NCBI RefSeq assembly: GCF_004138165.1
Contig: NZ_RYFF01000014.1
Span: 53,555 to 117,554, forward strand
DNA length: 64,000 bases
Direction: 5' to 3'
Origin: Candidatus Chloroploca sp. Khr17
GTDB lineage: Bacteria > Chloroflexota > Chloroflexia > Chloroflexales > Chloroflexaceae
A program made the position numbers and the translations under genes. The notes beneath the pieces are model-generated. The model was given only the letters and a program-made list of their open reading frames with translations, was not told where the DNA came from and did not search any database. Shown in pieces: positions 1 through 64,000 of this stretch. The first letter of the stretch is position 1. Every line of letters begins with the position of its first letter.

Positions 1-1
1 G

Positions 2-358
2 GTGAAAGATGCGTTGACCCAGTTCTGGGGTGGCCCCAAGCTTGCCGATAGCCCTCTGATGGGGCTGCGTACGGTCAAACGGGTGGTTCAGGATCAGGGG
101 GGCAGCCCGACACGCGCCTTGCAGGTTGTGCTCCGCCAGGCGATCAGCAATCTGCGCCCTGATGAACAGCTTGCCCCTTCCGGTCAAGAGTGGCTGCTCT
201 ATAATTTGCTTGAAGGGCGTTTTCTTCAGCGTAAAACGGTGCGTGATGTTGCCAATCGCCTGGCGATGAGCGAGTCGGATTTTTATCGCAAGCAACGGAT
301 TGCCATCGAAGAGGTTGCCCGCCAACTGGCCTTGATGGAAGAAGATGCCCGTTCATAA
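2..358 (+). CDS. C-terminal part of a putative DNA-binding regulator (5' end outside window)
   Basis: The frame is open to the left edge, so this is probably the tail of a longer protein; the GTG at position 2 is only a possible start. The 118 visible residues are mostly helical and Arg/Gln/Leu rich. The segment around TVRDVANRLAMSESDFYRKQ resembles a helix-turn-helix of the sigma region 4 or winged-helix kind. I do not recognise a named family. It lies 45 bp upstream of a receiver-kinase cluster on the same strand, so a role in the same signalling circuit is possible but is inference. Confidence 0.5.
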   Translation: MKDALTQFWGGPKLADSPLMGLRTVKRVVQDQGGSPTRALQVVLRQAISNLRPDEQLAPSGQEWLLYNLLEGRFLQRKTVRDVANRLAMSESDFYRKQRIAIEEVARQLALMEEDARS

Positions 359-403
359 GGTGGGTACCAACGGCGGTATGACCTTGATCGAAGAGGAAGC
401 ACC

Positions 404-775
404 ATGAAGGTGTTGCTCGCCGAAGATGAACCAGATATTCGCTTGATCACGCGCCTTGCCCTCGAAGATGCTGGCTGTACCGTGGTCGCGGTTGCTGATG
501 GACAGGCTGCCGTAGAGGCTGCCATACGCGAGGGGTTTGATGTTGCGTTGCTTGATGTGATGATGCCCCGTATGGACGGCTTTGCAACCTGTACGGCACT
601 CCGCAGCCATGCAGAGACTCGTGCGCTGCCAATCATTTTTCTCACGGCGCGTTCGCAAGAGCCTGAAGTGCAACACGGGTTGGCTTTGGGTGCCGCTGGC
701 TATATCGTCAAACCATTTGATGTCTTTAGCCTGGTTGAGTTGATGACCCATATTCTTGAGCAGCAACAGCAGTAG
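404..775 (+). CDS. Single-domain response regulator (CheY-like receiver)
   Basis: This 123-residue protein is one receiver domain with no output domain. Visible key residues are the acidic pair E7/D8, the phosphoacceptor D51 in LLDVMMPRMDG, T81 in FLTAR and K103 in IVKPFD. Such stand-alone receivers shuttle phosphate or act by protein contacts. It is 9 bp upstream of a hybrid histidine kinase and is the likely partner of that kinase. The start ATG follows an AGAGGAAG-like ribosome site. Family assignment is secure; the partner is inferred from adjacency. Confidence 0.9.
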   Translation: MKVLLAEDEPDIRLITRLALEDAGCTVVAVADGQAAVEAAIREGFDVALLDVMMPRMDGFATCTALRSHAETRALPIIFLTARSQEPEVQHGLALGAAGYIVKPFDVFSLVELMTHILEQQQQ

Positions 776-784
776 ATAGAGCTT

Positions 785-2863
785 ATGGATGCACCTGCGA
801 CTAGCCTGTTGGATTTGACCCCTCAGATGCTGCACGCGCTCTATCAGGTGAGTCGCCAGCTTGCCCGGAGTCAGAGCGTGACGCAGATCGAGCGCACGCT
901 GGTCACGGGTCTGGGTGAGGTGGTGCATTGTACCGGGGTTGTCTGGTATACGCTGGTGGAGACCGAGGAGGGCGGGTATCTCGCCTATGGTGATAGCGTC
1001 GGGGCACCTGACGTCTTGATGCGCGATCAGCACATGATGCACGATCAGATCGTGCGTTGGCGTGTGCCGCTGGTGGAAGATGCGCGGGTGATACCAGTAG
1101 CGACCTTGCTCAACCGCCATCACGATCACCTCGCCGCATTTGAAGGGTGTGGGGCGCTCATCACCGGCGAAAAAAAGGTCTATGCACTTGTCGTCGTGCT
1201 CTGGTCAACGCACATACAGCGCCCCACTGGTTGGCAACAGGCATTGGTGAGTTTGGCCGAAGAGTGTGGCTATGGGTTGGATCGCCTTAGCGCGAAGCTT
1301 GGCCTTGCCACATTTATCCTGGATCAAATGGATCATTTTACGACGATCCGGGCCGAGCAAGAGCGGACGCGCGCCGTGATTGATGCAACGAACGATGCGA
1401 TTCTGATGATTGACGAACATCGGCGCCCAATCTTGATCAACCGACGGGCACGCTTCTTTTTTGGGGTCAAGGAACGTGAATTGATTGGCAAGAGTTTTGA
1501 ACAGTTGAGTCGTTTTCTCGCCCAGATCTTTGAACAGAGTACGACTTTCAATGACTGGTTGCTGCAATTACTTGGCTCACAGACAGCCCGCGATGTGCGC
1601 GAGTTTGCGCTCCACAGCCCCGAACGACGCCTGCTCCAGTGTTTTTCAGCCCCGGTCACCGATGTGCATGATCATTATCGTGGACGCATTTTGATCTTCC
1701 GCGACATCACGCGTGAGCGTGAAGTTGAGCGCATGAAGAACGATTTTGTTTCGACAGTAAGCCACGAGTTGCGCACCCCGCTGACGAGCATTCAGGGATC
1801 GCTTCAGCTTGTCCTTGGCAAACCAGGCAACACACGGTCAGCTTCGGCTAGCGAACTCTCGCCAAGGAACCTCGAGTTGCTCACGATTTCCTTGGCGAAT
1901 ACCGAACGCCTGATCCGCCTAATCAATGATATCCTCGATCTTGCCAAAATTGAACAGGGCCGGATTCAACTCAGGCGCGAACCAATCAGGCCTGAAGAAC
2001 TCTGCCAGAGTGCGGTGCGTGATATGCATGCGCTGGCGGCAACCAAGCAGATCAGGCTTGAAGTTGTGGCCACGCCAGGGCTACCGGCGGTTATGGCTGA
2101 CCGTGATCGCTCGATACAGGTCTTGATCAACCTGCTCTCGAATGCGATCAAATTTTCACCCGCTGGAGGCCGGGTGCTTTTGCGGGTGCAGCGTTATGAG
2201 AACGTGGTGTGTTTTGCTGTGCAGGATTGGGGGCGGGGCATTCCACCCGAACACCACGAGCGTGTCTTTCAGCGTTTTCAACAGCTCGACAGCTCAAGTA
2301 CGCGTGAATTCAGCGGCACCGGTCTGGGCCTGGCGATCAGCAAAACCCTGGTGGAAGAGCAGGGTGGCAGCATCTGGCTTGAAAGTGCGGCGGGGCAGGG
2401 CGCGACGTTTCACTTTACCGTACCGATTGTCCCCGGCAGTGAGGGGCTCGCTTTTTCTAGCGGTGAATCGATCCAGGCGCGGCATTCTCACATCCTGGTC
2501 GTGGAAGACGATCCGTATGTCCGTCCGGTCTTGATCCGTCTGCTGCAACGCTACGGCTTGCAAGTCACGCATGCCAACGACGGGTTTGAGGCCCTAGCAG
2601 CGATCAATTCGTTGCAACCCGATCTTGTGCTGCTTGATATCAAGATGCCAGGCATTGATGGGCTTGAAGTGCTCTATCGTATGCATCAGCATCCCGAAAT
2701 GGCGCACATTCCCGTTATTATTTTGACAGCCGATGATCTCAACGAGCATACCCGCGCTCGCGGTATGGCACTTGGTGCTCGTGCGTATCTCGAGAAACCC
2801 ATTGGCTCGGAACGACTGATCAACACGATCAATCGGGTACTCGCAGCAGAGGAACAGGGATGA
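785..2863 (+). CDS. Hybrid sensor histidine kinase (GAF-like, PAS, HisKA, HATPase, receiver)
   Basis: A 692-residue cytoplasmic kinase with no membrane segment. Order of domains: a GAF-like region (about 15-185), a PAS domain (about 195-312), HisKA with the phospho-accepting H327 in VSHELRTPLTS, a HATPase domain with the N box NLLSNAIKFSP and G boxes DWGRGIP and GTGLGLAIS (about 430-545), and a C-terminal receiver with phosphoacceptor D618 in LLDIKMPGIDG. It should sense an intracellular cue and pass phosphate to its own receiver and neighbouring receivers. Its stop overlaps the next start by 4 nt (ATGA), implying translational coupling. Confidence 0.9.
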   Translation: MDAPATSLLDLTPQMLHALYQVSRQLARSQSVTQIERTLVTGLGEVVHCTGVVWYTLVETEEGGYLAYGDSVGAPDVLMRDQHMMHDQIVRWRVPLVEDARVIPVATLLNRHHDHLAAFEGCGALITGEKKVYALVVVLWSTHIQRPTGWQQALVSLAEECGYGLDRLSAKLGLATFILDQMDHFTTIRAEQERTRAVIDATNDAILMIDEHRRPILINRRARFFFGVKERELIGKSFEQLSRFLAQIFEQSTTFNDWLLQLLGSQTARDVREFALHSPERRLLQCFSAPVTDVHDHYRGRILIFRDITREREVERMKNDFVSTVSHELRTPLTSIQGSLQLVLGKPGNTRSASASELSPRNLELLTISLANTERLIRLINDILDLAKIEQGRIQLRREPIRPEELCQSAVRDMHALAATKQIRLEVVATPGLPAVMADRDRSIQVLINLLSNAIKFSPAGGRVLLRVQRYENVVCFAVQDWGRGIPPEHHERVFQRFQQLDSSSTREFSGTGLGLAISKTLVEEQGGSIWLESAAGQGATFHFTVPIVPGSEGLAFSSGESIQARHSHILVVEDDPYVRPVLIRLLQRYGLQVTHANDGFEALAAINSLQPDLVLLDIKMPGIDGLEVLYRMHQHPEMAHIPVIILTADDLNEHTRARGMALGARAYLEKPIGSERLINTINRVLAAEEQG

Positions 2864-4488
2864 AGGCTACGCCACCGGAACTTGACCGTCTGACGCATGC
2901 GCTGATGTCTCCTCTCACGACCCTGCAAGGGACAGTGCAGTTGCTGCAGCGGCGGCTCAGCAATACGCCTGATGAGCAGCAAGCGTTGCTGCTTGCCGCG
3001 CTTGGGCGCAATGTGCAGCGCCTGCGCACCGTATGCGATCTCCTTTTGCAAAGCGCCTTCTTTGATGGCACGCACCTCCAGATTTGTGTTCTCCCGGAGG
3101 ATCTGGCCCATCATAGCGCTGCCAGCACGACAACAACCCACCAGGATCAGCCTGTTGCCCCTGCGCAAGCTGGACAACCACTCGGCGAAACCGTCACGTC
3201 TAGGGGGCATCAATGCGTGCTTGTGATTGCAGCCGCGACGAGCGGTGCTGCCTTGCTTCTTCCGTTGCTTCGCGAGCGTGGCTTTACCGTCGAACTGATC
3301 GAAACGACGACCAGAGGTATTGACCGTGCCCGTGAAGTTCGCCCGGCCCTTGTTCTCGTCGATCCGCATGTTGATCACGAGGCTGAAATAGCGCTCCAGA
3401 TCCTGAGTGAAGACCCCGAAACCAAAGGGATTGTGCTTGCCGTGCTGAGCAAGGAATTCCATTGGACAGGAACACGCCACCCTTTCATCATTGACCCAAT
3501 GCTCGCGCCCGAGCAAGCCGTTCCCTTGCTCACTCAGCATCTGAGCCCCAGCGAGAACCCGCTTCACTCGCGCCAGCGTATTCTGATTGTTGATGACGAA
3601 CCTGACATTGCCATGATGATCGCTGCCCAGTTTGAACGTGACGGCTTCCAGACGACGCAGGTTCATAGTGGCACCGAGGTCTTGCAGATTGTCCGCGAGC
3701 AACGCTTTGATCTTATTTTGCTTGACGTTATGTTGCCTGACATTGATGGCTTCACTGCCCTTGGAGGATTGCGTGCCCAGGCCGAAACGCAATTGACCCC
3801 GATTATCCTGCTTTCGGCGATCAATTCACCAATGGAAAAAGTTCGGGGGCTAGAGTTAGGGGCTGATGATTATATCACCAAGCCCTTCAGTGCTGCTGAG
3901 CTGAGTGCGCGGGTGCAGGCTGCGATGCGGCGGAGTGAACGCGAAGGCGGTGCCAATCCTTCGACCCGTCTCCCAGGCAATATTGCCATTGAGCGGGCGA
4001 TCAGCCAGCGCATCGACCAGGGTCTACCCTTTGCCGTGGGCTATTGCGATCTTGACAACTTCAAAGCCTACAACGACCGTTACGGCTTTCTCAAAGGTGA
4101 CGCCGTCATTCTGCGCACAGCACAGATTTTGCTTGATGCGATTCGTACGATGGGCAATCCTGATGATTTTGTTGGCCACATTGGTGGGGATGATTTCGTG
4201 GTCATCAGTACGCCCGACCGCATCGAGGCCATCTGCAGCACGGCAGTCGCTCGTTTTGATGCAACTGCGCCCTTTTTCTACGATCCAGCGACGCGGCAAC
4301 GAGGTTTTATTAGTGGGGTTGATCGTCAGGGTCAGCCTACCAGTTTTCCCCTGGCCAGCATCACGATCACGATCATCAGCAGCGCACGACATACGTTTCG
4401 TCATCCCGGCGAAGTCGCTCAGCGGTCTGCTGAAGGCAAAAAACGCGGCAAACAGATCCCAGGTAGCGTCTACCTGTTGCACGAATAA
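2860..4488 (+). CDS. HisKA-like / degenerate receiver / receiver / GGDEF-like signalling protein
   Basis: 542 residues. The N-terminus looks like a HisKA helical hairpin (THALMSPLTTLQG, aligning with the HELRTPLT box) but no HATPase domain follows. Residues about 115-225 resemble a receiver lacking the acidic pocket. A complete receiver follows (about 240-355, phosphoacceptor D289 in LLDVMLPDIDG, TKPFSAAEL). The C-terminus (about 370-480) is a GGDEF-type domain with the signature GGDDF at 442-446, preceded by FAVGYCDLDNFKAYND. It may make cyclic di-GMP or be a degenerate relative. The HisKA-like part probably docks on the upstream kinase, to which it is translationally coupled. Confidence 0.8.
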   Translation: MKATPPELDRLTHALMSPLTTLQGTVQLLQRRLSNTPDEQQALLLAALGRNVQRLRTVCDLLLQSAFFDGTHLQICVLPEDLAHHSAASTTTTHQDQPVAPAQAGQPLGETVTSRGHQCVLVIAAATSGAALLLPLLRERGFTVELIETTTRGIDRAREVRPALVLVDPHVDHEAEIALQILSEDPETKGIVLAVLSKEFHWTGTRHPFIIDPMLAPEQAVPLLTQHLSPSENPLHSRQRILIVDDEPDIAMMIAAQFERDGFQTTQVHSGTEVLQIVREQRFDLILLDVMLPDIDGFTALGGLRAQAETQLTPIILLSAINSPMEKVRGLELGADDYITKPFSAAELSARVQAAMRRSEREGGANPSTRLPGNIAIERAISQRIDQGLPFAVGYCDLDNFKAYNDRYGFLKGDAVILRTAQILLDAIRTMGNPDDFVGHIGGDDFVVISTPDRIEAICSTAVARFDATAPFFYDPATRQRGFISGVDRQGQPTSFPLASITITIISSARHTFRHPGEVAQRSAEGKKRGKQIPGSVYLLHE

Positions 4489-4504
4489 CGCCGTACGAGG
4501 TTGC

Positions 4505-4834
4505 TTACGCCACCGAGCGTGCCGGGGCTGGCTCTTCTGAAGGCGGACTACAGACGTCGCAGACTCGGAAGGGTATGCCTGTCCCTGTTACCGTACGAAT
4601 ATGCTCGCGGCTACCGCAATAGCGGCATACCGAGAGATTCTCGATATCTTCGGCACGCCAGAGCTGAGGGGCCATCGTTATCTCCATTGGCTCATCAATT
4701 GAGAGAATACCAATCTTGACACACACGGCAGCAGGGAAGATATCGGCAACCCGGGCGAAGATCTTATGTGGATGCGAGTAGACCTCATCACCAATGAGGA
4801 TCCCTGTCATCCGGGGATGTGACCGAATTTTCAT
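4505..4834 (-). CDS. Small zinc-ribbon protein of unknown function
   Basis: 109 residues. The N-terminal 65 residues suggest a small beta-rich fold (ILIGDEVYSHPHKIFARV), vaguely PRC-barrel-like. The C-terminus has two CxxC pairs, CRYCGS and CDVC, spaced as in a rubredoxin-like zinc ribbon. The start overlaps the stop of the upstream gene by 4 nt (ATGA), so it is the last gene of the long minus-strand operon. It converges with the GGDEF protein gene, leaving a 16-bp gap. The function is unknown and the family name is not recognised. Confidence 0.6.
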   Translation of the reverse strand: MKIRSHPRMTGILIGDEVYSHPHKIFARVADIFPAAVCVKIGILSIDEPMEITMAPQLWRAEDIENLSVCRYCGSREHIRTVTGTGIPFRVCDVCSPPSEEPAPARSVA

Positions 4835-5148
4835 AGCTCGTCAAGCTGGGCGACAAGCCGTTGGAGATCAGTGTCGTCCAGCGCGAAACCTGGAGAGTCA
4901 GCGAACATTAGATCATCAAGGATGGTACGAAACAGAGGCAGATCACGTTCGTCAACCGTCAATGTACCTTGTTCAAGAGCGTAAAAGCGTTCAACCGCCC
5001 AATGGGCCAGTTGCTCAGCACTGCTACGATGTGCAAGGCGTGCTTGAAGCTGAGTACGTATGTCACGACGCGTTAGTATCATAGCATAAGATTCTTGTTT
5101 TTGCATTCCCCGAAAAACTTTTTGCTTCTGTTTGGACGACGAAGCCAC
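4831..5148 (-). CDS. Conserved hypothetical small acidic protein
   Basis: Up to 105 residues from a GTG at 5148. A more likely mature start is the ATG at 5082 (residue 23, MILTRRDIRTQLQARL), because the first 22 residues look unlike a folded domain; neither start has a clear Shine-Dalgarno site. The rest is helical with an acidic C-terminus (DDLMFADSPGFALDDTDLQRL). I recall similar small proteins in related genomes but no named function. It is coupled to the zinc-ribbon gene downstream and follows the Cas4-like pair. Confidence 0.55.
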   Translation of the reverse strand: MASSSKQKQKVFRGMQKQESYAMILTRRDIRTQLQARLAHRSSAEQLAHWAVERFYALEQGTLTVDERDLPLFRTILDDLMFADSPGFALDDTDLQRLVAQLDEL

Positions 5149-5193
5149 CGCAACAGAGCAGACGAACAGGGTGTGGTACTTGCCCCAAAGGCG

Positions 5194-5712
5194 CTAGGCA
5201 AGCGCATCTTCACACAACTCACGAAACCCACAGCCCGCACACCGTCGAACTTCGTCGTGGCTCCGCCCAACCTCGGCTTGATCGAGCAGATCACGCATCA
5301 CGGCAAGTGTGGCAAGTAGTTCGTCGCGCACTGCAGGCGTATACGCAAGGCGAAACGTCGTTTGTGCATAACGGAGCAGGCCATAGGGTGGGGCCTGTCC
5401 GGTGGTTGCTTCCACGAGCAAACAATAGGCGGCCAGTTGCATCAGATCAGAGTCATAGGGTGTGCTGGCCTGGCGGCCTGGTTTGACCTCAACCGGAATC
5501 GTATGTCCACCACGTTCAAGCAGGTAATCGGGTTTGCCCGTCAGACCATAGGCTGCCGCAAAGAGGGGGCGTTGCAGGCGGCGGCCTTCGCCGACATCAT
5601 CGGCCACCACCCGACCCCAGGGCAACCCGGTGCGCCGACGCAGAAGCACAGCGCTTGCCAAGACGAGCAAGGCCAACCCGAGCAAACCAGCAGCGAGGGC
5701 CTCTATTGCCAC
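5194..5712 (-). CDS. Cas4-like PD-(D/E)XK nuclease, C-terminal half, membrane-anchored
   Basis: 172 residues from a GTG at 5712. One N-terminal membrane segment (ALAAGLLGLALLVLASAVLL) precedes a RecB/Cas4-type nuclease core: GKPDYLL supplies the Asp, PVEVKPG the E-x-K, and QLAAYCLLVE the downstream Q-x3-Y motif. The C-terminus has three cysteines (CAGCGFRELC) as in the 4Fe-4S cluster of Cas4. The expected fourth cysteine lies in the preceding ORF. The start overlaps that ORF by 10 nt in another frame. It may be a coupled two-subunit protein or a frameshifted single gene. No cas genes or CRISPR repeats are visible. Confidence 0.7.
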   Translation of the reverse strand: MAIEALAAGLLGLALLVLASAVLLRRRTGLPWGRVVADDVGEGRRLQRPLFAAAYGLTGKPDYLLERGGHTIPVEVKPGRQASTPYDSDLMQLAAYCLLVEATTGQAPPYGLLRYAQTTFRLAYTPAVRDELLATLAVMRDLLDQAEVGRSHDEVRRCAGCGFRELCEDALA

Positions 5713-5930
5713 GCTACCACCAGCAGCAGCACCCCGCCGATCAGCAGAGCGATCCCAAGCCACCATGCGCCCTGACTGAGGGCAACCGCCCGTCCGTGGC
5801 GAGCGTGCCGCACAATGCCGACAGCCCGGCGCTCGTGCCCAGCAGGTTCCTGGCCGGCGACCCGTCGGAGCCACCAGGCACGAGCGCAAAAAACAAACTC
5901 GCCTACTTCACTCGCACGAATAACCGGCAT
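5703..5930 (-). CDS. Cas4-like N-terminal half with one membrane segment
   Basis: 75 residues. The N-terminus ASEVGEFVFCARAWWLRR matches the start of Cas4-family proteins, where the cysteine is the first iron-sulfur ligand. It ends in a membrane helix (GIALLIGGVLLLVVAW) just before the stop. The next ORF begins with another membrane helix, overlapping by 10 nt. Joined, the two would form a helical hairpin inserted between the first Cys and the nuclease core. It starts 19 bp after rseP. A sequencing error cannot be excluded, but both halves look well conserved. Confidence 0.65.
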   Translation of the reverse strand: MPVIRASEVGEFVFCARAWWLRRVAGQEPAGHERRAVGIVRHARHGRAVALSQGAWWLGIALLIGGVLLLVVAWQ

Positions 5931-5949
5931 ACGTCACCCTATCCCACGG

Positions 5950-7134
5950 CTACGAACCACCGAGAACCGGATTGCCTCGGATCGCATTCATAACATCGTT
6001 GACCGTAATCAGCAACATCAAGCCCATCAGCGCGGCAAACCCAATGGCATGGACAAGGGCTTCCTTTTCGGGGGGAACTTTCTTGCCGCCACGGAGCAAC
6101 TCGATTACCGAGAAGACAATATGGCTGCCATCGAGCGCGGGGATGGGCAACAGGTTGAGCAAGAAGAGATTCAGGCTCAACACGGCGGTCAGATTCCAGA
6201 ACGCAATGAAGCCACCGGGTTGCTGGATCACCTCACCCGTCGCACGTGCAATGCCAACCGGTCCAATTGGTTCACCATCGGGTGATGGGGTTGACGAAAT
6301 AATGCCAAAGATCGCGCCAGGCAAGCCTGCCAGGGCATTGAGCATCCGTCCGAGCAGATCGAAGCTATGGGTAACCCCCGTCCATGCCGCCTGGATGGGG
6401 CCTGCCTCAACCATCTCGATATCCTGCCCATAACTAAAACCAAAGCCCGACTCAATCTGGGCCCCACTCGGTGATGTCCAGGGGCCAGGGGTCACGACCA
6501 GCGTCACCTCGCGGTCATCACGGAGCACAACGGCCTCGACCGGCTGACCAAGATTATTGCGTCCGACCTCACCGATGACGGTCGCGTCGACGGCTGGGCG
6601 ACCATCGAGGCTTACCAGTTCATCACCGGCCTGAAACCCAGCGAGGGCGGCGGGGGTCGCATCAAAGACCTCACCAATCAACTGGCGCCCGGTAGGGGTT
6701 GGCACCCCCATAAAGAAAAAGAGCGCCGCAAAGATGAGCATAGCCAGCAGGAGATTCATCAACGGACCAGCAACCATCACCGCGATTTTGCGCAGTGGTG
6801 GTGCAGCTGCAAGGGTGCCCGACCCACCACTATAGATATTATCTTCGGCGCCTTCGTGGCTAGCAAAGCGCACAAAGCCACCAATAGGCAGCCAGTTCAG
6901 CGTATACTTCACGTCATTGCGTTCAAAGAGCACCATGGCCCTGGGGGGAAAGCCGACGCCAAATTCTTCGACTTTAATGCCCATCCAGATAGCCGTCAGA
7001 AAATGACCAAGCTCGTGGACAACCACCAGCAAACCAAGCATCAGCAAAAAAGCAACAATCGCCACAATTGGATTGCTGCCTGCTTGCTCAACTGCTTGTT
7101 GAACCGGGGCCGCCGCCGCAGTAAGAAACTCCAT
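5950..7134 (-). CDS. rseP: Site-2 intramembrane zinc metalloprotease RseP
   Basis: 394 residues, M50 family. The first membrane helix carries the zinc-binding HELGH at 40-44. A PDZ domain occupies roughly 150-235 (GEVFDATPAALAGFQAGDELVSLDGRP). The C-terminal membrane helix has NLLPIPALDGSH, where the Asp completes the zinc site. The enzyme cuts anti-sigma factors and signal-peptide remnants inside the membrane. The position after uppS-cdsA is the classical gene order. The gap to cdsA upstream is 80 bp. Confidence 0.93.
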   Translation of the reverse strand: MEFLTAAAAPVQQAVEQAGSNPIVAIVAFLLMLGLLVVVHELGHFLTAIWMGIKVEEFGVGFPPRAMVLFERNDVKYTLNWLPIGGFVRFASHEGAEDNIYSGGSGTLAAAPPLRKIAVMVAGPLMNLLLAMLIFAALFFFMGVPTPTGRQLIGEVFDATPAALAGFQAGDELVSLDGRPAVDATVIGEVGRNNLGQPVEAVVLRDDREVTLVVTPGPWTSPSGAQIESGFGFSYGQDIEMVEAGPIQAAWTGVTHSFDLLGRMLNALAGLPGAIFGIISSTPSPDGEPIGPVGIARATGEVIQQPGGFIAFWNLTAVLSLNLFLLNLLPIPALDGSHIVFSVIELLRGGKKVPPEKEALVHAIGFAALMGLMLLITVNDVMNAIRGNPVLGGS

Positions 7135-7214
7135 CTTCTTGCTCCCTCGGGGTGCCTACCACTCCACATAAGATCGATGTACTCAAAGTAGTGTAGCGAG
7201 TCTGAGGGGCAGCG

Positions 7215-8123
7215 TCAAGACGAAGTGAAAGTCAGCGCCAACACCACACCATAATAGACCACTGGCCCGGTAAAGAGCAGGCTATCCATCCGGTCAAGGA
7301 TGCCCCCATGACCAGGGATCAAGGTACCAGAGTCTTTGACGCCAAGCTGGCGTTTGATCAAAGACTCACAGAGGTCGCCAAGGGGGCCGGCGATTCCAGT
7401 GGCAAGCCCAATCAAGACGGCCCCAGCATATGAAATCGGCAAACCCATCAAAAAAACCGCAACGAGCGCGGTAAGGATAGAAGCGACCATCCCCCCGGCA
7501 AAGCCTTCCCAGGACTTTTTCGGGCTGAGCACAGGGGCCATTTTATGCCGACCCATTGATCGCCCGACAAAAAAAGCGGCACTATCTTGAATCCAGGTAA
7601 TCGCCAGCACAAGAAAGAGCCAGGCTGTCCCAGGGGGAAGCCCGAGGCCAGCGAGTGGAGCGGGGCGCAAAGGGGTTGAGAGTTGGGTCAGAAGAATAAA
7701 CGCGCTGAGCAACCAGCCAATATAGATAGCCCCTGCGAGGGTGAGCGCCCAATTCTGAATACTATTAGTACGATCACCGGGCAACAACTCATAGATCAGG
7801 GTGAGGCTCACGGCGAGGGCGAGCAGCAAGCCGGTCACATCAAAAGAGGTCAAAGGGCGGACAGCGGCGGCGAAGCAGAAGGCGAGGCCGACAGCGATGC
7901 CTGGGCCAGAGCGGGGCGCGAAGCCGCCCTGGCGAAAGATCGCAAACAATTCACGGATGGCGAGCACGACACACACGCCAACGACCAGCATCGTAGCGAG
8001 GGGCCACCAGCCTGCTGCCACAATCAGGGGGATGAGAATTGCCACACTGACCAACCGCCGTGTCAGCGAGCCAGCCTTACTCGGAGAGTCCGCCGAAGCG
8101 GCGTTCGCGCCGTCCATATTCAC
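7215..8123 (-). CDS. cdsA: Phosphatidate cytidylyltransferase CdsA
   Basis: 302 residues with about seven membrane helices. The C-terminal signature is clear: SPKKSWEGFAGG, then GDLCESLIKRQLGVKDSG and PGHGGILDRMDSLLF. It makes CDP-diacylglycerol from phosphatidate and CTP, the entry to phospholipid synthesis. The annotated start overlaps uppS by 47 nt; a second ATG lies two codons in. It is flanked by uppS and rseP as in many bacteria. Confidence 0.93.
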   Translation of the reverse strand: MNMDGANAASADSPSKAGSLTRRLVSVAILIPLIVAAGWWPLATMLVVGVCVVLAIRELFAIFRQGGFAPRSGPGIAVGLAFCFAAAVRPLTSFDVTGLLLALAVSLTLIYELLPGDRTNSIQNWALTLAGAIYIGWLLSAFILLTQLSTPLRPAPLAGLGLPPGTAWLFLVLAITWIQDSAAFFVGRSMGRHKMAPVLSPKKSWEGFAGGMVASILTALVAVFLMGLPISYAGAVLIGLATGIAGPLGDLCESLIKRQLGVKDSGTLIPGHGGILDRMDSLLFTGPVVYYGVVLALTFTSS

Positions 8124-8787
8124 TAACTGCCTGATGAAGATGTTCTGGGCGAAAATCGGGCCAGAACACCGGCGTTACCCAGTACTCACTATAAGCGGCC
8201 TGCCAGATCAAAAAATTCGAAATCCGGCGTTCACCGCTGGTTCGAATAACCAGATCGGGATCAGGCATACCGGTGGTCGAGAGCCGCGCACTGATGGCCT
8301 CTTCGGTAATCTGGTCAGCCCCGACGCCCTGCGCCACAAGGTCACGCACAGCATCAACAATATCAAGGCGCCCGCCATAATTGAAGGCGATCGCCAGGGT
8401 CAACCCCGTATTCTCACGGGTCAGGTCAACGGCCTGTTGCACCTTGCGTGCAAGCAACGGAGTCAAGCCCTGGAGTCGTCCAAGGTGGCGCAAGCACACA
8501 TTCTGCCGGTGCAAATTTTGCGTTTCGCGATCAATGAAATCGCTCAAGATCTGCATCAACCCCTGCACTTCAAGTGAGGGCCGATTCCAATTTTCGGTTG
8601 AAAACGCATACAGAGTCAGAAAGCGCACCCCGATCTGGTGGGCTTCGTTTACAATCGCACGAATATTCTCAGTTCCGGCGCGATGACCGGCAAGGCGCGG
8701 CAAACCACGCTGGCGTGCCCATCGCCCATTGCCGTCCATAATCACCGCGATATGGTTCGGGATGCGTCCGCCGTCTGGGGTGGTCAT
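8077..8787 (-). CDS. uppS: Undecaprenyl diphosphate synthase UppS (cis-prenyltransferase)
   Basis: 236 residues from the ATG at 8787, chosen because AAAGAGG sits about 8 nt upstream; the frame is open to 8856 but those 23 residues look non-homologous. Motifs: HIAVIMDGNGRWARQRG with the catalytic Asp, HRAGTENIR, YAFSTENWNRP, and DLVIRTSGERRISNFLIWQ. It condenses isopentenyl diphosphate into the C55 carrier for peptidoglycan and other wall polymers. It lies between frr and cdsA. Confidence 0.93.
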   Translation of the reverse strand: MTTPDGGRIPNHIAVIMDGNGRWARQRGLPRLAGHRAGTENIRAIVNEAHQIGVRFLTLYAFSTENWNRPSLEVQGLMQILSDFIDRETQNLHRQNVCLRHLGRLQGLTPLLARKVQQAVDLTRENTGLTLAIAFNYGGRLDIVDAVRDLVAQGVGADQITEEAISARLSTTGMPDPDLVIRTSGERRISNFLIWQAAYSEYWVTPVFWPDFRPEHLHQAVSEYGRRERRFGGLSE

Positions 8788-8858
8788 ACAGGACGCCTCT
8801 TTGTTAGCGAGGGGAACCGGAGATCCAGCCCCGGCGCTCCTGAGAACCTGGGTCATCT

Positions 8859-9416
8859 TCAGACCGCCAGAACCTCAGCCTCTTTCTCTTTGCCAATGTG
8901 TTCCAGTTCAGCGATGCACTTATCGGTCAACTGCTGGATACGTTCCTGGCCGCGGTGCAACTCGTCCTCGCTAATCATCTTCTCGTGTTCAAACTCTTTG
9001 AGTTGATCAATCGCATCACGACGTTGATTGCGTACCGAGACCTTCACCTCTTCGACGCGATGGCGCACACCTTTGACCAGTTCGCGGCGACGTTCTTCGG
9101 TCAACTGGGGCACGGCGAGTCGAATAACGCGCCCATCATTACTGGGATTAATGCCAAGATCAGAATTTTGAATGGCCTTCTCGATCGTTTTAATCATACC
9201 ATTATCAAACGGTTGAATCACGATCAAACGGGCTTCGGGGACAACAATCGTGGCAATCTGATTCAGCGGCATCGGTGCGCCATAGGCCTCGACGGGCATA
9301 TGCTCGACCAGCGCCGACGAAGCCCGACCGGTTCTGACGGTTGCCAGTTGATGGCGCAAGGCTTCAAGCGCTTTCTTCAGTTGGCTTTCATACTCACTGG
9401 TGACGTCATTGACCAT
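8859..9416 (-). CDS. frr: Ribosome recycling factor
   Basis: 185 residues from the ATG at 9416, which has GAGGAGG 5 nt upstream; a GTG at 9419 is too close to that site. Typical RRF sequence: [24 protein letters not shown] N-terminus (here [14 protein letters not shown]), [39 protein letters not shown]. It splits post-termination ribosomes together with EF-G. pyrH lies 51 bp upstream. Confidence 0.95.
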
Positions 9417-9467
9417 CACACCCTCCTCACATTACCAGAACTCGCTACGCACAAATTTCTCAGATCG

Positions 9468-10199
9468 TCAGCGTTCAGTTGCCTGACTGCTGACCAGGGT
9501 GCCTACCCGTTCACCAAGCACAATGCGCTCAATCATCCCTGCTTCCAGGGCATTGAACACAATGATCGGAATATTATTATCCATACAGAACGTCAGGGCC
9601 GTCGAGTCCATCACAGCGAGACCACGGTTCAGGGCATCCATATAGGTCACGTGATCAAGTTTAACTGCATCGCGATGGCGTCGCGGATCAGCCGTATAGA
9701 TCCCGTCCACACCATTTTTCGCCATCAAGATGACATCAGCGTGGAGTTCAGCGGCACGCAGAGCTGCGGCCGAGTCAGTGGTAAAGTAAGGATTACCGGT
9801 TCCACCGGCGAGGATGACCACCCGGCCTTTGGCCATATGGCGGGTTGCCCGGCGCCTGATATACGGCTCAGCGACCTCATTCATCTGGATGGCCGTCATC
9901 GCCCGTGTATCGAGCCCATGCCGTTCAAGGGCATCCTGGAGGGCCAGGGAATTGATGATCGTACCGAGCATGCCCATATAATGTGACTGGGCAGCGTCCA
10001 TCCCACGGGCAATTGACTGATTGCCGCGCCAGATATTGCCCCCACCAATCACAACGGCTACATCTACTTTGTACTGATGCAGCACGCCGATTTCACGGGC
10101 CAGGTAGTCAAGCATATCATAGCTTACCACCTCATCTGTCCCTTTGATCTGCTCACCACTGAGCTTGATCAAGACCCGGCGATACTTTGGCTGTTGCAT
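9468..10199 (-). CDS. pyrH: UMP kinase PyrH
   Basis: 243 residues, amino-acid-kinase fold. Motifs: RVLIKLSGEQIKG at the N-terminus, VAVVIGGGNIWRG, MGMLGTIINSLALQDALE, and VVILAGGTGNPYFTTDSAAALRA. It phosphorylates UMP to UDP and is normally tuned by GTP and UTP. The order tsf-pyrH-frr is the common bacterial arrangement. A 15-bp inverted repeat separates it from tsf and may reduce read-through into pyrH. Confidence 0.95.
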   Translation of the reverse strand: MQQPKYRRVLIKLSGEQIKGTDEVVSYDMLDYLAREIGVLHQYKVDVAVVIGGGNIWRGNQSIARGMDAAQSHYMGMLGTIINSLALQDALERHGLDTRAMTAIQMNEVAEPYIRRRATRHMAKGRVVILAGGTGNPYFTTDSAAALRAAELHADVILMAKNGVDGIYTADPRRHRDAVKLDHVTYMDALNRGLAVMDSTALTFCMDNNIPIIVFNALEAGMIERIVLGERVGTLVSSQATER

Positions 10200-10221
10200 A
10201 GAGCCTCTATCCCAACGGGAT

Positions 10222-10272
10222 ATGAAACCCAGGTGGTGGACTGGTGGTACCTGTCGCCCACCTGGGTTTCAT
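10222..10272 (-). terminator. Hairpin between tsf and pyrH
   Basis: A perfect 15-bp inverted repeat (arms 10222-10236 and 10258-10272; ATGAAACCCAGGTGG and complement) with a 21-nt loop. There is no T-run, so it is a partial terminator, a processing site or an mRNA stabiliser rather than a strong intrinsic terminator. Confidence 0.55.
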
Positions 10273-10280
10273 GGCCCTGA

Positions 10281-10808
10281 CTAGGCACCAATCTCATAAC
10301 GGACAAACCGGCGCACGACAATATTTTCACCGAGCTTGGCGATCGCTTCGGTCAGCATCTCTTGGATCGTGCGTGACGCATCTTTGACAAAAGGCTGAGC
10401 CAGCAGCACCTGCTCTTTAATCAGTTGCTCGCGGGGCAAACCGCTCTCATGTACAATCGCCTCGGTGATGTCGGCTTCACTCAGGTAGAGCGGATTGAGC
10501 GCGACAACGTGCTGGGCAAGGCCATTGGCGAGCGTCACAAACGCCTCGGTACGAGCAACAAAATCGGTCTCACAATTCAATTCAACCATAGCGGCGACTC
10601 GCGACCCATAGTGTACATAGACCCCCACGAGGCCTTCGAGGGCCTCGCGGCTCGTCTTCTTGGCGGCGGCTTCGATCCCACGCTCGCGCAGAATCTCGAT
10701 GGCCTTGTTTATATCGCCGTTGACCTGCTCCAGAATATCTTTGCACTCTTTGATACCGGCACCGGTGCGTTCACGGAGCTCTTTCACCAGTTCAATCGAA
10801 ACAGCCAC
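10281..10808 (-). CDS. tsf: Elongation factor Ts (short form)
   Basis: 175 residues. N-terminal UBA-like domain LVKELRERTGAGIKECKDIL, then the core VELNCETDFVART. It exchanges GDP on EF-Tu. The protein is far shorter than the E. coli factor (about 280 residues), resembling the single-subdomain EF-Ts of Thermus-type bacteria. It lies 82 bp after rpsB. Confidence 0.94.
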   Translation of the reverse strand: MAVSIELVKELRERTGAGIKECKDILEQVNGDINKAIEILRERGIEAAAKKTSREALEGLVGVYVHYGSRVAAMVELNCETDFVARTEAFVTLANGLAQHVVALNPLYLSEADITEAIVHESGLPREQLIKEQVLLAQPFVKDASRTIQEMLTEAIAKLGENIVVRRFVRYEIGA

Positions 10809-10890
10809 AGATTCGCTCCTTGTATCGCTACGCCTGCGCCGAGCACGCCCCCGCGCAGGCTACTTGCTGATCAATCGCAACCACCCCAAG

Positions 10891-11610
10891 CTAGCCCTGG
10901 TGAGCGGACTCACGCCGATGGAGGCCCTCGAGGGCTGCATCAGCGATTTTGCTCGTCAACAGACGAATGCTCCGAATAGCATCGTCGTTGCACGGAATCA
11001 CATACTCAATCGGATCGGGATTGCAGTTCGTATCAACCATTGCCACGACTGGTACACCGACAACGGCAGCCTCTTTGATCGCCAGATCCTCCTTATGGGG
11101 ATCGACCACAAAGATCGCTGCTGGCAGACGTTCCATTGTCTTGATGCCACCAAAGACGCGATTGAGTTTGCCAATCTCTTCTTCGAGTTTCAGCCCTTCA
11201 GCTTTGGTCAACTTATTGAAATCACCGCGATCGCGTTGGGCTTCAAGATCGGCGAGCCGTTTGAGCCGGCCTTTGATCGTTGCAAAGTTTGTCAACGTAC
11301 CACCGAGCCAGCGCTGCGTAATATAGTACTGACCGGCGCGGGTTGCCTCTTCGGCAATTGCTTCCTGGGCCTGCTTTTTGGTGCCAACAAACAGGATCTT
11401 TTCGCCCCTGGCGGTCATATCAGCCACAAAACGATACGCCGTCGTCAGGCTATGTACCGTCTTTTGCAGGTCAATGATATGAATGCCATTGCGCGCCGTA
11501 AAAATATACGGACGCATCTTCGGGTTCCAACGGTTGGTCTGGTGACCAAAGTGTGCGCCAGCCTCTAGCAAGGCCTTGATCGAGACAACACGTGGGGTTG
11601 TCTGGGTCAT
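10891..11610 (-). CDS. rpsB: 30S ribosomal protein S2
   Basis: 239 residues from the ATG at 11610. The frame is open to 11733, but GGAGGA lies about 8 nt before 11610 and the protein then starts [24 protein letters not shown], as in S2. Other signatures: [20 protein letters not shown] and [15 protein letters not shown]. It is the first gene of the long minus-strand operon and has its own promoter at 11746-11774. Confidence 0.95.
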
Positions 11611-11745
11611 TTCTCCATCCTCCTTGAACATCCTGGAATTTCCAGCCGCCATCCCAGGCCTCTTGCGATCTGAACCAGCCCGAGCTGGCAGGAGATGATC
11701 GCAACGCTGAGATGTGTGTATTGGCGCTTGCACACGCCGCCGATC

Positions 11746-11774
11746 AGTATAGCATAAGCATTACAGTGGGGCAA
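11746..11774 (-). promoter_or_regulatory. Promoter of the rpsB operon
   Basis: On the minus strand a -35 TTGCCC (11769-11774) and a -10 TATACT (11746-11751) are separated by exactly 17 nt. This gives an rpsB leader of roughly 130 nt, long enough for S2 feedback control. The prediction rests on sequence match and position. Confidence 0.6.
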
Positions 11775-11781
11775 ATTTTTC

Positions 11782-11810
11782 TTGACAACGCTATAAGCCG
11801 GTGTTATCCT
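11782..11810 (+). promoter_or_regulatory. Promoter of rel
   Basis: A consensus -35 TTGACA (11782-11787), 17-nt spacer, and -10 TATCCT (11805-11810). It lies only 7 bp from the -35 of the divergent rpsB promoter, so the two promoters are back to back and could compete or share a regulator. Confidence 0.65.
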
Positions 11811-11867
11811 AATGGATACCATTACAAAAGCATAGTTTTGATCGCAGACGATCGAAGGATATAGAGG

Positions 11868-11895
11868 CGCGGTCAGGCGAAAGTCGCCGACCGCG
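11868..11895 (+). terminator. Leader hairpin upstream of rel
   Basis: Arms CGCGGTCAGGCG (11868-11879) and CGCCGACCGCG (11885-11895) pair with one bulge and are followed by a T-rich stretch (GTTTGTGTTCT). It lies in the rel leader, about 55 nt after the predicted transcription start, so it could work as an attenuator. Confidence 0.4.
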
Positions 11896-11975
11896 TTTGT
11901 GTTCTACAACATCTGGCCTGCGATCACCTGGCAGGTGCCTATGTGCCGCGCAGCCGTGAGAGGATACGGTGACCA

Positions 11976-14399
11976 ATGGATACTCCTGTTGCTGTTGGTG
12001 ATCATACGGCTAGTGAGGCTCGTGTGAAACCCTCGCTGCCGGGCAAGGCTGTGGCTTTGAGTCGTAGCCAGCAACCACCTGCGCTGTACCTCCAACCAGA
12101 TCACTTCTCGCCCCATCCTATCCTTCAGTTGCCTATGATTCAATCCATCGCTGAACAACTCACGAAAAAAGAGCAGGCCGAGATTACAGCGGAGATGATA
12201 CGGGCTCGTTACCTCGATGCCTACCGTAGCCCTACGGTTGAGGCGCTGATTGCCCGCCTGGGGGAGTATCTGCCCGATGCTGACACCGAATTGCTCCGAC
12301 GGGCTTATGCGCTGGCCTTGATTGCTCACGCTGGTCAGTATCGCCAGAGCGGTGAGCCCTATATTGATCATCCTGTTGCGGTGGCCTCGATCTTGCTCGA
12401 ATTGCGGCTTGATGCCGAGTCGGTTGCTGCTGCGCTTTTGCACGATGTGGTCGAAGATACCGGGGTTGATCTCGAGGTCATTAAAACCTATTTTAGCGCG
12501 ACCCTTGCGCATCTTGTTGATGGGGTGACCAAACTTTCAGGCCTTGAACATAAGACGAAAGAAGAGATGCAGGCTGGCTCGTATCGCAAGATGTTCATTG
12601 CGACGGCTGATGATCCACGCGTGATCTTGATCAAGCTCGCTGACCGCCTGCACAATATGCGCACCCTTGGCTCAACCTCGCCTGAAAAACAACGTCGTGT
12701 TGCGCGTGAAACCCTCGATATCTATGCCCCCCTCGCGCATCGCCTCGGGATGTGGCAGGTCAAGTCTGAACTCGAAGATCTGGCGTTTAAGGCGATCCAT
12801 CCTGAACATTATCACGAGATTGAAAATGGCTTGAGTCTCCGCGAAGATGCTCGTCAGCGCATTATTCAGCGCGTGATTAAAAAGATGCGCGAAGCCCTTG
12901 ATAAAGAGGGCATTCGTGCCCAGGTGAATGGACGCCCGAAACATATCTATTCGATCTGGCGCAAGATGGATCGCAAGGGTGTCCCGCTTGAGCAGATCTA
13001 CGACCAGCTCGCGATCCGGATTATTGTCCAAGAGAGTGACATGAATCAGTCCAAGGGCCTTTGTTATCGGGTGCTTGGGCTTGTGCATAGTATGTGGACA
13101 CCGGTGCTCAGCGAGTTTGATGATTATATCGCGGTTCCCAAAGAGAGTAGCTATCAGTCACTCCATACAACGGTGATTATCGGCGGTGGGCATCCTTGCG
13201 AGATCCAGATTCGCACTGAGGGTATGCATACGGTGGCTGAGCACGGTATTGCCGCACACTGGCGCTATAAAGAGGGCTTTGCTAATCGCAGCGATCAGAA
13301 TTACGAGGCTAAGATCAAGTGGCTGCGCGAATTGATTTCGTGGCGGATCGAGTTGACTGATGCCCGTGAGTTTGTCGAGAGTCTCAAGCCCGAACTGGAA
13401 GAGATGGTCTATGTCTTTACCCCGCGTGGCAAGATCATCGATCTCCCCGAAGGTAGTACGCCGGTTGATTTCGCCTATCATATTCACTCAGAGGTTGGCA
13501 ATCGGTGCATTGGTGCGCGGGTGAATGGGCGGATGGTGCCGCTTGACTATCATCTGCAGAATGGCGAGATTGTTGATATTATGACGGCTAAAGCGAATCG
13601 TGGCCCGAGCCGCGATTGGCTTAATTTTGTGAAGACGCCGAGCGCCCGCAACCATATTCGACGGTACTTCCGCCGTGCTGAACGCGAAGAAAATATTTCA
13701 GCAGGCCGTGATCTCCTGGAGAAGGAACTCAAGCGGTTGGGTTTGACCATCAGTTTCGATTATCTGGTCGATCTGGTTGGTGCGCGGTCAAATGATGATC
13801 TCTTCAATCAGGTTGGTTCGGGTGAATTGACGGCCCGCACCGTGGCCCAAAAGGCGCTGGCTCAACAGGTCGAGCAACAGCAACCGTCGGAAGCCCTGCC
13901 CATGGTGCTACCCAAAGGCACACCAGCTAATCTGAATCAGTCGGTTGGCGTACAGGTCATTGGTGTCGGTGCCATCCATAATCGCCTGGCCCGTTGTTGC
14001 AATCCGGTGGTCGGTGAACCAGTCGTTGGCTTTGTGACCCGTGGCCGTGGGGTAACGGTGCATCGGGCTGATTGTCGTACGATTCTGAATGAACCCGACC
14101 GTGCGCGCTTGATCGATCTAAGTTGGGGCGGCCAATCTCCCAAGGGCTATTCGGTGCCGATCCGGATCGAGTCGTGGGATCGGGTCGGTCTCTGGCGTGA
14201 TATTTCGATTGTGGTGGCCGACGCGGGGATCAATATCGAGAAGGTTGAACAAGGGCATACCCGGCATGCTGGGCGTGCCGTGCTGCATTTGCTCGTGACG
14301 GTGCAGACAATTACCCAGCTTTCCAGCTTGCTTGATAAGTTGAACCGTATCGCCGATGTGATCGAGGCCCGCCGTGAAAGCGGCACAGGTAAAGGGTGA
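11976..14399 (+). CDS. rel: Bifunctional (p)ppGpp synthetase/hydrolase (Rel/SpoT)
   Basis: 807 residues. The HD hydrolase domain is intact (DHPVAVASIL near H132; LLHDVVEDT with H156-D157; ADRLHNMRTL). The synthetase domain follows (GRPKHIYSIWRKM, DDYIAVPKESSYQSLHTTV), then TGS (VYVFTPRGKIIDLPEGSTPVDFAY) and a C-terminal ACT domain. It makes and degrades the stringent-response alarmone. The first 53 residues are unlike the family, so the internal ATG at 12135 (MIQSIAEQLTKK) is an alternative start. Confidence 0.93.
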   Translation: MDTPVAVGDHTASEARVKPSLPGKAVALSRSQQPPALYLQPDHFSPHPILQLPMIQSIAEQLTKKEQAEITAEMIRARYLDAYRSPTVEALIARLGEYLPDADTELLRRAYALALIAHAGQYRQSGEPYIDHPVAVASILLELRLDAESVAAALLHDVVEDTGVDLEVIKTYFSATLAHLVDGVTKLSGLEHKTKEEMQAGSYRKMFIATADDPRVILIKLADRLHNMRTLGSTSPEKQRRVARETLDIYAPLAHRLGMWQVKSELEDLAFKAIHPEHYHEIENGLSLREDARQRIIQRVIKKMREALDKEGIRAQVNGRPKHIYSIWRKMDRKGVPLEQIYDQLAIRIIVQESDMNQSKGLCYRVLGLVHSMWTPVLSEFDDYIAVPKESSYQSLHTTVIIGGGHPCEIQIRTEGMHTVAEHGIAAHWRYKEGFANRSDQNYEAKIKWLRELISWRIELTDAREFVESLKPELEEMVYVFTPRGKIIDLPEGSTPVDFAYHIHSEVGNRCIGARVNGRMVPLDYHLQNGEIVDIMTAKANRGPSRDWLNFVKTPSARNHIRRYFRRAEREENISAGRDLLEKELKRLGLTISFDYLVDLVGARSNDDLFNQVGSGELTARTVAQKALAQQVEQQQPSEALPMVLPKGTPANLNQSVGVQVIGVGAIHNRLARCCNPVVGEPVVGFVTRGRGVTVHRADCRTILNEPDRARLIDLSWGGQSPKGYSVPIRIESWDRVGLWRDISIVVADAGINIEKVEQGHTRHAGRAVLHLLVTVQTITQLSSLLDKLNRIADVIEARRESGTGKG

Positions 14400-14408
14400 C
14401 CACCAGCA

Positions 14409-15353
14409 ATGCAGACGGCGCTGCTTGATTGGTTTGCCCAGCATGCTCGTGATTTGCCCTGGCGGCGTACCCGCGATCCGTATCGCATTCTCGTTGCCGA
14501 GTTGATGCTCCAGCAAACCCAGGTGGCACGGGTGTTGCCAAAGTACGAGGCGTTTCTGGCGGCCTTTCCCGATCTTGCCACGCTGGCTGCAGCCCCCACT
14601 GCCGAGGTGATTCGTCGCTGGGCGGGCCTTGGTTACAATCGCCGTGCGGTGAATCTGCAGCGTGCAGTCCAGATGGTTTGGCAAGAGCATGGCGGGGTCT
14701 TTCCCCGTGATGTGGCGTTGCTGCGCCAGTTGCCCGGGGTTGGTCCGTATACGGCGGGGGCCGTCGCTTGCTTTGCCTTTGAGCAGGATGTTGCCTTTAT
14801 GGATACGAACATCCGCCGGGTGTTGCTGCGGACACACTATGGGGACGCGCAACTCGATGCGCCCGGCGAGCGTGCGTTGCTCGCGGTGGCCCAGCGCCTG
14901 GTGCCTGCGGGTCAGGGATGGGCCTGGAACCAGGCCTTGATGGAGCTTGGAGCGCTTATTTGTACGGCTACGACCCCGGCGTGTCAGCGTTGCCCTGTGC
15001 GGCCTATGTGTCGGGCCTACGCTGAGTGGCAGGTGGCTGATGCTGTGACCCTGCTGGCGATGGGGGGCCTTCCGCCTACGCAGTCGGCCCGACCCCAACA
15101 ACGGGCCGCCGAGCAGCGAGCCGCTTACCGGTCTGAAACACCCTTTGTTGGTTCACGGCGCTGGTATCGTGGACGGATTGTTGACCTGCTGCGCACCTTG
15201 CCCCCAGAGTGCTCGCTTCCGCTTGCTGACCTTGGTGCGCAACTCAAAGCAGATTTCACGCCTGATGAGATGGCATGGCTTGATGAACTGGTGCAAGGGC
15301 TCGTTCGTGATGGATTGGTGGTGATGGAGGATGGAGCCGTTCGGCTGCCGTGA
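14409..15353 (+). CDS. mutY: MutY-like A/G-specific adenine glycosylase lacking the Nudix-like domain
   Basis: 314 residues. HhH-GPD core: LPWRRTRDPYRILVAELM with E31, LPGVGPYTAGAVACFAF, and the catalytic D132 in FMDTNIRRV. A 4Fe-4S cluster motif has C185, C192, C195 and C201 (C-x6-C-x2-C-x5-C). MutY normally has a C-terminal domain that recognises 8-oxoguanine; here about 100 residues resembling a winged helix replace it. It removes adenine opposite oidised guanine if MutY-like; specificity is uncertain. It follows rel by 9 bp. Confidence 0.8.
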   Translation: MQTALLDWFAQHARDLPWRRTRDPYRILVAELMLQQTQVARVLPKYEAFLAAFPDLATLAAAPTAEVIRRWAGLGYNRRAVNLQRAVQMVWQEHGGVFPRDVALLRQLPGVGPYTAGAVACFAFEQDVAFMDTNIRRVLLRTHYGDAQLDAPGERALLAVAQRLVPAGQGWAWNQALMELGALICTATTPACQRCPVRPMCRAYAEWQVADAVTLLAMGGLPPTQSARPQQRAAEQRAAYRSETPFVGSRRWYRGRIVDLLRTLPPECSLPLADLGAQLKADFTPDEMAWLDELVQGLVRDGLVVMEDGAVRLP

Positions 15354-15375
15354 GCAGCCGAACGGCTCCATCCTC
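15327..15375 (+). terminator. Terminator-like hairpin overlapping the end of mutY
   Basis: A perfect 22-bp inverted repeat (15327-15348 and 15354-15375) with a 5-nt loop. The mutY stop codon TGA (15351-15353) lies in the loop and the left arm encodes the last codons. No long T-run follows. Confidence 0.6.
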
Positions 15376-15406
15376 GAGCCTAAAACTTCGTCCGTATGCA
15401 GAAGGC

Positions 15407-15435
15407 TTGACCTCTCTCTATCGCTCTGCTACACT
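15407..15435 (+). promoter_or_regulatory. Promoter of the rlmI-argJ group
   Basis: TTGACC (15407-15412), 17-nt spacer, TACACT (15430-15435), placed 32 bp before the chosen rlmI start and just after the mutY hairpin. Confidence 0.55.
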
Positions 15436-15466
15436 ATGCATCCACAGAGATACGATCAGGACGCTG

Positions 15467-16672
15467 ATGCCAAGCATACTTTTACGTTCAGGGCGCGAGC
15501 GCTCGTTACAACAGCGGCACCCTTGGGTCTTCTCAGGGGCAATTGCGGCTGTGCGTGGCAACGCGAACAATGGACAACCCATTGATGTGTATGCCGCCAA
15601 CGGTGAATGGCTGGCCCGCGGGTTCTACAGTGCCAACTCACAGATTCAGGTACGGCTTGCCACCTGGGAGGCCGAGCAACCCCTTGATGAAGCTTGGCTG
15701 CGGTCACGGCTAACCAGGGCGCTTGCCGGTCGTGCCCACCTTGCCTCACCGCCCCACCATGCGTGTCGTCTCGTGTTTAGCGAAGCCGACGGCTTGCCAG
15801 GGCTGATTGTTGATCGTTATGGTCAATACCTGAGCATCCAGTGCTTGATCCCGGCGATGGTCGAGCGCCGTGATACGCTCATCGCGTTGCTGGTAGAAAT
15901 GCTGGCACCCGAGGGCATCTATGAGCATAGTGATGCGGAGATATGCGCCAGAGAGGGACTGACACCGCACGAGGGTTTGCTCTGGGGGCGACCTCCCGAG
16001 GGACATGTGCTGGTCGAGCCACTGACGCGAGTTCGAGAGCAGGGTTTCCCCACGGTGCTGCGAGTTGATCTGGCGGGTGGGCAGAAGACCGGGCACTATC
16101 TCGATCAGGCGTATAACCATGAACGGGTTGCCGTGTATTGCCAACAAGCTGAGGTGCTTGACGGTTTCTGTTACAGTGGGGGGTTCAGTGTTGCTGCGGC
16201 GCGAGCGGGGGCCAGCCGGATGACCTTGATTGACAGCTCAGCGGCAGCGCTGGAACTGGCGCGGGCGAATGTCGGGGCCAATGCCCCCGGCGTTGACGCA
16301 GAACTGGTCGACGGTGATATGTTTCAGGTTTTGCGCCAGTATCGTGAGCAAGCGCGTCGCTTTGATGTCGTGATCCTTGATCCACCAAAATTCGCCCATA
16401 GTCAGCGTCACCTTGAACGGGCCGCTCGTGGCTACAAGGATATTAACTTGCTGGCGATGCAGTTGCTGCGGCCAGGCGGCATCCTGGCAACCTTCAGTTG
16501 CTCGGGGTTGGTTGCGCCGGATCTCTTCCAGAAAATTGTCGCTGGAGCAGCGCGTGATGCCCGGCGCGAGGTGCAACTGATCGAGCGTCTCACGCAGAGT
16601 CCTGATCATCCGGTGTTGCTTACTTTTCCCGAGAGCGAATACCTCAAAGGGTTGCTCTGTCGTGTCTGGTAA
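15467..16672 (+). CDS. rlmI: Class I SAM-dependent rRNA methyltransferase (RlmI-like)
   Basis: 401 residues from the ATG at 15467; the open frame begins earlier, but that part overlaps the promoter and the mutY hairpin. N-terminal PUA domain (RSLQQRHPWVFSGAI, VYAANGEWLARGFYS), central EEHEAD-like region, then a Rossmann methyltransferase: VLDGFCYSGGFSVAAARAGA, catalytic-loop VILDPPKFAHS, and YKDINLLAMQLLRPGGILATFSCS. The family methylates C5 of a cytosine in 23S rRNA. The exact target is inferred. Confidence 0.85.
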   Translation: MPSILLRSGRERSLQQRHPWVFSGAIAAVRGNANNGQPIDVYAANGEWLARGFYSANSQIQVRLATWEAEQPLDEAWLRSRLTRALAGRAHLASPPHHACRLVFSEADGLPGLIVDRYGQYLSIQCLIPAMVERRDTLIALLVEMLAPEGIYEHSDAEICAREGLTPHEGLLWGRPPEGHVLVEPLTRVREQGFPTVLRVDLAGGQKTGHYLDQAYNHERVAVYCQQAEVLDGFCYSGGFSVAAARAGASRMTLIDSSAAALELARANVGANAPGVDAELVDGDMFQVLRQYREQARRFDVVILDPPKFAHSQRHLERAARGYKDINLLAMQLLRPGGILATFSCSGLVAPDLFQKIVAGAARDARREVQLIERLTQSPDHPVLLTFPESEYLKGLLCRVW

Positions 16673-16686
16673 CCTGCGGTCTGCTT

Positions 16687-17883
16687 ATGAGTTACACCAT
16701 TTTTGAAGATGGACATATTGCCAGTCCACTCGGTTTTCGTGCAACGGGCGTCTCGTGTGGCCTAAAAGAGGGGAGCAAAGCGCGGGATCTGGCGCTTATT
16801 GCTTCGAACCGACCGGCGCGGGTAGCAGCGATGTTCACCACGAGCCTGACCAAAGCGGCCCCGATCTTTTTGAGTCAGGCGATCTTTGCGCGGAATCGCG
16901 AAGCGATTCAGGCAATCTTGATCAATTCGGGTCAGGCGAATGCAGGCACAGGGCAACCTGGCTTGAATGATGCTGTCGAGTGTGCCAAAATCCTGGCGGA
17001 TGAACTGGAAGTTTCGCGGGATGCGGTTTTGCTGCTCTCGACCGGGCTGATCGGGATACCGTTGCCGATGCCGCGCATGCGTGAGGGGATCAAGCGGGCG
17101 GTGAGCGAACTGGATAGCGGCGGTGGGCGGCGGGCAGCGGTGGCGATGTTGACGACTGATACGCGGCCCAAAGAACGGGTCTATCGGTTGCAGATTCGTG
17201 AAGGGCAACGCGGCATTCTGGCCGGGATGGCCAAAGGTACGCGGCAGATCAATCCACGCTTGGCTACAATGCTTGTTGTCATTACGACCGATTTGCCGAT
17301 TGAGCAGCGCCTGATGCAACAGGCGCTGCAACAGAGCGTACGGCACAGCTTCCATCGGCTGAATCTTGATGGCGAGATGAGTCCCAACGATGCGGTGATC
17401 ATGATGGCCAATGGTGCTGCCGAGGGACCGCCAATGACCAATAGCAACTCGCGAGAATTTGCCACGTTCCAGACGGCCCTCGATGCACTTTGTGGGGATC
17501 TGGCCCAGCAGATCGTGCGTGATGCCGCAGGTAGTGGTAAGATCATGCATATACGTGTGCGCGGGGCGTCGAGTGAAGAGACCGCTCGGTCAGTTGCCGA
17601 GCGTATCGCGGCTTCTCGTTCGCTCCGTGACGCACTGAGGCGTGGCTTGCCCAACTGGGGGCCAGTGCTTGCCGCCGTCGGCTCCAGTCCGAGCCGACTG
17701 CGGCCCGAGTTGCTTGATTTGCGCATTGGCAGCGTGCTTGTTCTGCATGCTGGCATGGTGGCAAGGCATGATCCAGTTGCGTTGATCCAGGCTTTCTCTA
17801 GCCCTGAACTTGAGTTGATTATTGATCTCCATATGGGGCCAGTTGACGTAACCATGACGTCGTGTACGTGGCATGAAGATTAG
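16687..17883 (+). CDS. argJ: Glutamate N-acetyltransferase / amino-acid acetyltransferase ArgJ
   Basis: 398 residues. ArgJ cleaves itself before a threonine in an ATML motif; here this is RLATMLVVITTD with T194 as predicted nucleophile. Other conserved parts are INSGQANAGTG near the N-terminus and LSTGLIGIPLPM. It transfers acetyl groups from N-acetylornithine to glutamate in arginine synthesis. It starts 14 bp after rlmI. No other arg gene is nearby. Confidence 0.9.
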   Translation: MSYTIFEDGHIASPLGFRATGVSCGLKEGSKARDLALIASNRPARVAAMFTTSLTKAAPIFLSQAIFARNREAIQAILINSGQANAGTGQPGLNDAVECAKILADELEVSRDAVLLLSTGLIGIPLPMPRMREGIKRAVSELDSGGGRRAAVAMLTTDTRPKERVYRLQIREGQRGILAGMAKGTRQINPRLATMLVVITTDLPIEQRLMQQALQQSVRHSFHRLNLDGEMSPNDAVIMMANGAAEGPPMTNSNSREFATFQTALDALCGDLAQQIVRDAAGSGKIMHIRVRGASSEETARSVAERIAASRSLRDALRRGLPNWGPVLAAVGSSPSRLRPELLDLRIGSVLVLHAGMVARHDPVALIQAFSSPELELIIDLHMGPVDVTMTSCTWHED

Positions 17884-17949
17884 AACTCGCGCTCTGCACC
17901 TGAGGGCGGGTAGCCGTCGCCAGAGACGCACCAGCATGGCAAGGAACTT

Positions 17950-18612
17950 ATGAGTCGTCAGTTACCGCTCTTTCCTCTTGGAACAATCCTCTTTCCGGGG
18001 ATGACAATCAACCTTCATATTTTTGAAGAACGCTATCGTTCGATGATCAGTAAGTGTATCGAACAACGAACACCCTTTGGGATTGTGCTCATTCGTGCGG
18101 GTGATGAAGTCGAAGAAGGGCGTCTGGGTGGTGCTCCGGCGGAACCACATCTGGTCGGGACAACGGCGGAGATCAGTGCGAACGTGCGGCTTGAGGATGG
18201 GCGCTTTCTGTTGACGGCGGTCGGGCGCGAGCGTTTCATCATCCGTCAGATTACGCAGCGGCATCCTTATCTTGTTGCGTCGGTGCAAGTGCTTGAAGAG
18301 GAGGTTGCCCCCGGGGTGGCGAAGGCTGCCGAAGAGCTACGGGCGATATATCTGCGGTACTGGAAGGCTGTCGAGGTTGCGACGGGTGTCCCGGTCGAAC
18401 CTGACGAATTGCCGAGCGATCCGGCAACGATGGCGTATCAGCTTGCGGATCGTTTGCAGGTTTCACTCGCGCGCAAACAGCACTGGCTTGAAGCGCCGCT
18501 GTTGGCGCGGCTGTATGAAATGGCGTCTGATCTTCGGGCTGAACTCGCGCTGATGCCGGGTAGCCAGGATGACGCAGGGCAAGGGTTTGCTGGTCTTGGC
18601 AGCCTAAATTAA
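17950..18612 (+). CDS. LON peptidase N-terminal-domain protein
   Basis: 220 residues comprising only the LON substrate-binding (PUA-like) domain: LPLFPLGTILFPGMTINLHIFEERYRSM, then a helical C-terminus. No AAA+ or serine protease part is present, which is usual for this stand-alone family. Its role is unproven, perhaps a proteolysis adaptor. It lies 3 bp before the DUF503 gene. Confidence 0.85.
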   Translation: MSRQLPLFPLGTILFPGMTINLHIFEERYRSMISKCIEQRTPFGIVLIRAGDEVEEGRLGGAPAEPHLVGTTAEISANVRLEDGRFLLTAVGRERFIIRQITQRHPYLVASVQVLEEEVAPGVAKAAEELRAIYLRYWKAVEVATGVPVEPDELPSDPATMAYQLADRLQVSLARKQHWLEAPLLARLYEMASDLRAELALMPGSQDDAGQGFAGLGSLN

Positions 18613-18615
18613 GCT

Positions 18616-18900
18616 ATGATTATTGGTGTCTGTACCCTCCAAATGTCAATTCCGATGGCCTTGTCGCTCAAAGAGAAGCGCCAGGTGGTCAAATCGCTGT
18701 TGACGCGTGTACGCAACGAGTTCAATGTCTCGATTGCCGAGGTTGATGATCAGGACATCTGGCAGAGTACGGTCTTTGGCATTGCGTGTGTGGCGACGTC
18801 ACAGGCGTATGCGCATGGTCAACTCGAAGCGGTGATCCGTTTTCTTGATCGCCAGCGCCCCGATTGTCCGATCGGGGCCTACGAGATTGAGATGCTTTGA
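18616..18900 (+). CDS. DUF503 (YlxP-like) protein
   Basis: 94 residues matching DUF503: MIIGVCTLQMSIPMALSLKEKRQVVKSLLTRVRNEFNVSIAEV. Family members are small, widespread and often near nusA-infB-rbfA; here the partner genes differ. Function is unproven, with a ribosome link suspected. The stop TGA overlaps the next ATG by one base. Confidence 0.88.
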   Translation: MIIGVCTLQMSIPMALSLKEKRQVVKSLLTRVRNEFNVSIAEVDDQDIWQSTVFGIACVATSQAYAHGQLEAVIRFLDRQRPDCPIGAYEIEML

Positions 18901-19943
18901 TGGAAGCAATCCTGCCCTTCCCCTTCATTGCGCTGGTCGGTCAGGTTGAATTAAAGACGGCGTTGGTGCTTGGCCTGATCAACCCTGGCATTGGGGGTGT
19001 TTTGCTCAGCGGCCCGTATGGTGTGGGCAAAACCACGGCGGTGCGCGGCCTGCTTGATGTAATGCCAATCGTTGCAGACACCTCAGCAGCGGGCGAAGAG
19101 CAAGCTGGCCCCGGGCGGATGCGGCTGGTTGAATTACCGCTGAATGCGCGGATAGAAGATGTCGTCGGGGGCATCAACGAGCGGGTGGCGTTGGAACAGG
19201 GCCAGGTTCTGCTTGAGCCAGGCGTGCTTGCGCGAGCGCATGGCAACCTGCTCTATGTTGATGAAATCAACCTGCTGGATGCCCATGTGGTTGATGCCAT
19301 CCTTGATGCGGCAGCGCAGGGGCGCACGCTGGTGCGGCGGGGGCCAATGACACGCCTCTTTCCAACGCGCTTTGTCATGATTGGTTCGATGAATCCGGAA
19401 GAGGGGAACCTGCGCCCACAGATTCTGGATCGGTTTGGCTTGCGGGTCTGGGTGGGGCCACTCGATGATCGGCAGCAGCGCCTAGAGGTTTACCGGCGGG
19501 CTCAAGCGTTTCGGCTTGATCCCGAAGCTTTTCGGGCTGCCTATGCCACGCAGACGACGGCGCTTGCTGCGGAGATCGAGGCAGCGAGGGCAATTCTGCC
19601 GCATGTGGTGGTGCCACCTCAACTCGAAGAGCAGGCGCTTGCGCTGGTGCAGGCGTTGAAGGTTCCATCGCATCGAGCCGAGATCGCCCTGCTTGAAGGT
19701 GCACGGGCACGGGCGGCCGCTGATTTTCGTAGCCTTGTCACAACTGAAGACCTGCGTCGGGTTGCCCCACTTGCCCTGCAGCAACGCCAGAGTGTGCAAC
19801 TCGAAGCGCACGCGCATTGGCAGCATGCCGAGCGCACCCTGATCGAACAAGCGCTCGACGTGATCATACCTTCTGATGAAACGATGGCAGGTGAGGCAGA
19901 AAACCAGACCACGCTAAGCCAGTTTGAACAAGAGCGTGTCTAA
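18900..19943 (+). CDS. AAA+ ATPase related to magnesium chelatase subunit I (BchI/ChlI)
   Basis: 347 residues from the ATG at 18900. Walker A GPYGVGKTTAVRGL, Walker B LLYVDEINLLD, and sensor region FVMIGSMNPEEGNLRPQILDRFGLRV are all BchI-like. BchI drives Mg2+ insertion into protoporphyrin IX with BchD and BchH, but related ATPases act on other metal-chelatase or MoxR-type partners. No bchD or bchH is adjacent, so photosynthesis cannot be concluded. It converges with the dehydratase gene with a 4-bp overlap. Confidence 0.8.
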   Translation: MEAILPFPFIALVGQVELKTALVLGLINPGIGGVLLSGPYGVGKTTAVRGLLDVMPIVADTSAAGEEQAGPGRMRLVELPLNARIEDVVGGINERVALEQGQVLLEPGVLARAHGNLLYVDEINLLDAHVVDAILDAAAQGRTLVRRGPMTRLFPTRFVMIGSMNPEEGNLRPQILDRFGLRVWVGPLDDRQQRLEVYRRAQAFRLDPEAFRAAYATQTTALAAEIEAARAILPHVVVPPQLEEQALALVQALKVPSHRAEIALLEGARARAAADFRSLVTTEDLRRVAPLALQQRQSVQLEAHAHWQHAERTLIEQALDVIIPSDETMAGEAENQTTLSQFEQERV

Positions 19944-20890
19944 CTATGCATCACGGCACACACAGTTTCGGTCGCAACATTGCGCCCGCAGAGCAGCGCG
20001 ACCACGCGCTGACGGGCTAGCCCGGGGATCAAGCCTTCGAGCAGGGCTGCGATGGTCACGGCGGCACTTCCTTCGACGAGCAGATGGTGTTCATCGAGCA
20101 GCCAGCGCATAGCGGCAGCGATTTGCGGCTCGCTCACCAGCACAATGCGTTCGACCAGTTGTTGGACGAGGGGAAACGTCATCGCGCCAGCTTCGACATT
20201 GCCCGCGAGGCTATCGGCAAGCGTGGGGCGATGCTGAATCTGCACAAGGTGTCCCGCTTGCAACGACGCATGCATCGCTGCGGAATGTTCAGCCTGCACC
20301 CCGATAAGGCGCAGCTTGGGATTGATAGCCTTGGCCCAGATGCCGATGCCACTGATCAAGCCACCGCCGCCAACACTGACGACCAGCACCTCGGCATTGG
20401 GCAACTGGTCCAGGATCTCACGGCCAAGGGTTCCCTGCCCTGCAATCACATCGGGGTGATTATAGGGTGAAATAAAGCGCTGGCCTTCTTCATGGGCGAG
20501 GCGCATCGCTGCGGCCTCGGCTTCATCATAATCTTTGCCAAGGAAGAGCAGGTTGACTGGGTAGCGTTGCAAGGCCTGAATTTTGGCGGGCGACGCATTT
20601 TCAGGTAAGACGAGGGTTGCATCAATCCCGGCGTGGGCGGCAGCATAGGCGATCCCGAGGGCGTGATTGCCGGCAGAGCAGGCGACGACCGGCCAGCGCC
20701 CTTCGCCTGAAAGGAGGGCGCTGGCGGCCCCCCGGATTTTGAAGCTACCGGTGACCTGCGCACACTCGAGTTTAAGAAAGACCTCGGCCCCGGCCAGACG
20801 CGTCAACGGTCGGCTATATTCGAGGGGGGTCGGATAGACGATGCCAGCCATCCGGCGGTGTGCCGTGAGGATATCAGCAGGCGTAAGCAT
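19940..20890 (-). CDS. Threonine/serine dehydratase (PLP fold type II)
   Basis: 316 residues without the C-terminal ACT domain of biosynthetic IlvA, thus like TdcB or serine racemase. The PLP lysine is in GSFKIRGAA; VACSAGNHALGIAYAA and the glycine-rich phosphate loop SVGGGGLISGIG follow. It deaminates threonine to 2-oxobutyrate, or serine to pyruvate. Substrate preference cannot be read from sequence. Confidence 0.87.
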   Translation of the reverse strand: MLTPADILTAHRRMAGIVYPTPLEYSRPLTRLAGAEVFLKLECAQVTGSFKIRGAASALLSGEGRWPVVACSAGNHALGIAYAAAHAGIDATLVLPENASPAKIQALQRYPVNLLFLGKDYDEAEAAAMRLAHEEGQRFISPYNHPDVIAGQGTLGREILDQLPNAEVLVVSVGGGGLISGIGIWAKAINPKLRLIGVQAEHSAAMHASLQAGHLVQIQHRPTLADSLAGNVEAGAMTFPLVQQLVERIVLVSEPQIAAAMRWLLDEHHLLVEGSAAVTIAALLEGLIPGLARQRVVALLCGRNVATETVCAVMHS

Positions 20891-21338
20891 AGGTTTAGTC
20901 TTTCTGGAAGGGTATCAAAGCGAATAAGATGATGACACCCTGTATCCACTTCTATAATACACGGTGCTGGATACAGTCAGCAGTGTTGCGATAGCAGTCT
21001 TATCTGGATTGTAAGCAGGAGAGTCGGCGTATGGTTTTACAGGAAATGATCCGCTATGAGCCCGATGCCGTGGGGCTGAAGCCCTCGGCTAGGGGAAGCG
21101 AAGCCCGCCTGCGCGGGCGCGACCGGATTCATTTCGGGAAGACCATTAGCCGGCACTCCTCAGACACAAATCGTCTAGGATGGTTATATTGGCGCATGTG
21201 GCTGGCTTGCAACGTGTGCAGGCTCGGCATGGGTGACAATCGTCTCATCATAATCTTCAGGTTTTCGTTATGTACGATTGCTATACATCAGTGTATAATG
21301 AAAAATCACAGATCTTTACGAGTGAGCGAGGCTGAGGA
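20891..21338. other. Intergenic region with repeat and possible operator
   Basis: 448 bp between divergent genes. Near the left, TGTATCCA (20941-20948) and TGGATACA (20968-20975) form an inverted repeat around a perfect TATAAT (20953-20958). A dispersed-repeat-like segment at 21067-21118 ends in the hairpin GCCCGC-CTGC-GCGGGC. A second TATAAT (21294-21299) lies 40 bp before the next gene but lacks a good -35. An open frame here (21031-21342) looks non-coding. Confidence 0.45.
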
Positions 21339-22088
21339 ATGAAAGTGTGCCCATATCCCTGCCCCATCATTGCGCGTGATCGCAATGACATTGCTGCATT
21401 ACGGCAACATTTGCTTGAAGGCCATCAATGCCTGGATACCTGGTTGTCGTTGAGTCGCCTGGTGGGTGATCCACGCCAGCGACGTGACTGCCTGGAACGA
21501 GCGGCAGTTCTTGCGCCGGAAGATCAGACAATCCGTGAGGAATGGCTGAAAGCAGTGCTGGTGGTCGAACCAGAGAATGTCAATGCCCAGGCGCTGCTGC
21601 GTGAGATCGAAACGCTCCGCTTGCTTTCTGATGTAAAAACGAACTACTTTCACGAACAACCCCGAGCCCGACTCCTTGGCGACATTCTGGTTGGCATGCA
21701 AGCAATCACGCCTTCAGAACTGCAAGAAGTGCTGAAGATGCAGAGTGATGGCATGGCTATTATCACGGATCGTCGTCTGGGCCAGATCTTGCTGCGGCAG
21801 AAACTCATCACGCCGAGCAAACTAGCCCGTGCGCTGATCATTCAGCAGCAAGAGCGCAGTAGTCTGCGGATTGCGCCTCAGGTGCTCGGCGAATATTTAG
21901 TGGAACAACAACTGATTACCCCTGAACAACTCGAAAAAGCCCTGATCGAGCAGATCCGGCTGGATCAAAAGGGCCAGCGTCTGAGTCTTGGTCAAATCCT
22001 TATTCGCCTGCGTATTTTACCACCAAAAGTGATCGAGAAGGCTGTAACGGATCATCAACGCGCCTTCTGGGCCAAGCTTGACAAGTAA
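21339..22088 (+). CDS. MshEN/GspE N-terminal-like tandem-repeat protein
   Basis: 249 residues. The N-terminal third looks like a TPR-type helical repeat (LRQHLLEGHQCLDTWLSLSR, LERAAVLAPEDQTIREEW). The rest has three copies of a repeat seen at the N-terminus of type II secretion/type IV pilus ATPases: LLGDILVGMQAITPSELQEV, LGQILLRQKLITPSKLARAL and LGEYLVEQQLITPEQLEKAL. No ATPase domain is present. Such modules can bind cyclic di-GMP or partner proteins; here that is inference. A dispersed 33-bp inverted repeat follows. Confidence 0.6.
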   Translation: MKVCPYPCPIIARDRNDIAALRQHLLEGHQCLDTWLSLSRLVGDPRQRRDCLERAAVLAPEDQTIREEWLKAVLVVEPENVNAQALLREIETLRLLSDVKTNYFHEQPRARLLGDILVGMQAITPSELQEVLKMQSDGMAIITDRRLGQILLRQKLITPSKLARALIIQQQERSSLRIAPQVLGEYLVEQQLITPEQLEKALIEQIRLDQKGQRLSLGQILIRLRILPPKVIEKAVTDHQRAFWAKLDK

Positions 22089-22092
22089 CGAG

Positions 22093-22166
22093 CTTGACCG
22101 TTTGGAGTGCCGACTTCAGTCGGCTCAGTAAAAAGCCGACTGAAGTCGGCACTCCAAACGGTCAAG
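22093..22166. repeat. Large perfect palindrome (dispersed repeat, possible terminator)
   Basis: Arms of 33 bp (22093-22125 and 22134-22166) are perfectly complementary around the loop CAGTAAAA. The arms contain GGAGTGCCGACTTCAGTCGG, related to the palindrome at 38831-38886. It starts 4 bp after the gene end, so it may also terminate transcription. Confidence 0.8.
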
Positions 22167-22327
22167 CAAGCATACCCAATGCTGAAACATGCCTAAGCGA
22201 AGGACGCAGGCGAGAGCAACCAGGAAAGAGGCTGGGCGCAGCGAGACAGTGCAGGTTCAGCGATATGCACGGGGGAACCTTCGCTCTGCGCTTAAGCAGC
22301 AAAACCCGCCCGAGACCCACATATCTT

Positions 22328-22346
22328 GAAGACCTGTGAGGTCTTC
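22328..22346. terminator. Small hairpin before a convergent gene end
   Basis: GAAGACCT (22328-22335), loop GTG, AGGTCTTC (22339-22346). It sits between two convergent genes, 8 bp from the stop of the minus-strand gene. The 160 bp to its left hold nothing I recognise. Confidence 0.45.
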
Positions 22347-22353
22347 CACAGCT

Positions 22354-23268
22354 CTACAGAAGAATGGTTACAGCCGCGATCAGAAAAAGAATCTGCAAGC
22401 CTACCGTTGTCAGTTGGAGCAACCTCGCGCCGACGGATGTGCGTCGGTAGAGGGCAAGCCCGAGGCCAAGGTTGAGCAAGCCAAGTAAAGCGCTGGCGAG
22501 CGGCAAAAAGAGGATCTGGTAACGAGGGGCACTGCCGAGGGCCTGACCACTGGGATCGGCTTGCATGTCGATCAGAGCGGGCAAGGATGGATAGAGCGCC
22601 ATCATCGCCCCGACCAGGGCGAGATGAAGCACCACGGCAAGCACGAGGGCGCGTTGCACCACCTTATCAGTCCAGAAGGCATAGAAAAAGATCGGACCAG
22701 CCTCAAGGCCAGGCGTCAGTTGCTGGATCGGGCCAATGCGCCGCCGCTGTTCCAACTCCTGGATAAAGGCAGCACTCTCGCGGGGTGAGATAAGATAGAT
22801 CTCGGCAGATGTTTGAATGCCAAGGGCGCGCCGTGGATTCACTGTGCTGAAACGTTGTACAGCCTGACCATTGGCAAGCCTTCCACGGCCATAGAAATAG
22901 CCAATTTGTTGCAACAGATGGCCGTTTGCTCCGCGCTCGGTTATGCCACTATCAACACGTTCGATCATTTGCATCGGCACGACCATACGATGGCCGAGCC
23001 AGTAAATATAGAGGCCATCACGATCGAGGCCATACCAGAGCGTGGCAGTGGCAACGATCTGATAGCCAAATGACCCGGCTAGGCTCAGCAGAGCCAAGCC
23101 AAGCAACCCCTGTGCAAAGAGTTCAGCATTGATCGGCCACGCTTCCGGTGGCAGAGCGAGGGCTCTGCCAACCGGAATGAGCGTATAGATTGCTGCTGCG
23201 GCGATAAGCAGAAAGAGCACACTTGCCGCCCAGAGACGCCATGAAGGCTGTGGTTTCCAGCGTCGCAT
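22354..23268 (-). CDS. Membrane protein with a PH-like domain
   Basis: 304 residues with two N-terminal and two C-terminal pairs of hydrophobic segments (WAASVLFLLIAAAAIYTLI; ALVLAVVLHLALVGAMMALY; ILFLPLASALLGLLNLGLGL). Between them the stretch TATLWYGLDRDGLYIYWLGHRMVVPMQ resembles bacterial PH domains. The start overlaps the stop of the upstream PpiC gene by one base, so the two are co-translated. The function is unknown; membrane organisation is a guess. Confidence 0.6.
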   Translation of the reverse strand: MRRWKPQPSWRLWAASVLFLLIAAAAIYTLIPVGRALALPPEAWPINAELFAQGLLGLALLSLAGSFGYQIVATATLWYGLDRDGLYIYWLGHRMVVPMQMIERVDSGITERGANGHLLQQIGYFYGRGRLANGQAVQRFSTVNPRRALGIQTSAEIYLISPRESAAFIQELEQRRRIGPIQQLTPGLEAGPIFFYAFWTDKVVQRALVLAVVLHLALVGAMMALYPSLPALIDMQADPSGQALGSAPRYQILFLPLASALLGLLNLGLGLALYRRTSVGARLLQLTTVGLQILFLIAAVTILL

Positions 23269-24785
23269 TAGGGTACTACAGGAGTGAGCGAGGGGAGTGC
23301 CCCAGGTGTCTCGCTCGCATCCTCAGTTGGCTCTTCGGGTTCCAATGGCACCTCAGTGGGGAGCGCCGTCGGCGGGCCAGGCTGGAAAGCGGGCACCACA
23401 GTTGGAACCGGGGGTGCTGGTTCAGCGGTCGGCGTTGGCGTTTGCGGAGGCACGCGGGTTGAGCCAAGGGCCTCACGTTGCTCAATCACCCAGAGATCAA
23501 GTGCCGCAGTGCGAGCCTCACGCAACTGAGTTTCGGGATCAGGGATCTCGAGGAACGTCACCTCAAGAATATGCCAGCCGAACTCCGTTCGAATCGGATC
23601 GCTGATCACCCCAACATCAAGGGCAAAAGCCTGGGCGACCAATTCTGGGGGATAGGTGACGCCAGTATCAGCCAGGCCATTGCGATCGAAGCGGCCGAGG
23701 CTTCCTTCACGCTCACGTGAACCAGGATCAGTGGAGGAAGCAGCGACGAGGGAGGCAAAAGCGGCCCCGGACTGCAACTCAGCAAGCACAGCCTCAGCTT
23801 CGGGGCGTTTCTCAGCAAAAGCTGCTTCAACCTCAGTTGGCGATGCCCCCTCGGGGACGGTAACGCCGATCAAAATCTGGCGAGCCTCGACGCGGTCAGG
23901 TTCTTCCTGAAAAACAAACGTAGCTTCGGGGACGAGATAGGCCTGCAATTGTTGATTGAGCACCCGCTCGGTGTACTGTTGATCAAGGGCGGCGCGGAAA
24001 TCAGCGGGCGACAACTCGGGCGAACGTCCTACGGCTGACAACTCGAGCTCATAGCGACGAAAAATCTCGGCGACAATCTGGTCTTGCTGTTCAGCGGCGA
24101 CTGCTGGGGGCAACGGAGTAGGACTCAGCGCCGGATCATCGGTTGGTTGAGGGGCAGGCGCAGACTCATCAGCAGGTTCCTCTTCAGCCTGATCCAGAGG
24201 GGATGAAGGGGGAGGCAAGAAGGCAACGCCCAGTTCTTGCACCATTGTTTGCGTCACCTCATCAGGCTCAACGACGATGCCGAGGGGTGCGGAACCCTGG
24301 AGTTTGACCTGGCGATCCTGCCATCCTGCCACGACGGTATCATCAACCGGCGCATTCGAGATTGCGGCAATCTGCTGGTCAATCTGCGGGCTCTGGCCTT
24401 CAAACTGCTGGGTAAACTGAGGATTACCGGCAAAGAGGGCGAGCAACTGAAAATTCTGGATAATCTGCTGCGTATAACCGAGCCTGAGCTCTTGCCAGTA
24501 GTCACTTTGCGAGAGGGTCACATCACCGACGCGGGCGACGGGGCGACTCGGCAACCAGAGTCGATCATAGAGCAGGCCACCGAGTACCGCCACAAGGGCG
24601 AGGCCAAGGGCAAGGCTGGTCACAAGAATCACCATACGTTGCTGGCGTTGCTCACGCAACTTATGTGCGGCAACGCGGCGTGAAGGTGGGCGTTCTGGAG
24701 GTGGTTGGGCTGTTTGTTGGTCAGGCGCTTGCTGCCTGGATCCCGGTTTGCCCTGTGCTTGCGATTTTTTTGGTGTCTCTGCCAT
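23268..24785 (-). CDS. Membrane-anchored PpiC-type peptidyl-prolyl isomerase (SurA/PrsA-like)
   Basis: 505 residues from the ATG at 24785 (earlier starts at 24812 and a GTG at 24863 are possible; none has a good ribosome site). A Gln/Pro/Lys-rich cytoplasmic tail precedes one membrane helix (VILVTSLALGLALVAVLGGL). A SurA-like helical domain follows, with a low-complexity acidic insert. The rotamase domain includes EARQILIGV, FASLVAASSTDPGSRERE and FGWHILEV. A Pro/Thr/Glu-rich tail ends the protein. It probably folds exported proteins on the outer face of the membrane. Confidence 0.82.
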   Translation of the reverse strand: MAETPKKSQAQGKPGSRQQAPDQQTAQPPPERPPSRRVAAHKLREQRQQRMVILVTSLALGLALVAVLGGLLYDRLWLPSRPVARVGDVTLSQSDYWQELRLGYTQQIIQNFQLLALFAGNPQFTQQFEGQSPQIDQQIAAISNAPVDDTVVAGWQDRQVKLQGSAPLGIVVEPDEVTQTMVQELGVAFLPPPSSPLDQAEEEPADESAPAPQPTDDPALSPTPLPPAVAAEQQDQIVAEIFRRYELELSAVGRSPELSPADFRAALDQQYTERVLNQQLQAYLVPEATFVFQEEPDRVEARQILIGVTVPEGASPTEVEAAFAEKRPEAEAVLAELQSGAAFASLVAASSTDPGSREREGSLGRFDRNGLADTGVTYPPELVAQAFALDVGVISDPIRTEFGWHILEVTFLEIPDPETQLREARTAALDLWVIEQREALGSTRVPPQTPTPTAEPAPPVPTVVPAFQPGPPTALPTEVPLEPEEPTEDASETPGALPSLTPVVP

Positions 24786-24909
24786 GGTAGAGGTGGGGGG
24801 CATCTGGCTCATGTGGTTGCTACGCAAGACTGCAAGCGCAAGGAACTCGCCTGAGCGAGCCACCTTCTACGTGCATCTGCCGTACGTAGCAACCGGATCT
24901 GACCAGTGC

Positions 24910-25371
24910 TTAGAAGGGAATATCCTCGTCACCGATATCAGGCGATGGCGGCGGCGGCGGCGGACCCGAGCGACCGCTTCGCGGGAGATCACGGGGAGGG
25001 TGATACTCATCACTTTCGCGATGGGCGCGACCCTCACGGCTATCGAGCATGATCATATCACTGGCAATCAACTCGGTCTTATAACGAGTCTGACCGCTCT
25101 GCTGATCTTCCCATGAGCGTGTCTGAAGGCGTCCTTCCAGATAGACACGGGCACCCTTATTGAGGTACTGGTTACAGGTCTCAGCCAGTTTATTCCAGGC
25201 AACAACGCTAAACCACTCAGTCTCTTCGTGGGTCTCGCCATTGCTATCGCGCCACTGACGCCCGACGGCAACCCGAAAGGTTGTCACAGGGCTACCTGAC
25301 GGAGTAAAACGCATTTCTGGATCGCCGCCCAGTCGACCAATAATCATCACTTTATTGAGGTCACGTGCCAT
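24910..25371 (-). CDS. ssb: Single-stranded DNA-binding protein
   Basis: 153 residues. OB fold MARDLNKVMIIGRLGGDPEMR, EWFSVVAWNKLAETCNQYL, KGARVYLEGRLQTRSW; a Pro/Gly-rich linker; and the acidic tail DIGDEDIPF that recruits repair and replication proteins. It is 42 bp after rpsF, the usual arrangement, although rpsR is not found downstream. Confidence 0.94.
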   Translation of the reverse strand: MARDLNKVMIIGRLGGDPEMRFTPSGSPVTTFRVAVGRQWRDSNGETHEETEWFSVVAWNKLAETCNQYLNKGARVYLEGRLQTRSWEDQQSGQTRYKTELIASDMIMLDSREGRAHRESDEYHPPRDLPRSGRSGPPPPPPSPDIGDEDIPF

Positions 25372-25413
25372 TACTGCTACTCCGCTCGCACGCCATCAAG
25401 GTTTATCCAGGAC

Positions 25414-25833
25414 TCAGGCCTCGGTCTCTTCAACAACCTCATCGTTCTCCTCATCGCTCGCATCAGGACTATCAGGCACGGGTTGCACACCCTTCGGCTC
25501 AATGACGGTCATGAGGTGGCGCAGGATCGCATCGGTGAGCTTAATCGTACGTTCGAGCTCAATCACTTTGGAAGCACTGAGCGTCAGATTGATCAAGACG
25601 TAGTAGCCCTCACTAAAATTGCGTCGGCTCGCTTCACCGCTGACATATTCACGAATCGTATAGGCGAGCTTGCGGCGGCCCCAGGGGGGCGACTGATTAA
25701 TGCCCGTGATTTCACCACCGGCGGTTTGAATGGTGTCGCGCAAGCGATCGAGGGTTGCAGTGACCCCTTCTTCGTTTGCATTCAGCGGACTAATCACAAT
25801 CATAAGTTCATATTCACGACGACGTTCGCGCAC
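25414..25833 (-). CDS. rpsF: 30S ribosomal protein S6
   Basis: 139 residues from a GTG at 25833 that follows GAGGAGGAAG. S6 features: REYELMIVISPLNANEEGV, WGRRKLAYTIREYVSGE and YYVLINLTLSASKVIELER. The C-terminus carries an extra acidic tail of about 25 residues (ASDEENDEVVEETEA). It heads an rpsF-ssb pair; rpsR must be elsewhere. Confidence 0.93.
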   Translation of the reverse strand: MRERRREYELMIVISPLNANEEGVTATLDRLRDTIQTAGGEITGINQSPPWGRRKLAYTIREYVSGEASRRNFSEGYYVLINLTLSASKVIELERTIKLTDAILRHLMTVIEPKGVQPVPDSPDASDEENDEVVEETEA

Positions 25834-25977
25834 ACCTTCCTCCTCTGGTGATGTCCCACTCGTCTATCCTCTGGGGTTGCGCGACCCAGAGGTGCGGTGG
25901 AACCGAAAGATAGTGAGCAGTAGTAATGCACCATACATTCCAGAAGACTGCTCATACCAACGGTGGATTATAGCATG

Positions 25978-26014
25978 GCTACCACGACAACGCAATGTGC
26001 GTTGTCGTGGTAGC
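25978..26014. terminator. Strong hairpin between rpsF and the GT-C-like gene
   Basis: A perfect 17-bp inverted repeat (25978-25994 and 25998-26014) with loop ATG. Minus-strand transcripts of the upstream membrane-protein gene would end here. A second imperfect hairpin (GCACCC-GCCAGGG with its complement, about 26064-26092) lies nearby. The rest of 25834-26161 holds nothing recognisable. Confidence 0.55.
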
Positions 26015-26161
26015 CGGGTGATGGCATCATACGAAACCGGATACAAAAATACGCTCTATCAGGGCACCCGCCAGGGGTACCCTGGCGGGGTGCTGCATAC
26101 ACGGAAGATGCAATCGCCCTATCGTGGCGGCAGGGTGATGGCAACGTCCGCCTGGGGTGTT

Positions 26162-28324
26162 TCAGGGCGACAGTCCTACTTCAATCCTGGTGAGCACGAT
26201 GCTGAGGGGGCCATTGTAATGGGGATTATCGTCAGCCGGGGCACGCAGGTAAAGGGTATGTTCACCTGGGGGCACGACAAGCCTCAGGATGGTCGCTGCA
26301 TGCGCTGGTTGCGCGGGAACCTGCCATGTGCCAAGAGCTTGGGCATTGAGCACGAGTTGGACCTGGCGTGCGACCTGGTAACTTTCGGCCTGCATCTGCA
26401 CCTGGATCATGGTGGGTTCGTTGGAGGGATTCAGGAGCGCAAGCACCCCTTCTTGGCTCATCCAGCGCCAACTTTGCTCGCCGACCTGTTCTTCGGGGTA
26501 CCATCCTTCGGCGAAATAACCAAAGGGTTGCTGTTGGGTCGCAGGAATATGGTAGAGGCTATACGTGGTTGTGGTTATGGTTGGAGTTGGCTCTAGGCCT
26601 GGCAGGGCTTGGTTCAGGGCGGCTGCAACGTTTATGTGCATTTGTGGGGGCAACTGATCCCAGTGGACGAGCACCTGACGAATGCCATAAACATCCAGGA
26701 TCATAGGGCCTTGAGCGCCGGGCGCAAGCAAGCGATCTGGTTCTGGTTCCATCCGCCAGAGTTGACGGATCGCGGGGCGGTGTTCGGCCCAGCGGTTCGG
26801 AGGATTGCGGGCGAGATACCCACCGAGGATGGGACGTTGATGGACGAGTTGGGCGCGGAGGGAAAAACTATCCTGGCGAACAGGCAGCACCAGCAAGGCT
26901 CCTGGTTGAGAGGCGAGATCCTGATAGACTCGCGGCACATCAGAGCGTTGTAGGGGCAGCGGTGGCGTGACATATTCAAAGGCGATCAGGGCGGTCACCA
27001 GGAAGAGCGACGCATAGGCAGCGCGGGAACCATGGCGCAGCGTCAGCAACGTTGTGAGCCAGGTAAGCCCATAGGCGGTCAAAGGAATCAGGGCCAGACT
27101 AGTGATGATCACAAAATGGCCGGGGCGCTGGGCAATGCCAAGCCCAGGGAGATTAAGCAAGAGCAGATAGGGCAGCGGGATGCCAGTCTCGAACTCGCCC
27201 ACGGTCAAGACAGGGCCAAAAGCAAAGAGGAGGCCAAGCAAGCCAAGGCAGAACCAGCGCCAGGCTGTGCGCCAGGCAACGAACGTACCAAGGCTTGCCA
27301 GGGCAAGGGTCGTATACCCAAGGGCAACATTCCAGGCGGCTATATCAGGATGCCAGCGTTGCCCCAGCGCGTGGATGGTTGGCCCCCAGAGAGGATGGAG
27401 ATTGCTGGGCAGGAACGGATCAAGCAAGTTTGCCGAACGGCTCACGAGAAACGCATCACGCTGAATTTGCCCGACGCTCTCGCGGGGGCCATCGAGCATT
27501 GGCGCAAGGACTGGCCAGAGCAGCGGGAAGAGCAAGGCGAGGGCGAGGCTACCAACGAGCGCCATACGACCGGTCAGGATCGCCCGATGGAAGGCGAGCG
27601 GTTGTGGCTGGGGCGCAGTTGGTACAAGGCTAGCCCGTGCTGACGCGAGTTGCGTCCCGTCAAGCAGCAAACTGTGCGGCGCAACAAGTGCGAGCAGGGC
27701 AAAAGCAAGGCTATAGATCGCGATAAAGAGCAGATAATAGAGACTCGTATAGCCAATGAGCGCAAGAAAAAGCGCCGCGAGCAGCGGATCGCGATACCCA
27801 GGGCGGGTCACAGTGCGCAAGAGAAAGAGGGCATAGAGAGGGAGCCATTGAACCGCGATCAATTCTAGCTGCCCGTCCCAAACCTTGGTCATATGGTAGG
27901 GTGACCAAGTAAAGATCAGGCCTGCCACAAACGCCACCCCTGGTTGGGCCCCGAGTTGACGGGCAAACCAGAACGCAGCGAGGCCAGCAAGCGTGAGCGC
28001 CAACAGAACGGCCGCATTGAAGCCCGCCAGTGGACCTGCAAGCGCCGTCACAGGGAAGACGAGCAAGCCATTGCTCAGGTTCAACGGATGCAGGGCAAGG
28101 TCAACCCCCTCGGGATAATAGAGGAGGGGTGTAAAGAGAGGATGCATGCCCTGAGCGAAGGCATAGTGAACCCACCAGACGTGCCAGACATGCTGCCACC
28201 CATCAATCGCGGCCACTGCACCACCTGGGATAGCCTGATCAACAGAGGGCAACACAGGTGCCATGAGGATCAAGCCAAAGAGCGCATAGGCAAGAATTAC
28301 GAGGATATGTTTACGCAAAGTCAT
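26162..28324 (-). CDS. Polytopic membrane protein, probable GT-C-type glycosyltransferase
   Basis: 720 residues with about 11-12 membrane helices in the first 460 and a soluble beta-rich C-terminal domain. The first periplasmic loop has GGAVAAIDGWQHVWHVWWVHYA with an Asp and aromatic residues where GT-C enzymes keep catalytic acids. The architecture fits lipid-linked sugar transferases, but no signature fixes donor or acceptor. It is a single gene between the rpsF and hrcA regions, transcribed away from hrcA. Confidence 0.6.
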   Translation of the reverse strand: MTLRKHILVILAYALFGLILMAPVLPSVDQAIPGGAVAAIDGWQHVWHVWWVHYAFAQGMHPLFTPLLYYPEGVDLALHPLNLSNGLLVFPVTALAGPLAGFNAAVLLALTLAGLAAFWFARQLGAQPGVAFVAGLIFTWSPYHMTKVWDGQLELIAVQWLPLYALFLLRTVTRPGYRDPLLAALFLALIGYTSLYYLLFIAIYSLAFALLALVAPHSLLLDGTQLASARASLVPTAPQPQPLAFHRAILTGRMALVGSLALALLFPLLWPVLAPMLDGPRESVGQIQRDAFLVSRSANLLDPFLPSNLHPLWGPTIHALGQRWHPDIAAWNVALGYTTLALASLGTFVAWRTAWRWFCLGLLGLLFAFGPVLTVGEFETGIPLPYLLLLNLPGLGIAQRPGHFVIITSLALIPLTAYGLTWLTTLLTLRHGSRAAYASLFLVTALIAFEYVTPPLPLQRSDVPRVYQDLASQPGALLVLPVRQDSFSLRAQLVHQRPILGGYLARNPPNRWAEHRPAIRQLWRMEPEPDRLLAPGAQGPMILDVYGIRQVLVHWDQLPPQMHINVAAALNQALPGLEPTPTITTTTYSLYHIPATQQQPFGYFAEGWYPEEQVGEQSWRWMSQEGVLALLNPSNEPTMIQVQMQAESYQVARQVQLVLNAQALGTWQVPAQPAHAATILRLVVPPGEHTLYLRAPADDNPHYNGPLSIVLTRIEVGLSP

Positions 28325-28419
28325 GCTGCTTCACCGCTACTATTTTATCGCTGCTCGCGGCTCCTTCGAACGGGTTCATCATAGCCAAAGTATACCATTT
28401 TGAGGGTTCGGCGACTTTT

Positions 28420-28449
28420 TTGCCAGAGCGGGGAAGATCGTGGTAGAAT
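28420..28449 (+). promoter_or_regulatory. Promoter of the hrcA operon
   Basis: TTGCCA (28420-28425), 18-nt spacer, TAGAAT (28444-28449). Transcription would start near 28456, upstream of the CIRCE element. A perfect 10-bp hairpin (28456-28465 and 28469-28478) lies right at the predicted 5' end. Confidence 0.5.
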
Positions 28450-28496
28450 ACGTCATGGCGTGCATCGAATGCACGCCAATCCTTTAACTTTTGACT

Positions 28497-28523
28497 TTAG
28501 CACTCTCTTTTCGAGAGTGCCAA
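28497..28523 (+). promoter_or_regulatory. CIRCE operator for HrcA
   Basis: TTAGCACTC (28497-28505), a 9-nt spacer, and GAGTGCCAA (28515-28523). This matches the CIRCE consensus TTAGCACTC-N9-GAGTGCTAA with one mismatch. It lies 62 bp before hrcA, so HrcA should repress its own operon until heat or misfolded protein relieves it. Confidence 0.92.
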
Positions 28524-28585
28524 ACCTGGGCTTAAACAGAGGGGCAGCAGGCGCGGCGGATCTCCACGCGACCCTGATAGGGTAG

Positions 28586-29698
28586 ATGGCTATGTCGTCG
28601 GGGCTTACTGAACGTAGACAGACAATCTTAAAGCTCGTCATCCAGGAATTTGTTGAGACGGCGCAGCCAGTTGCCTCAGAGACATTGGTACGCAAATACC
28701 GCTTAAACGTCTCACCTGCGACCGTACGGAACGAACTCGCTGCGCTTGAGGAGCTAGGGTATCTGATGCATCTGCACACATCGGCGGGGCGAGTCCCGAC
28801 CGATATAGGATACCGCTTTTTTGTCGAGAATCTCATGGATCGGACGACCCTTTCGTTGCCTGAGCAGCGGATGATTCGGCATCAGTTTTACCAGGTACGC
28901 GGTGAGCTAGATCAATGGATTCAGCTTGCTGGTTCAGTGCTAGCGCGCACGGCCCAGAACGCCTCGGTGGTGACGCCGCCGCGTTCAGCGGATCGGCTGC
29001 GCTTTCGCCAGGTTGAACTGGTAGCGATTCATGATACGATGGCCCTTGCGGTGCTCGTCTTTCATGGCGGGGTTGTGAAGCAGCAGACCATGGCGCTTGA
29101 TGTGGTGCGTTCACCCGACGATCTGCGTCGTTGTGCGGCGCGGATCAGCAGTGTGCTTGCCGATCTTGAATTGAGTGATGTTGAAGATCTGTTGACACGA
29201 GATCAGCAGCAAGAAGGTTCAGAATTTGGTGAGTTTGAGCGTCAGGTGCTTGATCTCGTTGCCAGGGCGATGGATGCATTTGAAGCGCAGGCTCAGGAGC
29301 AGATCTATAGCGATGGCTTGATCGAGATGCTCAGCCAACCCGAATTCATCCCTGCGCTGGCGCGTGAGGATGCCGAACGAGCGGTTGAGCGGATGCGTCG
29401 AGCGCTTGACATTTTGAAGAGCGGTCGAGGCCTCGGGTTATTGATACCGCAGGCACTGGCCTCGGATGGAGTACAAGTGATTATTGGTGGTGAAAACAGT
29501 GCCGACGAGATGCGAGAATACAGTGTTATTTTAGCACGTTATGGAGTTGAACGAGCCGTGACAGGCGTGCTGGGGGTCATTGGGCCTACCCGCATGGCCT
29601 ATCCACGTTCAATTTCGAGCGTGCGGTATATTTCATCACTGATGAGTGATCTCCTGGCCGAGTTATATCATGCCGATCAACGTTCACCTGAAAGCTAA
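28586..29698 (+). CDS. hrcA: Heat-inducible transcription repressor HrcA
   Basis: 370 residues. N-terminal winged helix with the DNA-contact segment [19 protein letters not shown] and [17 protein letters not shown]. The C-terminal part includes [16 protein letters not shown] and [15 protein letters not shown], typical of HrcA. An ATG at 28592 is an alternative start; neither has a strong ribosome site. It is the first gene of the CIRCE-controlled cluster. Confidence 0.95.
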
Positions 29699-29782
29699 TA
29701 GTTTTTCGGGATGAATCAGGTAGTAGCTACATGTTTATATGCTTGCATACAAGTAGTGGAGATGCAAGAATTGAGGAGGATC

Positions 29783-30310
29783 ATGAGCGAGAATCAGCAC
29801 ATTGTGGAACCAGCGGCTGAAGCGAGCGAAGAGCAGACGCAGAAACCGCAAGAGGATCTGGAAGCCCGTCTGGCTGATATGCAAGAGCAGGCTACCGAAT
29901 TTCGTGATCAGTGGTTGCGAGCGGCAGCTGATTATAAAAATTTCAAGCGACGAACTGAAATTGAGCGTTCCGAATTGATTCGGAGCGCCAGTTCGGCGTT
30001 GTTGCTCAAATTGTTGCCGATAATGGATGATTTTGAGCGAGCGATTGAGAATATTCCGCCTGAGATTGCCGAGACGTCGTGGTGGGGTGGGACGCAGTTG
30101 ATTGCCCACAAACTGCGTACGGTGCTTGAGAGTGAAGGGGTCAAAGTGATCGAAGCCGTTGGTGAGGATTTTGACCCGAACCTGCATGAAGCCGTCATTT
30201 ATGAAGATGCCGAAGGGCAAGATGGCAAAGTGACGGGCGAGTTGCAAAAAGGATATAAATTAGGTGACCGTGTCCTTCGTGCTAGTATGGTCAAAGTAGG
30301 CCGTGGCTAG
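29783..30310 (+). CDS. grpE: Nucleotide exchange factor GrpE
   Basis: 175 residues from the ATG at 29783, chosen because GAGGAGGA lies just upstream; the frame is open from 29711. The N-terminus is acidic, then a long coiled coil with FRDQWLRAAADYKNFKRRTE, and a beta domain with VKVIEAVGEDFDPNLHEAV and YKLGDRVLRASMVKVG. It releases ADP from DnaK. Confidence 0.94.
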   Translation: MSENQHIVEPAAEASEEQTQKPQEDLEARLADMQEQATEFRDQWLRAAADYKNFKRRTEIERSELIRSASSALLLKLLPIMDDFERAIENIPPEIAETSWWGGTQLIAHKLRTVLESEGVKVIEAVGEDFDPNLHEAVIYEDAEGQDGKVTGELQKGYKLGDRVLRASMVKVGRG

Positions 30311-30355
30311 GCGAGGCACGAGCTACGATCTTTGTAAGGAGCAACAGACAAGCAT

Positions 30356-32227
30356 ATGCCCAAAGTCATCGGCATTGATCTTGGAACAACCAACTCGGTG
30401 ATCGCCGTCGTGGAAGCAGGCGAAGCAGTCGTGATCCCTAACGCTGAAGGTGCTCGTCTGACCCCTTCAGTAGTTTCGATGAATAAAGTTGGCGAGCGTC
30501 TCGTCGGCCAGGTTGCGCGACGTCAGGCTGTCACGAATCCTGAGAATACGATCTTCTCGGTCAAGCGGTTCATCGGGCGTAAATTCAGCGAACCCGTCGT
30601 CCAGAAGGACACGGTGCTCGTGCCTTATAAATTGAGTGGTGCATCCAATGGTGATGTACGGGTGACGATGAATGGCAAAGAGTATGCGCCCCCCGAAGTT
30701 TCGGCCATGGTTTTACAGAAACTGAAGGCTGATGCGGAAGCCTACCTTGGCGAGTCGGTGACCCAGGCGGTCATTACTGTGCCAGCCTACTTCAACGACA
30801 GTCAACGCCAGGCGACGAAAGATGCGGGCAAGATTGCCGGGCTGGAAGTGCTGCGTATCGTCAATGAGCCGACGGCCTCGGCGTTGGCCTATGGCCTTGA
30901 TAAAAAGGGCCAGGACGAGGTCGTGGTGGTTTATGATATGGGTGGTGGAACCTTCGACGTTTCGATCCTTGAATTGAGTGATGGGGTGGTTGAGGTCAAA
31001 GCGACCAGTGGTGATACGCACCTGGGGGGCGATGACTTTGACCAGCGCATTATTGACTGGCTTGCCAGCGAGTTCCAGAAAGACCAGGGTGTTGATCTGC
31101 GTCAGGATCGGATGGCGTTGCAACGGCTCAAAGAGGCGGCCGAGAAGGCCAAGATGGAACTATCGAGCGTAGGACAGTCCGAGATCAATCTGCCGTTCAT
31201 TACGGCTGATGCGAATGGGCCCAAGCATCTGAGTCAGACAATGACACGGGCGCGCCTCGAGCAATTGACGAGCGATCTCATTGACCGCAGCATGGCGCCG
31301 GTACGGCAGTCGCTGAATGATGCCGGGTTGAAGCCGGCGCAGATTGACGAGGTCATTCTGGTTGGTGGGCAGACGCGGATGCCGGCGATTCAAGAAGCAG
31401 TGCGCAAATTTTTTGGCAAAGAACCGAACAAGACGGTCAATCCTGATGAAGTCGTTGCCATCGGTGCGGCCATTCAGGCGGGTGTGCTTGGTGGTGAAGT
31501 CAAAGATGTATTGCTGCTTGACGTCACGCCATTGACGCTGGGGATCGAGACCGTAGGGAAGGTCATGACGCCGCTGATCGCACGCAATACCACCATCCCG
31601 ACGCGCAAGAGTCAGATCTTCTCGACGGCCAGTGATCATCAAAATAGCGTCGAAATTCATGTGTTGCAGGGTGAGCGAGCCGAGGCGCGGTACAACAAGA
31701 GTCTCGGCAAATTTGAACTGGCTGGCATCCCACCGGCACCGCGTGGGGTACCGCAGATCGAAGTCACGTTTGACATTGATGCCAACGGCATTGTCAATGT
31801 GACCGCCCGTGATAAAATGACAGGCACCGAACAACGCATCACCATTACGGCGTCGTCGGGGTTGAGCGACAGCGAGATTGATCAGATGGTGCAAGAAGCG
31901 GAATTGCACGCTGAAGAAGATCGTCTGCGCCTGCTGTTAATTGAGGCACGCAATGCGGGTGACAGCATGATCTACACTGCTGAGCGTACGCTCCGCGAGG
32001 CGGGTGACAAGGTCGATGGCCCGACGCGTACTGAGGTCGAGGACAAGATCCGCGTGTTGCGTGAGACGCTGGCGGCGGAAGACGAACAGGCTATTCGCAA
32101 CCGAACTGCTGAACTTAGCGTCATCATTCAGCGCGTTGGTCAGGCGATGTATGCTGGTGATGCGACAGGGGCAGAGGGCAAACCTGCACGTGACGACGTT
32201 GTTGATGGCGAATATAAAGTTGATTGA
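30356..32227 (+). CDS. dnaK: Chaperone DnaK (Hsp70)
   Basis: 623 residues. ATPase domain: [32 protein letters not shown], and [14 protein letters not shown]. The linker [14 protein letters not shown] leads to the peptide-binding domain and helical lid. It ends VDGEYKVD rather than the long GGFPGG-type tail. It lies 45 bp after grpE. Confidence 0.97.
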
Positions 32228-32258
32228 GTAGTCCGTGTAAAGAGTCGAGAGGAAGCGT

Positions 32259-33386
32259 ATGACGACGGGTGCAAAGCGTGACTACTACGAAGTCCTCGGG
32301 ATTAGCCGCACCGCTGAACCAGACGAAATAAAAAAAGCCTTTCGCCGTCTGGCACGCCAGTATCACCCTGATGTTAGCAAAGAACCAGATGCCGAGGCGA
32401 AATTCAAAGAGATCAACGAAGCCTATGAGGTGCTCTCGGATGAGCAGAAACGGGCCATGTATGATCGCTTTGGGCATAATTCTCCGGGCGGGCCTGGTGG
32501 TGGGTATGGTGACCCTTTTGCGAATGGCGATCCATTCAGTACTATTTTTGACGCCTTTTTTGGTGGTGCAGCCGCAGGGCAACGCACGCAGCGCGGGCCA
32601 CAACGTGGGGCCGATCTGCGGTACAGCTTGCGGTTGACGTTTGAAGAAGCCATCTTTGGGGTGGAGAAAGAGATTGAATATCGCCGTCTCGAGACGTGTC
32701 CGAGTTGCAAAGGCAATGGAGCCGAACCGGGAACTGATCCTGTGCGTTGTCCGAAATGCAATGGCACAGGTGAGATGCGTCAGCGTGCCCCGTTCATCAA
32801 CATGGTCACGGTGAGTACATGTGACAACTGCAATGGCACGGGCACGGTGATTCCAATTCCCTGTCGGGAGTGTCGTGGCGAAGGCCGGATGCGTCAGACG
32901 CGGCGCCTCACCGTCAAAGTGCCTGCTGGGGTTGATGGGAACCAACAAATTCGCATCAGTGGCGAAGGTGAAGCCGGGCCGCGGGGCGGTTCGTTTGGCA
33001 ATCTCTATGTAGCCCTGGATGTGCAGCCGCACCCCCTCTTCTTGCGCGAAGGCAACGATATCATCCTGGAATTGAAGCTCAATGTTGCGCAGGCCGCCCT
33101 GGGTGAAGAACTCAACGTGCCAACGATTGACGGCACCGAACGCCTGCGCATTCCGGCGGGGACGCAGACTGGTCAGACCTTTCGGATGCGGGGCAAAGGT
33201 GTTCCCTTCTTGCGTCAGCAGGGACGCGGAGATCAGATCGTCGTGACTCGTGTGGTCGTCCCCCAGAAACTGAATGACCAGCAACGGCGTCTCTTTCAGG
33301 AACTGGCCCGGACTTTTGATCCGGAAGACCAGAGTGATCATGATGAGGGCTTCTTCGGGCGCATTAAAGATGCGTTTCGTCGCTAA
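32259..33386 (+). CDS. dnaJ: Chaperone DnaJ (Hsp40, type I)
   Basis: 375 residues. J domain with YHPDVSKEP (HPD motif), Gly/Phe-rich linker ([16 protein letters not shown]), and four zinc-binding CxxCxGxG repeats: [24 protein letters not shown] and CRECRGEG. The C-terminal substrate domains follow. It stimulates DnaK ATPase. The order hrcA-grpE-dnaK-dnaJ is the classical one. Confidence 0.97.
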
Positions 33387-33392
33387 AACAGT

Positions 33393-34139
33393 ATGACAGA
33401 ACAGCTTTATGGGCGGAATGCGGTACGAGAAGCCTTGCGTGCTCGCCGACGAACATTGCACCGGCTCTATGTTTCGAGTGGTGTGCAAGAGACCGGTGTG
33501 ATGGCCGAGATCATTCGGCTGGCCAGCGAGGCGAAGGTCAACGTCGAACGGGTCGAACGCCAGGTGTTGGATCGTCAACTGCGTGAGGTCAACCACCAGG
33601 GCGTTATGCTCCAGGCTGAAGCCTACCCGTATGTTGAACTTGAGGCATGTCTGGAGCTTGCTGGGCAACGTCAGGAGCCGGTGATGCTGTTGCTGCTCGA
33701 TCATCTGCAAGATCCGCAAAACGTGGGTACATTGCTGCGGACAGCCGAGGTTGTCGGGGTGCATGGGGTCTGCTTGCCCGGGCGAAGAGCGGTCGAGATC
33801 ACACCGGCGGTCGTGAATGCGTCAAGCGGGGCCACCGAGCATCTGAACATTGCCATGATTGGCAATCTGGCTCAGACGATCGTTGAACTGCAGAAGGGTG
33901 GGGTGTGGATTGTTGGGTTGGAAGATGACGCGAACGCACAGGATCTCGACCGTGCTGATCTGAACATGCCGCTCGGCCTAGTTGTCGGGGCCGAAGGTGC
34001 AGGGCTCGCACGGCTGACTCGTGAGCGGTGTGACTTTCTGGTACGGCTGCCCATGCGCGGCCAGATCGCCTCGCTGAATGCAGCGGTCGCGGGGAGCATC
34101 GCCTTGTATAGTGCCTGGCGTCAACGGGTTGAACGCTGA
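33393..34139 (+). CDS. rlmB: SpoU/TrmH-family 23S rRNA 2'-O-methyltransferase (RlmB-like)
   Basis: 248 residues. N-terminal substrate-binding domain (LYGRNAVREALRARRRTLHRLYV) and a SPOUT knot domain: LLLDHLQDPQNVGTLLRTAE, LGLVVGAEGAGLARLTRERC and LPMRGQIASLNAAVAGSIAL. It methylates a ribose in 23S rRNA or tRNA. It lies 6 bp after dnaJ, so it is probably heat-induced with the chaperones. Confidence 0.9.
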   Translation: MTEQLYGRNAVREALRARRRTLHRLYVSSGVQETGVMAEIIRLASEAKVNVERVERQVLDRQLREVNHQGVMLQAEAYPYVELEACLELAGQRQEPVMLLLLDHLQDPQNVGTLLRTAEVVGVHGVCLPGRRAVEITPAVVNASSGATEHLNIAMIGNLAQTIVELQKGGVWIVGLEDDANAQDLDRADLNMPLGLVVGAEGAGLARLTRERCDFLVRLPMRGQIASLNAAVAGSIALYSAWRQRVER

Positions 34140-34163
34140 AAGGCACCAGATCGTACCATGCAA

Positions 34164-34198
34164 GTAAGAGGCAGAGGGCAAAGCCCTCTGCCTCTTAC
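34164..34198 (+). terminator. Terminator of the hrcA-rlmB cluster
   Basis: A perfect 15-bp stem (34164-34178 and 34184-34198; GTAAGAGGCAGAGGG) closes to 16 bp with loop AAA, 25 bp after rlmB. There is no T-run. Confidence 0.6.
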
Positions 34199-34245
34199 GG
34201 AAATAGCTTGGAAAGCCCAGGAGCTTTCGCCCTGGGAGCCGACAC

Positions 34246-34274
34246 TTGAAGAGTATGCCTTGCTGCGCTAAAAT
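34246..34274 (+). promoter_or_regulatory. Promoter of the microprotein-GNAT pair
   Basis: TTGAAG (34246-34251), 17-nt spacer, TAAAAT (34269-34274). It lies 49 bp before the small ORF at 34324. Confidence 0.55.
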
Positions 34275-34323
34275 AGGGTAGGACGAGCAAATCGGTTCGT
34301 AGTATAGGCTCAAAGAGGTACGC

Positions 34324-34485
34324 ATGAAACTGAACGCCATTCTTTTGATCGCTATTGCGGGTGCGGCAGCATATATTTTCACCTTGCGGCGTCAACTGCA
34401 AGCTGCGCAGATGCGTGGCGACATGTACCGTGATATTTCGGCACGGCTTGATCGTCGCGTTGCGGAGTTGACAACGAAAGCATGA
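34324..34485 (+). CDS. 53-residue single-span membrane microprotein
   Basis: It reads MKLNAILLIAIAGAAAYIFT and then a basic, Gln- and Arg-rich cytoplasmic helix ending in ELTTKA. There is one membrane segment with the tail likely inside. AGAGGT lies 6 nt upstream and a promoter 50 bp upstream. Its stop TGA overlaps the next ATG (ATGA), so translation is coupled to the acetyltransferase. I do not recognise the family; it may anchor or regulate its partner. Confidence 0.6.
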   Translation: MKLNAILLIAIAGAAAYIFTLRRQLQAAQMRGDMYRDISARLDRRVAELTTKA

Positions 34486-35162
34486 CGGCTTCTTCGCACG
34501 CACTTAGTTCATCACGTCTGCAGGCCCCGACACGGGTTATGCCTGCGCTTGATGGTGTCACTGTGCGGCCTGCCCGGATGCCTGATGTTGGTGCCATTCT
34601 TGGGCTGCATCGTGAGGCTTTCGCGGACAAGTTTGGCGGTGCCTTCGGGGTTGATGCAACGGAACGGGGTGCAGCCGCGCTGGCGGCCACCTGGGAGCAC
34701 CAGGGCGCAGTGGCAATGCGGGGGATGTTTGTTGCGGAGTACCAGGGCCAGATTGTGGGAACCACCACGATCCGTACCTGGGAGATGATCAGCGATCAGA
34801 GTGCTTCGGTTGAAGTTGTGTTCCACGAGGAACTTGGCTTCTGGCGAACCATTCGGTCGCTGTTTGTTTTATCGCTGCTCGATCATCAAATTGGCCGTCG
34901 TGAAGGCTTTATTACCGATGTGGCCGTCTTGCCCGGATATCGGCGGAGCGGGATTGCGCAGATGCTGCTCGCACGTGCCGAGCAAGAGGCCTTGCTGCGG
35001 GGCAAGCATCACCTTGGTCTCTATGTCAGCCAGCGCAACGAAGCCGCCCGAGCCCTCTACGAGCGGCTCGGTTTTTATCAGTACCGTTCGCGGCGCTCAC
35101 TGCTCACCTGGTTCTTCTTTGGGCAGGGGCACTGGCTCTATTTACGCAAAAATCTTGTGTAA
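34482..35162 (+). CDS. GNAT-family N-acetyltransferase
   Basis: 226 residues. GNAT motif A is TDVAVLPGYRRSGIAQMLLA, with the acetyl-CoA loop RRSGIA; motif B includes LGLYVSQRNEAARALYERLG. The N-terminus (VRPARMPDVGAILGLHREAF) is the usual first strand-helix. A central extension (about 105-125) and a C-terminal basic aromatic tail (TWFFFGQGHWLYLRKN) may touch the membrane. The acceptor is unknown. It is coupled to the microprotein upstream. Confidence 0.8.
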   Translation: MTASSHALSSSRLQAPTRVMPALDGVTVRPARMPDVGAILGLHREAFADKFGGAFGVDATERGAAALAATWEHQGAVAMRGMFVAEYQGQIVGTTTIRTWEMISDQSASVEVVFHEELGFWRTIRSLFVLSLLDHQIGRREGFITDVAVLPGYRRSGIAQMLLARAEQEALLRGKHHLGLYVSQRNEAARALYERLGFYQYRSRRSLLTWFFFGQGHWLYLRKNLV

Positions 35163-35195
35163 GCCCCTTTGAAATTGAGAAGGTAAAAGACAACG

Positions 35196-36458
35196 ATGTC
35201 TGATCAGGCTAATCCCTTTCGGATCGCCCAGCAGCAATTCGACACTGCCGCCGAATTGCTCAACCTCCATCCCGATATTCGGGCTGTCTTGCGCGTACCC
35301 CAACGTGAACTGACGGTCAATTTTCCAGTGCGGCTTGATGATGGTAGCGTGCAGATGTTTACGGGCTACCGTGTGCAACACAACCTGGGCCGTGGGCCAG
35401 TCAAAGGTGGCATTCGTTATCATCCCAGCGTTGATCTGGATGAAGTCCGGGCGCTGGCGATGTGGATGACGTGGAAGTGTGCCCTGGTCAATATTCCGTA
35501 CGGTGGGGCTAAAGGTGGGGTGATTGTTGATCCGCGTCAACTTTCGCTGGCTGAACTGGAACGTCTGACGCGTCGGTTTGCCTCGGATGTGAGCATTTTA
35601 CTTGGCCCCGAGAAGGATATTCCGGCCCCGGATGTGAACACGAACGCGCAGATCATGGCGTGGATTATGGATACGATTTCGATGCACCGCGGGTATACGG
35701 TACCGGCGGTTATTACGGGCAAACCGATCCAGGTTGGGGGGTCACTGGGGCGGATCGAGGCAACCGGGCGCGGGGTGAGCCTGATGGTTCGTGAGGCGGT
35801 GCATAAACAGGGGCGAGCGCTGGAAGGGCTGAGAGTGGTCGTGCAGGGTTTTGGCAATGTGGGGAGCACAGCGGCGCTGCTGTTGCACGAAATGGGCTGT
35901 CAGGTGATTGGTGTGGCTGATGCTGCCGGGGCCTATTACTGTGCCAGCGGGCTTGATATTCCCGCGATGCGTACCTACAGCGACCGGCATACGTTTCGGT
36001 TGCTGCAAGGGTATGAGGCGCCGCATATGGTGCCGATCACCGGAACCGAGTTGCTTGAACTGGAGTGTGACGTCTTGATCCCGGCGGCACTGGAAAATCA
36101 GTTGACGGGCGCGAATGCCGCACGGGTACGGGCGGGCATGGTGGTCGAAGGGGCGAATGGCCCGACAACGCCCGCTGCCGATGCGATCCTGACGGCACGG
36201 GGCATTCCAGTGGTGCCTGATATTCTCGCCAATGCGGGCGGGGTGATTGTCAGCTATTTCGAGTGGGTGCAGGGTCTGCAGGAATTTTTCTGGGATGAGC
36301 ACGATATCAACAGCAAACTCGAGCGCATCCTAGTGAACGCTTTTGAAGAGGTATGGCAACTGGCGGCGAGCCGCGCCTTACCGTTACGCACAGCGGCCTA
36401 TCTGCTCGCCGTCCAGCGGGTTGCCGAAGCAAACGCGACCCGTGGCGTGTATCCATAG
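35196..36458 (+). CDS. gdhA: Glutamate dehydrogenase (Glu/Leu/Phe/Val family)
   Basis: 420 residues, the size of hexameric GDH. Substrate site GPVKGGIRYHP and the catalytic-lysine motif PYGGAKGGVIVDP, then the NAD(P)-binding motif VVVQGFGNVGSTAALLL, and LANAGGVIVSYFEWVQ. It interconverts 2-oxoglutarate plus ammonia and glutamate. Cofactor preference cannot be fixed by eye. It begins 33 bp after the GNAT gene. Confidence 0.93.
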   Translation: MSDQANPFRIAQQQFDTAAELLNLHPDIRAVLRVPQRELTVNFPVRLDDGSVQMFTGYRVQHNLGRGPVKGGIRYHPSVDLDEVRALAMWMTWKCALVNIPYGGAKGGVIVDPRQLSLAELERLTRRFASDVSILLGPEKDIPAPDVNTNAQIMAWIMDTISMHRGYTVPAVITGKPIQVGGSLGRIEATGRGVSLMVREAVHKQGRALEGLRVVVQGFGNVGSTAALLLHEMGCQVIGVADAAGAYYCASGLDIPAMRTYSDRHTFRLLQGYEAPHMVPITGTELLELECDVLIPAALENQLTGANAARVRAGMVVEGANGPTTPAADAILTARGIPVVPDILANAGGVIVSYFEWVQGLQEFFWDEHDINSKLERILVNAFEEVWQLAASRALPLRTAAYLLAVQRVAEANATRGVYP

Positions 36459-36541
36459 GTGAGTAGGCAAAGATGCCAGCATAAGGTATAATCCAAGTTA
36501 AAGAGGGCCTGTTGCGTTGAGACAGCGAGAAAGGGTCCCGG

Positions 36542-36940
36542 ATGCAGATCTTGCTGGTAGATGATAACCCGCTGATGCAGCAGGTGATCAACAGTTTTCT
36601 CGTCAGTCACGGATACAGTGTGGCGGTTGCCGCGACCGGTCAGGATGCGCTTGCTGTGGTCAGTGATGAAGTGTGTCGTCTCTTGATGATCGACATGCGT
36701 CTGCCTGACCAGGATGGGCCAGATCTGCTGGTCATCTTGCGCCAGTTGCCAGGCATGGCTGAGTGTCCAGCGATTGCGGTGAGTGGCCTGGGCGAAGAGG
36801 ATCGCGAACGGACGGTGGCTGCAGGGTTTGATATGTTTCTGGCCAAACCCATTGATCTTGATGAACTGCTTGCGACGGTGCAACGCTATGTAGACCAGCA
36901 GGCGAGCCATACGAATGGGACGCAGGATTGCATACGGTAA
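36542..36940 (+). CDS. Single-domain response regulator
   Basis: 132 residues: acidic pair D7/D8 in LLVDDNPLMQQ, phosphoacceptor D51 in LMIDMRLPDQDG, switch and lysine regions IAVSGLGEED and FLAKPIDLDEL. No output domain. A TATAAT (36487-36492) lies 50 bp upstream but with a poor -35. It is followed 6 bp later by the HAD phosphatase. No kinase is adjacent. Confidence 0.85.
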   Translation: MQILLVDDNPLMQQVINSFLVSHGYSVAVAATGQDALAVVSDEVCRLLMIDMRLPDQDGPDLLVILRQLPGMAECPAIAVSGLGEEDRERTVAAGFDMFLAKPIDLDELLATVQRYVDQQASHTNGTQDCIR

Positions 36941-36946
36941 GAGGCA

Positions 36947-37633
36947 ATGGATCGTCTGGTTTTGTGGGATGTTGACGGAACCTTGTTGAGCACCGATGGC
37001 CTTGCGGCCGAGGCGATGCGGGCCACCATGCGTGAGGTCGTCGGGCCAACGGCACCAATGGCGCGCACCGCTTATGCAGGCAAAACCGACTGGCAGATCA
37101 TACGGGAGAGTTTCCCAACGCTTGCGCCCGAGGCGATTGCCGCGCAGTTGCATGCCTTTACCGTGAGCTATGCGCGTCGGCTCGAAGCGCAGCGTGACGA
37201 ATTGGCGCGACGTTCGCAGCTCTTTCCGGGGGTGCAGGCGGCCCTGGAAGCGTTGGCGGGCAGGGTGCGTCAGGCACCGTTGACGGGCAATATTGCTGCG
37301 GTGGCACGCATCAAGCTGGCTGCGGTTGGCCTGGTGGCGCACCTTGATCTGGCAGCGGGGGCGTATGGTGATGATCATCATCATCGGCCTGAGCTTGTCC
37401 CGATTGCGGCGGCGCGGGCGGCGGCACGGTACGGACGACCCTTTGCCGGTCATGAGATTGTTATTGTTGGTGATACGCCGCATGACATTGCCTGTGGCAA
37501 GGCCAATGGCACGCGCACGGTCGGGGTTGCCACTGGCCCGTACCCCTTTGATGAACTTGTGCGGTGCAACCCGGATGTAGTGCTCACCGACCTGCGTGAT
37601 ACTGAAGCTGTCATAAGGGCGGTGTTTGGGTGA
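36947..37633 (+). CDS. HAD-superfamily phosphatase (phosphoglycolate phosphatase-like)
   Basis: 228 residues. Motif I LWDVDGTLLSTDG with nucleophile D8 and D10; motif II in PLTGNIAAVARIKL; motif IV EIVIVGDTPHDIACGKANG. The cap is alpha-helical (class I), as in Gph and beta-phosphoglucomutase. The substrate is unknown. It overlaps no gene and ends before a strong bidirectional hairpin. Confidence 0.82.
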   Translation: MDRLVLWDVDGTLLSTDGLAAEAMRATMREVVGPTAPMARTAYAGKTDWQIIRESFPTLAPEAIAAQLHAFTVSYARRLEAQRDELARRSQLFPGVQAALEALAGRVRQAPLTGNIAAVARIKLAAVGLVAHLDLAAGAYGDDHHHRPELVPIAAARAAARYGRPFAGHEIVIVGDTPHDIACGKANGTRTVGVATGPYPFDELVRCNPDVVLTDLRDTEAVIRAVFG

Positions 37634-37663
37634 TAGGGGCGGCCTGTGGCCTTCAAAAATGGC

Positions 37664-37708
37664 GCTCGTATGAAAACGACCAGCAAAGCTGGTCGTTTTC
37701 ATACGAGC
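37664..37708. terminator. Bidirectional terminator between convergent genes
   Basis: A perfect 21-bp inverted repeat (37664-37684 and 37688-37708) with loop AAA. The inner part GAAAACGACCAGC and its complement end in a T-rich arm, so it can stop transcripts from both the HAD gene and the sulfurtransferase gene. Confidence 0.8.
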
Positions 37709-37729
37709 ATGGATTTTGAGGGCGACAGC

Positions 37730-38617
37730 TTACTGGGCGAGGGGTTTGGTCAGATCGTTGCCCCATTCGTTCCAGGAGCCATCGTAGATCGCGGCGCGGC
37801 GTCCGGTGATCAGTTCATAGGCGAGGGCGGTAGGTGTCGCGGAGACACCGCCGTTGCAATAGGCAACAACCTCGCGATCCTCGAGTGTATCGAGGTCGAT
37901 CCCAGCGGCGGTAAAACGCTCGCGGAGCACTTCAGGGGGGCTGAAGGTATGATCCTCGGCACTGAGCAGGCTCTGATAAAAGACATGCGCGGCATTGGGG
38001 ATATGCCCACCGCGCACAGCGCGTGACTCGTGGCCCTGATACTCAGCGAGGTTACGGGCATCAATGAGCAACGTCGCAGCGGAGTCAAGGCTTGCGAGGA
38101 TCTGGTCAGCGGTTTTACGCAGGGATGGCTGGGGCTGCGGGGTAAAGGTTGCGGGTGGATAGTGCGGTACGACCGTGGTCAGCGGGCGGCCTTCAGCCTG
38201 CCACTTGAGCAACCCGCCGTTGAGAATGCGCGCCTGTTCAAAGCCATAGTAGCGCAGCACCCAGAGCACGCGCCCGGCAAACATCGAAAACCAATCATCG
38301 TAGATAACGACGATGCTATCGTCGCCGATACCGCGTTCGCCGAGCACACGAGCAAGCTTATCGGGCGGGGCAATCTGGGTAGGCACCGGATCATCGAGAT
38401 CGACAATATCTTCGAGCCAGTTGAGATAGAGTGCGCCGGGGATATGTCCGGCGGCATAATCGTCGTGGCGGGCAAAATAGTGTGGTTTAGGCTCGGTGGG
38501 GGGCAACACCTTGCCTCGCGCATCAACAATGCGCAGGTTCGGCTCGCCCAGATGATCGGCGAGCCAGGCAGTCGTAACAAGCGGACCAGTGGGCAACTCA
38601 AGCATGGGATTACTCAC
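37730..38617 (-). CDS. Two-domain sulfurtransferase (rhodanese/mercaptopyruvate type)
   Basis: 295 residues with two rhodanese domains. The N-terminal one (LRIVDARGKVLPP; YAAGHIPGALYLNW) has no catalytic Cys at the loop. The C-terminal one has the active-site cysteine in VVAYCNGGVSATPTALAYEL. The loop CNGGVSA resembles mercaptopyruvate rather than thiosulfate enzymes only loosely, so the donor is open. Confidence 0.88.
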   Translation of the reverse strand: MSNPMLELPTGPLVTTAWLADHLGEPNLRIVDARGKVLPPTEPKPHYFARHDDYAAGHIPGALYLNWLEDIVDLDDPVPTQIAPPDKLARVLGERGIGDDSIVVIYDDWFSMFAGRVLWVLRYYGFEQARILNGGLLKWQAEGRPLTTVVPHYPPATFTPQPQPSLRKTADQILASLDSAATLLIDARNLAEYQGHESRAVRGGHIPNAAHVFYQSLLSAEDHTFSPPEVLRERFTAAGIDLDTLEDREVVAYCNGGVSATPTALAYELITGRRAAIYDGSWNEWGNDLTKPLAQ

Positions 38618-38651
38618 TTCTTGCTAACAGAATCAGTAGTGTGTGAATGAA

Positions 38652-38730
38652 GTTTTCTGGCGTCCTTAGCCGTCCACGAATTGGGGCCACGAAGAAACGA
38701 ATACTTGCGTCACAAAGCCTGTCTTCGTCT
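38652..38730 (+). repeat. 79-bp dispersed repeat, copy 1
   Basis: Starts GTTTTCTGGCGTCC and contains CGAATTGGGGCCACGAAG. It matches 53579-53657 over equal length with five mismatches by my count. Confidence 0.85.
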
Positions 38731-38830
38731 ATATGTTCTGGCATGCCTGGGAGCGCGGGTGGATCGCTTGCTTTTGCTCCCGAAGCGGGCGGGACGCCCG
38801 CGCACCCAGGCTCACGAAGTTTTCTGACAT

Positions 38831-38886
38831 GGTGCCGAAGGGAGTGCCGGCTTCAGCCGGCTGAAGCCGGCACTCCCTTCGGCACC
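38831..38886. repeat. 56-bp perfect palindrome (dispersed repeat)
   Basis: Arms of 27 bp (38831-38857, 38860-38886) flank CG. The core GGAGTGCCGGCTTCAGCCGG differs by two bases from the core of the palindrome at 22093-22166. It lies 29 bp beyond the PFK stop, so it may also act as its terminator. Confidence 0.85.
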
Positions 38887-38914
38887 AGAGCAGCAAGCTT
38901 TGTTGACACACGCA

Positions 38915-41152
38915 TCAATCGGAGAGTTCACGGGGGGGTTGATTTAACACCCGCGTCAGATCGCGGAGTTCCATCCACCACTGTTGTTTGGGGCGGGCGT
39001 GCTCAGCATCAACACGACGGGGAAACTCTTCGAGGTCGATGATCTGGACACGGCCATCCTGATAGCCAATAAAGGCACTATCAGCGGAGCCTTGCAGGGC
39101 ACGGTCGATCAGGAAATCGACACATCTAACGGCCAAGCGCGTGGCCTGAATGCGGTCAAAGGGTGAAGGTGAACCACCCTGTTGCAGGTGTCCAAGGATG
39201 GACTGACGCACCTCAAAAATATCGCCGCCTTCTTCTTCAAAGAGCGAGCACATAAAGCTCGTGGTATAGATCGGATTAGACTTCTCATTGCGAATAACGA
39301 GGCTCAGGCGCTTGCCGTGTTGGAACCAGTAGATCATCTCATCGATATCTTTTTGCATATCGCTGAGGGTAATGCCTTCTTCGGGCAAATAGACTCGTTC
39401 CGCACCAGAGGCGAGGCCACTCATCAAGGCGAGGTAGCCACAGCCCCGGCCCATAACCTCGACGACAAAACAGCGGCGCGAGGCGACGGCTGACTGCTTG
39501 ATGCGATCGATGGCGTCAACAATATTATTGAGCGCCGTATCAGAACCAATGCTCAACTCTGAGCCAGGGAGATTATTATTAATCGTCGCGGGCAAGCAGA
39601 TCATCGGAATATTAAAAGCCGGATAATTATAGCGTTCGCTATGGAGTTTATAGCAAATATCGTAGCCCGTCCAGCCACCGATCATCAAGAGACCATCGAT
39701 CTTAAACTCTTCGAGGCGGCGGGCGAGTTGATAGATCTCGGGGCCACGGGGGATCTTGCGATTGGTACCGAGTTCAGCGCCACCGGTGGTGGCCCAGCCA
39801 CTGACGCTCATCCAATCCATTTCGTGGACATCGCCATCGATGAGCCCTTGGAACCCGTGGCGCACACCGAGCATTGTATGGCCGTGGTCAATCCCGAGGC
39901 GGACGGCCACCCGAACAGCGGTATTCATCCCGGGGGCGGGGCCACCGGCGTGAAGGATCGCAAGGCGCAGGGGGCGAGGGGCACTGCCGGCCTGGGGTGG
40001 GCGCGACTGGACGAGGGTACGGAGGGTACGGAAGGCCTCGGTGAAACTCCCGCCACGGAGAGCCATGGCACGCTCATACTCTTGGGCCTTAATTGCCTCG
40101 GCAACGGTGCGGGTTTCAGCGACACCCTGCATGAGCGGGGTAATGGTCACGCGGTTCTCACGAATCCCGATCACCTGCGACTCGCGTTCAGGCTTGGCCT
40201 GGATCAGCTCGCGTGCTGCGGTATAGCCCATCAACGTACTCATCCAGCGATCGAAAGCACTGGGGGCACCGCCACGTTGCACATGACCAAGGATGGTTAC
40301 ACGCGTATCTTCGCCGAGGCGTTCTTCGATCAACTGCTTGATAAAATCAGCCGTAATCGCATTGCCAGCGCGGTCACGGGAGCCTTCGGCGAGAATGATA
40401 AGGCTATCGCGGCGGCCACTGGCGCGCCCAGCGCGCATGGCCTCACACATACGGGTGGGCCAATCATCGTCCTCGGGCGGATTCTCGGGAATAAAGACCC
40501 AGTCGGCACTCCCGGCAATGGCCCCCATCAACGCGAGGTAGCCACAATGACGGCCCATGACCTCGATGACAAAGGTTCGCTGATGGCTGGCAGCGGTTGA
40601 GGTAATCGCATCCAGCGCCTCGGTAATGCGATGAAGCGCCGAGTCGGCCCCAATGGTCATATCGGTGCCCGAGAAGTCATTATCAATCGAACCGACGAGG
40701 CCCACGATGCCGAGGTGGGGATGGCGTGCAGCGACGGCCTTGCTCAACTGACCAGCCTCAACGAGCTCCTTTAGGAGTCCGGGCCACTCCTCACGAAACT
40801 CTTGCGCGCCACGGAGGCTGCCATCGCCACCAATCACGACGAGGCGATCAATGCCTTGGGCGACCAAATTAGCGACGCCCTGGCGGAGACCCTCGCGGGT
40901 ACGAAAGCCGGGGCTACGGGCAGTGCCGATGGCCGTGCCACCGCGATGAAGAATGCCTCCGACGCTATCCCAATCCATCTTACGAATGAAATCGCCACCC
41001 CTGATCAGCCCCTCATAGCCTTCATAGATGGCGTAGACTTCACAGCCTTCCGTGATCCCGGTACGAACGACGGCGCGCACAGCAGCATTCATGCCCTGGG
41101 CATCACCGCCGCTTGTCAAGACGCCAATCTTGATCTTTTTGGCGGCAGACAT
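38915..41152 (-). CDS. pfkA: Eukaryote-type tandem 6-phosphofructokinase
   Basis: 745 residues made of two PFK units. The N-half (about 1-360) has the ATP loop VIGGDGSLRGA and the catalytic-Asp region GSIDNDFSGTDMTIGADSAL, with the Gly residues typical of ATP rather than PPi enzymes. The C-half (about 395-745) keeps the fold (HAGGPAPGMNTAVRVAVR) but the corresponding motifs read MIGGWTGYD and ATINNNLPGSELSIGSDTAL, losing both Asp residues. This matches the catalytic-plus-regulatory plan of fungal and animal PFK. rpiB is 65 bp upstream. Confidence 0.92.
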   Translation of the reverse strand: MSAAKKIKIGVLTSGGDAQGMNAAVRAVVRTGITEGCEVYAIYEGYEGLIRGGDFIRKMDWDSVGGILHRGGTAIGTARSPGFRTREGLRQGVANLVAQGIDRLVVIGGDGSLRGAQEFREEWPGLLKELVEAGQLSKAVAARHPHLGIVGLVGSIDNDFSGTDMTIGADSALHRITEALDAITSTAASHQRTFVIEVMGRHCGYLALMGAIAGSADWVFIPENPPEDDDWPTRMCEAMRAGRASGRRDSLIILAEGSRDRAGNAITADFIKQLIEERLGEDTRVTILGHVQRGGAPSAFDRWMSTLMGYTAARELIQAKPERESQVIGIRENRVTITPLMQGVAETRTVAEAIKAQEYERAMALRGGSFTEAFRTLRTLVQSRPPQAGSAPRPLRLAILHAGGPAPGMNTAVRVAVRLGIDHGHTMLGVRHGFQGLIDGDVHEMDWMSVSGWATTGGAELGTNRKIPRGPEIYQLARRLEEFKIDGLLMIGGWTGYDICYKLHSERYNYPAFNIPMICLPATINNNLPGSELSIGSDTALNNIVDAIDRIKQSAVASRRCFVVEVMGRGCGYLALMSGLASGAERVYLPEEGITLSDMQKDIDEMIYWFQHGKRLSLVIRNEKSNPIYTTSFMCSLFEEEGGDIFEVRQSILGHLQQGGSPSPFDRIQATRLAVRCVDFLIDRALQGSADSAFIGYQDGRVQIIDLEEFPRRVDAEHARPKQQWWMELRDLTRVLNQPPRELSD

Positions 41153-41217
41153 GGTGTTCTCCTTTTAGTGCAGCCCTCTGTGAGTATAGTATAGCACGCT
41201 ACGTTGGGATGGCTGCC

Positions 41218-41667
41218 TTAGGTTGAGGTGCGATAGTCTCTATCGATGGCGTGGAGAGCGGCAATGGCATCGTGTTCAGAGGGAGGGCAGGCGGTCGCAA
41301 ACCAGGCATCTAAGATTTCGCGGGCGAGTTCGGGGGTCGTCGTACGCAGGCTCAAGGCGAGCACATTGGCATCATTCCATGTGCGGGCGCCGGCGGCGGT
41401 CTGGGCATCGTGGCAGAGGGCCGCACGAATACCAGGGACTTTATTGGCCGCAATGCTGACGCCGGTTCCGGTGTAACAGCAGACGATGCCTTGGTCGGCG
41501 TGGCCGTTGGCGACGGTTTCACCGACGGCCCGACCGACATCAGGCCAGATTGCCTGGATTCCGGCGAGGGGGCCGACGAGCATCAGGTCGTGACCACGCC
41601 GGGTCAATTCTTCGCGCAGGACATCCGTGAGGTAGGTTTGTTCATCGCTTCCGAGCACAAGGTTCAT
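41218..41667 (-). CDS. rpiB: Ribose-5-phosphate isomerase B (RpiB/LacAB family)
   Basis: 149 residues: LVLGSDEQTYLTDVLREELTR at the N-terminus, the active-site cysteine in VCCYTGTGVSIAANKVPGIR, and CHDAQTAAGARTWNDANVLAL. It interconverts ribulose- and ribose-5-phosphate. The N-terminal SDEQTY departs from the usual SDHAG, so related sugar-phosphate substrates are possible. It lies 11 bp after a glycosyltransferase gene. Confidence 0.85.
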   Translation of the reverse strand: MNLVLGSDEQTYLTDVLREELTRRGHDLMLVGPLAGIQAIWPDVGRAVGETVANGHADQGIVCCYTGTGVSIAANKVPGIRAALCHDAQTAAGARTWNDANVLALSLRTTTPELAREILDAWFATACPPSEHDAIAALHAIDRDYRTST

Positions 41668-41678
41668 TGGTGATCTCC

Positions 41679-42908
41679 TTAGCGGGAACGTCGCCCGCGC
41701 AGTAGGGAGCGACCGGCGCGAGGAAAGCCGAGCAAGCCCGTGCGGCGGCGGGTAATTGGCATCCCCGAGGTTGCATTCACGAGCGTAAGTTGTTCCATCA
41801 TGATGCGAGCGATCTGGGCTGAGCCATCGCGCGGGACGGCCCCAGCGAGGCGTGCGACGGTTGCCGCGTGGCGCGGTGGATCGCGGAGCTCGCTGACGGC
41901 GTTGACGATGCGTTCGGTGGTAGGGCAGAAGAGGCCGAGCTCGTAGTTGAGGACAAAATCAATATTGCCCTGCTCTTGCATACCAACGGCTTCGGTGACG
42001 ATGACCGGCTTCCGCATGACCAGAGCCTCCATGAGCGTACCGGGACCGGCTTTCGTCACCACCAGATCGCTCGCGGCCATCAGCGCCTCCATGTTATCAA
42101 CAAAGCCATAGATATGGCTCAAGGGAGGGCGTTGGCGGGCGTGCAATTCCTGATAGACGGCGCGATTTTTGCCGGTAATGACGAGCAGTTGGGTTGAGGG
42201 AAAGGCCTGTTCGAGCGCGAGCACGAGTTCAGCGAGGCGTCCGGAGCCGACGCCACCGGCGGTGACGAGCAGGGTAAAGGCCTCGGGATCGAGGCCAAGG
42301 GCCTGGCGTGTCTCGCGTTGCGCGAGGGTATAGGCCACAAACTTGGGATGCACAGGAAAGCCGGTGCGTTTGAGTTGCGAGGGATACATCCCCCGGCGAT
42401 ACATAATCTGGAAGGCTTCGTCGGTAGGCACGACCGCGAGGTCAACCCCTGGATAGGTCCACGAGGCGTGCAAACTGACGAGGTCAGTGACACAGGTAAT
42501 CACGCGAAAAGGCATGCGACGGGCGCGGCGTGACCAGACCACGAGGCGATTGACGAGGGGATGGGTCGAGACGACGAGGCGGGGTTGGCGTGCTTCAATG
42601 GCCTGGATCAGATTGCGGCGCGCACTCAGAAAGACCAGGCGAGAGAGCATATCAACGGTACGGGTTGCATTGGTCAATTGAAACGTTAGATCATAGAGGC
42701 GCAGCCAGCGGGTCGAGAGCTTATCGTAGTGTTCGGGGGCACCACGCACGCCGGGCAAATCGGTGAGGCGGAGAATATCTTCGATGGCCCAGGTAAGCGA
42801 CGTACCGCTGATCTGATCGAGGGCAGCGCTAATGGCGACGGCCGCACTGCGATGGCCGCCGCCAGTATCAGAGATCGCAAAGAGGACATCAACTGGCCCT
42901 GAAGTCAT
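41679..42908 (-). CDS. MGDG synthase-like glycosyltransferase, paralog 1
   Basis: 409 residues, GT28/GT-B fold. N-terminal domain LFAISDTGGGHRSAAVAISAAL, then RVITCVTDLVSLHASWTYPGVD; C-terminal donor domain LVTAGGVGSGRLAELV, ASDLVVTKAGPGTLMEALVMRKPVIV. The family includes plant MGDG synthase and bacterial diacylglycerol glycosyltransferases. It likely transfers a sugar to a lipid at the inner membrane face. It lies 12 bp after its paralog. Confidence 0.85.
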   Translation of the reverse strand: MTSGPVDVLFAISDTGGGHRSAAVAISAALDQISGTSLTWAIEDILRLTDLPGVRGAPEHYDKLSTRWLRLYDLTFQLTNATRTVDMLSRLVFLSARRNLIQAIEARQPRLVVSTHPLVNRLVVWSRRARRMPFRVITCVTDLVSLHASWTYPGVDLAVVPTDEAFQIMYRRGMYPSQLKRTGFPVHPKFVAYTLAQRETRQALGLDPEAFTLLVTAGGVGSGRLAELVLALEQAFPSTQLLVITGKNRAVYQELHARQRPPLSHIYGFVDNMEALMAASDLVVTKAGPGTLMEALVMRKPVIVTEAVGMQEQGNIDFVLNYELGLFCPTTERIVNAVSELRDPPRHAATVARLAGAVPRDGSAQIARIMMEQLTLVNATSGMPITRRRTGLLGFPRAGRSLLRGRRSR

Positions 42909-42920
42909 AGATGCTACCCT

Positions 42921-44060
42921 TCATTTATGGCGTCGGTTCAAAAAATCAGCAAGCACCCGTTCCGCAATATCGAGCGCAGCGCGCGGTCGTCCGGCTGATG
43001 TGGCTGCCGAGCGCATAAGGGCGAGGGTGTCGGGATGCTGCAACATGTGGACGGCCGTGCGAGCGACTGAAGCGGGAATGCGAAGTTGCACCCCAGCGCC
43101 GCAACTCACCACATAATCGGCATTCCACTCTTCGTGACCAGGAATTGGTTCAATCACAATGAGGGGTACCGCGCGAGCGAGCACCTCACTGACGATCAAG
43201 CCGCCGGCTTTGGTGATGACCAGATCAGTGGCAGCGATCAGATCGTCAACATAGTCAACGAACCCGAGGATGCGCAACTGCACATGGGCTGAAGCTGTGA
43301 GATCACTGAGGCTCTCGACGAGGGTCGGATTGCGTCCGGCGACGACGACGAGCGTCATATCAAGGGTGCTCGACAAGAAATGTTCGGCAATCACACGGAT
43401 ATGGTCATCGTCTACCCCGCCACCAAAGAGCGTTATGAGCGGGTACGTTGTTGAGAGGCCATGACGGAGGCGGATCGCCTCAACTTCTTTGGGCTCGTTC
43501 ACTATGGGATCAACCGGAATGCCGCTGACACTAATCTGCTTGGCGGCGACACCGCGGGCGATCAACTGCTCGCGGGTCTGTTCATCGCCGACAAAATAAC
43601 CATCAATTTCGGTATAGGTCCAGAAGGTATGGGCGACATAGTCAGTCACCACACAATAGACGGGCTGACTGAGCATCGCATTGCGCTTGTAACGAACGAG
43701 CAACTCCATGGGGAGGAAATGGGTACAAATAATCAGTTCAGGCTGAAAGGCCCGCAGCAGATCCTTGAGCCCGGTTGTGCCGATGCTTTCGACAAGCTTG
43801 CGGAGATTATTGGTAAACTCAGAGAGGGTCGGATCGGCATTTGTCTGAGTATAGAAATAGCCCCAGACCATCGGGGCGCGGTCGGTTAATTCGAGATAGG
43901 AGCGTGCATAGGCAACCCGAAAGAGGCGGGTCGTATGATCGAGAACATCTTCGATCCGAACCTCACCAGGTTGGCGTTGGAGAAAAGCGGTGGCAAGGGC
44001 CTCAGCTGCACGTTTATGGCCAGCCCCAACCGAGGCATAGAGCAGCAACACTCGCGGCAT
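42921..44060 (-). CDS. MGDG synthase-like glycosyltransferase, paralog 2
   Basis: 379 residues from the ATG at 44060, preceded by a GGGAGC site; the frame is open to 44249, but that part overlaps a palindrome. Starts MPRVLLLYASVGAGHKRAAE, then YCVVTDYVAHTFWTYTEIDGYFV, and the donor site LFGGGVDDDHIRVIAEHF and ATDLVITKAGGLIVSEVLARAVP. Same family as its neighbour. The pair could add successive sugars to diacylglycerol. Confidence 0.87.
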   Translation of the reverse strand: MPRVLLLYASVGAGHKRAAEALATAFLQRQPGEVRIEDVLDHTTRLFRVAYARSYLELTDRAPMVWGYFYTQTNADPTLSEFTNNLRKLVESIGTTGLKDLLRAFQPELIICTHFLPMELLVRYKRNAMLSQPVYCVVTDYVAHTFWTYTEIDGYFVGDEQTREQLIARGVAAKQISVSGIPVDPIVNEPKEVEAIRLRHGLSTTYPLITLFGGGVDDDHIRVIAEHFLSSTLDMTLVVVAGRNPTLVESLSDLTASAHVQLRILGFVDYVDDLIAATDLVITKAGGLIVSEVLARAVPLIVIEPIPGHEEWNADYVVSCGAGVQLRIPASVARTAVHMLQHPDTLALMRSAATSAGRPRAALDIAERVLADFLNRRHK

Positions 44061-44154
44061 GGGTGCTCCCGAGATGAAAATGATCATGTGGCAGGCGCAA
44101 GATCTGCCTGTTATGGGGTATCCTACCACAAACGTAGGTTCCTGGGGGGCCATC

Positions 44155-44232
44155 AAACCTGCCCGGTGTGCGCCGGGAGCTTGCTGCGGACTCCCATAGA
44201 TCAGATCGCGGCGGCGCACACCGGGCAGGTTT
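44155..44232. repeat. Long inverted repeat between divergent glycosyltransferases
   Basis: Perfect 21-bp arms (44155-44175 and 44212-44232; core CCTGCCCGGTGTGCGCCG) enclose 36 nt. It lies in the region shared by the two divergent start sites, so it is either a dispersed repeat or a cruciform/operator. Confidence 0.7.
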
Positions 44233-44340
44233 CCCGAATCCATCGCCACGTATGTGAAGATGGGGGTGGGTGGATGGATCAGCGCTTTTCTTTTACACTA
44301 CGCTGAGGGAATAACGTGGTTGGGATGGGCAGGACATGAG

Positions 44341-45582
44341 ATGAGACAACGCAAGATCAATATACTTACGGTGGGTTCGCGGGGGGATGTGGAGCCGTAT
44401 GTGGCGCTGGGGGTGGGGTTGCAGCAGGCGGGCTATGCGGTGACGCTGGCGACCGAGGCTGGTTTTGAGGGTCTGGTGCGCGAGCACGGGCTTGCTTTTG
44501 CGCCGTTGCGGGCCGAATTTATTCATCTGGCGCAGAGTAGCGAAGGCAAGGCGGCGCTGGCGGGCAAGAATCCTTTTGGGTTGATGCAACGGATTAAGCC
44601 AATGCTGCGCAACATCCTTGATGATGCATGGGCGGCAAGTCAGGCGGCTGAGGCAATTATCTACCATCCCAAGGCGCTGGCGGGGTACCATCTGGCCGAA
44701 AAATTGCAGGTGCCCGGATTTTTGACGATGATGCTTCCGGCATACTCGCCCACACGGATCTTTTCTAATCCTGCGCTGGGTGGGCAAAATTATGGTGACT
44801 GGGTCAACTGGTTTACCTATACGCTCTTTTTGCGAGGCGCAACTTTGCCGTACCGCAGCCTGATTAATGCCTGGCGCAAAGAGCGGTTGGGGTTGCCGCC
44901 TTTTCGTGATGATACGATCTTGCGGGGCAAACCCGTGCCCAAAATGTATGCCTATAGCCAGCATGTGGTGCCAAAGCCACCTGATTGGGACGCCTCCACC
45001 TTTGTGTCGGGCTACTGGTTTCTTCCGACTTCAGCCTCGTGGCAGCCTTCGGCGGCATTGGAGGCCTTTCTGGCGCAGGGGCCACCGCCGGTCTATGTTG
45101 GGTTTGGGAGTATGGCCTCACAGGATGCGGCGCGCACAACGAAGCTTGTGCTCGCGGCGGCAGCGCAGGCGGGGCAACGGGTGATCCTGGCGAGCGGATG
45201 GGGTGGGTTGAGCACGGCGGATCTACCGGCGACCGCGTTTGCGTTGGAAGCCGCCCCGCATGCGTGGCTTTTTCCGCGCTGCGCGGCGGTGGTGCATCAT
45301 GGGGGGGCCGGAACGACGGGGGCCGGGTTACGGGCGGGCAAGCCGACGGTGATCTGTCCGTTTTTTGGCGATCAGCCCTTCTGGGGGCAACGGGTCTTTG
45401 CGCTTGGGGTGGGGCCGTGGCCGGTGCCGCAGAAGAAATTGACGGTGGAACGACTGGCCCGGGCGATTGAGGTCGCGGTGAGCGACCAGGCGATGCGGCA
45501 GCGAGCCGAGGCGCTGGGGGCGAAGATCCGGGCTGAAGACGGGGTTGCCAGGGCGATTGAGTTTATGCGTACAATGCTGTGA
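44341..45582 (+). CDS. UGT/MGT-type glycosyltransferase (GT1, sterol/lipid glucosyltransferase-like)
   Basis: 413 residues from the ATG at 44341, with AGGA upstream; an upstream in-frame stretch from 44254 is dropped. N-terminus INILTVGSRGDVEPYVALGV as in sterol 3-beta-glucosyltransferases; C-terminus has VYVGFGSMAS and the UDP-sugar site LFPRCAAVVHHGGAGTTGAGLRAG, PFFGDQPFWGQRV. It likely glycosylates a hydrophobic acceptor. It is divergent from the two MGDG-synthase-like genes. Confidence 0.85.
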   Translation: MRQRKINILTVGSRGDVEPYVALGVGLQQAGYAVTLATEAGFEGLVREHGLAFAPLRAEFIHLAQSSEGKAALAGKNPFGLMQRIKPMLRNILDDAWAASQAAEAIIYHPKALAGYHLAEKLQVPGFLTMMLPAYSPTRIFSNPALGGQNYGDWVNWFTYTLFLRGATLPYRSLINAWRKERLGLPPFRDDTILRGKPVPKMYAYSQHVVPKPPDWDASTFVSGYWFLPTSASWQPSAALEAFLAQGPPPVYVGFGSMASQDAARTTKLVLAAAAQAGQRVILASGWGGLSTADLPATAFALEAAPHAWLFPRCAAVVHHGGAGTTGAGLRAGKPTVICPFFGDQPFWGQRVFALGVGPWPVPQKKLTVERLARAIEVAVSDQAMRQRAEALGAKIRAEDGVARAIEFMRTML

Positions 45583-45590
45583 TGCACCAC

Positions 45591-45711
45591 GCACAGAGGG
45601 CAAGTTTTTTGACGCAAAGGCGCGAAGGCGCAAAGGTTTGGATGGAGCGGCGCACAGAGGGCAAGTTTTTTGACGCAAAGGCGCGAAGGCGCAAAGGTTT
45701 GGATGGAGCGG
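45591..45711 (+). repeat. 61-bp tandem duplication of the GACGCAAAGGCGC repeat
   Basis: Two copies (45591-45651 and 45652-45711) are identical apart from the last base. Each contains TTTTTTGACGCAAAGGCGCG. Related single copies are at 46464, 48970, 53461 and 60437. Confidence 0.9.
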
Positions 45712-45733
45712 TATGCGTAGCTTTCTGCATAGA

Positions 45734-45762
45734 TTGACAAGCGACGGCCCGTGTGCTACCTT
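45734..45762 (+). promoter_or_regulatory. Promoter of the pyr operon
   Basis: Consensus -35 TTGACA (45734-45739), 17-nt spacer, -10 TACCTT (45757-45762). The GTGTG-TACCTTTA segment around the -10 recurs in the promoter at 49274-49302. Confidence 0.65.
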
Positions 45763-45769
45763 TAGCTAG

Positions 45770-45802
45770 CCTTTAACGCAGCCCTGTGAGGCTGTAAAGG
45801 AG
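45770..45802 (+). promoter_or_regulatory. PyrR-binding loop in the pyr leader
   Basis: The segment has the conserved layout of the PyrR anti-antiterminator: CTTTAACGCAGCCC, then TGTGAGGCTGTAAAGGAG. TTTAAC pairs toward GTAAAGG and GCAGCC pairs with GGCTGT, presenting the CCTGTGAGG loop. In Bacillus PyrR with UMP binds this structure and favours termination. Here its 3' side also carries AAAGGAG, the ribosome site of the leader ORF at 45808. Confidence 0.8.
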
Positions 45803-45807
45803 TGCTT

Positions 45808-45864
45808 ATGAGCAAGTATTGCGCGTCAGTATGGCGCGAAGCGAGCCTGACCCGTGTACCCTGA
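45808..45864 (+). CDS. Putative 18-residue pyr leader peptide
   Basis: Translates as MSKYCASVWREASLTRVP. AAAGGAG lies 7 nt before the ATG and belongs to the PyrR-binding structure. The stop codon TGA (45862-45864) falls in the loop of the downstream terminator, so a translating ribosome would cover the left arm. No pyrimidine-specific codon run is evident. A regulatory rather than protein function is inferred. Confidence 0.5.
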   Translation: MSKYCASVWREASLTRVP

Positions 45865-45889
45865 TGCCAGGGTGGGGTCAGGTTTTTTT
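45846..45889 (+). terminator. Intrinsic terminator in the pyr leader
   Basis: CCTGACCC (45846-45853) pairs with GGGTCAGG (45875-45882); an inner ACCCT pairs with AGGGT. Seven Ts follow (45883-45889). With the PyrR-binding loop upstream this forms an attenuator. Confidence 0.85.
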
Positions 45890-45907
45890 GTGTTTCCAGC
45901 GCTATGA

Positions 45908-46462
<555 letters not shown>

Positions 46463-46463
46463 T

Positions 46464-46520
46464 TGGAGGCGCGGAGGAGTCTAACGCAGAGGCGCGGAGG
46501 CGCAGAGGCGCGGAGGGGGC
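46464..46520 (+). repeat. Short GAGGCGCGGAGG repeat tract between pyrR and pyrB
   Basis: Several GAGGCGCGGAGG and GGCGCAGAGG units fill the 62-bp gap. The G-rich end supplies the purine-rich site before pyrB. It belongs to the same repeat family as 45591-45711. Confidence 0.7.
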
Positions 46521-46524
46521 GAAG

Positions 46525-47460
46525 ATGGAGATGGTGAGTAGGCGGCGGCGGCATGTCATTGATCTTGATGAGATGACGGCGGCGGAGATCGAAGAAATCC
46601 TTGAGCTTACCGAGAGCATGAAAGAAGTGCTTGCGCGTGAGATCAAGCAAGTACCGACCTTGCGTGGGCGAACGGTCGTCAATATGTTTTTTGAGGATAG
46701 TACGCGGACGCGGATCAGCTTCGAGTTGGCGGCGAAAGCGTTGTCGGCGAATGTCGTCTCGTTTAGTGCGCGGGGAAGCAGTGTTGAAAAGGGTGAGTCA
46801 CTGATTGACACCGTGCGCACCTTGCAGGCGCTTGGGGCTGATATGGTGGTCATACGGCACAGCCAAGCGGGGGCACCGTATCTGGTGGCCCAGCATTTTG
46901 CGGGGGCGGTCATCAATGCAGGCGACGGACGGCATGCGCACCCGACGCAAGCCTTGCTTGACCTCTTTACGATTCGGGAGCGACTGGATCGCATCCGCGG
47001 GTTGAAGGTCGTGATTGTTGGCGACATCCTGCACAGTCGTGTCGCCCGTTCGGATCTGTGGGGGTTGACCCGACTGGGGGCGCATGTCACGCTTTGTGCG
47101 CCGCCAACCTTGCTGGGGCCGGCCCACTTTTGGACAGCGACGTGGCCGCAGATTAGCATCAGCCATCGACTTGACGAAGCGCTTGAAGGGGCCGACGTCG
47201 TGATGGTGTTGCGTCTGCAAAAAGAGCGGATGCATGCGGGCTTATTGCCTTCATTGCGCGAGTATAGTCGAGCCTATGCACTGACCCCTGAGCGGCTCGA
47301 GCGACTTGGGGCCGAGACATTGATCATGCATCCAGGGCCGATGAACGAAGGAGTCGAAATCTGGCCTGAGGCGGCGACGGCCCCCAACTCGGTGATTGAA
47401 GCCCAGGTAACCAACGGTGTCGCGGTACGGATGGCGTTACTCTACTGGCTGGCGGGATAG
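46525..47460 (+). CDS. pyrB: Aspartate carbamoyltransferase catalytic chain
   Basis: 311 residues. Carbamoyl-phosphate site FFEDSTRTRISFELAA, then GSSVEKGESLIDTVRTL, and HPTQALLDLFTIRER; aspartate side VMVLRLQKERM and MHPGPMNEGVEI. No pyrI regulatory chain is present. It catalyses the committed step of pyrimidine synthesis. pyrC follows 12 bp later. Confidence 0.95.
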   Translation: MEMVSRRRRHVIDLDEMTAAEIEEILELTESMKEVLAREIKQVPTLRGRTVVNMFFEDSTRTRISFELAAKALSANVVSFSARGSSVEKGESLIDTVRTLQALGADMVVIRHSQAGAPYLVAQHFAGAVINAGDGRHAHPTQALLDLFTIRERLDRIRGLKVVIVGDILHSRVARSDLWGLTRLGAHVTLCAPPTLLGPAHFWTATWPQISISHRLDEALEGADVVMVLRLQKERMHAGLLPSLREYSRAYALTPERLERLGAETLIMHPGPMNEGVEIWPEAATAPNSVIEAQVTNGVAVRMALLYWLAG

Positions 47461-47472
47461 ATGAGGTAAGCA

Positions 47473-48966
47473 ATGCGCTATATTATCAAACACGGATCAA
47501 TTATTGATCCTGCCCGTCGGGTCGCCACGGTGGGCGACATCGTTATCTGCGATGGTGTCGTCGAGCAAGTGAGCGAGTTGGCCGATTTGCATGCAGAGAC
47601 CGAAAGCATCGGGGATGACATCGAAATCATCAACGCACGCGGAGCGGTCATCGCCCCAGGTTTTACCGACTTGCACACGCATTTGCGGGAGCCTGGCGAA
47701 GAGCAGAAAGAGACGATCGCGACGGGCACGCTCGCGGCGGCGCGTGGAGGCTTCACGACCGTCTGTGCGATGCCGACGACGCGACCAACACCCGATACGG
47801 CAGCGGTCGTGCGCCATGTGCAGGCCCTGGCGCGACGCGAGGGGCATGTACGGGTTGATGTGATTGGTGCGTTGACCCAGGGATGCGCGGGCAAAGCGCT
47901 GGCCGATATGATCGAACTAAGCGAAGCGGGGTGCATTGCCTTTAGTGATGGAGGGCACCCGGTGGCTGATGCTGGTTTGATGCGCCAGGCAATGACCTAT
48001 GCCGCAGCGCTTGGCATTCCGGTGATGACCCATTGTGAAGAACCTGGTCTGACCCGAGGATGGGCGATGCACGAAGGGATTGTCAGCACCCGGCTGGGTT
48101 TGGCAGGCTTTCCTGCGGCAGCGGAAGAGGCGATGCTCGCGCGTGACATCGCGCTGGCGGAATTGACTGGGGTGCATTTGCATGTCTGCAATGTGAGCAC
48201 AGCGGGTGCGGTTGCGCTGCTGCGTACGGCACGGGCACGAGGGGTACGGATCACGGCTGAAGTCACGCCACATCATCTGACCCTCACGGATCGCTGGGTT
48301 CTGGGCAAACTTGTCCCGCACGAGACGGTGGCGGTGCCTGATGGTCCACCACCAGCGCCCTCATCATCGCGCAAAGGGCGGCGAAGTGCGCCTCCAGAGC
48401 AACTCATCCCCTCGTGGCTTGATCCAGCTTTGCTGGAACCGTATGACACAAGCACACGGGTGAGCCCACCCTTGCGTACGCAGACTGACGTTGATGCGCT
48501 GGTCGCGGGGTTACGGGACGGCACGATTGACGCGATTGCCACTGGGCATGCGCCGCAGGCGCGGGTGGATAAAGAGTGCGAATATGGGCTTGCCGCGCCG
48601 GGGATCAGCGGGCTCGAAACAGCGCTGGCGCTGGTACTCACGCTGGTCCATCGTGGCGAAATGGATCTGGTCAACCTGGTCGCGAAACTGACGGAAGGCC
48701 CGGCGCAGGTACTTGGGCGCTCGCCGGCGACCCTGCATCCTGGAGCGCGGGCGGACATCGTCATTTTTCAGCCTGATCAAGCCTGGAGGGTTGACGCAAG
48801 CCAATTTGCCTCGCGGGGGCGCAACACACCGCTGCATGGACAGCACCTGAAGGGCCAGGTGATGCTGACGATGGCGGCGGGCGAGATTGTCTTTCGGCGG
48901 GATCATTTTGGGCGGAGCGGGGAGCCTCGGCGGGCAACATCACGTCTGGACGGGTTTCTGGACTAG
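47473..48966 (+). CDS. pyrC: Dihydroorotase with an extra low-complexity insert
   Basis: 497 residues, about 60 more than usual class I enzymes. Metal motif TDLHTHLREPGEEQKET, then MTHCEEPGLTRG, LHVCNVSTAGAV, and EVTPHHLTLTD. At about 285-322 a Pro/Ser/Arg-rich insert (DGPPPAPSSSRKGRRSAPPE) precedes the substrate loop, which reads TRVSPPLRT instead of the usual N-P-P-L-R. The later ATGHAPQARVDKE segment holds the catalytic Asp-equivalent region but reads ATGHAP rather than ATDHAP. Confidence 0.9.
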   Translation: MRYIIKHGSIIDPARRVATVGDIVICDGVVEQVSELADLHAETESIGDDIEIINARGAVIAPGFTDLHTHLREPGEEQKETIATGTLAAARGGFTTVCAMPTTRPTPDTAAVVRHVQALARREGHVRVDVIGALTQGCAGKALADMIELSEAGCIAFSDGGHPVADAGLMRQAMTYAAALGIPVMTHCEEPGLTRGWAMHEGIVSTRLGLAGFPAAAEEAMLARDIALAELTGVHLHVCNVSTAGAVALLRTARARGVRITAEVTPHHLTLTDRWVLGKLVPHETVAVPDGPPPAPSSSRKGRRSAPPEQLIPSWLDPALLEPYDTSTRVSPPLRTQTDVDALVAGLRDGTIDAIATGHAPQARVDKECEYGLAAPGISGLETALALVLTLVHRGEMDLVNLVAKLTEGPAQVLGRSPATLHPGARADIVIFQPDQAWRVDASQFASRGRNTPLHGQHLKGQVMLTMAAGEIVFRRDHFGRSGEPRRATSRLDGFLD

Positions 48967-48969
48967 GCC

Positions 48970-49077
48970 GAATACCTTGCACATACGGCGGTTTTTTGAC
49001 GCAAAGGCGCAAAGGCGCAAAGGTTTTAGCGGAGGTGCGCTCACCCTTCGCAACTTAACGGCTTGGCGTGAGCTTCT
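48970..49077 (+). repeat. Dispersed repeat of the GACGCAAAGGCGC family
   Basis: It contains TTTTTTGACGCAAAGGCGCA and, further on, GGCTTGGCGTGAGCTT. The same order recurs at 53461-53561 and in part at 60437-60520. Confidence 0.75.
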
Positions 49078-49273
49078 TTGGATGGGATTGGGTCGGCTGT
49101 ATTTAGTTGTTAAGTCCAATAAATGGCTTACACGTAGGGTGCTGGCAAAGAGCCTGGGCGAGCCAGAGGGCGAGGAGAAAGGGAGCGCAAGGAATGGTGG
49201 TGACATGGCTTCTTGATGGGCTAAACAGGTACAATTCAGCGCCCTGACGGGTGAAGATAATCGGGGCAGAGAC

Positions 49274-49302
49274 TTGACAGCAGAATGACTTGTGTGTTAC
49301 CT
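49274..49302 (+). promoter_or_regulatory. Promoter of the ABC importer operon
   Basis: TTGACA (49274-49279), 17-nt spacer, TTACCT (49297-49302), or an 18-nt spacer to TACCTT. Transcription would give a leader of about 240 nt. The GTGTG-TTACCTTTA part closely resembles the pyr promoter at 45734-45762. Confidence 0.6.
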
Positions 49303-49547
49303 TTAACCAACCCTTAAACTAAGATTAATTGATTGGCCCTGCATGCCAACAAAAGAAAGAACGTGTAGGCAACGCTGCAACAACTCTGGTGGAGACCAGG
49401 GCTTTGTATGCATGGAGTGAGACAGACTCACTCTACTACTTTGGGATGATGAGGATGGGGGCGGTCTTCACAGCCTCCTTCACCTCTTCCAGCATAGCTG
49501 GTAGACATCTATATGGCTGATCGCTGTCTTGTCTACAGGAGGTACTC

Positions 49548-51398
49548 GTGTATCGCAAACGGCTCTTGACCTGGCTACTCGCCACGCTCGTGCTCACGAT
49601 GGTGCTCGCGGCGTGTGGCAGTGCCCCGCCCGCACAGGCTCCCACGTCTGAGCCACCCGCTGCTCAGGCAACCACGCCACCTTCGACCGAGGCCACTATG
49701 GCCCCACCGGCGGAGACTCCGACCGAAGCGCCGACCGAAGCGCCCGCTGCGACTGGGCGTGGTGCAGGTGATGTGCTGCGCATTCTTTACTGGCAGGCAC
49801 CCACGATTCTGAACACGCACCTTGCGGTTGGCACCAAAGACTGGGACGCATCGCGTCTGATTCTTGAGCCACTGGCCTCGATTGGCCCTGACGGAAAGCT
49901 CGTAGCCGAGCTGGTGACCGAGATTCCCACGGTTGAGAATGGAGGGATCGCTGAGGATCTGACCTCGATCACGTGGAAGCTGCGTGACGACATCAAGTGG
50001 TCAGATGGCAGTGACCTCACAGCGGCGGACGTCGTCTTCACGTATGAGTACTGTGCTGATGAAACAACGGCCTGCACGACAGCCAGTGCGTTTGACGGCA
50101 TTGCCTCGGTAGAAGCGGTGGATGACTACACCGTGAAGATCACCTGGGAGGCCCCCAACGCGAACTCATACAAGACCTTCACGAGCAACAGTGGGCGCAT
50201 CATTCAGAAGGCACAGTTTGAGAGCTGCATTGGTGCGGCTGCTTCGACTGACGCTGCCTGCCAGGCGGCCAATCTAGCGCCGATTGGCACTGGCCCGTAC
50301 AAGCTTGTTGACTTCCGTGTCGGCGATACGGTGCTCTATGACATCAACGAATTCTACCGCGACCCTGACAAGCCCTTCTTCCAGCGGGTCGAAATCAAGG
50401 GTGGTGGTGATGCACCTTCGGCAGCGCGTGCAGTCTTCCAGACAGGCGAAACCGACTGGGCCTGGAACTTGCAGGTTGAGGCTGCGGTCTTGCAGCAGCT
50501 GATCAACCAGGGTGGTCAGGGCGTACTGGTACCTTACAACACCGCCAATGTCGAGCGCATCTTGATCAACTTCACTAACGTTGATCCGGAGCTTGGTGAA
50601 GAGCGAGGCCAACTGAGCCAGCCGCACCCCTTCCTGACCGATTTGGCGGTGCGCCAAGCCCTCGCGTTATCGATTGATCGTCGGGCTATCTCGGAACAGC
50701 TCTATGGGCCGACCGGCTTCCCGACCTGTTCGTTGCTCTGGTACGAGCCATTTGCTTCAGGGCCAGACGACTTCTTTGGTGATTGTGAGCAGGATATTGA
50801 CGCTGCTAATGCGTTACTCGACGAAGCTGGTTGGGAACTTGGCGCGGATGGCGTTCGCGTCAAAGATGGCATTCGCCTGAGCGTCATCTTCCAGACGAGT
50901 GTGAACTCACTGCGCCAGAAGACCCAGGAGCTAATCAAGGCGAACTGGGAAGCGATTGGCGTAGAGACCGAACTGAAGAGTGTTGACGCCGGTGTCTTCT
51001 TTGGCAGCGATGTTGGCAACCCTGACAACATCGGGCACTTCTTTGCCGACATCCAGATGTACACCACCGGGGCAAGCGAGCCAGATCCCACATCGCACCT
51101 CTGCCAGTGGGTCTCGGAGCAAGCCTCGCAGAGCGAAAACGAGTGGCGTGGACAGAACAACATGCGTTGGCAGAACGCCGAGTATGATGCACTCTGTGCA
51201 GAGTTGCGGGCCGAGACCGACCCTGATCGGCAAGTCGAAATTGCACTCGCGATGGATGCGCTGATCAGTTCAGATGTTTCTATGATTCCATTGGTGGCAC
51301 GTCCGCGTGTGGCCGGTGCGAGCAACGCCCTCCGCGGTTACAACCCATCGGGTTGGGACTCGGAGTTGTGGGACGTAGCGAACTGGTATAAAGAGTAA
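49548..51398 (+). CDS. ABC transporter substrate-binding lipoprotein (family 5, peptide/nickel type)
   Basis: 616 residues from a GTG preceded by AGGAGG. Lipoprotein signal with lipobox LAAC, Cys23. A Pro/Thr/Ala/Glu-rich spacer (about 24-75) tethers the SBP_bac_5 domain: LEPLASIGPDGKLVAELV, SDGSDLTAADVVFTYEY, IGTGPYKLVDF, and VRQALALSIDRRAI. Ligand is unknown; the family binds peptides, nickel, sugars or opines. It is followed by a hairpin and two permease genes. Confidence 0.9.
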   Translation: MYRKRLLTWLLATLVLTMVLAACGSAPPAQAPTSEPPAAQATTPPSTEATMAPPAETPTEAPTEAPAATGRGAGDVLRILYWQAPTILNTHLAVGTKDWDASRLILEPLASIGPDGKLVAELVTEIPTVENGGIAEDLTSITWKLRDDIKWSDGSDLTAADVVFTYEYCADETTACTTASAFDGIASVEAVDDYTVKITWEAPNANSYKTFTSNSGRIIQKAQFESCIGAAASTDAACQAANLAPIGTGPYKLVDFRVGDTVLYDINEFYRDPDKPFFQRVEIKGGGDAPSAARAVFQTGETDWAWNLQVEAAVLQQLINQGGQGVLVPYNTANVERILINFTNVDPELGEERGQLSQPHPFLTDLAVRQALALSIDRRAISEQLYGPTGFPTCSLLWYEPFASGPDDFFGDCEQDIDAANALLDEAGWELGADGVRVKDGIRLSVIFQTSVNSLRQKTQELIKANWEAIGVETELKSVDAGVFFGSDVGNPDNIGHFFADIQMYTTGASEPDPTSHLCQWVSEQASQSENEWRGQNNMRWQNAEYDALCAELRAETDPDRQVEIALAMDALISSDVSMIPLVARPRVAGASNALRGYNPSGWDSELWDVANWYKE

Positions 51399-51406
51399 AG
51401 CTTTTG

Positions 51407-51447
51407 TTGGCCCCAAGCGGTCAGGATCACTGACCGCTTGGGGCCAA
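51407..51447 (+). terminator. Attenuating hairpin between binding protein and permeases
   Basis: A perfect 18-bp stem (51407-51424 and 51430-51447; TTGGCCCCAAGCGGTCAG) with loop GATCA. It lies 8 bp after the binding-protein stop and 14 bp before the permease start. Such hairpins let the binding protein be made in excess. Confidence 0.7.
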
Positions 51448-51461
51448 AGCAAGTGGTGCAT

Positions 51462-52421
51462 ATGGGTCGTTACATCATTCGGCGGATTTTGTTTGCCATC
51501 CCGACGCTGCTGGGCATCAGCCTGGTGATCTTTGCTGTCTTGGCGCTGGCACCTGGTGATCCACTCGCGCAGTTTGCCGCCGATCCATCGGTACCACCCG
51601 AGGTACGCGAGCAGATTCGCGTGTCGCTCGGGTTGAATGATCCCTGGTATATCCGCTATTTCAAATGGCTCGGGGCCTTGATGCGCGGCGACTGGGGTTT
51701 TTCGTTTGCGGCGCGCGTGCCGGTGATTGAGCTGATTGGGCAGCGGCTGCCGCAGACCTTGCAAGTGATTGGTCTAGCGTATATCATTTCGATTTGTTTG
51801 GCGATCCCAATTGGGATTATTTCGGCAGTGAAACCCTATTCAGCCTTTGATAATATTGCAACAACCTTTGCCTTTATTGGTTTTTCTGTACCCACCTTTT
51901 TTACCGGGCTTTTGCTTATCCTGATCTTCTCGGTCAACCTCCGCTGGCTGCCCTTTATCTACAACTCGACGCTGGAAGTTACCGACTGGAACAGCTTCTG
52001 GCAGCAGGTGAAGCAGATGATCATGCCAGTGACGGTGCTGGCCCTCTATCAGACAGGCACGCTGACCCGGTTTGTGCGGGCCTCGATGATGGAGAATCTG
52101 CCAATGGATTATACGCGGACGGCGCGGGCCAAAGGGTTGAACGAACGAAATGTGATTTTGTGGCACGTCTTGCGCAACAGCATGATTCCGGTGGCAACGC
52201 TGATCGCGCTTGGCGTACCGACGATCTTTACGGGGGCGATTGTCACCGAACAGATCTTTCGGATCAACGGCATTGGGGAGTTGCTGATCCGCTCGATCCA
52301 GAACTCAGACACCCCGGTGGTGATGGCGATCACCTTTATTTTTGCGGTGCTGGTCGTCAGTTTTAACTTGATTGTTGATGTGTTATATGGGGTTCTCGAT
52401 CCGAGAATCCGGTATGAGTAA
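51462..52421 (+). CDS. ABC transporter permease DppB/OppB-like
   Basis: 319 residues from the ATG at 51462; an upstream TTG at 51438 lies in the hairpin and is rejected. Six membrane helices; starts GRYIIRRILFAIPTLLGISL, and the EAA-type loop reads YTRTARAKGLNERNVILWHV. It forms a heterodimeric channel with the next gene product. Confidence 0.92.
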   Translation: MGRYIIRRILFAIPTLLGISLVIFAVLALAPGDPLAQFAADPSVPPEVREQIRVSLGLNDPWYIRYFKWLGALMRGDWGFSFAARVPVIELIGQRLPQTLQVIGLAYIISICLAIPIGIISAVKPYSAFDNIATTFAFIGFSVPTFFTGLLLILIFSVNLRWLPFIYNSTLEVTDWNSFWQQVKQMIMPVTVLALYQTGTLTRFVRASMMENLPMDYTRTARAKGLNERNVILWHVLRNSMIPVATLIALGVPTIFTGAIVTEQIFRINGIGELLIRSIQNSDTPVVMAITFIFAVLVVSFNLIVDVLYGVLDPRIRYE

Positions 52422-52431
52422 AGGAAGCGGC

Positions 52432-53397
52432 ATGTCAGAAGCCAATCCACCACTCGAAACAACGCCAGCAGCGTCGAGTCTGACCCTTCAGCAACTGTCA
52501 CGTCTACAACCAACGAAGGCACCACGGACGCTGTGGGGGGATGCGTGGCGGCGTTTCCGGCGGCACCGAATGGCCGTTGCCGGTGCGGTGATCTTTTGCT
52601 TGCTTGTGATCATGGTTGCCGTTGGGCCGCTCATTTATGGGGGTGACCCACGCAAAATTGATTTTGGCAAGAGCATGCTGCCGCCGAGTCTTGAGCATCC
52701 AATGGGCACCGATGATCTGGGGCGCGATATGCTGGCCCGCGTCATGCTTGGAGGGCGGGTGTCGCTCTCGGTTGGCGTTGCGGCGATGCTGATCTCGATT
52801 ACGGTTGGCACATTGATCGGGGCTATAGCTGGCTTTTTCGGTGGACGTATGGATAGCATCTTGATGCGTATCACCGATCTTTTTTTGGCCTTGCCTGTGG
52901 TACCCTTGCTCTTGCTTTTGATCTTCCTCTTTCGTGACACCTTGCGGCGTGCGCTTGGCCCAGAGACGGGCATTTTTGTTTTGATCGTCTTTGTGATCGG
53001 CATCTTGAACTGGATGACAGTTGCGCGGCTGGTACGGAGCTCCTTTCTTTCGTTGAAAGAGAAGGAATTTGTTGAAGCGGCGCGGGCCTTGGGCGTCACC
53101 GAGCCCAAGATCATGTTCAAGCATATTTTGCCGAACGCGCTGGGGCCGATCATCGTCGCGGCGACGATTGGCGTTGGGGCGGCGATCATCACCGAGTCGG
53201 TGCTTTCGTTCCTGGGGCTCGGGTTTCCGCCTGACGTACCAACGTGGGGGCGGCTGCTCTATGACGGGCAGAACTTTCTTGATTTTGCGGCGTGGATGGT
53301 CTTATTTCCCGGCTTTTTGATCTTTCTGGCGGTGCTGTGCATTAACTATGTGGGGGATGGCTTGCGCGACGCGCTTGATCCGCGTTCGCGGTTGTGA
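52432..53397 (+). CDS. ABC transporter permease DppC/OppC-like
   Basis: 321 residues from the ATG at 52432, which has AAAGGAAG 6 nt upstream; an ATG at 52414 overlaps the previous gene. Polar N-terminus, six membrane helices, MGTDDLGRDMLARVMLGGRVSL, and the EAA loop FVEAARALGVTEPKIMFKHI. A terminator follows and no ATPase genes are found, so the ATPases must come from elsewhere. Confidence 0.92.
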   Translation: MSEANPPLETTPAASSLTLQQLSRLQPTKAPRTLWGDAWRRFRRHRMAVAGAVIFCLLVIMVAVGPLIYGGDPRKIDFGKSMLPPSLEHPMGTDDLGRDMLARVMLGGRVSLSVGVAAMLISITVGTLIGAIAGFFGGRMDSILMRITDLFLALPVVPLLLLLIFLFRDTLRRALGPETGIFVLIVFVIGILNWMTVARLVRSSFLSLKEKEFVEAARALGVTEPKIMFKHILPNALGPIIVAATIGVGAAIITESVLSFLGLGFPPDVPTWGRLLYDGQNFLDFAAWMVLFPGFLIFLAVLCINYVGDGLRDALDPRSRL

Positions 53398-53431
53398 GTG
53401 GGGGTTTGTGCCGCGAGGAACTTTGCGCGAG

Positions 53432-53454
53432 AAACGCCAGCGATGCTGGCGTTT
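53432..53454 (+). terminator. Intrinsic terminator of the ABC importer operon
   Basis: AAACGCCAGC (53432-53441), loop GAT, GCTGGCGTTT (53445-53454), extending into TTCTC. It lies 34 bp after the last permease gene. Confidence 0.8.
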
Positions 53455-53460
53455 TTCTCA

Positions 53461-53561
53461 TTCAATACCTTGTAGATAAGGTGGTTTTTTTGACGCAAAC
53501 GCGCAGAGGCGCAGAGGTTTTGGGGTAGGTGTGCTAACCCTGGGCGGTTTGGCGTGAGCTT
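53461..53561 (+). repeat. Dispersed repeat of the GACGCAAAGGCGC family
   Basis: CAATACCTTGTAGATAAGG, then TTTTTTTGACGCAAACGCGC, and later GGTTTGGCGTGAGCTT. Same order as 48970-49077. It abuts the 79-bp repeat copy 2. Confidence 0.75.
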
Positions 53562-53578
53562 AGTAGTCGGTGAATTAC

Positions 53579-53657
53579 GTTTTCTGGCGTCCTCAGCCGT
53601 CCACGAATTGGGGCCACGAAGAAACGAAGAATTGCATCACAAAGCCTGGCTTCGTCT
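53579..53657 (+). repeat. 79-bp dispersed repeat, copy 2
   Basis: About 94 percent identical to 38652-38730 by my count (74 of 79). The remainder of 53398-53749 holds no recognisable gene. Confidence 0.85.
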
Positions 53658-53749
53658 CTTCGTGCGTGTTCTGTGTGGTCGGCGGCGCTCCCGGGAAATG
53701 TAGTTCCGAGACTACTTAGGGGCAAGGGATTGAGCCGAGGGGAGTTTGT

Positions 53750-54154
53750 ATGGGCGAGAAATTGACCTTGCGTCAGGAGATGGCGGCTGAGCGGTTGATG
53801 GAGGATGAGGGATTGACGGGTGATTTGCTTGATGAGCAGGCGGCACCGTTGATCCGATGGGCGACAGAGGCAGCGGTGAAGGTGGCGGCACCCGAGGCTT
53901 CGGAGGAGGAAGAGGAGGCCAGGTTGCGGGCGATTGTCCAGGCGGTGCGTCAGGTGGCACAGAGTGCGGGTGATGAACGTGACCCTGTGCGGCTGGTTGC
54001 GCTAGCCGAGGCGGCGTTGGCGGCGTTGCGCCCTGCGCGGCGGGTGCGACGGGTGCGCGGGACCCCGTCGCGTTTTCGTGCGCCGAGGGGGCACGGGCAA
54101 GCCGTGCCTGTACGACGGGGGCAGCGCCGGGCGGGGGGCGCGGGGCGGCGATGA
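53750..54154 (+). CDS. Small hypothetical protein running into a repeat tract
   Basis: 134 residues with GAGGGGAG 8 nt upstream. The first 95 residues look like a real acidic helical protein (TLRQEMAAERLMEDEGLTGD; APEASEEEEEARLRAIVQAV). The last 35 are Arg/Gly-rich and are encoded by the GGGCACGGGCAAGCCGTGCC repeats, so the original C-terminus may have been replaced by repeat insertion. No family is recognised. Confidence 0.45.
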   Translation: MGEKLTLRQEMAAERLMEDEGLTGDLLDEQAAPLIRWATEAAVKVAAPEASEEEEEARLRAIVQAVRQVAQSAGDERDPVRLVALAEAALAALRPARRVRRVRGTPSRFRAPRGHGQAVPVRRGQRRAGGAGRR

Positions 54155-54325
54155 TGGCACGGCGGGGGCACGGGCGCGGGGGGCATGGGCAAGCCGTGCC
54201 CCTACACGGCGGCGGCATGGCACGGGCACGGCGTAGGGGCACGGCGTAGGGGCACGGCTTGCCCGTGCCCCTACGGGCGTGGCGGGGGCACGGGCGCGGC
54301 GGGGGCACACGGGCAAGCCGTGCCC
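54088..54325. repeat. Cluster of GGGCACGGGCAAGCCGTGCC repeats
   Basis: At least four copies: 54088-54108, 54181-54200, 54249-54272 (opposite orientation) and 54304-54325. Each is itself nearly palindromic and is often followed by CCTAC. The tract is strongly G/C rich and unlike neighbouring coding sequence. Confidence 0.8.
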
Positions 54326-54335
54326 GTCCGGTGTA

Positions 54336-54379
54336 GGGGCGGATGCCACCCACGGGCCACCGTGGGTGGCATCCGCCCC
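54336..54379. repeat. 20-bp inverted repeat
   Basis: Perfect arms (54336-54355 and 54360-54379; GGGGCGGATGCCACCCACGG) with loop GCCA. It adjoins the preceding repeat cluster. Confidence 0.8.
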
Positions 54380-54486
54380 CGTATGCTGCTTCGCCCCCTG
54401 GCATGACGGTGGAACTTCGGTGTAATATAGCTTTATTTATGCTACGAAAGAATACCTGTCCAGATCATAATGCAAGGAGGTAGGTG

Positions 54487-54570
54487 ATGGAACCAATGCT
54501 TTGTCTCAGTCCATTCGCCTTCATCATTCTCGCGGTGCTCGGGTGGAGTGTTTGGTGTATACGTTTCTAA
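54487..54570 (+). CDS. Putative 27-residue membrane microprotein
   Basis: Begins MEPMLCLSPF, then a hydrophobic stretch ending WSVWCIRF. The ATG has a perfect AAGGAGG 6 nt upstream, the best such site in the region. One membrane span could fit. It stands alone between repeats and the GH127 gene; no promoter is convincing. It could also be chance. The rest of 54571-54748 holds no recognisable gene. Confidence 0.35.
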   Translation: MEPMLCLSPFAFIILAVLGWSVWCIRF

Positions 54571-54748
54571 TACGGCGAACCAACCCCGCCCGTACCAAGA
54601 GCGCGCAGCGCGAGTCGGGTGCGTTGGACGGCCTTTCTCAGACAAACCACGCTGCTCTAAGGCATCAGCGGTGTGTGCGGCGATAAACCAGCAACTTGAT
54701 GAGCGCCAAACGTTGGACTTTTTTCGATCGTCCAGCGAATAGAGTTGT

Positions 54749-56593
54749 TCATGCAGATTCTCCTGTTTTCAGTGGAAACGCCGCCCGCCGCAACAGCGCG
54801 CACCCAAACGGAATCAGCGTCTGGGTGGCGGCGTGCAGACGCAGCGGCGCATGTGACCAGGGCGCATCGCTGATATCCGCATCGCGTTCAAGTCTCAGGC
54901 CATACGCCGATTGCGCTTCATCTAGCAGCACCGACGCGCTGGCTTGCGCGAGGTCGCGGGGGAGCAGTTCTGCATCCCGAAAGTCGGCGCGAGGATAGGT
55001 TTTGATCGGTCGTGTAACATGGTCAACCGGCAAGACAAACTGCAACGGACCGCGCAATACAGCGTATTCGCCAGTGGGATACGGCTGCACGCGGACGGGA
55101 ACGGTGAAGGCAAGCGTGAAGGTTTCCGTCGCCGCCCAGGTTTTCTCAATAACGATGAAACCATTTTCTGCACGTGCTGGCGTACCGTTGATAGTTGCAG
55201 CCCGCGCCCACCCGGGGCAGCGCAGATACAGCGCAAAATTCACCGGTTGCTCTAGCGCTAGCGTGAAGCGCACGCTATCTTCAAATGGATAGTGCGTGTC
55301 TTCGGTTATGGTCACGCGCACGCCTTTGATTTCAGTCGTGAGTACACACGCGCCATACAATAGCGCGGCGAGGTCGTGCGCATTGGCTTTCAACCACATA
55401 CGGCTGATGTAATGCGGGAGTAAGCGTGTGGCGTTGGGGTTGCAACAGCACGCCACATCTTCATGCGTGGGCGAGAATTTGAAACGCCCATGTTTGTCGC
55501 ATAACAACGAATAACTATCGGGCCGGGCATTGGTTGCGGCCAGACGCGTGTCGGGCGTGAGGTAACTGACACCACGCCCATCGGGCAACCGAGCGCCTTG
55601 GGCGGCGTTGAAAGCCAACGTCTCAATCCAATCGCCCAGCGCAGGGTTGCGTAATTTTTGTGCGGCGCTGGTCAAGCTGAAAAGCAGTTCGGTCAGTGTG
55701 CAATACTCGTAGCCGACGTCGGGCGTGGGGAGACCGTGCAAGCTTTCATCACCAATCACCGCGCCGCTAGGCGTGGCGTAGAGGCGCAATTTGCGGAGGG
55801 CGGCCTCCATCAGCGGACGGTCCGCAGACGCAGCAAAGAGTAAAGCGCGCCAATGCTCGACGGTGTGAACAGCGTGACCGCGCAGCGGCAGCTGCGGGTT
55901 GGACAAATTGACGGGCGCGAAGTCGTCGTTCGGGTAAGGTGTGGGGAAGCGGCTGAAATCGTCAAACAACCACACGCCAAAATCAGCGTAACGCGTATCG
56001 CCGGTGAGCGCATAGAGCCATTCCACCACATCCACATAGCACAGGCCATGTGTCATACCGGTCAAGTCGTTGGGTGTGGCAGGACGGCGAAAATGCGGAC
56101 GTTGCGGGCCATAGTGTTTCAGAGTCAAATCCACTGCACGGCGCACAGCGGCAAGATAGCTTTCATTGCCCGTAAATTCGTAATACGTCAACAGCGGCAA
56201 CAATGCGCGACTCTGACCCCATAGTTCGCCATTTTCGTCGTCGCCGTGCTGATAACGCGAAGCGGACGAGTAAATACCGATATACCCATCTGAATCTTGC
56301 GTATTTTTCAGGGCTTCTAACAGAGTGGTCACGCGAGTTTTGTGTTCAGGCACATCCGCGAGGAACGCCATGAGCGTGTAGCCCCAGAGCCAGTTGCCGC
56401 GCGTTTCGCTATCCCACCACGCAAATTGTTGGGATGAAGACTCAATGCGGTTCTGAAAGAGATTGGTGGCAGCACGTTCAGTGAGGGAATCAAGGCAACT
56501 GGCGAAGCCTTCAGCAAGGTCATGGTGCAGTTGGACACGGAGCCAACCAGCAGGGCGGATAACTTTGAGGGGAAGAAAACTAAAGGTGGTCAC
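54749..56593 (-). CDS. GH127 glycoside hydrolase (beta-L-arabinofuranosidase family, formerly DUF1680)
   Basis: 614 residues, no signal peptide, so cytoplasmic. An (alpha/alpha)6 barrel (FAWWDSETRGNWLWGYTLMA, DGYIGIYS, GELWGQSRALLPLLTYYE) is followed by beta domains. The zinc/catalytic residues of GH127 are present: E296-x-C298 in GYEYCTLTELL and the C382-C383-C384 run in DVACCCNPNATR. It releases beta-L-arabinofuranose or a similar sugar. No sugar importer adjoins it. Confidence 0.85.
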   Translation of the reverse strand: MTTFSFLPLKVIRPAGWLRVQLHHDLAEGFASCLDSLTERAATNLFQNRIESSSQQFAWWDSETRGNWLWGYTLMAFLADVPEHKTRVTTLLEALKNTQDSDGYIGIYSSASRYQHGDDENGELWGQSRALLPLLTYYEFTGNESYLAAVRRAVDLTLKHYGPQRPHFRRPATPNDLTGMTHGLCYVDVVEWLYALTGDTRYADFGVWLFDDFSRFPTPYPNDDFAPVNLSNPQLPLRGHAVHTVEHWRALLFAASADRPLMEAALRKLRLYATPSGAVIGDESLHGLPTPDVGYEYCTLTELLFSLTSAAQKLRNPALGDWIETLAFNAAQGARLPDGRGVSYLTPDTRLAATNARPDSYSLLCDKHGRFKFSPTHEDVACCCNPNATRLLPHYISRMWLKANAHDLAALLYGACVLTTEIKGVRVTITEDTHYPFEDSVRFTLALEQPVNFALYLRCPGWARAATINGTPARAENGFIVIEKTWAATETFTLAFTVPVRVQPYPTGEYAVLRGPLQFVLPVDHVTRPIKTYPRADFRDAELLPRDLAQASASVLLDEAQSAYGLRLERDADISDAPWSHAPLRLHAATQTLIPFGCALLRRAAFPLKTGESA

Positions 56594-56632
56594 GATGAGT
56601 TCCTACTTGCTGTTTCTTTATCGGCGCATGCC

Positions 56633-56823
56633 GCCCAACGCCTGGCGTCAGGTGTGCCGCTGGCAGGTTCCATTGATGGCACGGCTGGAGGCACGCGACG
56701 GCATCCTAAAAAACGCCAGGTTTGGAGCCGCGCCAGCGGCGTCCGCTGCGAGCCGATGTTGGGCCGGGGATTGCCGCAGCGACGGGCGCGGGTGTGTCAG
56801 CGGCAGCAGGACGAGCTTTGATG
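56633..56823 (+). repeat. Structured repeat, copy 1 (attC-like ends)
   Basis: GCCCAAC (56633-56639), 16 nt, GCCGCTGGC (56656-56664), 67 nt, GCCAGCGGC (56732-56740), 17 nt, GTTGGGC (56758-56764). Both pairs are complementary and nested. The central part holds GGCACGCGACG and AAAAACGCCAGG. Similarity to copy 2 goes on through CGGGGATTG and AGCGACGGG to TTGATG. The outer boxes fit the attC patterns RYYYAAC and GTTRRRY, but the spacers are longer than in classical attC sites. Confidence 0.75.
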
Positions 56824-56848
56824 TTTGGGTACTGGGTTTATGGCATAG

Positions 56849-57178
56849 GTGAGCGGTAAAGCAACTTTATGCGCTTATGCGCCTGGGTCAGTTCCTTGGG
56901 AAATGGTCAATGCCTTTTCGGCGATGCTGAAACGAAAACGTGCCACGCTTGCGCAGGTGCGCCAGGCATGGAATGCCTATGAGCAAATACCGCTTCGTCT
57001 GGTAGAGGTAGAGACGGAACAGGTGCTCCGTATCGCTTCTCAGTACGATATATATGCCTATGATGCCTATTTTATCGTCTGTGCGCTCCAGCAAAAGAGT
57101 GCGCTCCTCACACTCGATGGTGGATTACGCCAGGCAGCAATCCAAGCAGGCGTGAAGATCGTGGAGGTCACCGCATGA
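56849..57178 (+). pseudogene. PIN-domain (VapC-like) toxin lacking its N-terminus
   Basis: 109 residues from a GTG with an in-frame stop directly before it. The sequence resembles a PIN protein from the second catalytic motif on: SVPWEMVNAFSAMLKRKR (Glu), YDAYFIVCALQQKSALLTLD (Asp residues). The first strand with the first catalytic Asp is missing; that place is taken by repeat copy 1. It overlaps the antitoxin start by 4 nt (ATGA). It is probably inactive. Confidence 0.65.
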
Positions 57179-57396
57179 AAGAATATACCTACTCTGAGGC
57201 CCGCCAACGGCTTGCAGATCTTTTGGATCTTGCGCAACGAGACGGTGGAGTACGCATCCGTCGCCGTGATGGAAGTGTATTTCTGATCTCGCAGGTTGTG
57301 ACGACGGCCTCACCATTAGATGTACCAGCGGTTGATTTACGGATGACGCGTGATGAGATTATTGATGTCATTCGTGAAGGACGGCGATTCACATAG
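57175..57396 (+). CDS. Phd/YefM-like antitoxin
   Basis: 73 residues: MKEYTYSEARQRLADLLDLA is the DNA-binding N-terminus of the Phd/YefM fold, then VRIRRRDGSVFLISQV, and an acidic/Arg C-terminal toxin-binding segment. It is translationally coupled to the truncated PIN gene; the toxin-first order is less common for this class. Confidence 0.75.
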   Translation: MKEYTYSEARQRLADLLDLAQRDGGVRIRRRDGSVFLISQVVTTASPLDVPAVDLRMTRDEIIDVIREGRRFT

Positions 57397-57458
57397 ACGG
57401 CTTTACGGGTTGAGGATTGACGACTGCTTTTCTACTCGATATATTCGACTGTCCAACG

Positions 57459-57509
57459 GTGCGGAATGTCCGGCTGTGCGGAATGTCCGGCTGTGCGGAA
57501 TGTCTGGTA
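57459..57509 (+). repeat. Three tandem 17-bp units
   Basis: GTGCGGAATGTCCGGCT occurs at 57459 and 57476; a third copy at 57493 diverges in its last bases. A 17-bp unit shifts frame each time, so it is unlikely to encode protein. Confidence 0.85.
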
Positions 57510-57540
57510 TGTCCGGCATGGGCGATACGGACTGAGGACG

Positions 57541-57733
57541 GCCCAACGCACAGCGTCAGTTGCGCCGCTGGCAGGCGTGTGAAGCGAGGCAAGCGTCGGC
57601 ACGCGACGACGGTGTAAAAACGCCAGGTTCCGGGACGCGCCAGCGGCGTCACCTGCAGGGCGCGGTTGGGCCGGGGATTGACGAAGCGACGGGCCGACGG
57701 ACGCGTTTGCAGGGAGGACAACGGGCCTTGATG
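57541..57733 (+). repeat. Structured repeat, copy 2 (attC-like ends)
   Basis: GCCCAAC (57541-57547), 16 nt, GCCGCTGGC (57564-57572), 66 nt, GCCAGCGGC (57639-57647), 17 nt, GTTGGGC (57665-57671). The spacing equals that of copy 1 within one base, although intervening bases differ. The following CGGGGATTGACGAAGCGACG matches copy 1 with few changes. Confidence 0.75.
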
Positions 57734-57844
57734 ACCGATACCGAAGTTATCGGCGCAGAGGTACGACACAACAAATTTATAAGCAGATACTTGCATGAAG
57801 AAAGGGCTCCATACATATCTGTATATGTTTATGCCTCTCGATGT

Positions 57845-58165
57845 CTACGCACTATTCCGCTTTTTGGGCGGTATGACACCTTGCTGGAGTTCTTGAAGCA
57901 CTGCTTCAAGCGAGCGATTTTGGCTCCGGTCGCGCGGAGCACGTTCTTTCGGTGTGGGTGGCATATCCGCAAGCGCGAGAATAGGAAGATTGAGAGCATC
58001 CTGAAAGGAGCGAATATCCTCTGCGAGATCTTCGATGGAGCGCCCAATTGGCTCAACCGCATGCGCCGTACAGCCAATAATTGCGCCCTTCTCATCATAA
58101 AAGACTTCACGGACGATATAGTCGCCATCATCTTCGCGAAAGACGCGATAATTCCAGGTGATCAT
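57845..58165 (-). CDS. Conserved small protein paired with a RelE-like toxin (possible antitoxin)
   Basis: 106 residues. Starts MITWNYRVFREDDGDYIVRE and has a compact alpha/beta N-terminus (YDEKGAIIGCTAHAVEPIG; SIEDLAEDIRSFQDALNLPI) and a charged disordered tail. I recall this family in cyanobacteria and Chloroflexota, often without assigned function. Its start overlaps the stop of the RelE-like gene by 4 nt, which suggests it is the cognate antitoxin, in reversed order. That is inference. Confidence 0.6.
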   Translation of the reverse strand: MITWNYRVFREDDGDYIVREVFYDEKGAIIGCTAHAVEPIGRSIEDLAEDIRSFQDALNLPILALADMPPTPKERAPRDRSQNRSLEAVLQELQQGVIPPKKRNSA

Positions 58166-58455
58166 ACATCCTCCTCTCGGCCACGAAAGAAGAAGCGGTT
58201 ACCACGCTTCTCACCAATCCGTTGAATTTCCACAATGCGCACAACCGTATCAACAGAATACAGAATACGAAAGTGCCGAACGCGTAACTCCCACTCAGCG
58301 ATGTCGTTTGGGCGCATTGGCTTACGGTTCCGTGCTTGTGTCACCGGTTCGTAGCGTAATTGCTGATTAATTGTCTCAGCGATTTCTTGTTGCTCATGCT
58401 TACGGAACCAACGCAAGTCATCAATAGCTTGCGGTGTAAGCTCAATATCGTACAT
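58162..58455 (-). CDS. RelE/ParE-family toxin-like protein
   Basis: 97 residues: MYDIELTPQAIDDLRWFRKH at the start; AEWELRVRHFRILYSVD and VRIVEIQRIGEKRGNRFF match the beta-sheet core of RelE/ParE proteins. RelE-type toxins cleave mRNA on the ribosome; ParE-type target gyrase. Which activity applies is unclear. It is the first gene of a two-gene unit. Confidence 0.75.
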   Translation of the reverse strand: MYDIELTPQAIDDLRWFRKHEQQEIAETINQQLRYEPVTQARNRKPMRPNDIAEWELRVRHFRILYSVDTVVRIVEIQRIGEKRGNRFFFRGREEDV

Positions 58456-58489
58456 CGAGTCACGTATTTCTTATCCAAACACGCTCCTT

Positions 58490-59381
58490 TCAAGAGTGTA
58501 CCATAGATTTGATGCGCGGCAGGTTGACGATGCGAGACCACTCCAGGATATCGCTCCAGTAGCTGAGCGGGAAGCCCAGTTTGAACCATGCCGTGCTGAT
58601 CTTGCCTGTGAAGGGGTACTCGGCGCGGGCCAGGTTATGGCGCAGCAGAAACTGTGCGCCCTGCTCGATGGCTTGCTGGAGCAGTGGGGTGCGCGCGGAC
58701 GTCGGCACGTCGGCCAGCGCCTTCATCGCTTTGGTTGCGCCCCAGGCGCACGGCTGGCCCGCGTTGATCGCGCAGGCGAAGGCTGGGCCACTGGTACCGG
58801 ATTGGTCGTAGCGAGTTGATCGCGCAGGCGAAGGCTGGGCCACTGGTACCGGATTGGTCGTAGCGAATTGGCTCCCCGCCCGTGATCGCGTGCGTCTGTC
58901 ACGCCAACGCCTGCTGCGCGCGCGGGTCATCCAAGCAACCCAGTCGGATCAGGCTGGCGAGCAGATTGCCGTTCAGGCAATGGAGGACGTTCCTTGGCAC
59001 GGGGTTGTTGGTATTGCTGCATGCGAATCCGCCATTGGCGGCAATCGTGTGGTTGAGTAGATACTCACAGCCGCGCTGTACGCGTTCATCATGTGGGTCA
59101 GCGCCGAGCTCGCTGAGCAAGATGATCTGCCAGGCGGTGCCGCGATACTTGCCATAGCCGCCGCCGGGTTTCTGCCAGTAGCCGTCGGGATGTTGCGCCT
59201 CGAGAATTGCGGGCACCGGGCCGTACTGCATCACCGCCGCCTGCGCAGCAACGACCTCGGCAGCATCGGCGGGCTGATCGAGCAGATCACGTAACGCGAA
59301 CAAGTGAACGCCTGGATTGACGGAATCCGGCTCTAGCAACCAGGCGCGTGCGTCGCCATGCACGGCGTTCAGCCAGGACAT
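58490..59381 (-). pseudogene. Prenyltransferase/squalene-oxidase-repeat (toroid) protein, broken
   Basis: Two pieces of one gene. The 5' part (59381 to 58899) has LEAQHPDGYWQKPGGGYGKY and a hydrophobic toroid pattern; it ends at TGA 58899-58901. Reading on in the same frame gives THAITGGEPIRYDQSGTSG, so that TGA is a premature stop. A 52-bp tandem duplication (58763-58814 and 58815-58866) then shifts the frame; the 3' part continues GQPCAWGATKAMKALADVP. Removing one duplicate copy restores the frame. Confidence 0.75.
58763..58866 (+). repeat. 52-bp perfect tandem duplication inside a pseudogene
   Basis: Copies 58763-58814 and 58815-58866 are identical (start GTTGATCGCGCAGGCGAAGG). Length 52 is not a multiple of three, so it causes a frameshift in the host gene. 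Confidence 0.92.
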
Positions 59382-59712
59382 GAAACCTCCCCCGGAGCGC
59401 CCTCAGAAAGTGCTGCGTGCTCAGCGTGGGCCGCATTGAGCACGAGCAGCGCACACCCAGGATCGCCTATCTCCCTCGGCGTTAGGCATCGGCACGCAGC
59501 GAGGACTGCGCTGAGTGTACCTCATCGCTGTATACCCGGCGGTGAACATGCCGCTACATGGCACAAAGATCCTTCCTGCGCCGCGAACTGGAACAATGGC
59601 CTGGCGCGGCCAACGTGGCGGCGTTTTTGCGGCAGACATTTCCGGCATAAGAATCGAGAGCCTTCATTCTTGGCATGGTGATTTCTTCAGACGGTTTTCA
59701 TAACACTCGATG
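59382..59712. other. Gene-free stretch
   Basis: 331 bp. I see an inverted pair CGTGCTCA/TGAGCACG near 59425-59455 and a GCGTTAGGC near 59480, which resembles an attC end box but lacks a partner. Nothing else is supported. Confidence 0.4.
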
Positions 59713-60318
59713 TTAGAATGCAGATGCTGAAAGCTTTTGCACATAAGCCCGGATATCGACAGGCCATGAAGCGATGAGGCGAGTAAACTGTTCATGGTCT
59801 CCGGCGAACAACGCCCTCGTGGCATCCTCAAACCCCGGCAAGTCACCAGCCATGGCGGACATGAATTTGTACGCGACTTCTTGCGAACGCCGAACCTTAT
59901 CCCGGTTGCTGTTCACATGCCGCGCTTCCTCAACAAGCTTGCGAAGAGCGACCGAGGCACCGCCTGGTTGACTATGTAGCCAATCCCAATGTCGTGGGAG
60001 CAAGGTAACTTCCCGGGAAACGACGCCCAGCTTGGGGCGACCCGGCCCGCGGTGGGCGATTTCGCCCGTATGTGACGGGGGGCTGATCGACGCTCCCTTC
60101 GCTGTTGGGCGCGTCAAACGTTTGATAACATCTTCGGTTGAGCCACGAAAATCGACCTCGATCAGCTCACCGGTGAGATCGTCAAAAATAAGGACGGGTA
60201 CCAGTTCGTCTCTGCTGATGTCCTCTTTCACTTTCTTGGCGACCATCAGAAGGTCGCCTGAACCAATAGACCGATGACCGGCAAACGCAGTGCAGCTTTT
60301 TAGATCTTGTTCATCCAT
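59713..60318 (-). CDS. DUF2239 family protein
   Basis: 201 residues from the ATG at 60318, with AGGAGG 10 nt upstream; the TTG at 60327 is too close to it. Recognised from CTAFAGHRSIGSGDLLMVA, GPGRPKLGVVSREVTLLPRH and GGASVALRKLVEEAR. The motif GRPKLGVVSREVTLLPRHWD resembles a ribbon-helix-helix-like segment, so DNA binding is possible. Function is unknown. It has a near-perfect promoter. Confidence 0.8.
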   Translation of the reverse strand: MDEQDLKSCTAFAGHRSIGSGDLLMVAKKVKEDISRDELVPVLIFDDLTGELIEVDFRGSTEDVIKRLTRPTAKGASISPPSHTGEIAHRGPGRPKLGVVSREVTLLPRHWDWLHSQPGGASVALRKLVEEARHVNSNRDKVRRSQEVAYKFMSAMAGDLPGFEDATRALFAGDHEQFTRLIASWPVDIRAYVQKLSASAF

Positions 60319-60359
60319 CTCGTTCAATCCTCCTGTCCTGTTGAAGTGTGAACGAATGA

Positions 60360-60388
60360 ATTATATCCGGGTAAAATTAATTTGTCAA
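60360..60388 (-). promoter_or_regulatory. Consensus promoter with an inverted-repeat operator, for the DUF2239 gene
   Basis: On the minus strand TTGACA (60383-60388), 17 nt and TATAAT (60360-60365) match the sigma-70 consensus exactly. CCGGGTA and TACCCGG (outer span about 60367-60398) form an inverted repeat across the -35 and spacer, a typical repressor site. Confidence 0.8.
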
Positions 60389-60436
60389 TACTACCCGGCA
60401 AAAATTACTTCGCCAGCGTGCCCGTGCCGATCTAGA

Positions 60437-60520
60437 CGCAATACTTTTCAAATAGCGCGGTTGTTTTGACGCAAAGGCGCAAAGGCGCAACGTTTTTCGC
60501 GTAGGTGCGCAAACCCTGTC
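60437..60520 (+). repeat. Dispersed repeat of the GACGCAAAGGCGC family
   Basis: CAATACTTTTCAAATAGCGC, then GTTTTGACGCAAAGGCGC and TAGGTGCGCAAACCCTG. It matches the order in copies at 48970 and 53461. The remaining bases of 60389-60624 show no gene. Confidence 0.7.
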
Positions 60521-60624
60521 CAGTTCTCCGTGAAGGTTGGCCGGCGTAATCCCAGCAAGCAAAGCTTCCAAGGAGTAGCTTGGGACAGGGAGCGGCGCAA
60601 TGCAGAGGCTCTCTGGTCACGAAC

Positions 60625-61793
60625 TCATTGCTGGATGATCAGTGGCACGTAGACGTTATAAACCCGGTTGGATAGTTTCAGCACAAAACCATCGCCCTCA
60701 AGATTGCCACTGTGAGGGTGGAGCGGGTTGGTATCCCCGTCGCCCTGCCAGGTGGCTGCCGAGGAGCCTGTTGTCAACACCCCGTGGGTGCTGTCCAGGG
60801 CAATACTGAGGCTTTCATTATCGTGGCCGCTTGCGCCATAGAAGGTGTGCCGTTGATAGCCTCCGCTGCTGTTGAGCTTGAGCACCGTGATGTTGGTATT
60901 GCCGTCGCCACTATAGGGATGTGACGGGCTCGCGTCCGCGTCCCCCTGCCAGGATGCTGTGGACCATCCTGTGATGTAGGGGTTACTGCTGCTATCCAGC
61001 GCAATCGCGGTGCCAATATCGTTGCCATCAGAACCGTAGAACGTATGCCATTGGTGCGCCCCATTGGCGTTGAGCTTGAGCACGGCGATATCCCTTACGT
61101 TCCCGTGCGCATGCAGCGGGGTGCCCCACGTGAGAAACGAGTACCCGGTGACGTAGGGATTGTTGTCTCCGTCCACCGCAATGCCGTACCCAAAGTCATC
61201 GGTCTCGCTGGCCCCATAGAAGGTGTGCCACTGATAGCTTCCACTGGCGTTCAACTTGAGAACCACGATGTCTGTGCTAAACCCGGCCCCGCCACTGAAA
61301 GGCTGCAAAGGGGCCGTATTCCCGTCGCCGAGCCAGGTGTCTGGGGCTGAACCGGTGAGGTACACCGTACTGCCATCGGGGGCGACGGCGATGCCATAGC
61401 CCACCTCATCGGCTGCGCTCGTCCCGGCACCATAGTAGGTGTGCCACTTGTAGGGCTGGCTCCGTAGTACGTGTGCCACTGGTATTGCCCGAGGCTGTTC
61501 AGTTTCATGACCATGAGGTCATAATCGCCGCTGTAGGGGTGGAGGGGAGTGCCCCAGGACTTGTTGGTATAGCTGGCAACGTACACATTGCCGGCGCCGT
61601 CCACGCCAATGCTGCGGGTTTCACCAATACTATCCGTGACACCATAGAACGTGTGCCATTGGTAGGCAAGAGGACTCGCCATGCGAGGCTCAACCTCAGC
61701 ACTGATGGCGGAAGTGCTCTCCATCGCGCCCAACAGGATCATCAACCAAACGACGACAAACATAGACCGTACGAACTTGATCATCGTGCTCAT
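60625..61793 (-). pseudogene. Secreted SBBP-repeat beta-propeller protein, frameshifted
   Basis: From the ATG at 61793 a signal peptide (FVRSMFVVVWLMILLGAMES) leads into repeats with QWHTFYG, DGAGNVYVASYT, LMVMKLNSLG and similar phrases, about six in all. The frame changes near 61445-61478, where a 32-nt imperfect tandem duplication (two TGGCACAC-TACTA segments) shifts reading; the rest ends at 60625 with VYNVYVPLIIQQ, a C-terminal pattern I associate with surface proteins in this phylum. The start overlaps the Uma2 stop (ATGA). Confidence 0.75.
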
Positions 61794-62365
61794 TTTTCCT
61801 CTGATATATTGTGGTAGATTGCATTGAGGATCAAAGTGCAATCGATTGAGGCGAGATAGAGCTGTGCTTCTTCCGCACCTATCGACGTAAACGTCCATAA
61901 GCTGGTTGACTGCCGCCGGAAATGATCAATGCGTTGCGTTTCTTGGGCAATCAATACGTACTCTTCTAAGCTTTCGATTGACCGATACCATTCAAACTTC
62001 TTGCCCCGATCGTGGCGTTCGGTTGAGGGTGACAACACTTCAATGATGACGATCGGGTTTAAGAGGGTCTCATGTCCAGTATCGTCGTAGTGTTCTTCGC
62101 CGCACACCACGACGCCATCCGGATAGACATAACTGTTTTTGCGCGGAATTTTCACCCGCATGTCACTCGAATAGACCGTGCAGGGGCGATTGATCAACTG
62201 ATTATAGAGGCTATTCAAGGCATTCATCGTGATCCGATTATGTGCGGCGCTTCCGCCCGCCTCGGCAACGATGATCCCATCATAATATTCATGCTTTTGC
62301 TCACTTATGCGCTCAAAGGCCAAATATTCTCCTTCAGTGAGCATCGCTGGTGCGTACACTGACAT
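61790..62365 (-). CDS. Uma2 family (DUF820) PD-(D/E)XK endonuclease-like protein
   Basis: 191 residues from the ATG at 62365, with AGGAGG 6 nt upstream. Motifs: ISEQKHEYYDGIIVAEAGGS, VYPDGVVVCGE (Asp), IVIIEVLSPSTERHDRGKKF (E-V-L-S with downstream Lys) and SLEEYVLIAQ. The family has a restriction-enzyme-like fold and is abundant in cyanobacteria and Chloroflexota; activity is mostly unproven. It is coupled to the SBBP gene, perhaps by chance. Confidence 0.85.
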   Translation of the reverse strand: MSVYAPAMLTEGEYLAFERISEQKHEYYDGIIVAEAGGSAAHNRITMNALNSLYNQLINRPCTVYSSDMRVKIPRKNSYVYPDGVVVCGEEHYDDTGHETLLNPIVIIEVLSPSTERHDRGKKFEWYRSIESLEEYVLIAQETQRIDHFRRQSTSLWTFTSIGAEEAQLYLASIDCTLILNAIYHNISEEK

Positions 62366-62943
62366 GCTTGTCCTCCTCATTCATGCTGAATCCCAATTTT
62401 CCCGTCCTTGATATGGTGGCTCATTCTTGCTTTGCCTGTTTGGATTGCGAAGCGCCTAACGCCGGGCTTCACCGGCGCCGCGGGCAGGGGTGAGCGATCG
62501 GGAGCACATCGAGCAGATCGGTTTGGTCATTGTACCATTGTCACCAACCCAAGTGTAAGCACGTCTGTGCCAAAGTGCAACAGGTATTAGGCACCAAAGT
62601 CGTGTGCAAAGTCACACCCCATTGCCTCTGCGATTATTTTGAAATCCTGGGCGGATACTTTGAGGTTTCCAAATCGAAAGGCAACTCCCCAATGGGTCTT
62701 GTCTTTAATAAAGGATAGTTTGTCGATCAAAGGTTTGATTGGTACTTCACCGCAACTTTCGTGGCTGCCATACGACGCCTCGTTCCGCCCCTTCTTCTAT
62801 GGTTTGGTGGGTTGGCGTTTCTGCTGACCGGCAATCTGTGCTGCGCGATCCTCGGTGATGAATTGCTGGTGCGCGTTGGCCCCGCAAGGACGCAAGCAGC
62901 GCGGATCGCAGCGGGTTCAAGGGGCAGCGTATCGTCGGGGCGA
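62366..62943. other. Gene-free region with one repeat-like segment
   Basis: 578 bp. GCCTAACGCCGGGCTTCACC starting at 62456 resembles a dispersed repeat seen in related genomes and an attC-type box; CGGGCTTCACCGGCGCCGCG forms a small hairpin. No other signal is supported. Confidence 0.4.
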
Positions 62944-63456
62944 TCAGCGCAACGCGGCCGACCACGCCGCATATTTGCGTGCGTACGAGATCGCTGCGTT
63001 GGCCGGGCTGGTTGACGGTAACTGAACATAGACAAGATCTGGTCGCACGGCATGCATCCTGGCCGCGACATGCTTGCGATAGATCGCGTTTGCTTTGGCA
63101 CCATTGAAGCAGACCCGGTGAAGGTGGGGATGGTGGGCAAAAAACGTCACCAGGTCGTTGGGCACCACCGACGTATCATCAATATCCGCATCCAGGCTCG
63201 ACGTACGCGTGCAGCATTGCACCACATCCCACACCGCGATCCGGGCGGCCTGCAGCGCCAACCGGCGCTCGTCATACGAAGCCTCGGGCGCAAACCCAAG
63301 GATCTCTGCCATGAGCCGCCAAAAGAGATTGCGCGGATGCGCATAGTACTGCCCAGCAGCCAACGAGGCCGTGCTTGGCATCGTACCAAGAATCAGACGT
63401 TCCGCTGTCGCCGTGCTGATCGGCGGAAAGCTATGAAGATACCGTGGCGAACTCAT
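62944..63456 (-). CDS. Hypoxanthine-DNA glycosylase (UDG superfamily, MUG-like)
   Basis: 170 residues. The signature LILGTMPSTASLAAGQYYAH and PRNLFWRLMAEILG matches DNA-deoxyinosine glycosylases; the C-terminal motif is YVQLPSTSPANAAISY. It removes hypoxanthine from deaminated adenine. It starts 26 bp after the end of a truncated PIN gene on the same strand. Confidence 0.85.
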   Translation of the reverse strand: MSSPRYLHSFPPISTATAERLILGTMPSTASLAAGQYYAHPRNLFWRLMAEILGFAPEASYDERRLALQAARIAVWDVVQCCTRTSSLDADIDDTSVVPNDLVTFFAHHPHLHRVCFNGAKANAIYRKHVAARMHAVRPDLVYVQLPSTSPANAAISYARKYAAWSAALR

Positions 63457-63482
63457 AGTGTGTTGGATACCCTCACCACGTA

Positions 63483-63794
63483 CTATACCTTTGCAATCCA
63501 GATGTCATTTTCAGGAATGGGTTTCCCCTTGATGCGCAACCTATTTTTAATCGCTGCATAGTGCTGGGCAGTGATGTCATCACTGCCCAAAATGGTGTTT
63601 TTACTCCCAAACTCCAGCACCTGTTGACTGTTCGCTTGCGGTTTCTGGGATCGGAGTGCACCATAATACAGTTCCCCAAGCACCACGCTCGGAAGAAACA
63701 ACTGGACGGCGCGTGCTACGTGGGCCACCACCTGTTGGTCGTTACTCCACAAGGCAATCACCACACTGGTATCAAGCACGTACCTACCATTCAT
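63483..63794 (-). pseudogene. PIN-domain (VapC-like) toxin, C-terminally truncated
   Basis: 103 residues from the ATG at 63794. First motif YVLDTSVVIALW (Asp), second LPSVVLGELYYGALRS (Glu), third GKPIPENDIWIA (Asp). After WIA the sequence ends in KV-stop, whereas PIN toxins go on for about 30 residues with the last strand and helix. No intact antitoxin precedes it. It is probably a remnant. Confidence 0.65.
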
Positions 63795-63829
63795 CGAGGT
63801 TGACCTGTTCACAATCACGTTCGATGGCC

Positions 63830-64000
63830 TCAGCCATCATATACCACCTGGTATGACTCCACGCGCCCCACCAAGTAGCCCCAGTGCAGTTCAACCAATT
63901 GCCGCATGTGCAGCAGATCGTGTGCCACCCAAGCGGCCAGGAGATCGCCTGCCTTGATCCGCCCAAACGGCGCTTCATACACCGCTTCCCAGTTCGGCGA
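63830..64000 (-). CDS. C-terminal end of a DinB-like protein (5' end outside window)
   Basis: The minus-strand frame open at the right edge encodes 56 residues: NWEAVYEAPFGRIKAGDLLA, then AWVAHDLLHMRQLVELHWGY, ending YQVVYDG and TGA (63830-63832). The AAWVAHDLLHMRQLVEL helix with its His residues matches the last helix of the DinB four-helix bundle, a metal-binding family often involved in thiol-dependent reactions. Confidence 0.6.
   Translation of the reverse strand, partial: SPNWEAVYEAPFGRIKAGDLLAAWVAHDLLHMRQLVELHWGYLVGRVESYQVVYDG

Follow-up and report, generated by a model that had tools for sequence, protein, structure and literature searches.

The repeats and the genes around them

The window, by which we mean the whole stretch of 64,000 nucleotides of Candidatus Chloroploca sp. 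Khr17 that was analysed, carries two copies of a structured repeat, 776 nt apart, with genes on either side and between them (Table 1). Their coordinates, the boxes and the spacing of these (7-16-9-67/66-9-17-7) are as a first-pass annotation had described them, and an alignment of the two copies has identical bases in 98 of its 135 columns. A search for the exact pattern formed by boxes one to three gave four matches in the 64 kb, namely the two copies, each on both strands (the copies are palindromic); there was no match elsewhere in the window and none in 100 dinucleotide shuffles. The outer boxes GCCCAAC and GTTGGGC had been likened to attC end boxes, and in both copies they do fit R'' (RYYYAAC) and R' (GTTRRRY) and are complementary to each other.

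Table 1. Coordinates of features in the window, with notes on each
Feature	Position	Strand	Remarks
Conserved chromosomal flank	46666–54092		Interrupted by an extra 247 nt at 53481–53727
GH127-type gene	54749–56593	-	PF07944, PF20736; start codon 40 nt past R' of attC site 1
attC site 1	56633–56764	-	R'' 56758–56764, R' 56633–56639; attC of the PIN/Phd cassette
Stem of attC site 1	56732–56740 and 56656–56664		GCCGCTGGC/GCCAGCGGC
PIN/Phd cassette body	56765–57540	-	Genes run against the attC direction
PIN-domain toxin remnant	56849–57178	+	Gene start missing; PF01850 positions 33–118 of 120; junction 56876/56878
Phd/YefM-like antitoxin ORF	57175–57396	+	PF02604, 25.2 bits, below the cut-off of 29.8
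125 nt without a match in the G003 cassette	57416–57540		17-nt direct repeats at 57447–57517, before copy 2
attC site 2	57541–57671	-	R'' 57665–57671, R' 57541–57547; likely attC of the ParE-like cassette
ORF partnering the ParE-like toxin	57845–58165	-	No Pfam match
ParE/RelE-like toxin	58162–58455	-	PF05016, 28.2 bits, cut-off 23; same direction as attC
Host gene fragment	58490–58930	-	Likeness to G001 and G002 stops at 58541, the start of the cassette region; the homologues continue there

One gene pair lies between the copies, as annotated: a PIN match and a Phd/YefM-like ORF. The PIN gene had been thought truncated exactly at the end of copy 1, and this is incorrect. Compared with its homologue in a genome of another genus of the same family (L235 in G003), which covers PF01850 positions 1–118, about 175 nt are absent at 56876/56878, that is 112 nt past copy 1, and the intervening 112-nt stretch is 85% identical to the G003 cassette. 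There (G003:C121) the PIN/Phd cassette likewise lies between two attC sites of the same orientation and is 89% identical over 538 nt; likeness stops 3 nt from R' of the next site, while at the other end it starts about 100 nt inside the G003 cassette. The window's PIN toxin gene is broken, and intact relatives exist; we infer that the pair in the window is a decayed cassette with a toxin gene that lacks its start. The ParE-like toxin and its partner ORF precede copy 2 in the attC direction and are likely its cassette; DNA homologous to this region is found inside a cassette array of genome G006. The GH127-type gene is either the last cassette or the first flanking gene.

The flank carries repeats of other kinds. 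The 247 nt at 53481–53727 are absent from the genomes of two sister species, G001 (probably Candidatus Chloroploca mongolica) and G002 (probably Candidatus Chloroploca asiatica), where the flanks are contiguous, and most of the stretch (approximately 53559–53722) is multicopy in the host genome; it is likely a small mobile repeat for which both relatives show the empty site. Another repeat of about 120–135 nt, at 48959–49095, has many matches in the host genome (G000), G001 and G002.

attC anatomy and pairing in the repeat family

Eight full copies from the host genome were used to build a covariance model, R1, so that the scores of those eight sites are circular. Both window sites are among the eight; they score 132.3 (site 1) and 130.7 bits (site 2) on the minus strand and 25.6 and 23.7 bits on the plus strand. 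A larger set of 72 sites comprises 20 from the host genome and 52 from 16 of 20 searched stretches (six of seven relatives). Alignment A3 holds 63 of these 72, from seven genomes, nine low-scoring or odd-length sites having been removed by hand. For the 46-row match set, which includes the window sites, opposite-strand rows, rows below 47 bits and one duplicate stretch were dropped; for the 99-row match set, all rows below 50 bits.

R' starts with GTT in 65 of the 72 sites, and mean column identity across the 63 aligned sites is 71%. The stem in this alignment consists of a 7-bp R box, a spacer, 4 bp, a two-against-one step ([C/T]G versus A), 6 bp, a single bulged A and 10 bp, and it closes a central loop of about 70 nt. 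The spacer between the R and L boxes is unpaired, with 3–5 nt on each side. Inside the R boxes lie the L'' and L' boxes, where A3 columns 13–25 pair with columns 122–132 and compensatory changes are present (column pair 14–131, for example, is GC in 29 sites and CG in 23). The inner spacers had been described as unlike those of classical attC, because the L boxes were overlooked; once these are placed the spacers are classical, apart from one base, the extrahelical G.

Covariation was counted on the 63 sites as cells altered on both sides of a pair. There are 97 such cells, as compared with a mean of 37.2 in shuffles that ignore the relatedness of the sites, and none of 500 shuffles gave as many; slid structures gave 3–20. 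The inner 4-bp helix was spotted by eye on the same alignment that tested it, and leaving it out gives 58 cells versus 22.0 in shuffles (0 of 500 as high). Our first structure, which had a 9-nt spacer and in which the base at the place of the expected extrahelical G was paired (57 of 63), was dropped, as it accounted for 58 cells versus 97 with columns 13–16/129–132. By a weaker measure, 10 pairs had a both-side change versus 7.8 in shuffles (56/500), and when only the eight sites were used covariation was not clearly above shuffles (84/500).

Two one-base asymmetries are seen on the R''-L'' arm. They lie 8 nt apart, and we take them as the counterpart of the extrahelical bases of attC; PMC2727003 describes two or three of these on this arm, with G in L'' and T 6–8 nt further on. 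The T (A on the top strand) is kept in 60 of 63 sites. The G (C on the top strand) is the one feature in which attC membership is not clean: 43 of 63 sites have it and 19 have A (T on the top strand). The repeats are otherwise like the VCR attC of the V. cholerae chromosomal integron (PMC2727003) in their R and L boxes, unpaired central spacer, extrahelical R''-L'' bases and large loop, which has 65 nt in VCR2/1. They differ from it in the first extrahelical base, in a loop with recurrent consensus words of its own (AACCTGG, TTTTT and GTGCC), and in the host, likely a Chloroflexota genus. When folded as single-stranded DNA, each copy does slightly better in its top strand than in its bottom strand, the one that integrases use. 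Copy 2 is below its shuffles (z -2.86 top, -2.46 bottom); copy 1, whose L box pairs poorly, folds no better than shuffles (z -1.17 top, -0.86 bottom), and for that reason folding energy is not used here as evidence.

Integrase genes and their association with the sites

It had been proposed that an integron or other tyrosine recombinase be sought elsewhere in the genome. The host genome (6.38 Mb, 171 contigs) gave 13 tyrosine recombinase matches, and a complete IntI is present on contig C102, at 69697–70638. The protein has 325 aa and no internal stop, and its motifs GSGLRL, CHTFRH and IYTHV, at 138, 272 and 307, presumably hold the catalytic residues. It scores 474 bits to TIGR02249 (positions 1–314 of 315, cut-off 265) and, over residues 13–324, 336 bits to V. 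cholerae IntI4, of which a crystal structure exists (PDB 2a3v). No IntI match was found on the contig of the window (C28), which the assembly does not join to C102.

A BLAST search of the host genome with 56600–56780 gave at least 36 matches at E <= 1, self included (40 of 60 candidates scored), several of them arranged in rows, on contigs C85, C102, C136 and C72. With R1 there were at least 42 matches at E <= 10 and at least 25 at E <= 0.01 (150 of 1768 candidates scored). The strongest site, with 139.9 bits and itself used to build R1, is 1.4 kb away from intI and on the opposite strand; a ParE-like gene and a partner ORF lie between the two.

The same genome holds a second intI in three pieces (C147:46907–47817), its reading frame apparently broken, and, near intI and the array on C102, a 673-aa ORF (L054 11173–13194), two parts of which match the tyrosine-recombinase family. 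Two palindromes, at L054 8724–8818 (95 nt) and L070 5384–5482 (99 nt), have attC-like R boxes but are of a type that differs from the 132-nt family; they are possibly cassettes from other lineages.

We surveyed 100 genomes, the host's own and 99 relatives; as part of the candidates was scored, the numbers of sites are minimum values. At least 42 genomes have R1 matches at E <= 0.01, and IntI exceeds its cut-off in 28, although draft genomes can miss intI. Sites are present in 27 of the 28 genomes with IntI and in 15 of the 72 without (Fisher p 1e-12, relatedness uncorrected); when the own genome and the class-level genomes are left out, the numbers are 26 of 27 and 15 of 54 (p 1e-9). R1, although built from the host genome alone, also matched at 24 of 80 named intI loci of other phyla at E <= 0.01, a scan that had no intI-free control loci, and at E <= 0.1 the matches at intI loci are on the strand opposite intI in 50 of 54 cases.

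Cassette arrays, sister species and alternative readings

Between same-strand sites the sequence and the genes vary; whether copies flank varied single genes was a check that the first-pass annotation had suggested. Of 41 pairs of adjacent sites 39 share a strand, and same-strand neighbours have coordinate gaps of 42 to 3110. Ten cassette ORFs were scanned against Pfam: five have a family that exceeds its cut-off (Uma2, DUF1828/1829, LysE, PIN_8 and PIN) and five have none; toxin-antitoxin systems are among the commonest cassette functions according to part of a 2021 review (PMC8618304). The longest ORF runs along the attC direction in 26 of 38 cassette bodies and against it in 12, among them the PIN/Phd body. 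The first three positions past R' are conserved at 0.73, 0.77 and 0.49 bits and the next 37 at 0.22 or less, whereas before R'' it fades across about 20 nt. The contrast is modest when mean identity over the first 20 nt is taken (0.306 after, 0.336 before, background 0.25). By analogy with the integron family, the bottom strand of each attC would fold into a hairpin, the integrase would cut the R' box between G and TT, and the gene pair that the two sites enclose would be excised or inserted as a circle.

The sister species show cassettes that differ at a common place. The flank at 46666–54092 is 90–92% identical to G001:C87, and 49211–54092 likewise to G002:C39; in both genomes it comes after cassette arrays of the same orientation as the window's. 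At the window-equivalent place the array of G002 has one extra 988-nt cassette compared with G001. Left of the shared site the two are 100% identical over 200 nt. Right of R', G001 is 99% identical to the sequence after the extra G002 cassette and 23% identical to that after the shared site, and the switch falls within CGTTGGGCGG, a 10-nt stretch that is common to all three sites and holds R' (one case). Furthermore, three cassettes A, B and C are reordered, A standing before B and C in G001 and after C in G002. Despite the identical left flank, the shared attC (L231 4717–4848 versus L232 1143–1274) differs between the genomes, mainly in the loop, which resembles that of a site in the same array (L231 7562–7694), as if attC exchange pieces.

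On the intI side, too, all three Chloroploca species have a conserved flank, in pieces of 81–95% identity. Because the array flank and the intI side are both conserved in the sister species, the window looks like an array end, and we read it as probably the eroded far end of a chromosomal integron. What marks sedentary chromosomal integrons is found here, alike attC sites and a place common to related species, with the two ends on separate contigs; attC tend to be conserved within such integrons (PMC8618304, in part). A protein of the intI-side flank was used to look for a join between C102 and C28: it is present in 2 of 14 relative genomes (some of them single-contig), both Chloroploca, and gave no such join. 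We are highly confident that the repeats match attC in all but one tested feature and probably stand at the far end of a chromosomal integron, the complete intI of which is on another contig of the genome. The annotation had offered an integron-like cassette as one of three options, and this option is supported by intI, the attC anatomy, compensation, the varied arrays and the switch at R'. Random placement relative to genes with no compensatory changes, which it had named as the refuting outcome, is not what was found across genomes.

The main alternative to an end of the main array is a small stray CALIN, a cluster that off-target cassette insertion by the distant integrase would have seeded. 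By definition a CALIN has two or more attC within 4 kb and lacks intI, and the window pair has both properties, being less than 4 kb apart on a contig without an IntI match. This contig ends 6.3 kb from the pair, however, so that the pair could be one piece of a complete integron. In favour of a stray cluster, further strong sites occur in the interior of long contigs, e.g. C92 and C136, the likeness of a host-like gene to relatives stops at 58541, next to the cassettes, and off-target insertion is named as one origin of CALINs (PMC8618304). Against this, 46666–54092 follows same-orientation arrays in both sisters, which looks like an inherited array end, and the intI side is conserved in all three species; we regard a stray cluster as unlikely. 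A structured RNA, encoded by the repeats and acting on the adjacent gene pair, would fit the conserved pairing with its compensatory changes, but this reading was rejected as very improbable, since an Rfam search of 56000–58600 gave two chance-level matches (best E 0.3, far under gathering scores), the copies adjoin unrelated genes and the repeats are associated with intI. Least credible of all, and likewise rejected, is a non-autonomous transposable element (MITE or REP-like) spread by an unrelated transposase, for although the repeats are dispersed, palindromic and multicopy, they stand in rows on one strand, the sequence and genes that separate them vary, the switch between species lies at R' and their presence tracks IntI.

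Integrons in Chloroflexota are already known: intI genes were reported in Chloroflexi in 2008 (seen in part of PMC2426708) and Chloroflexota is in the phylum list of the 2021 review (PMC8618304, in part). Our literature search, which ran without most subscription journals, found no paper on integrons of Chloroploca, and for integron together with Chloroflexaceae only a wastewater resistome study. The repeats share with the taxon-specific attC models of Ghaly et al. 2021 (PMC8352920) a lineage-wide attC with a conserved structure that a covariance model can capture. As far as the part of that paper available goes, its 11 listed taxa are without Chloroflexota and 'Chloroflex' occurs 0 times in the main text; R1 would thus supply an attC model for a lineage missing from this set. 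A repeat that looked odd by eye is thereby explained as part of a known gene-capture system.

Finally, the integrase differs between the sisters. G001:C86 (71741 bases) agrees in length and integrase position with NZ_SIJK02000032.1 of Candidatus Chloroploca mongolica, and G002:C119 (38711 bases) with NZ_LYXE01000120.1 of Candidatus Chloroploca asiatica. Unlike the complete protein of the window species and its match to IntI4 (PDB 2a3v), the IntI match in these two genomes covers only residues 1–257 of 325 (L280 8880–10888 and L281 303–2536, respectively), and neither the motif at 272 nor that at 307 was found. Next to the break lie other DNA and an attC-like site of 24.5 bits, and the break region is 98% identical between G001 and G002, with surroundings of 93–94%. 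It is possible, though we put it forward tentatively and think it more doubtful than not, that Candidatus Chloroploca is a natural before-and-after experiment: DNA with an attC-like site would have replaced the catalytic end of IntI in two sisters, so that cargo silenced the integron, while the window species, keeping the complete enzyme, should still shuffle cassettes via Chloroflexales-specific attC with a relaxed first strand-choosing bulge, its G being present in only two thirds of sites. With complete and truncated integrases at the same place in sister species, the decay of arrays after integrase loss can be studied.
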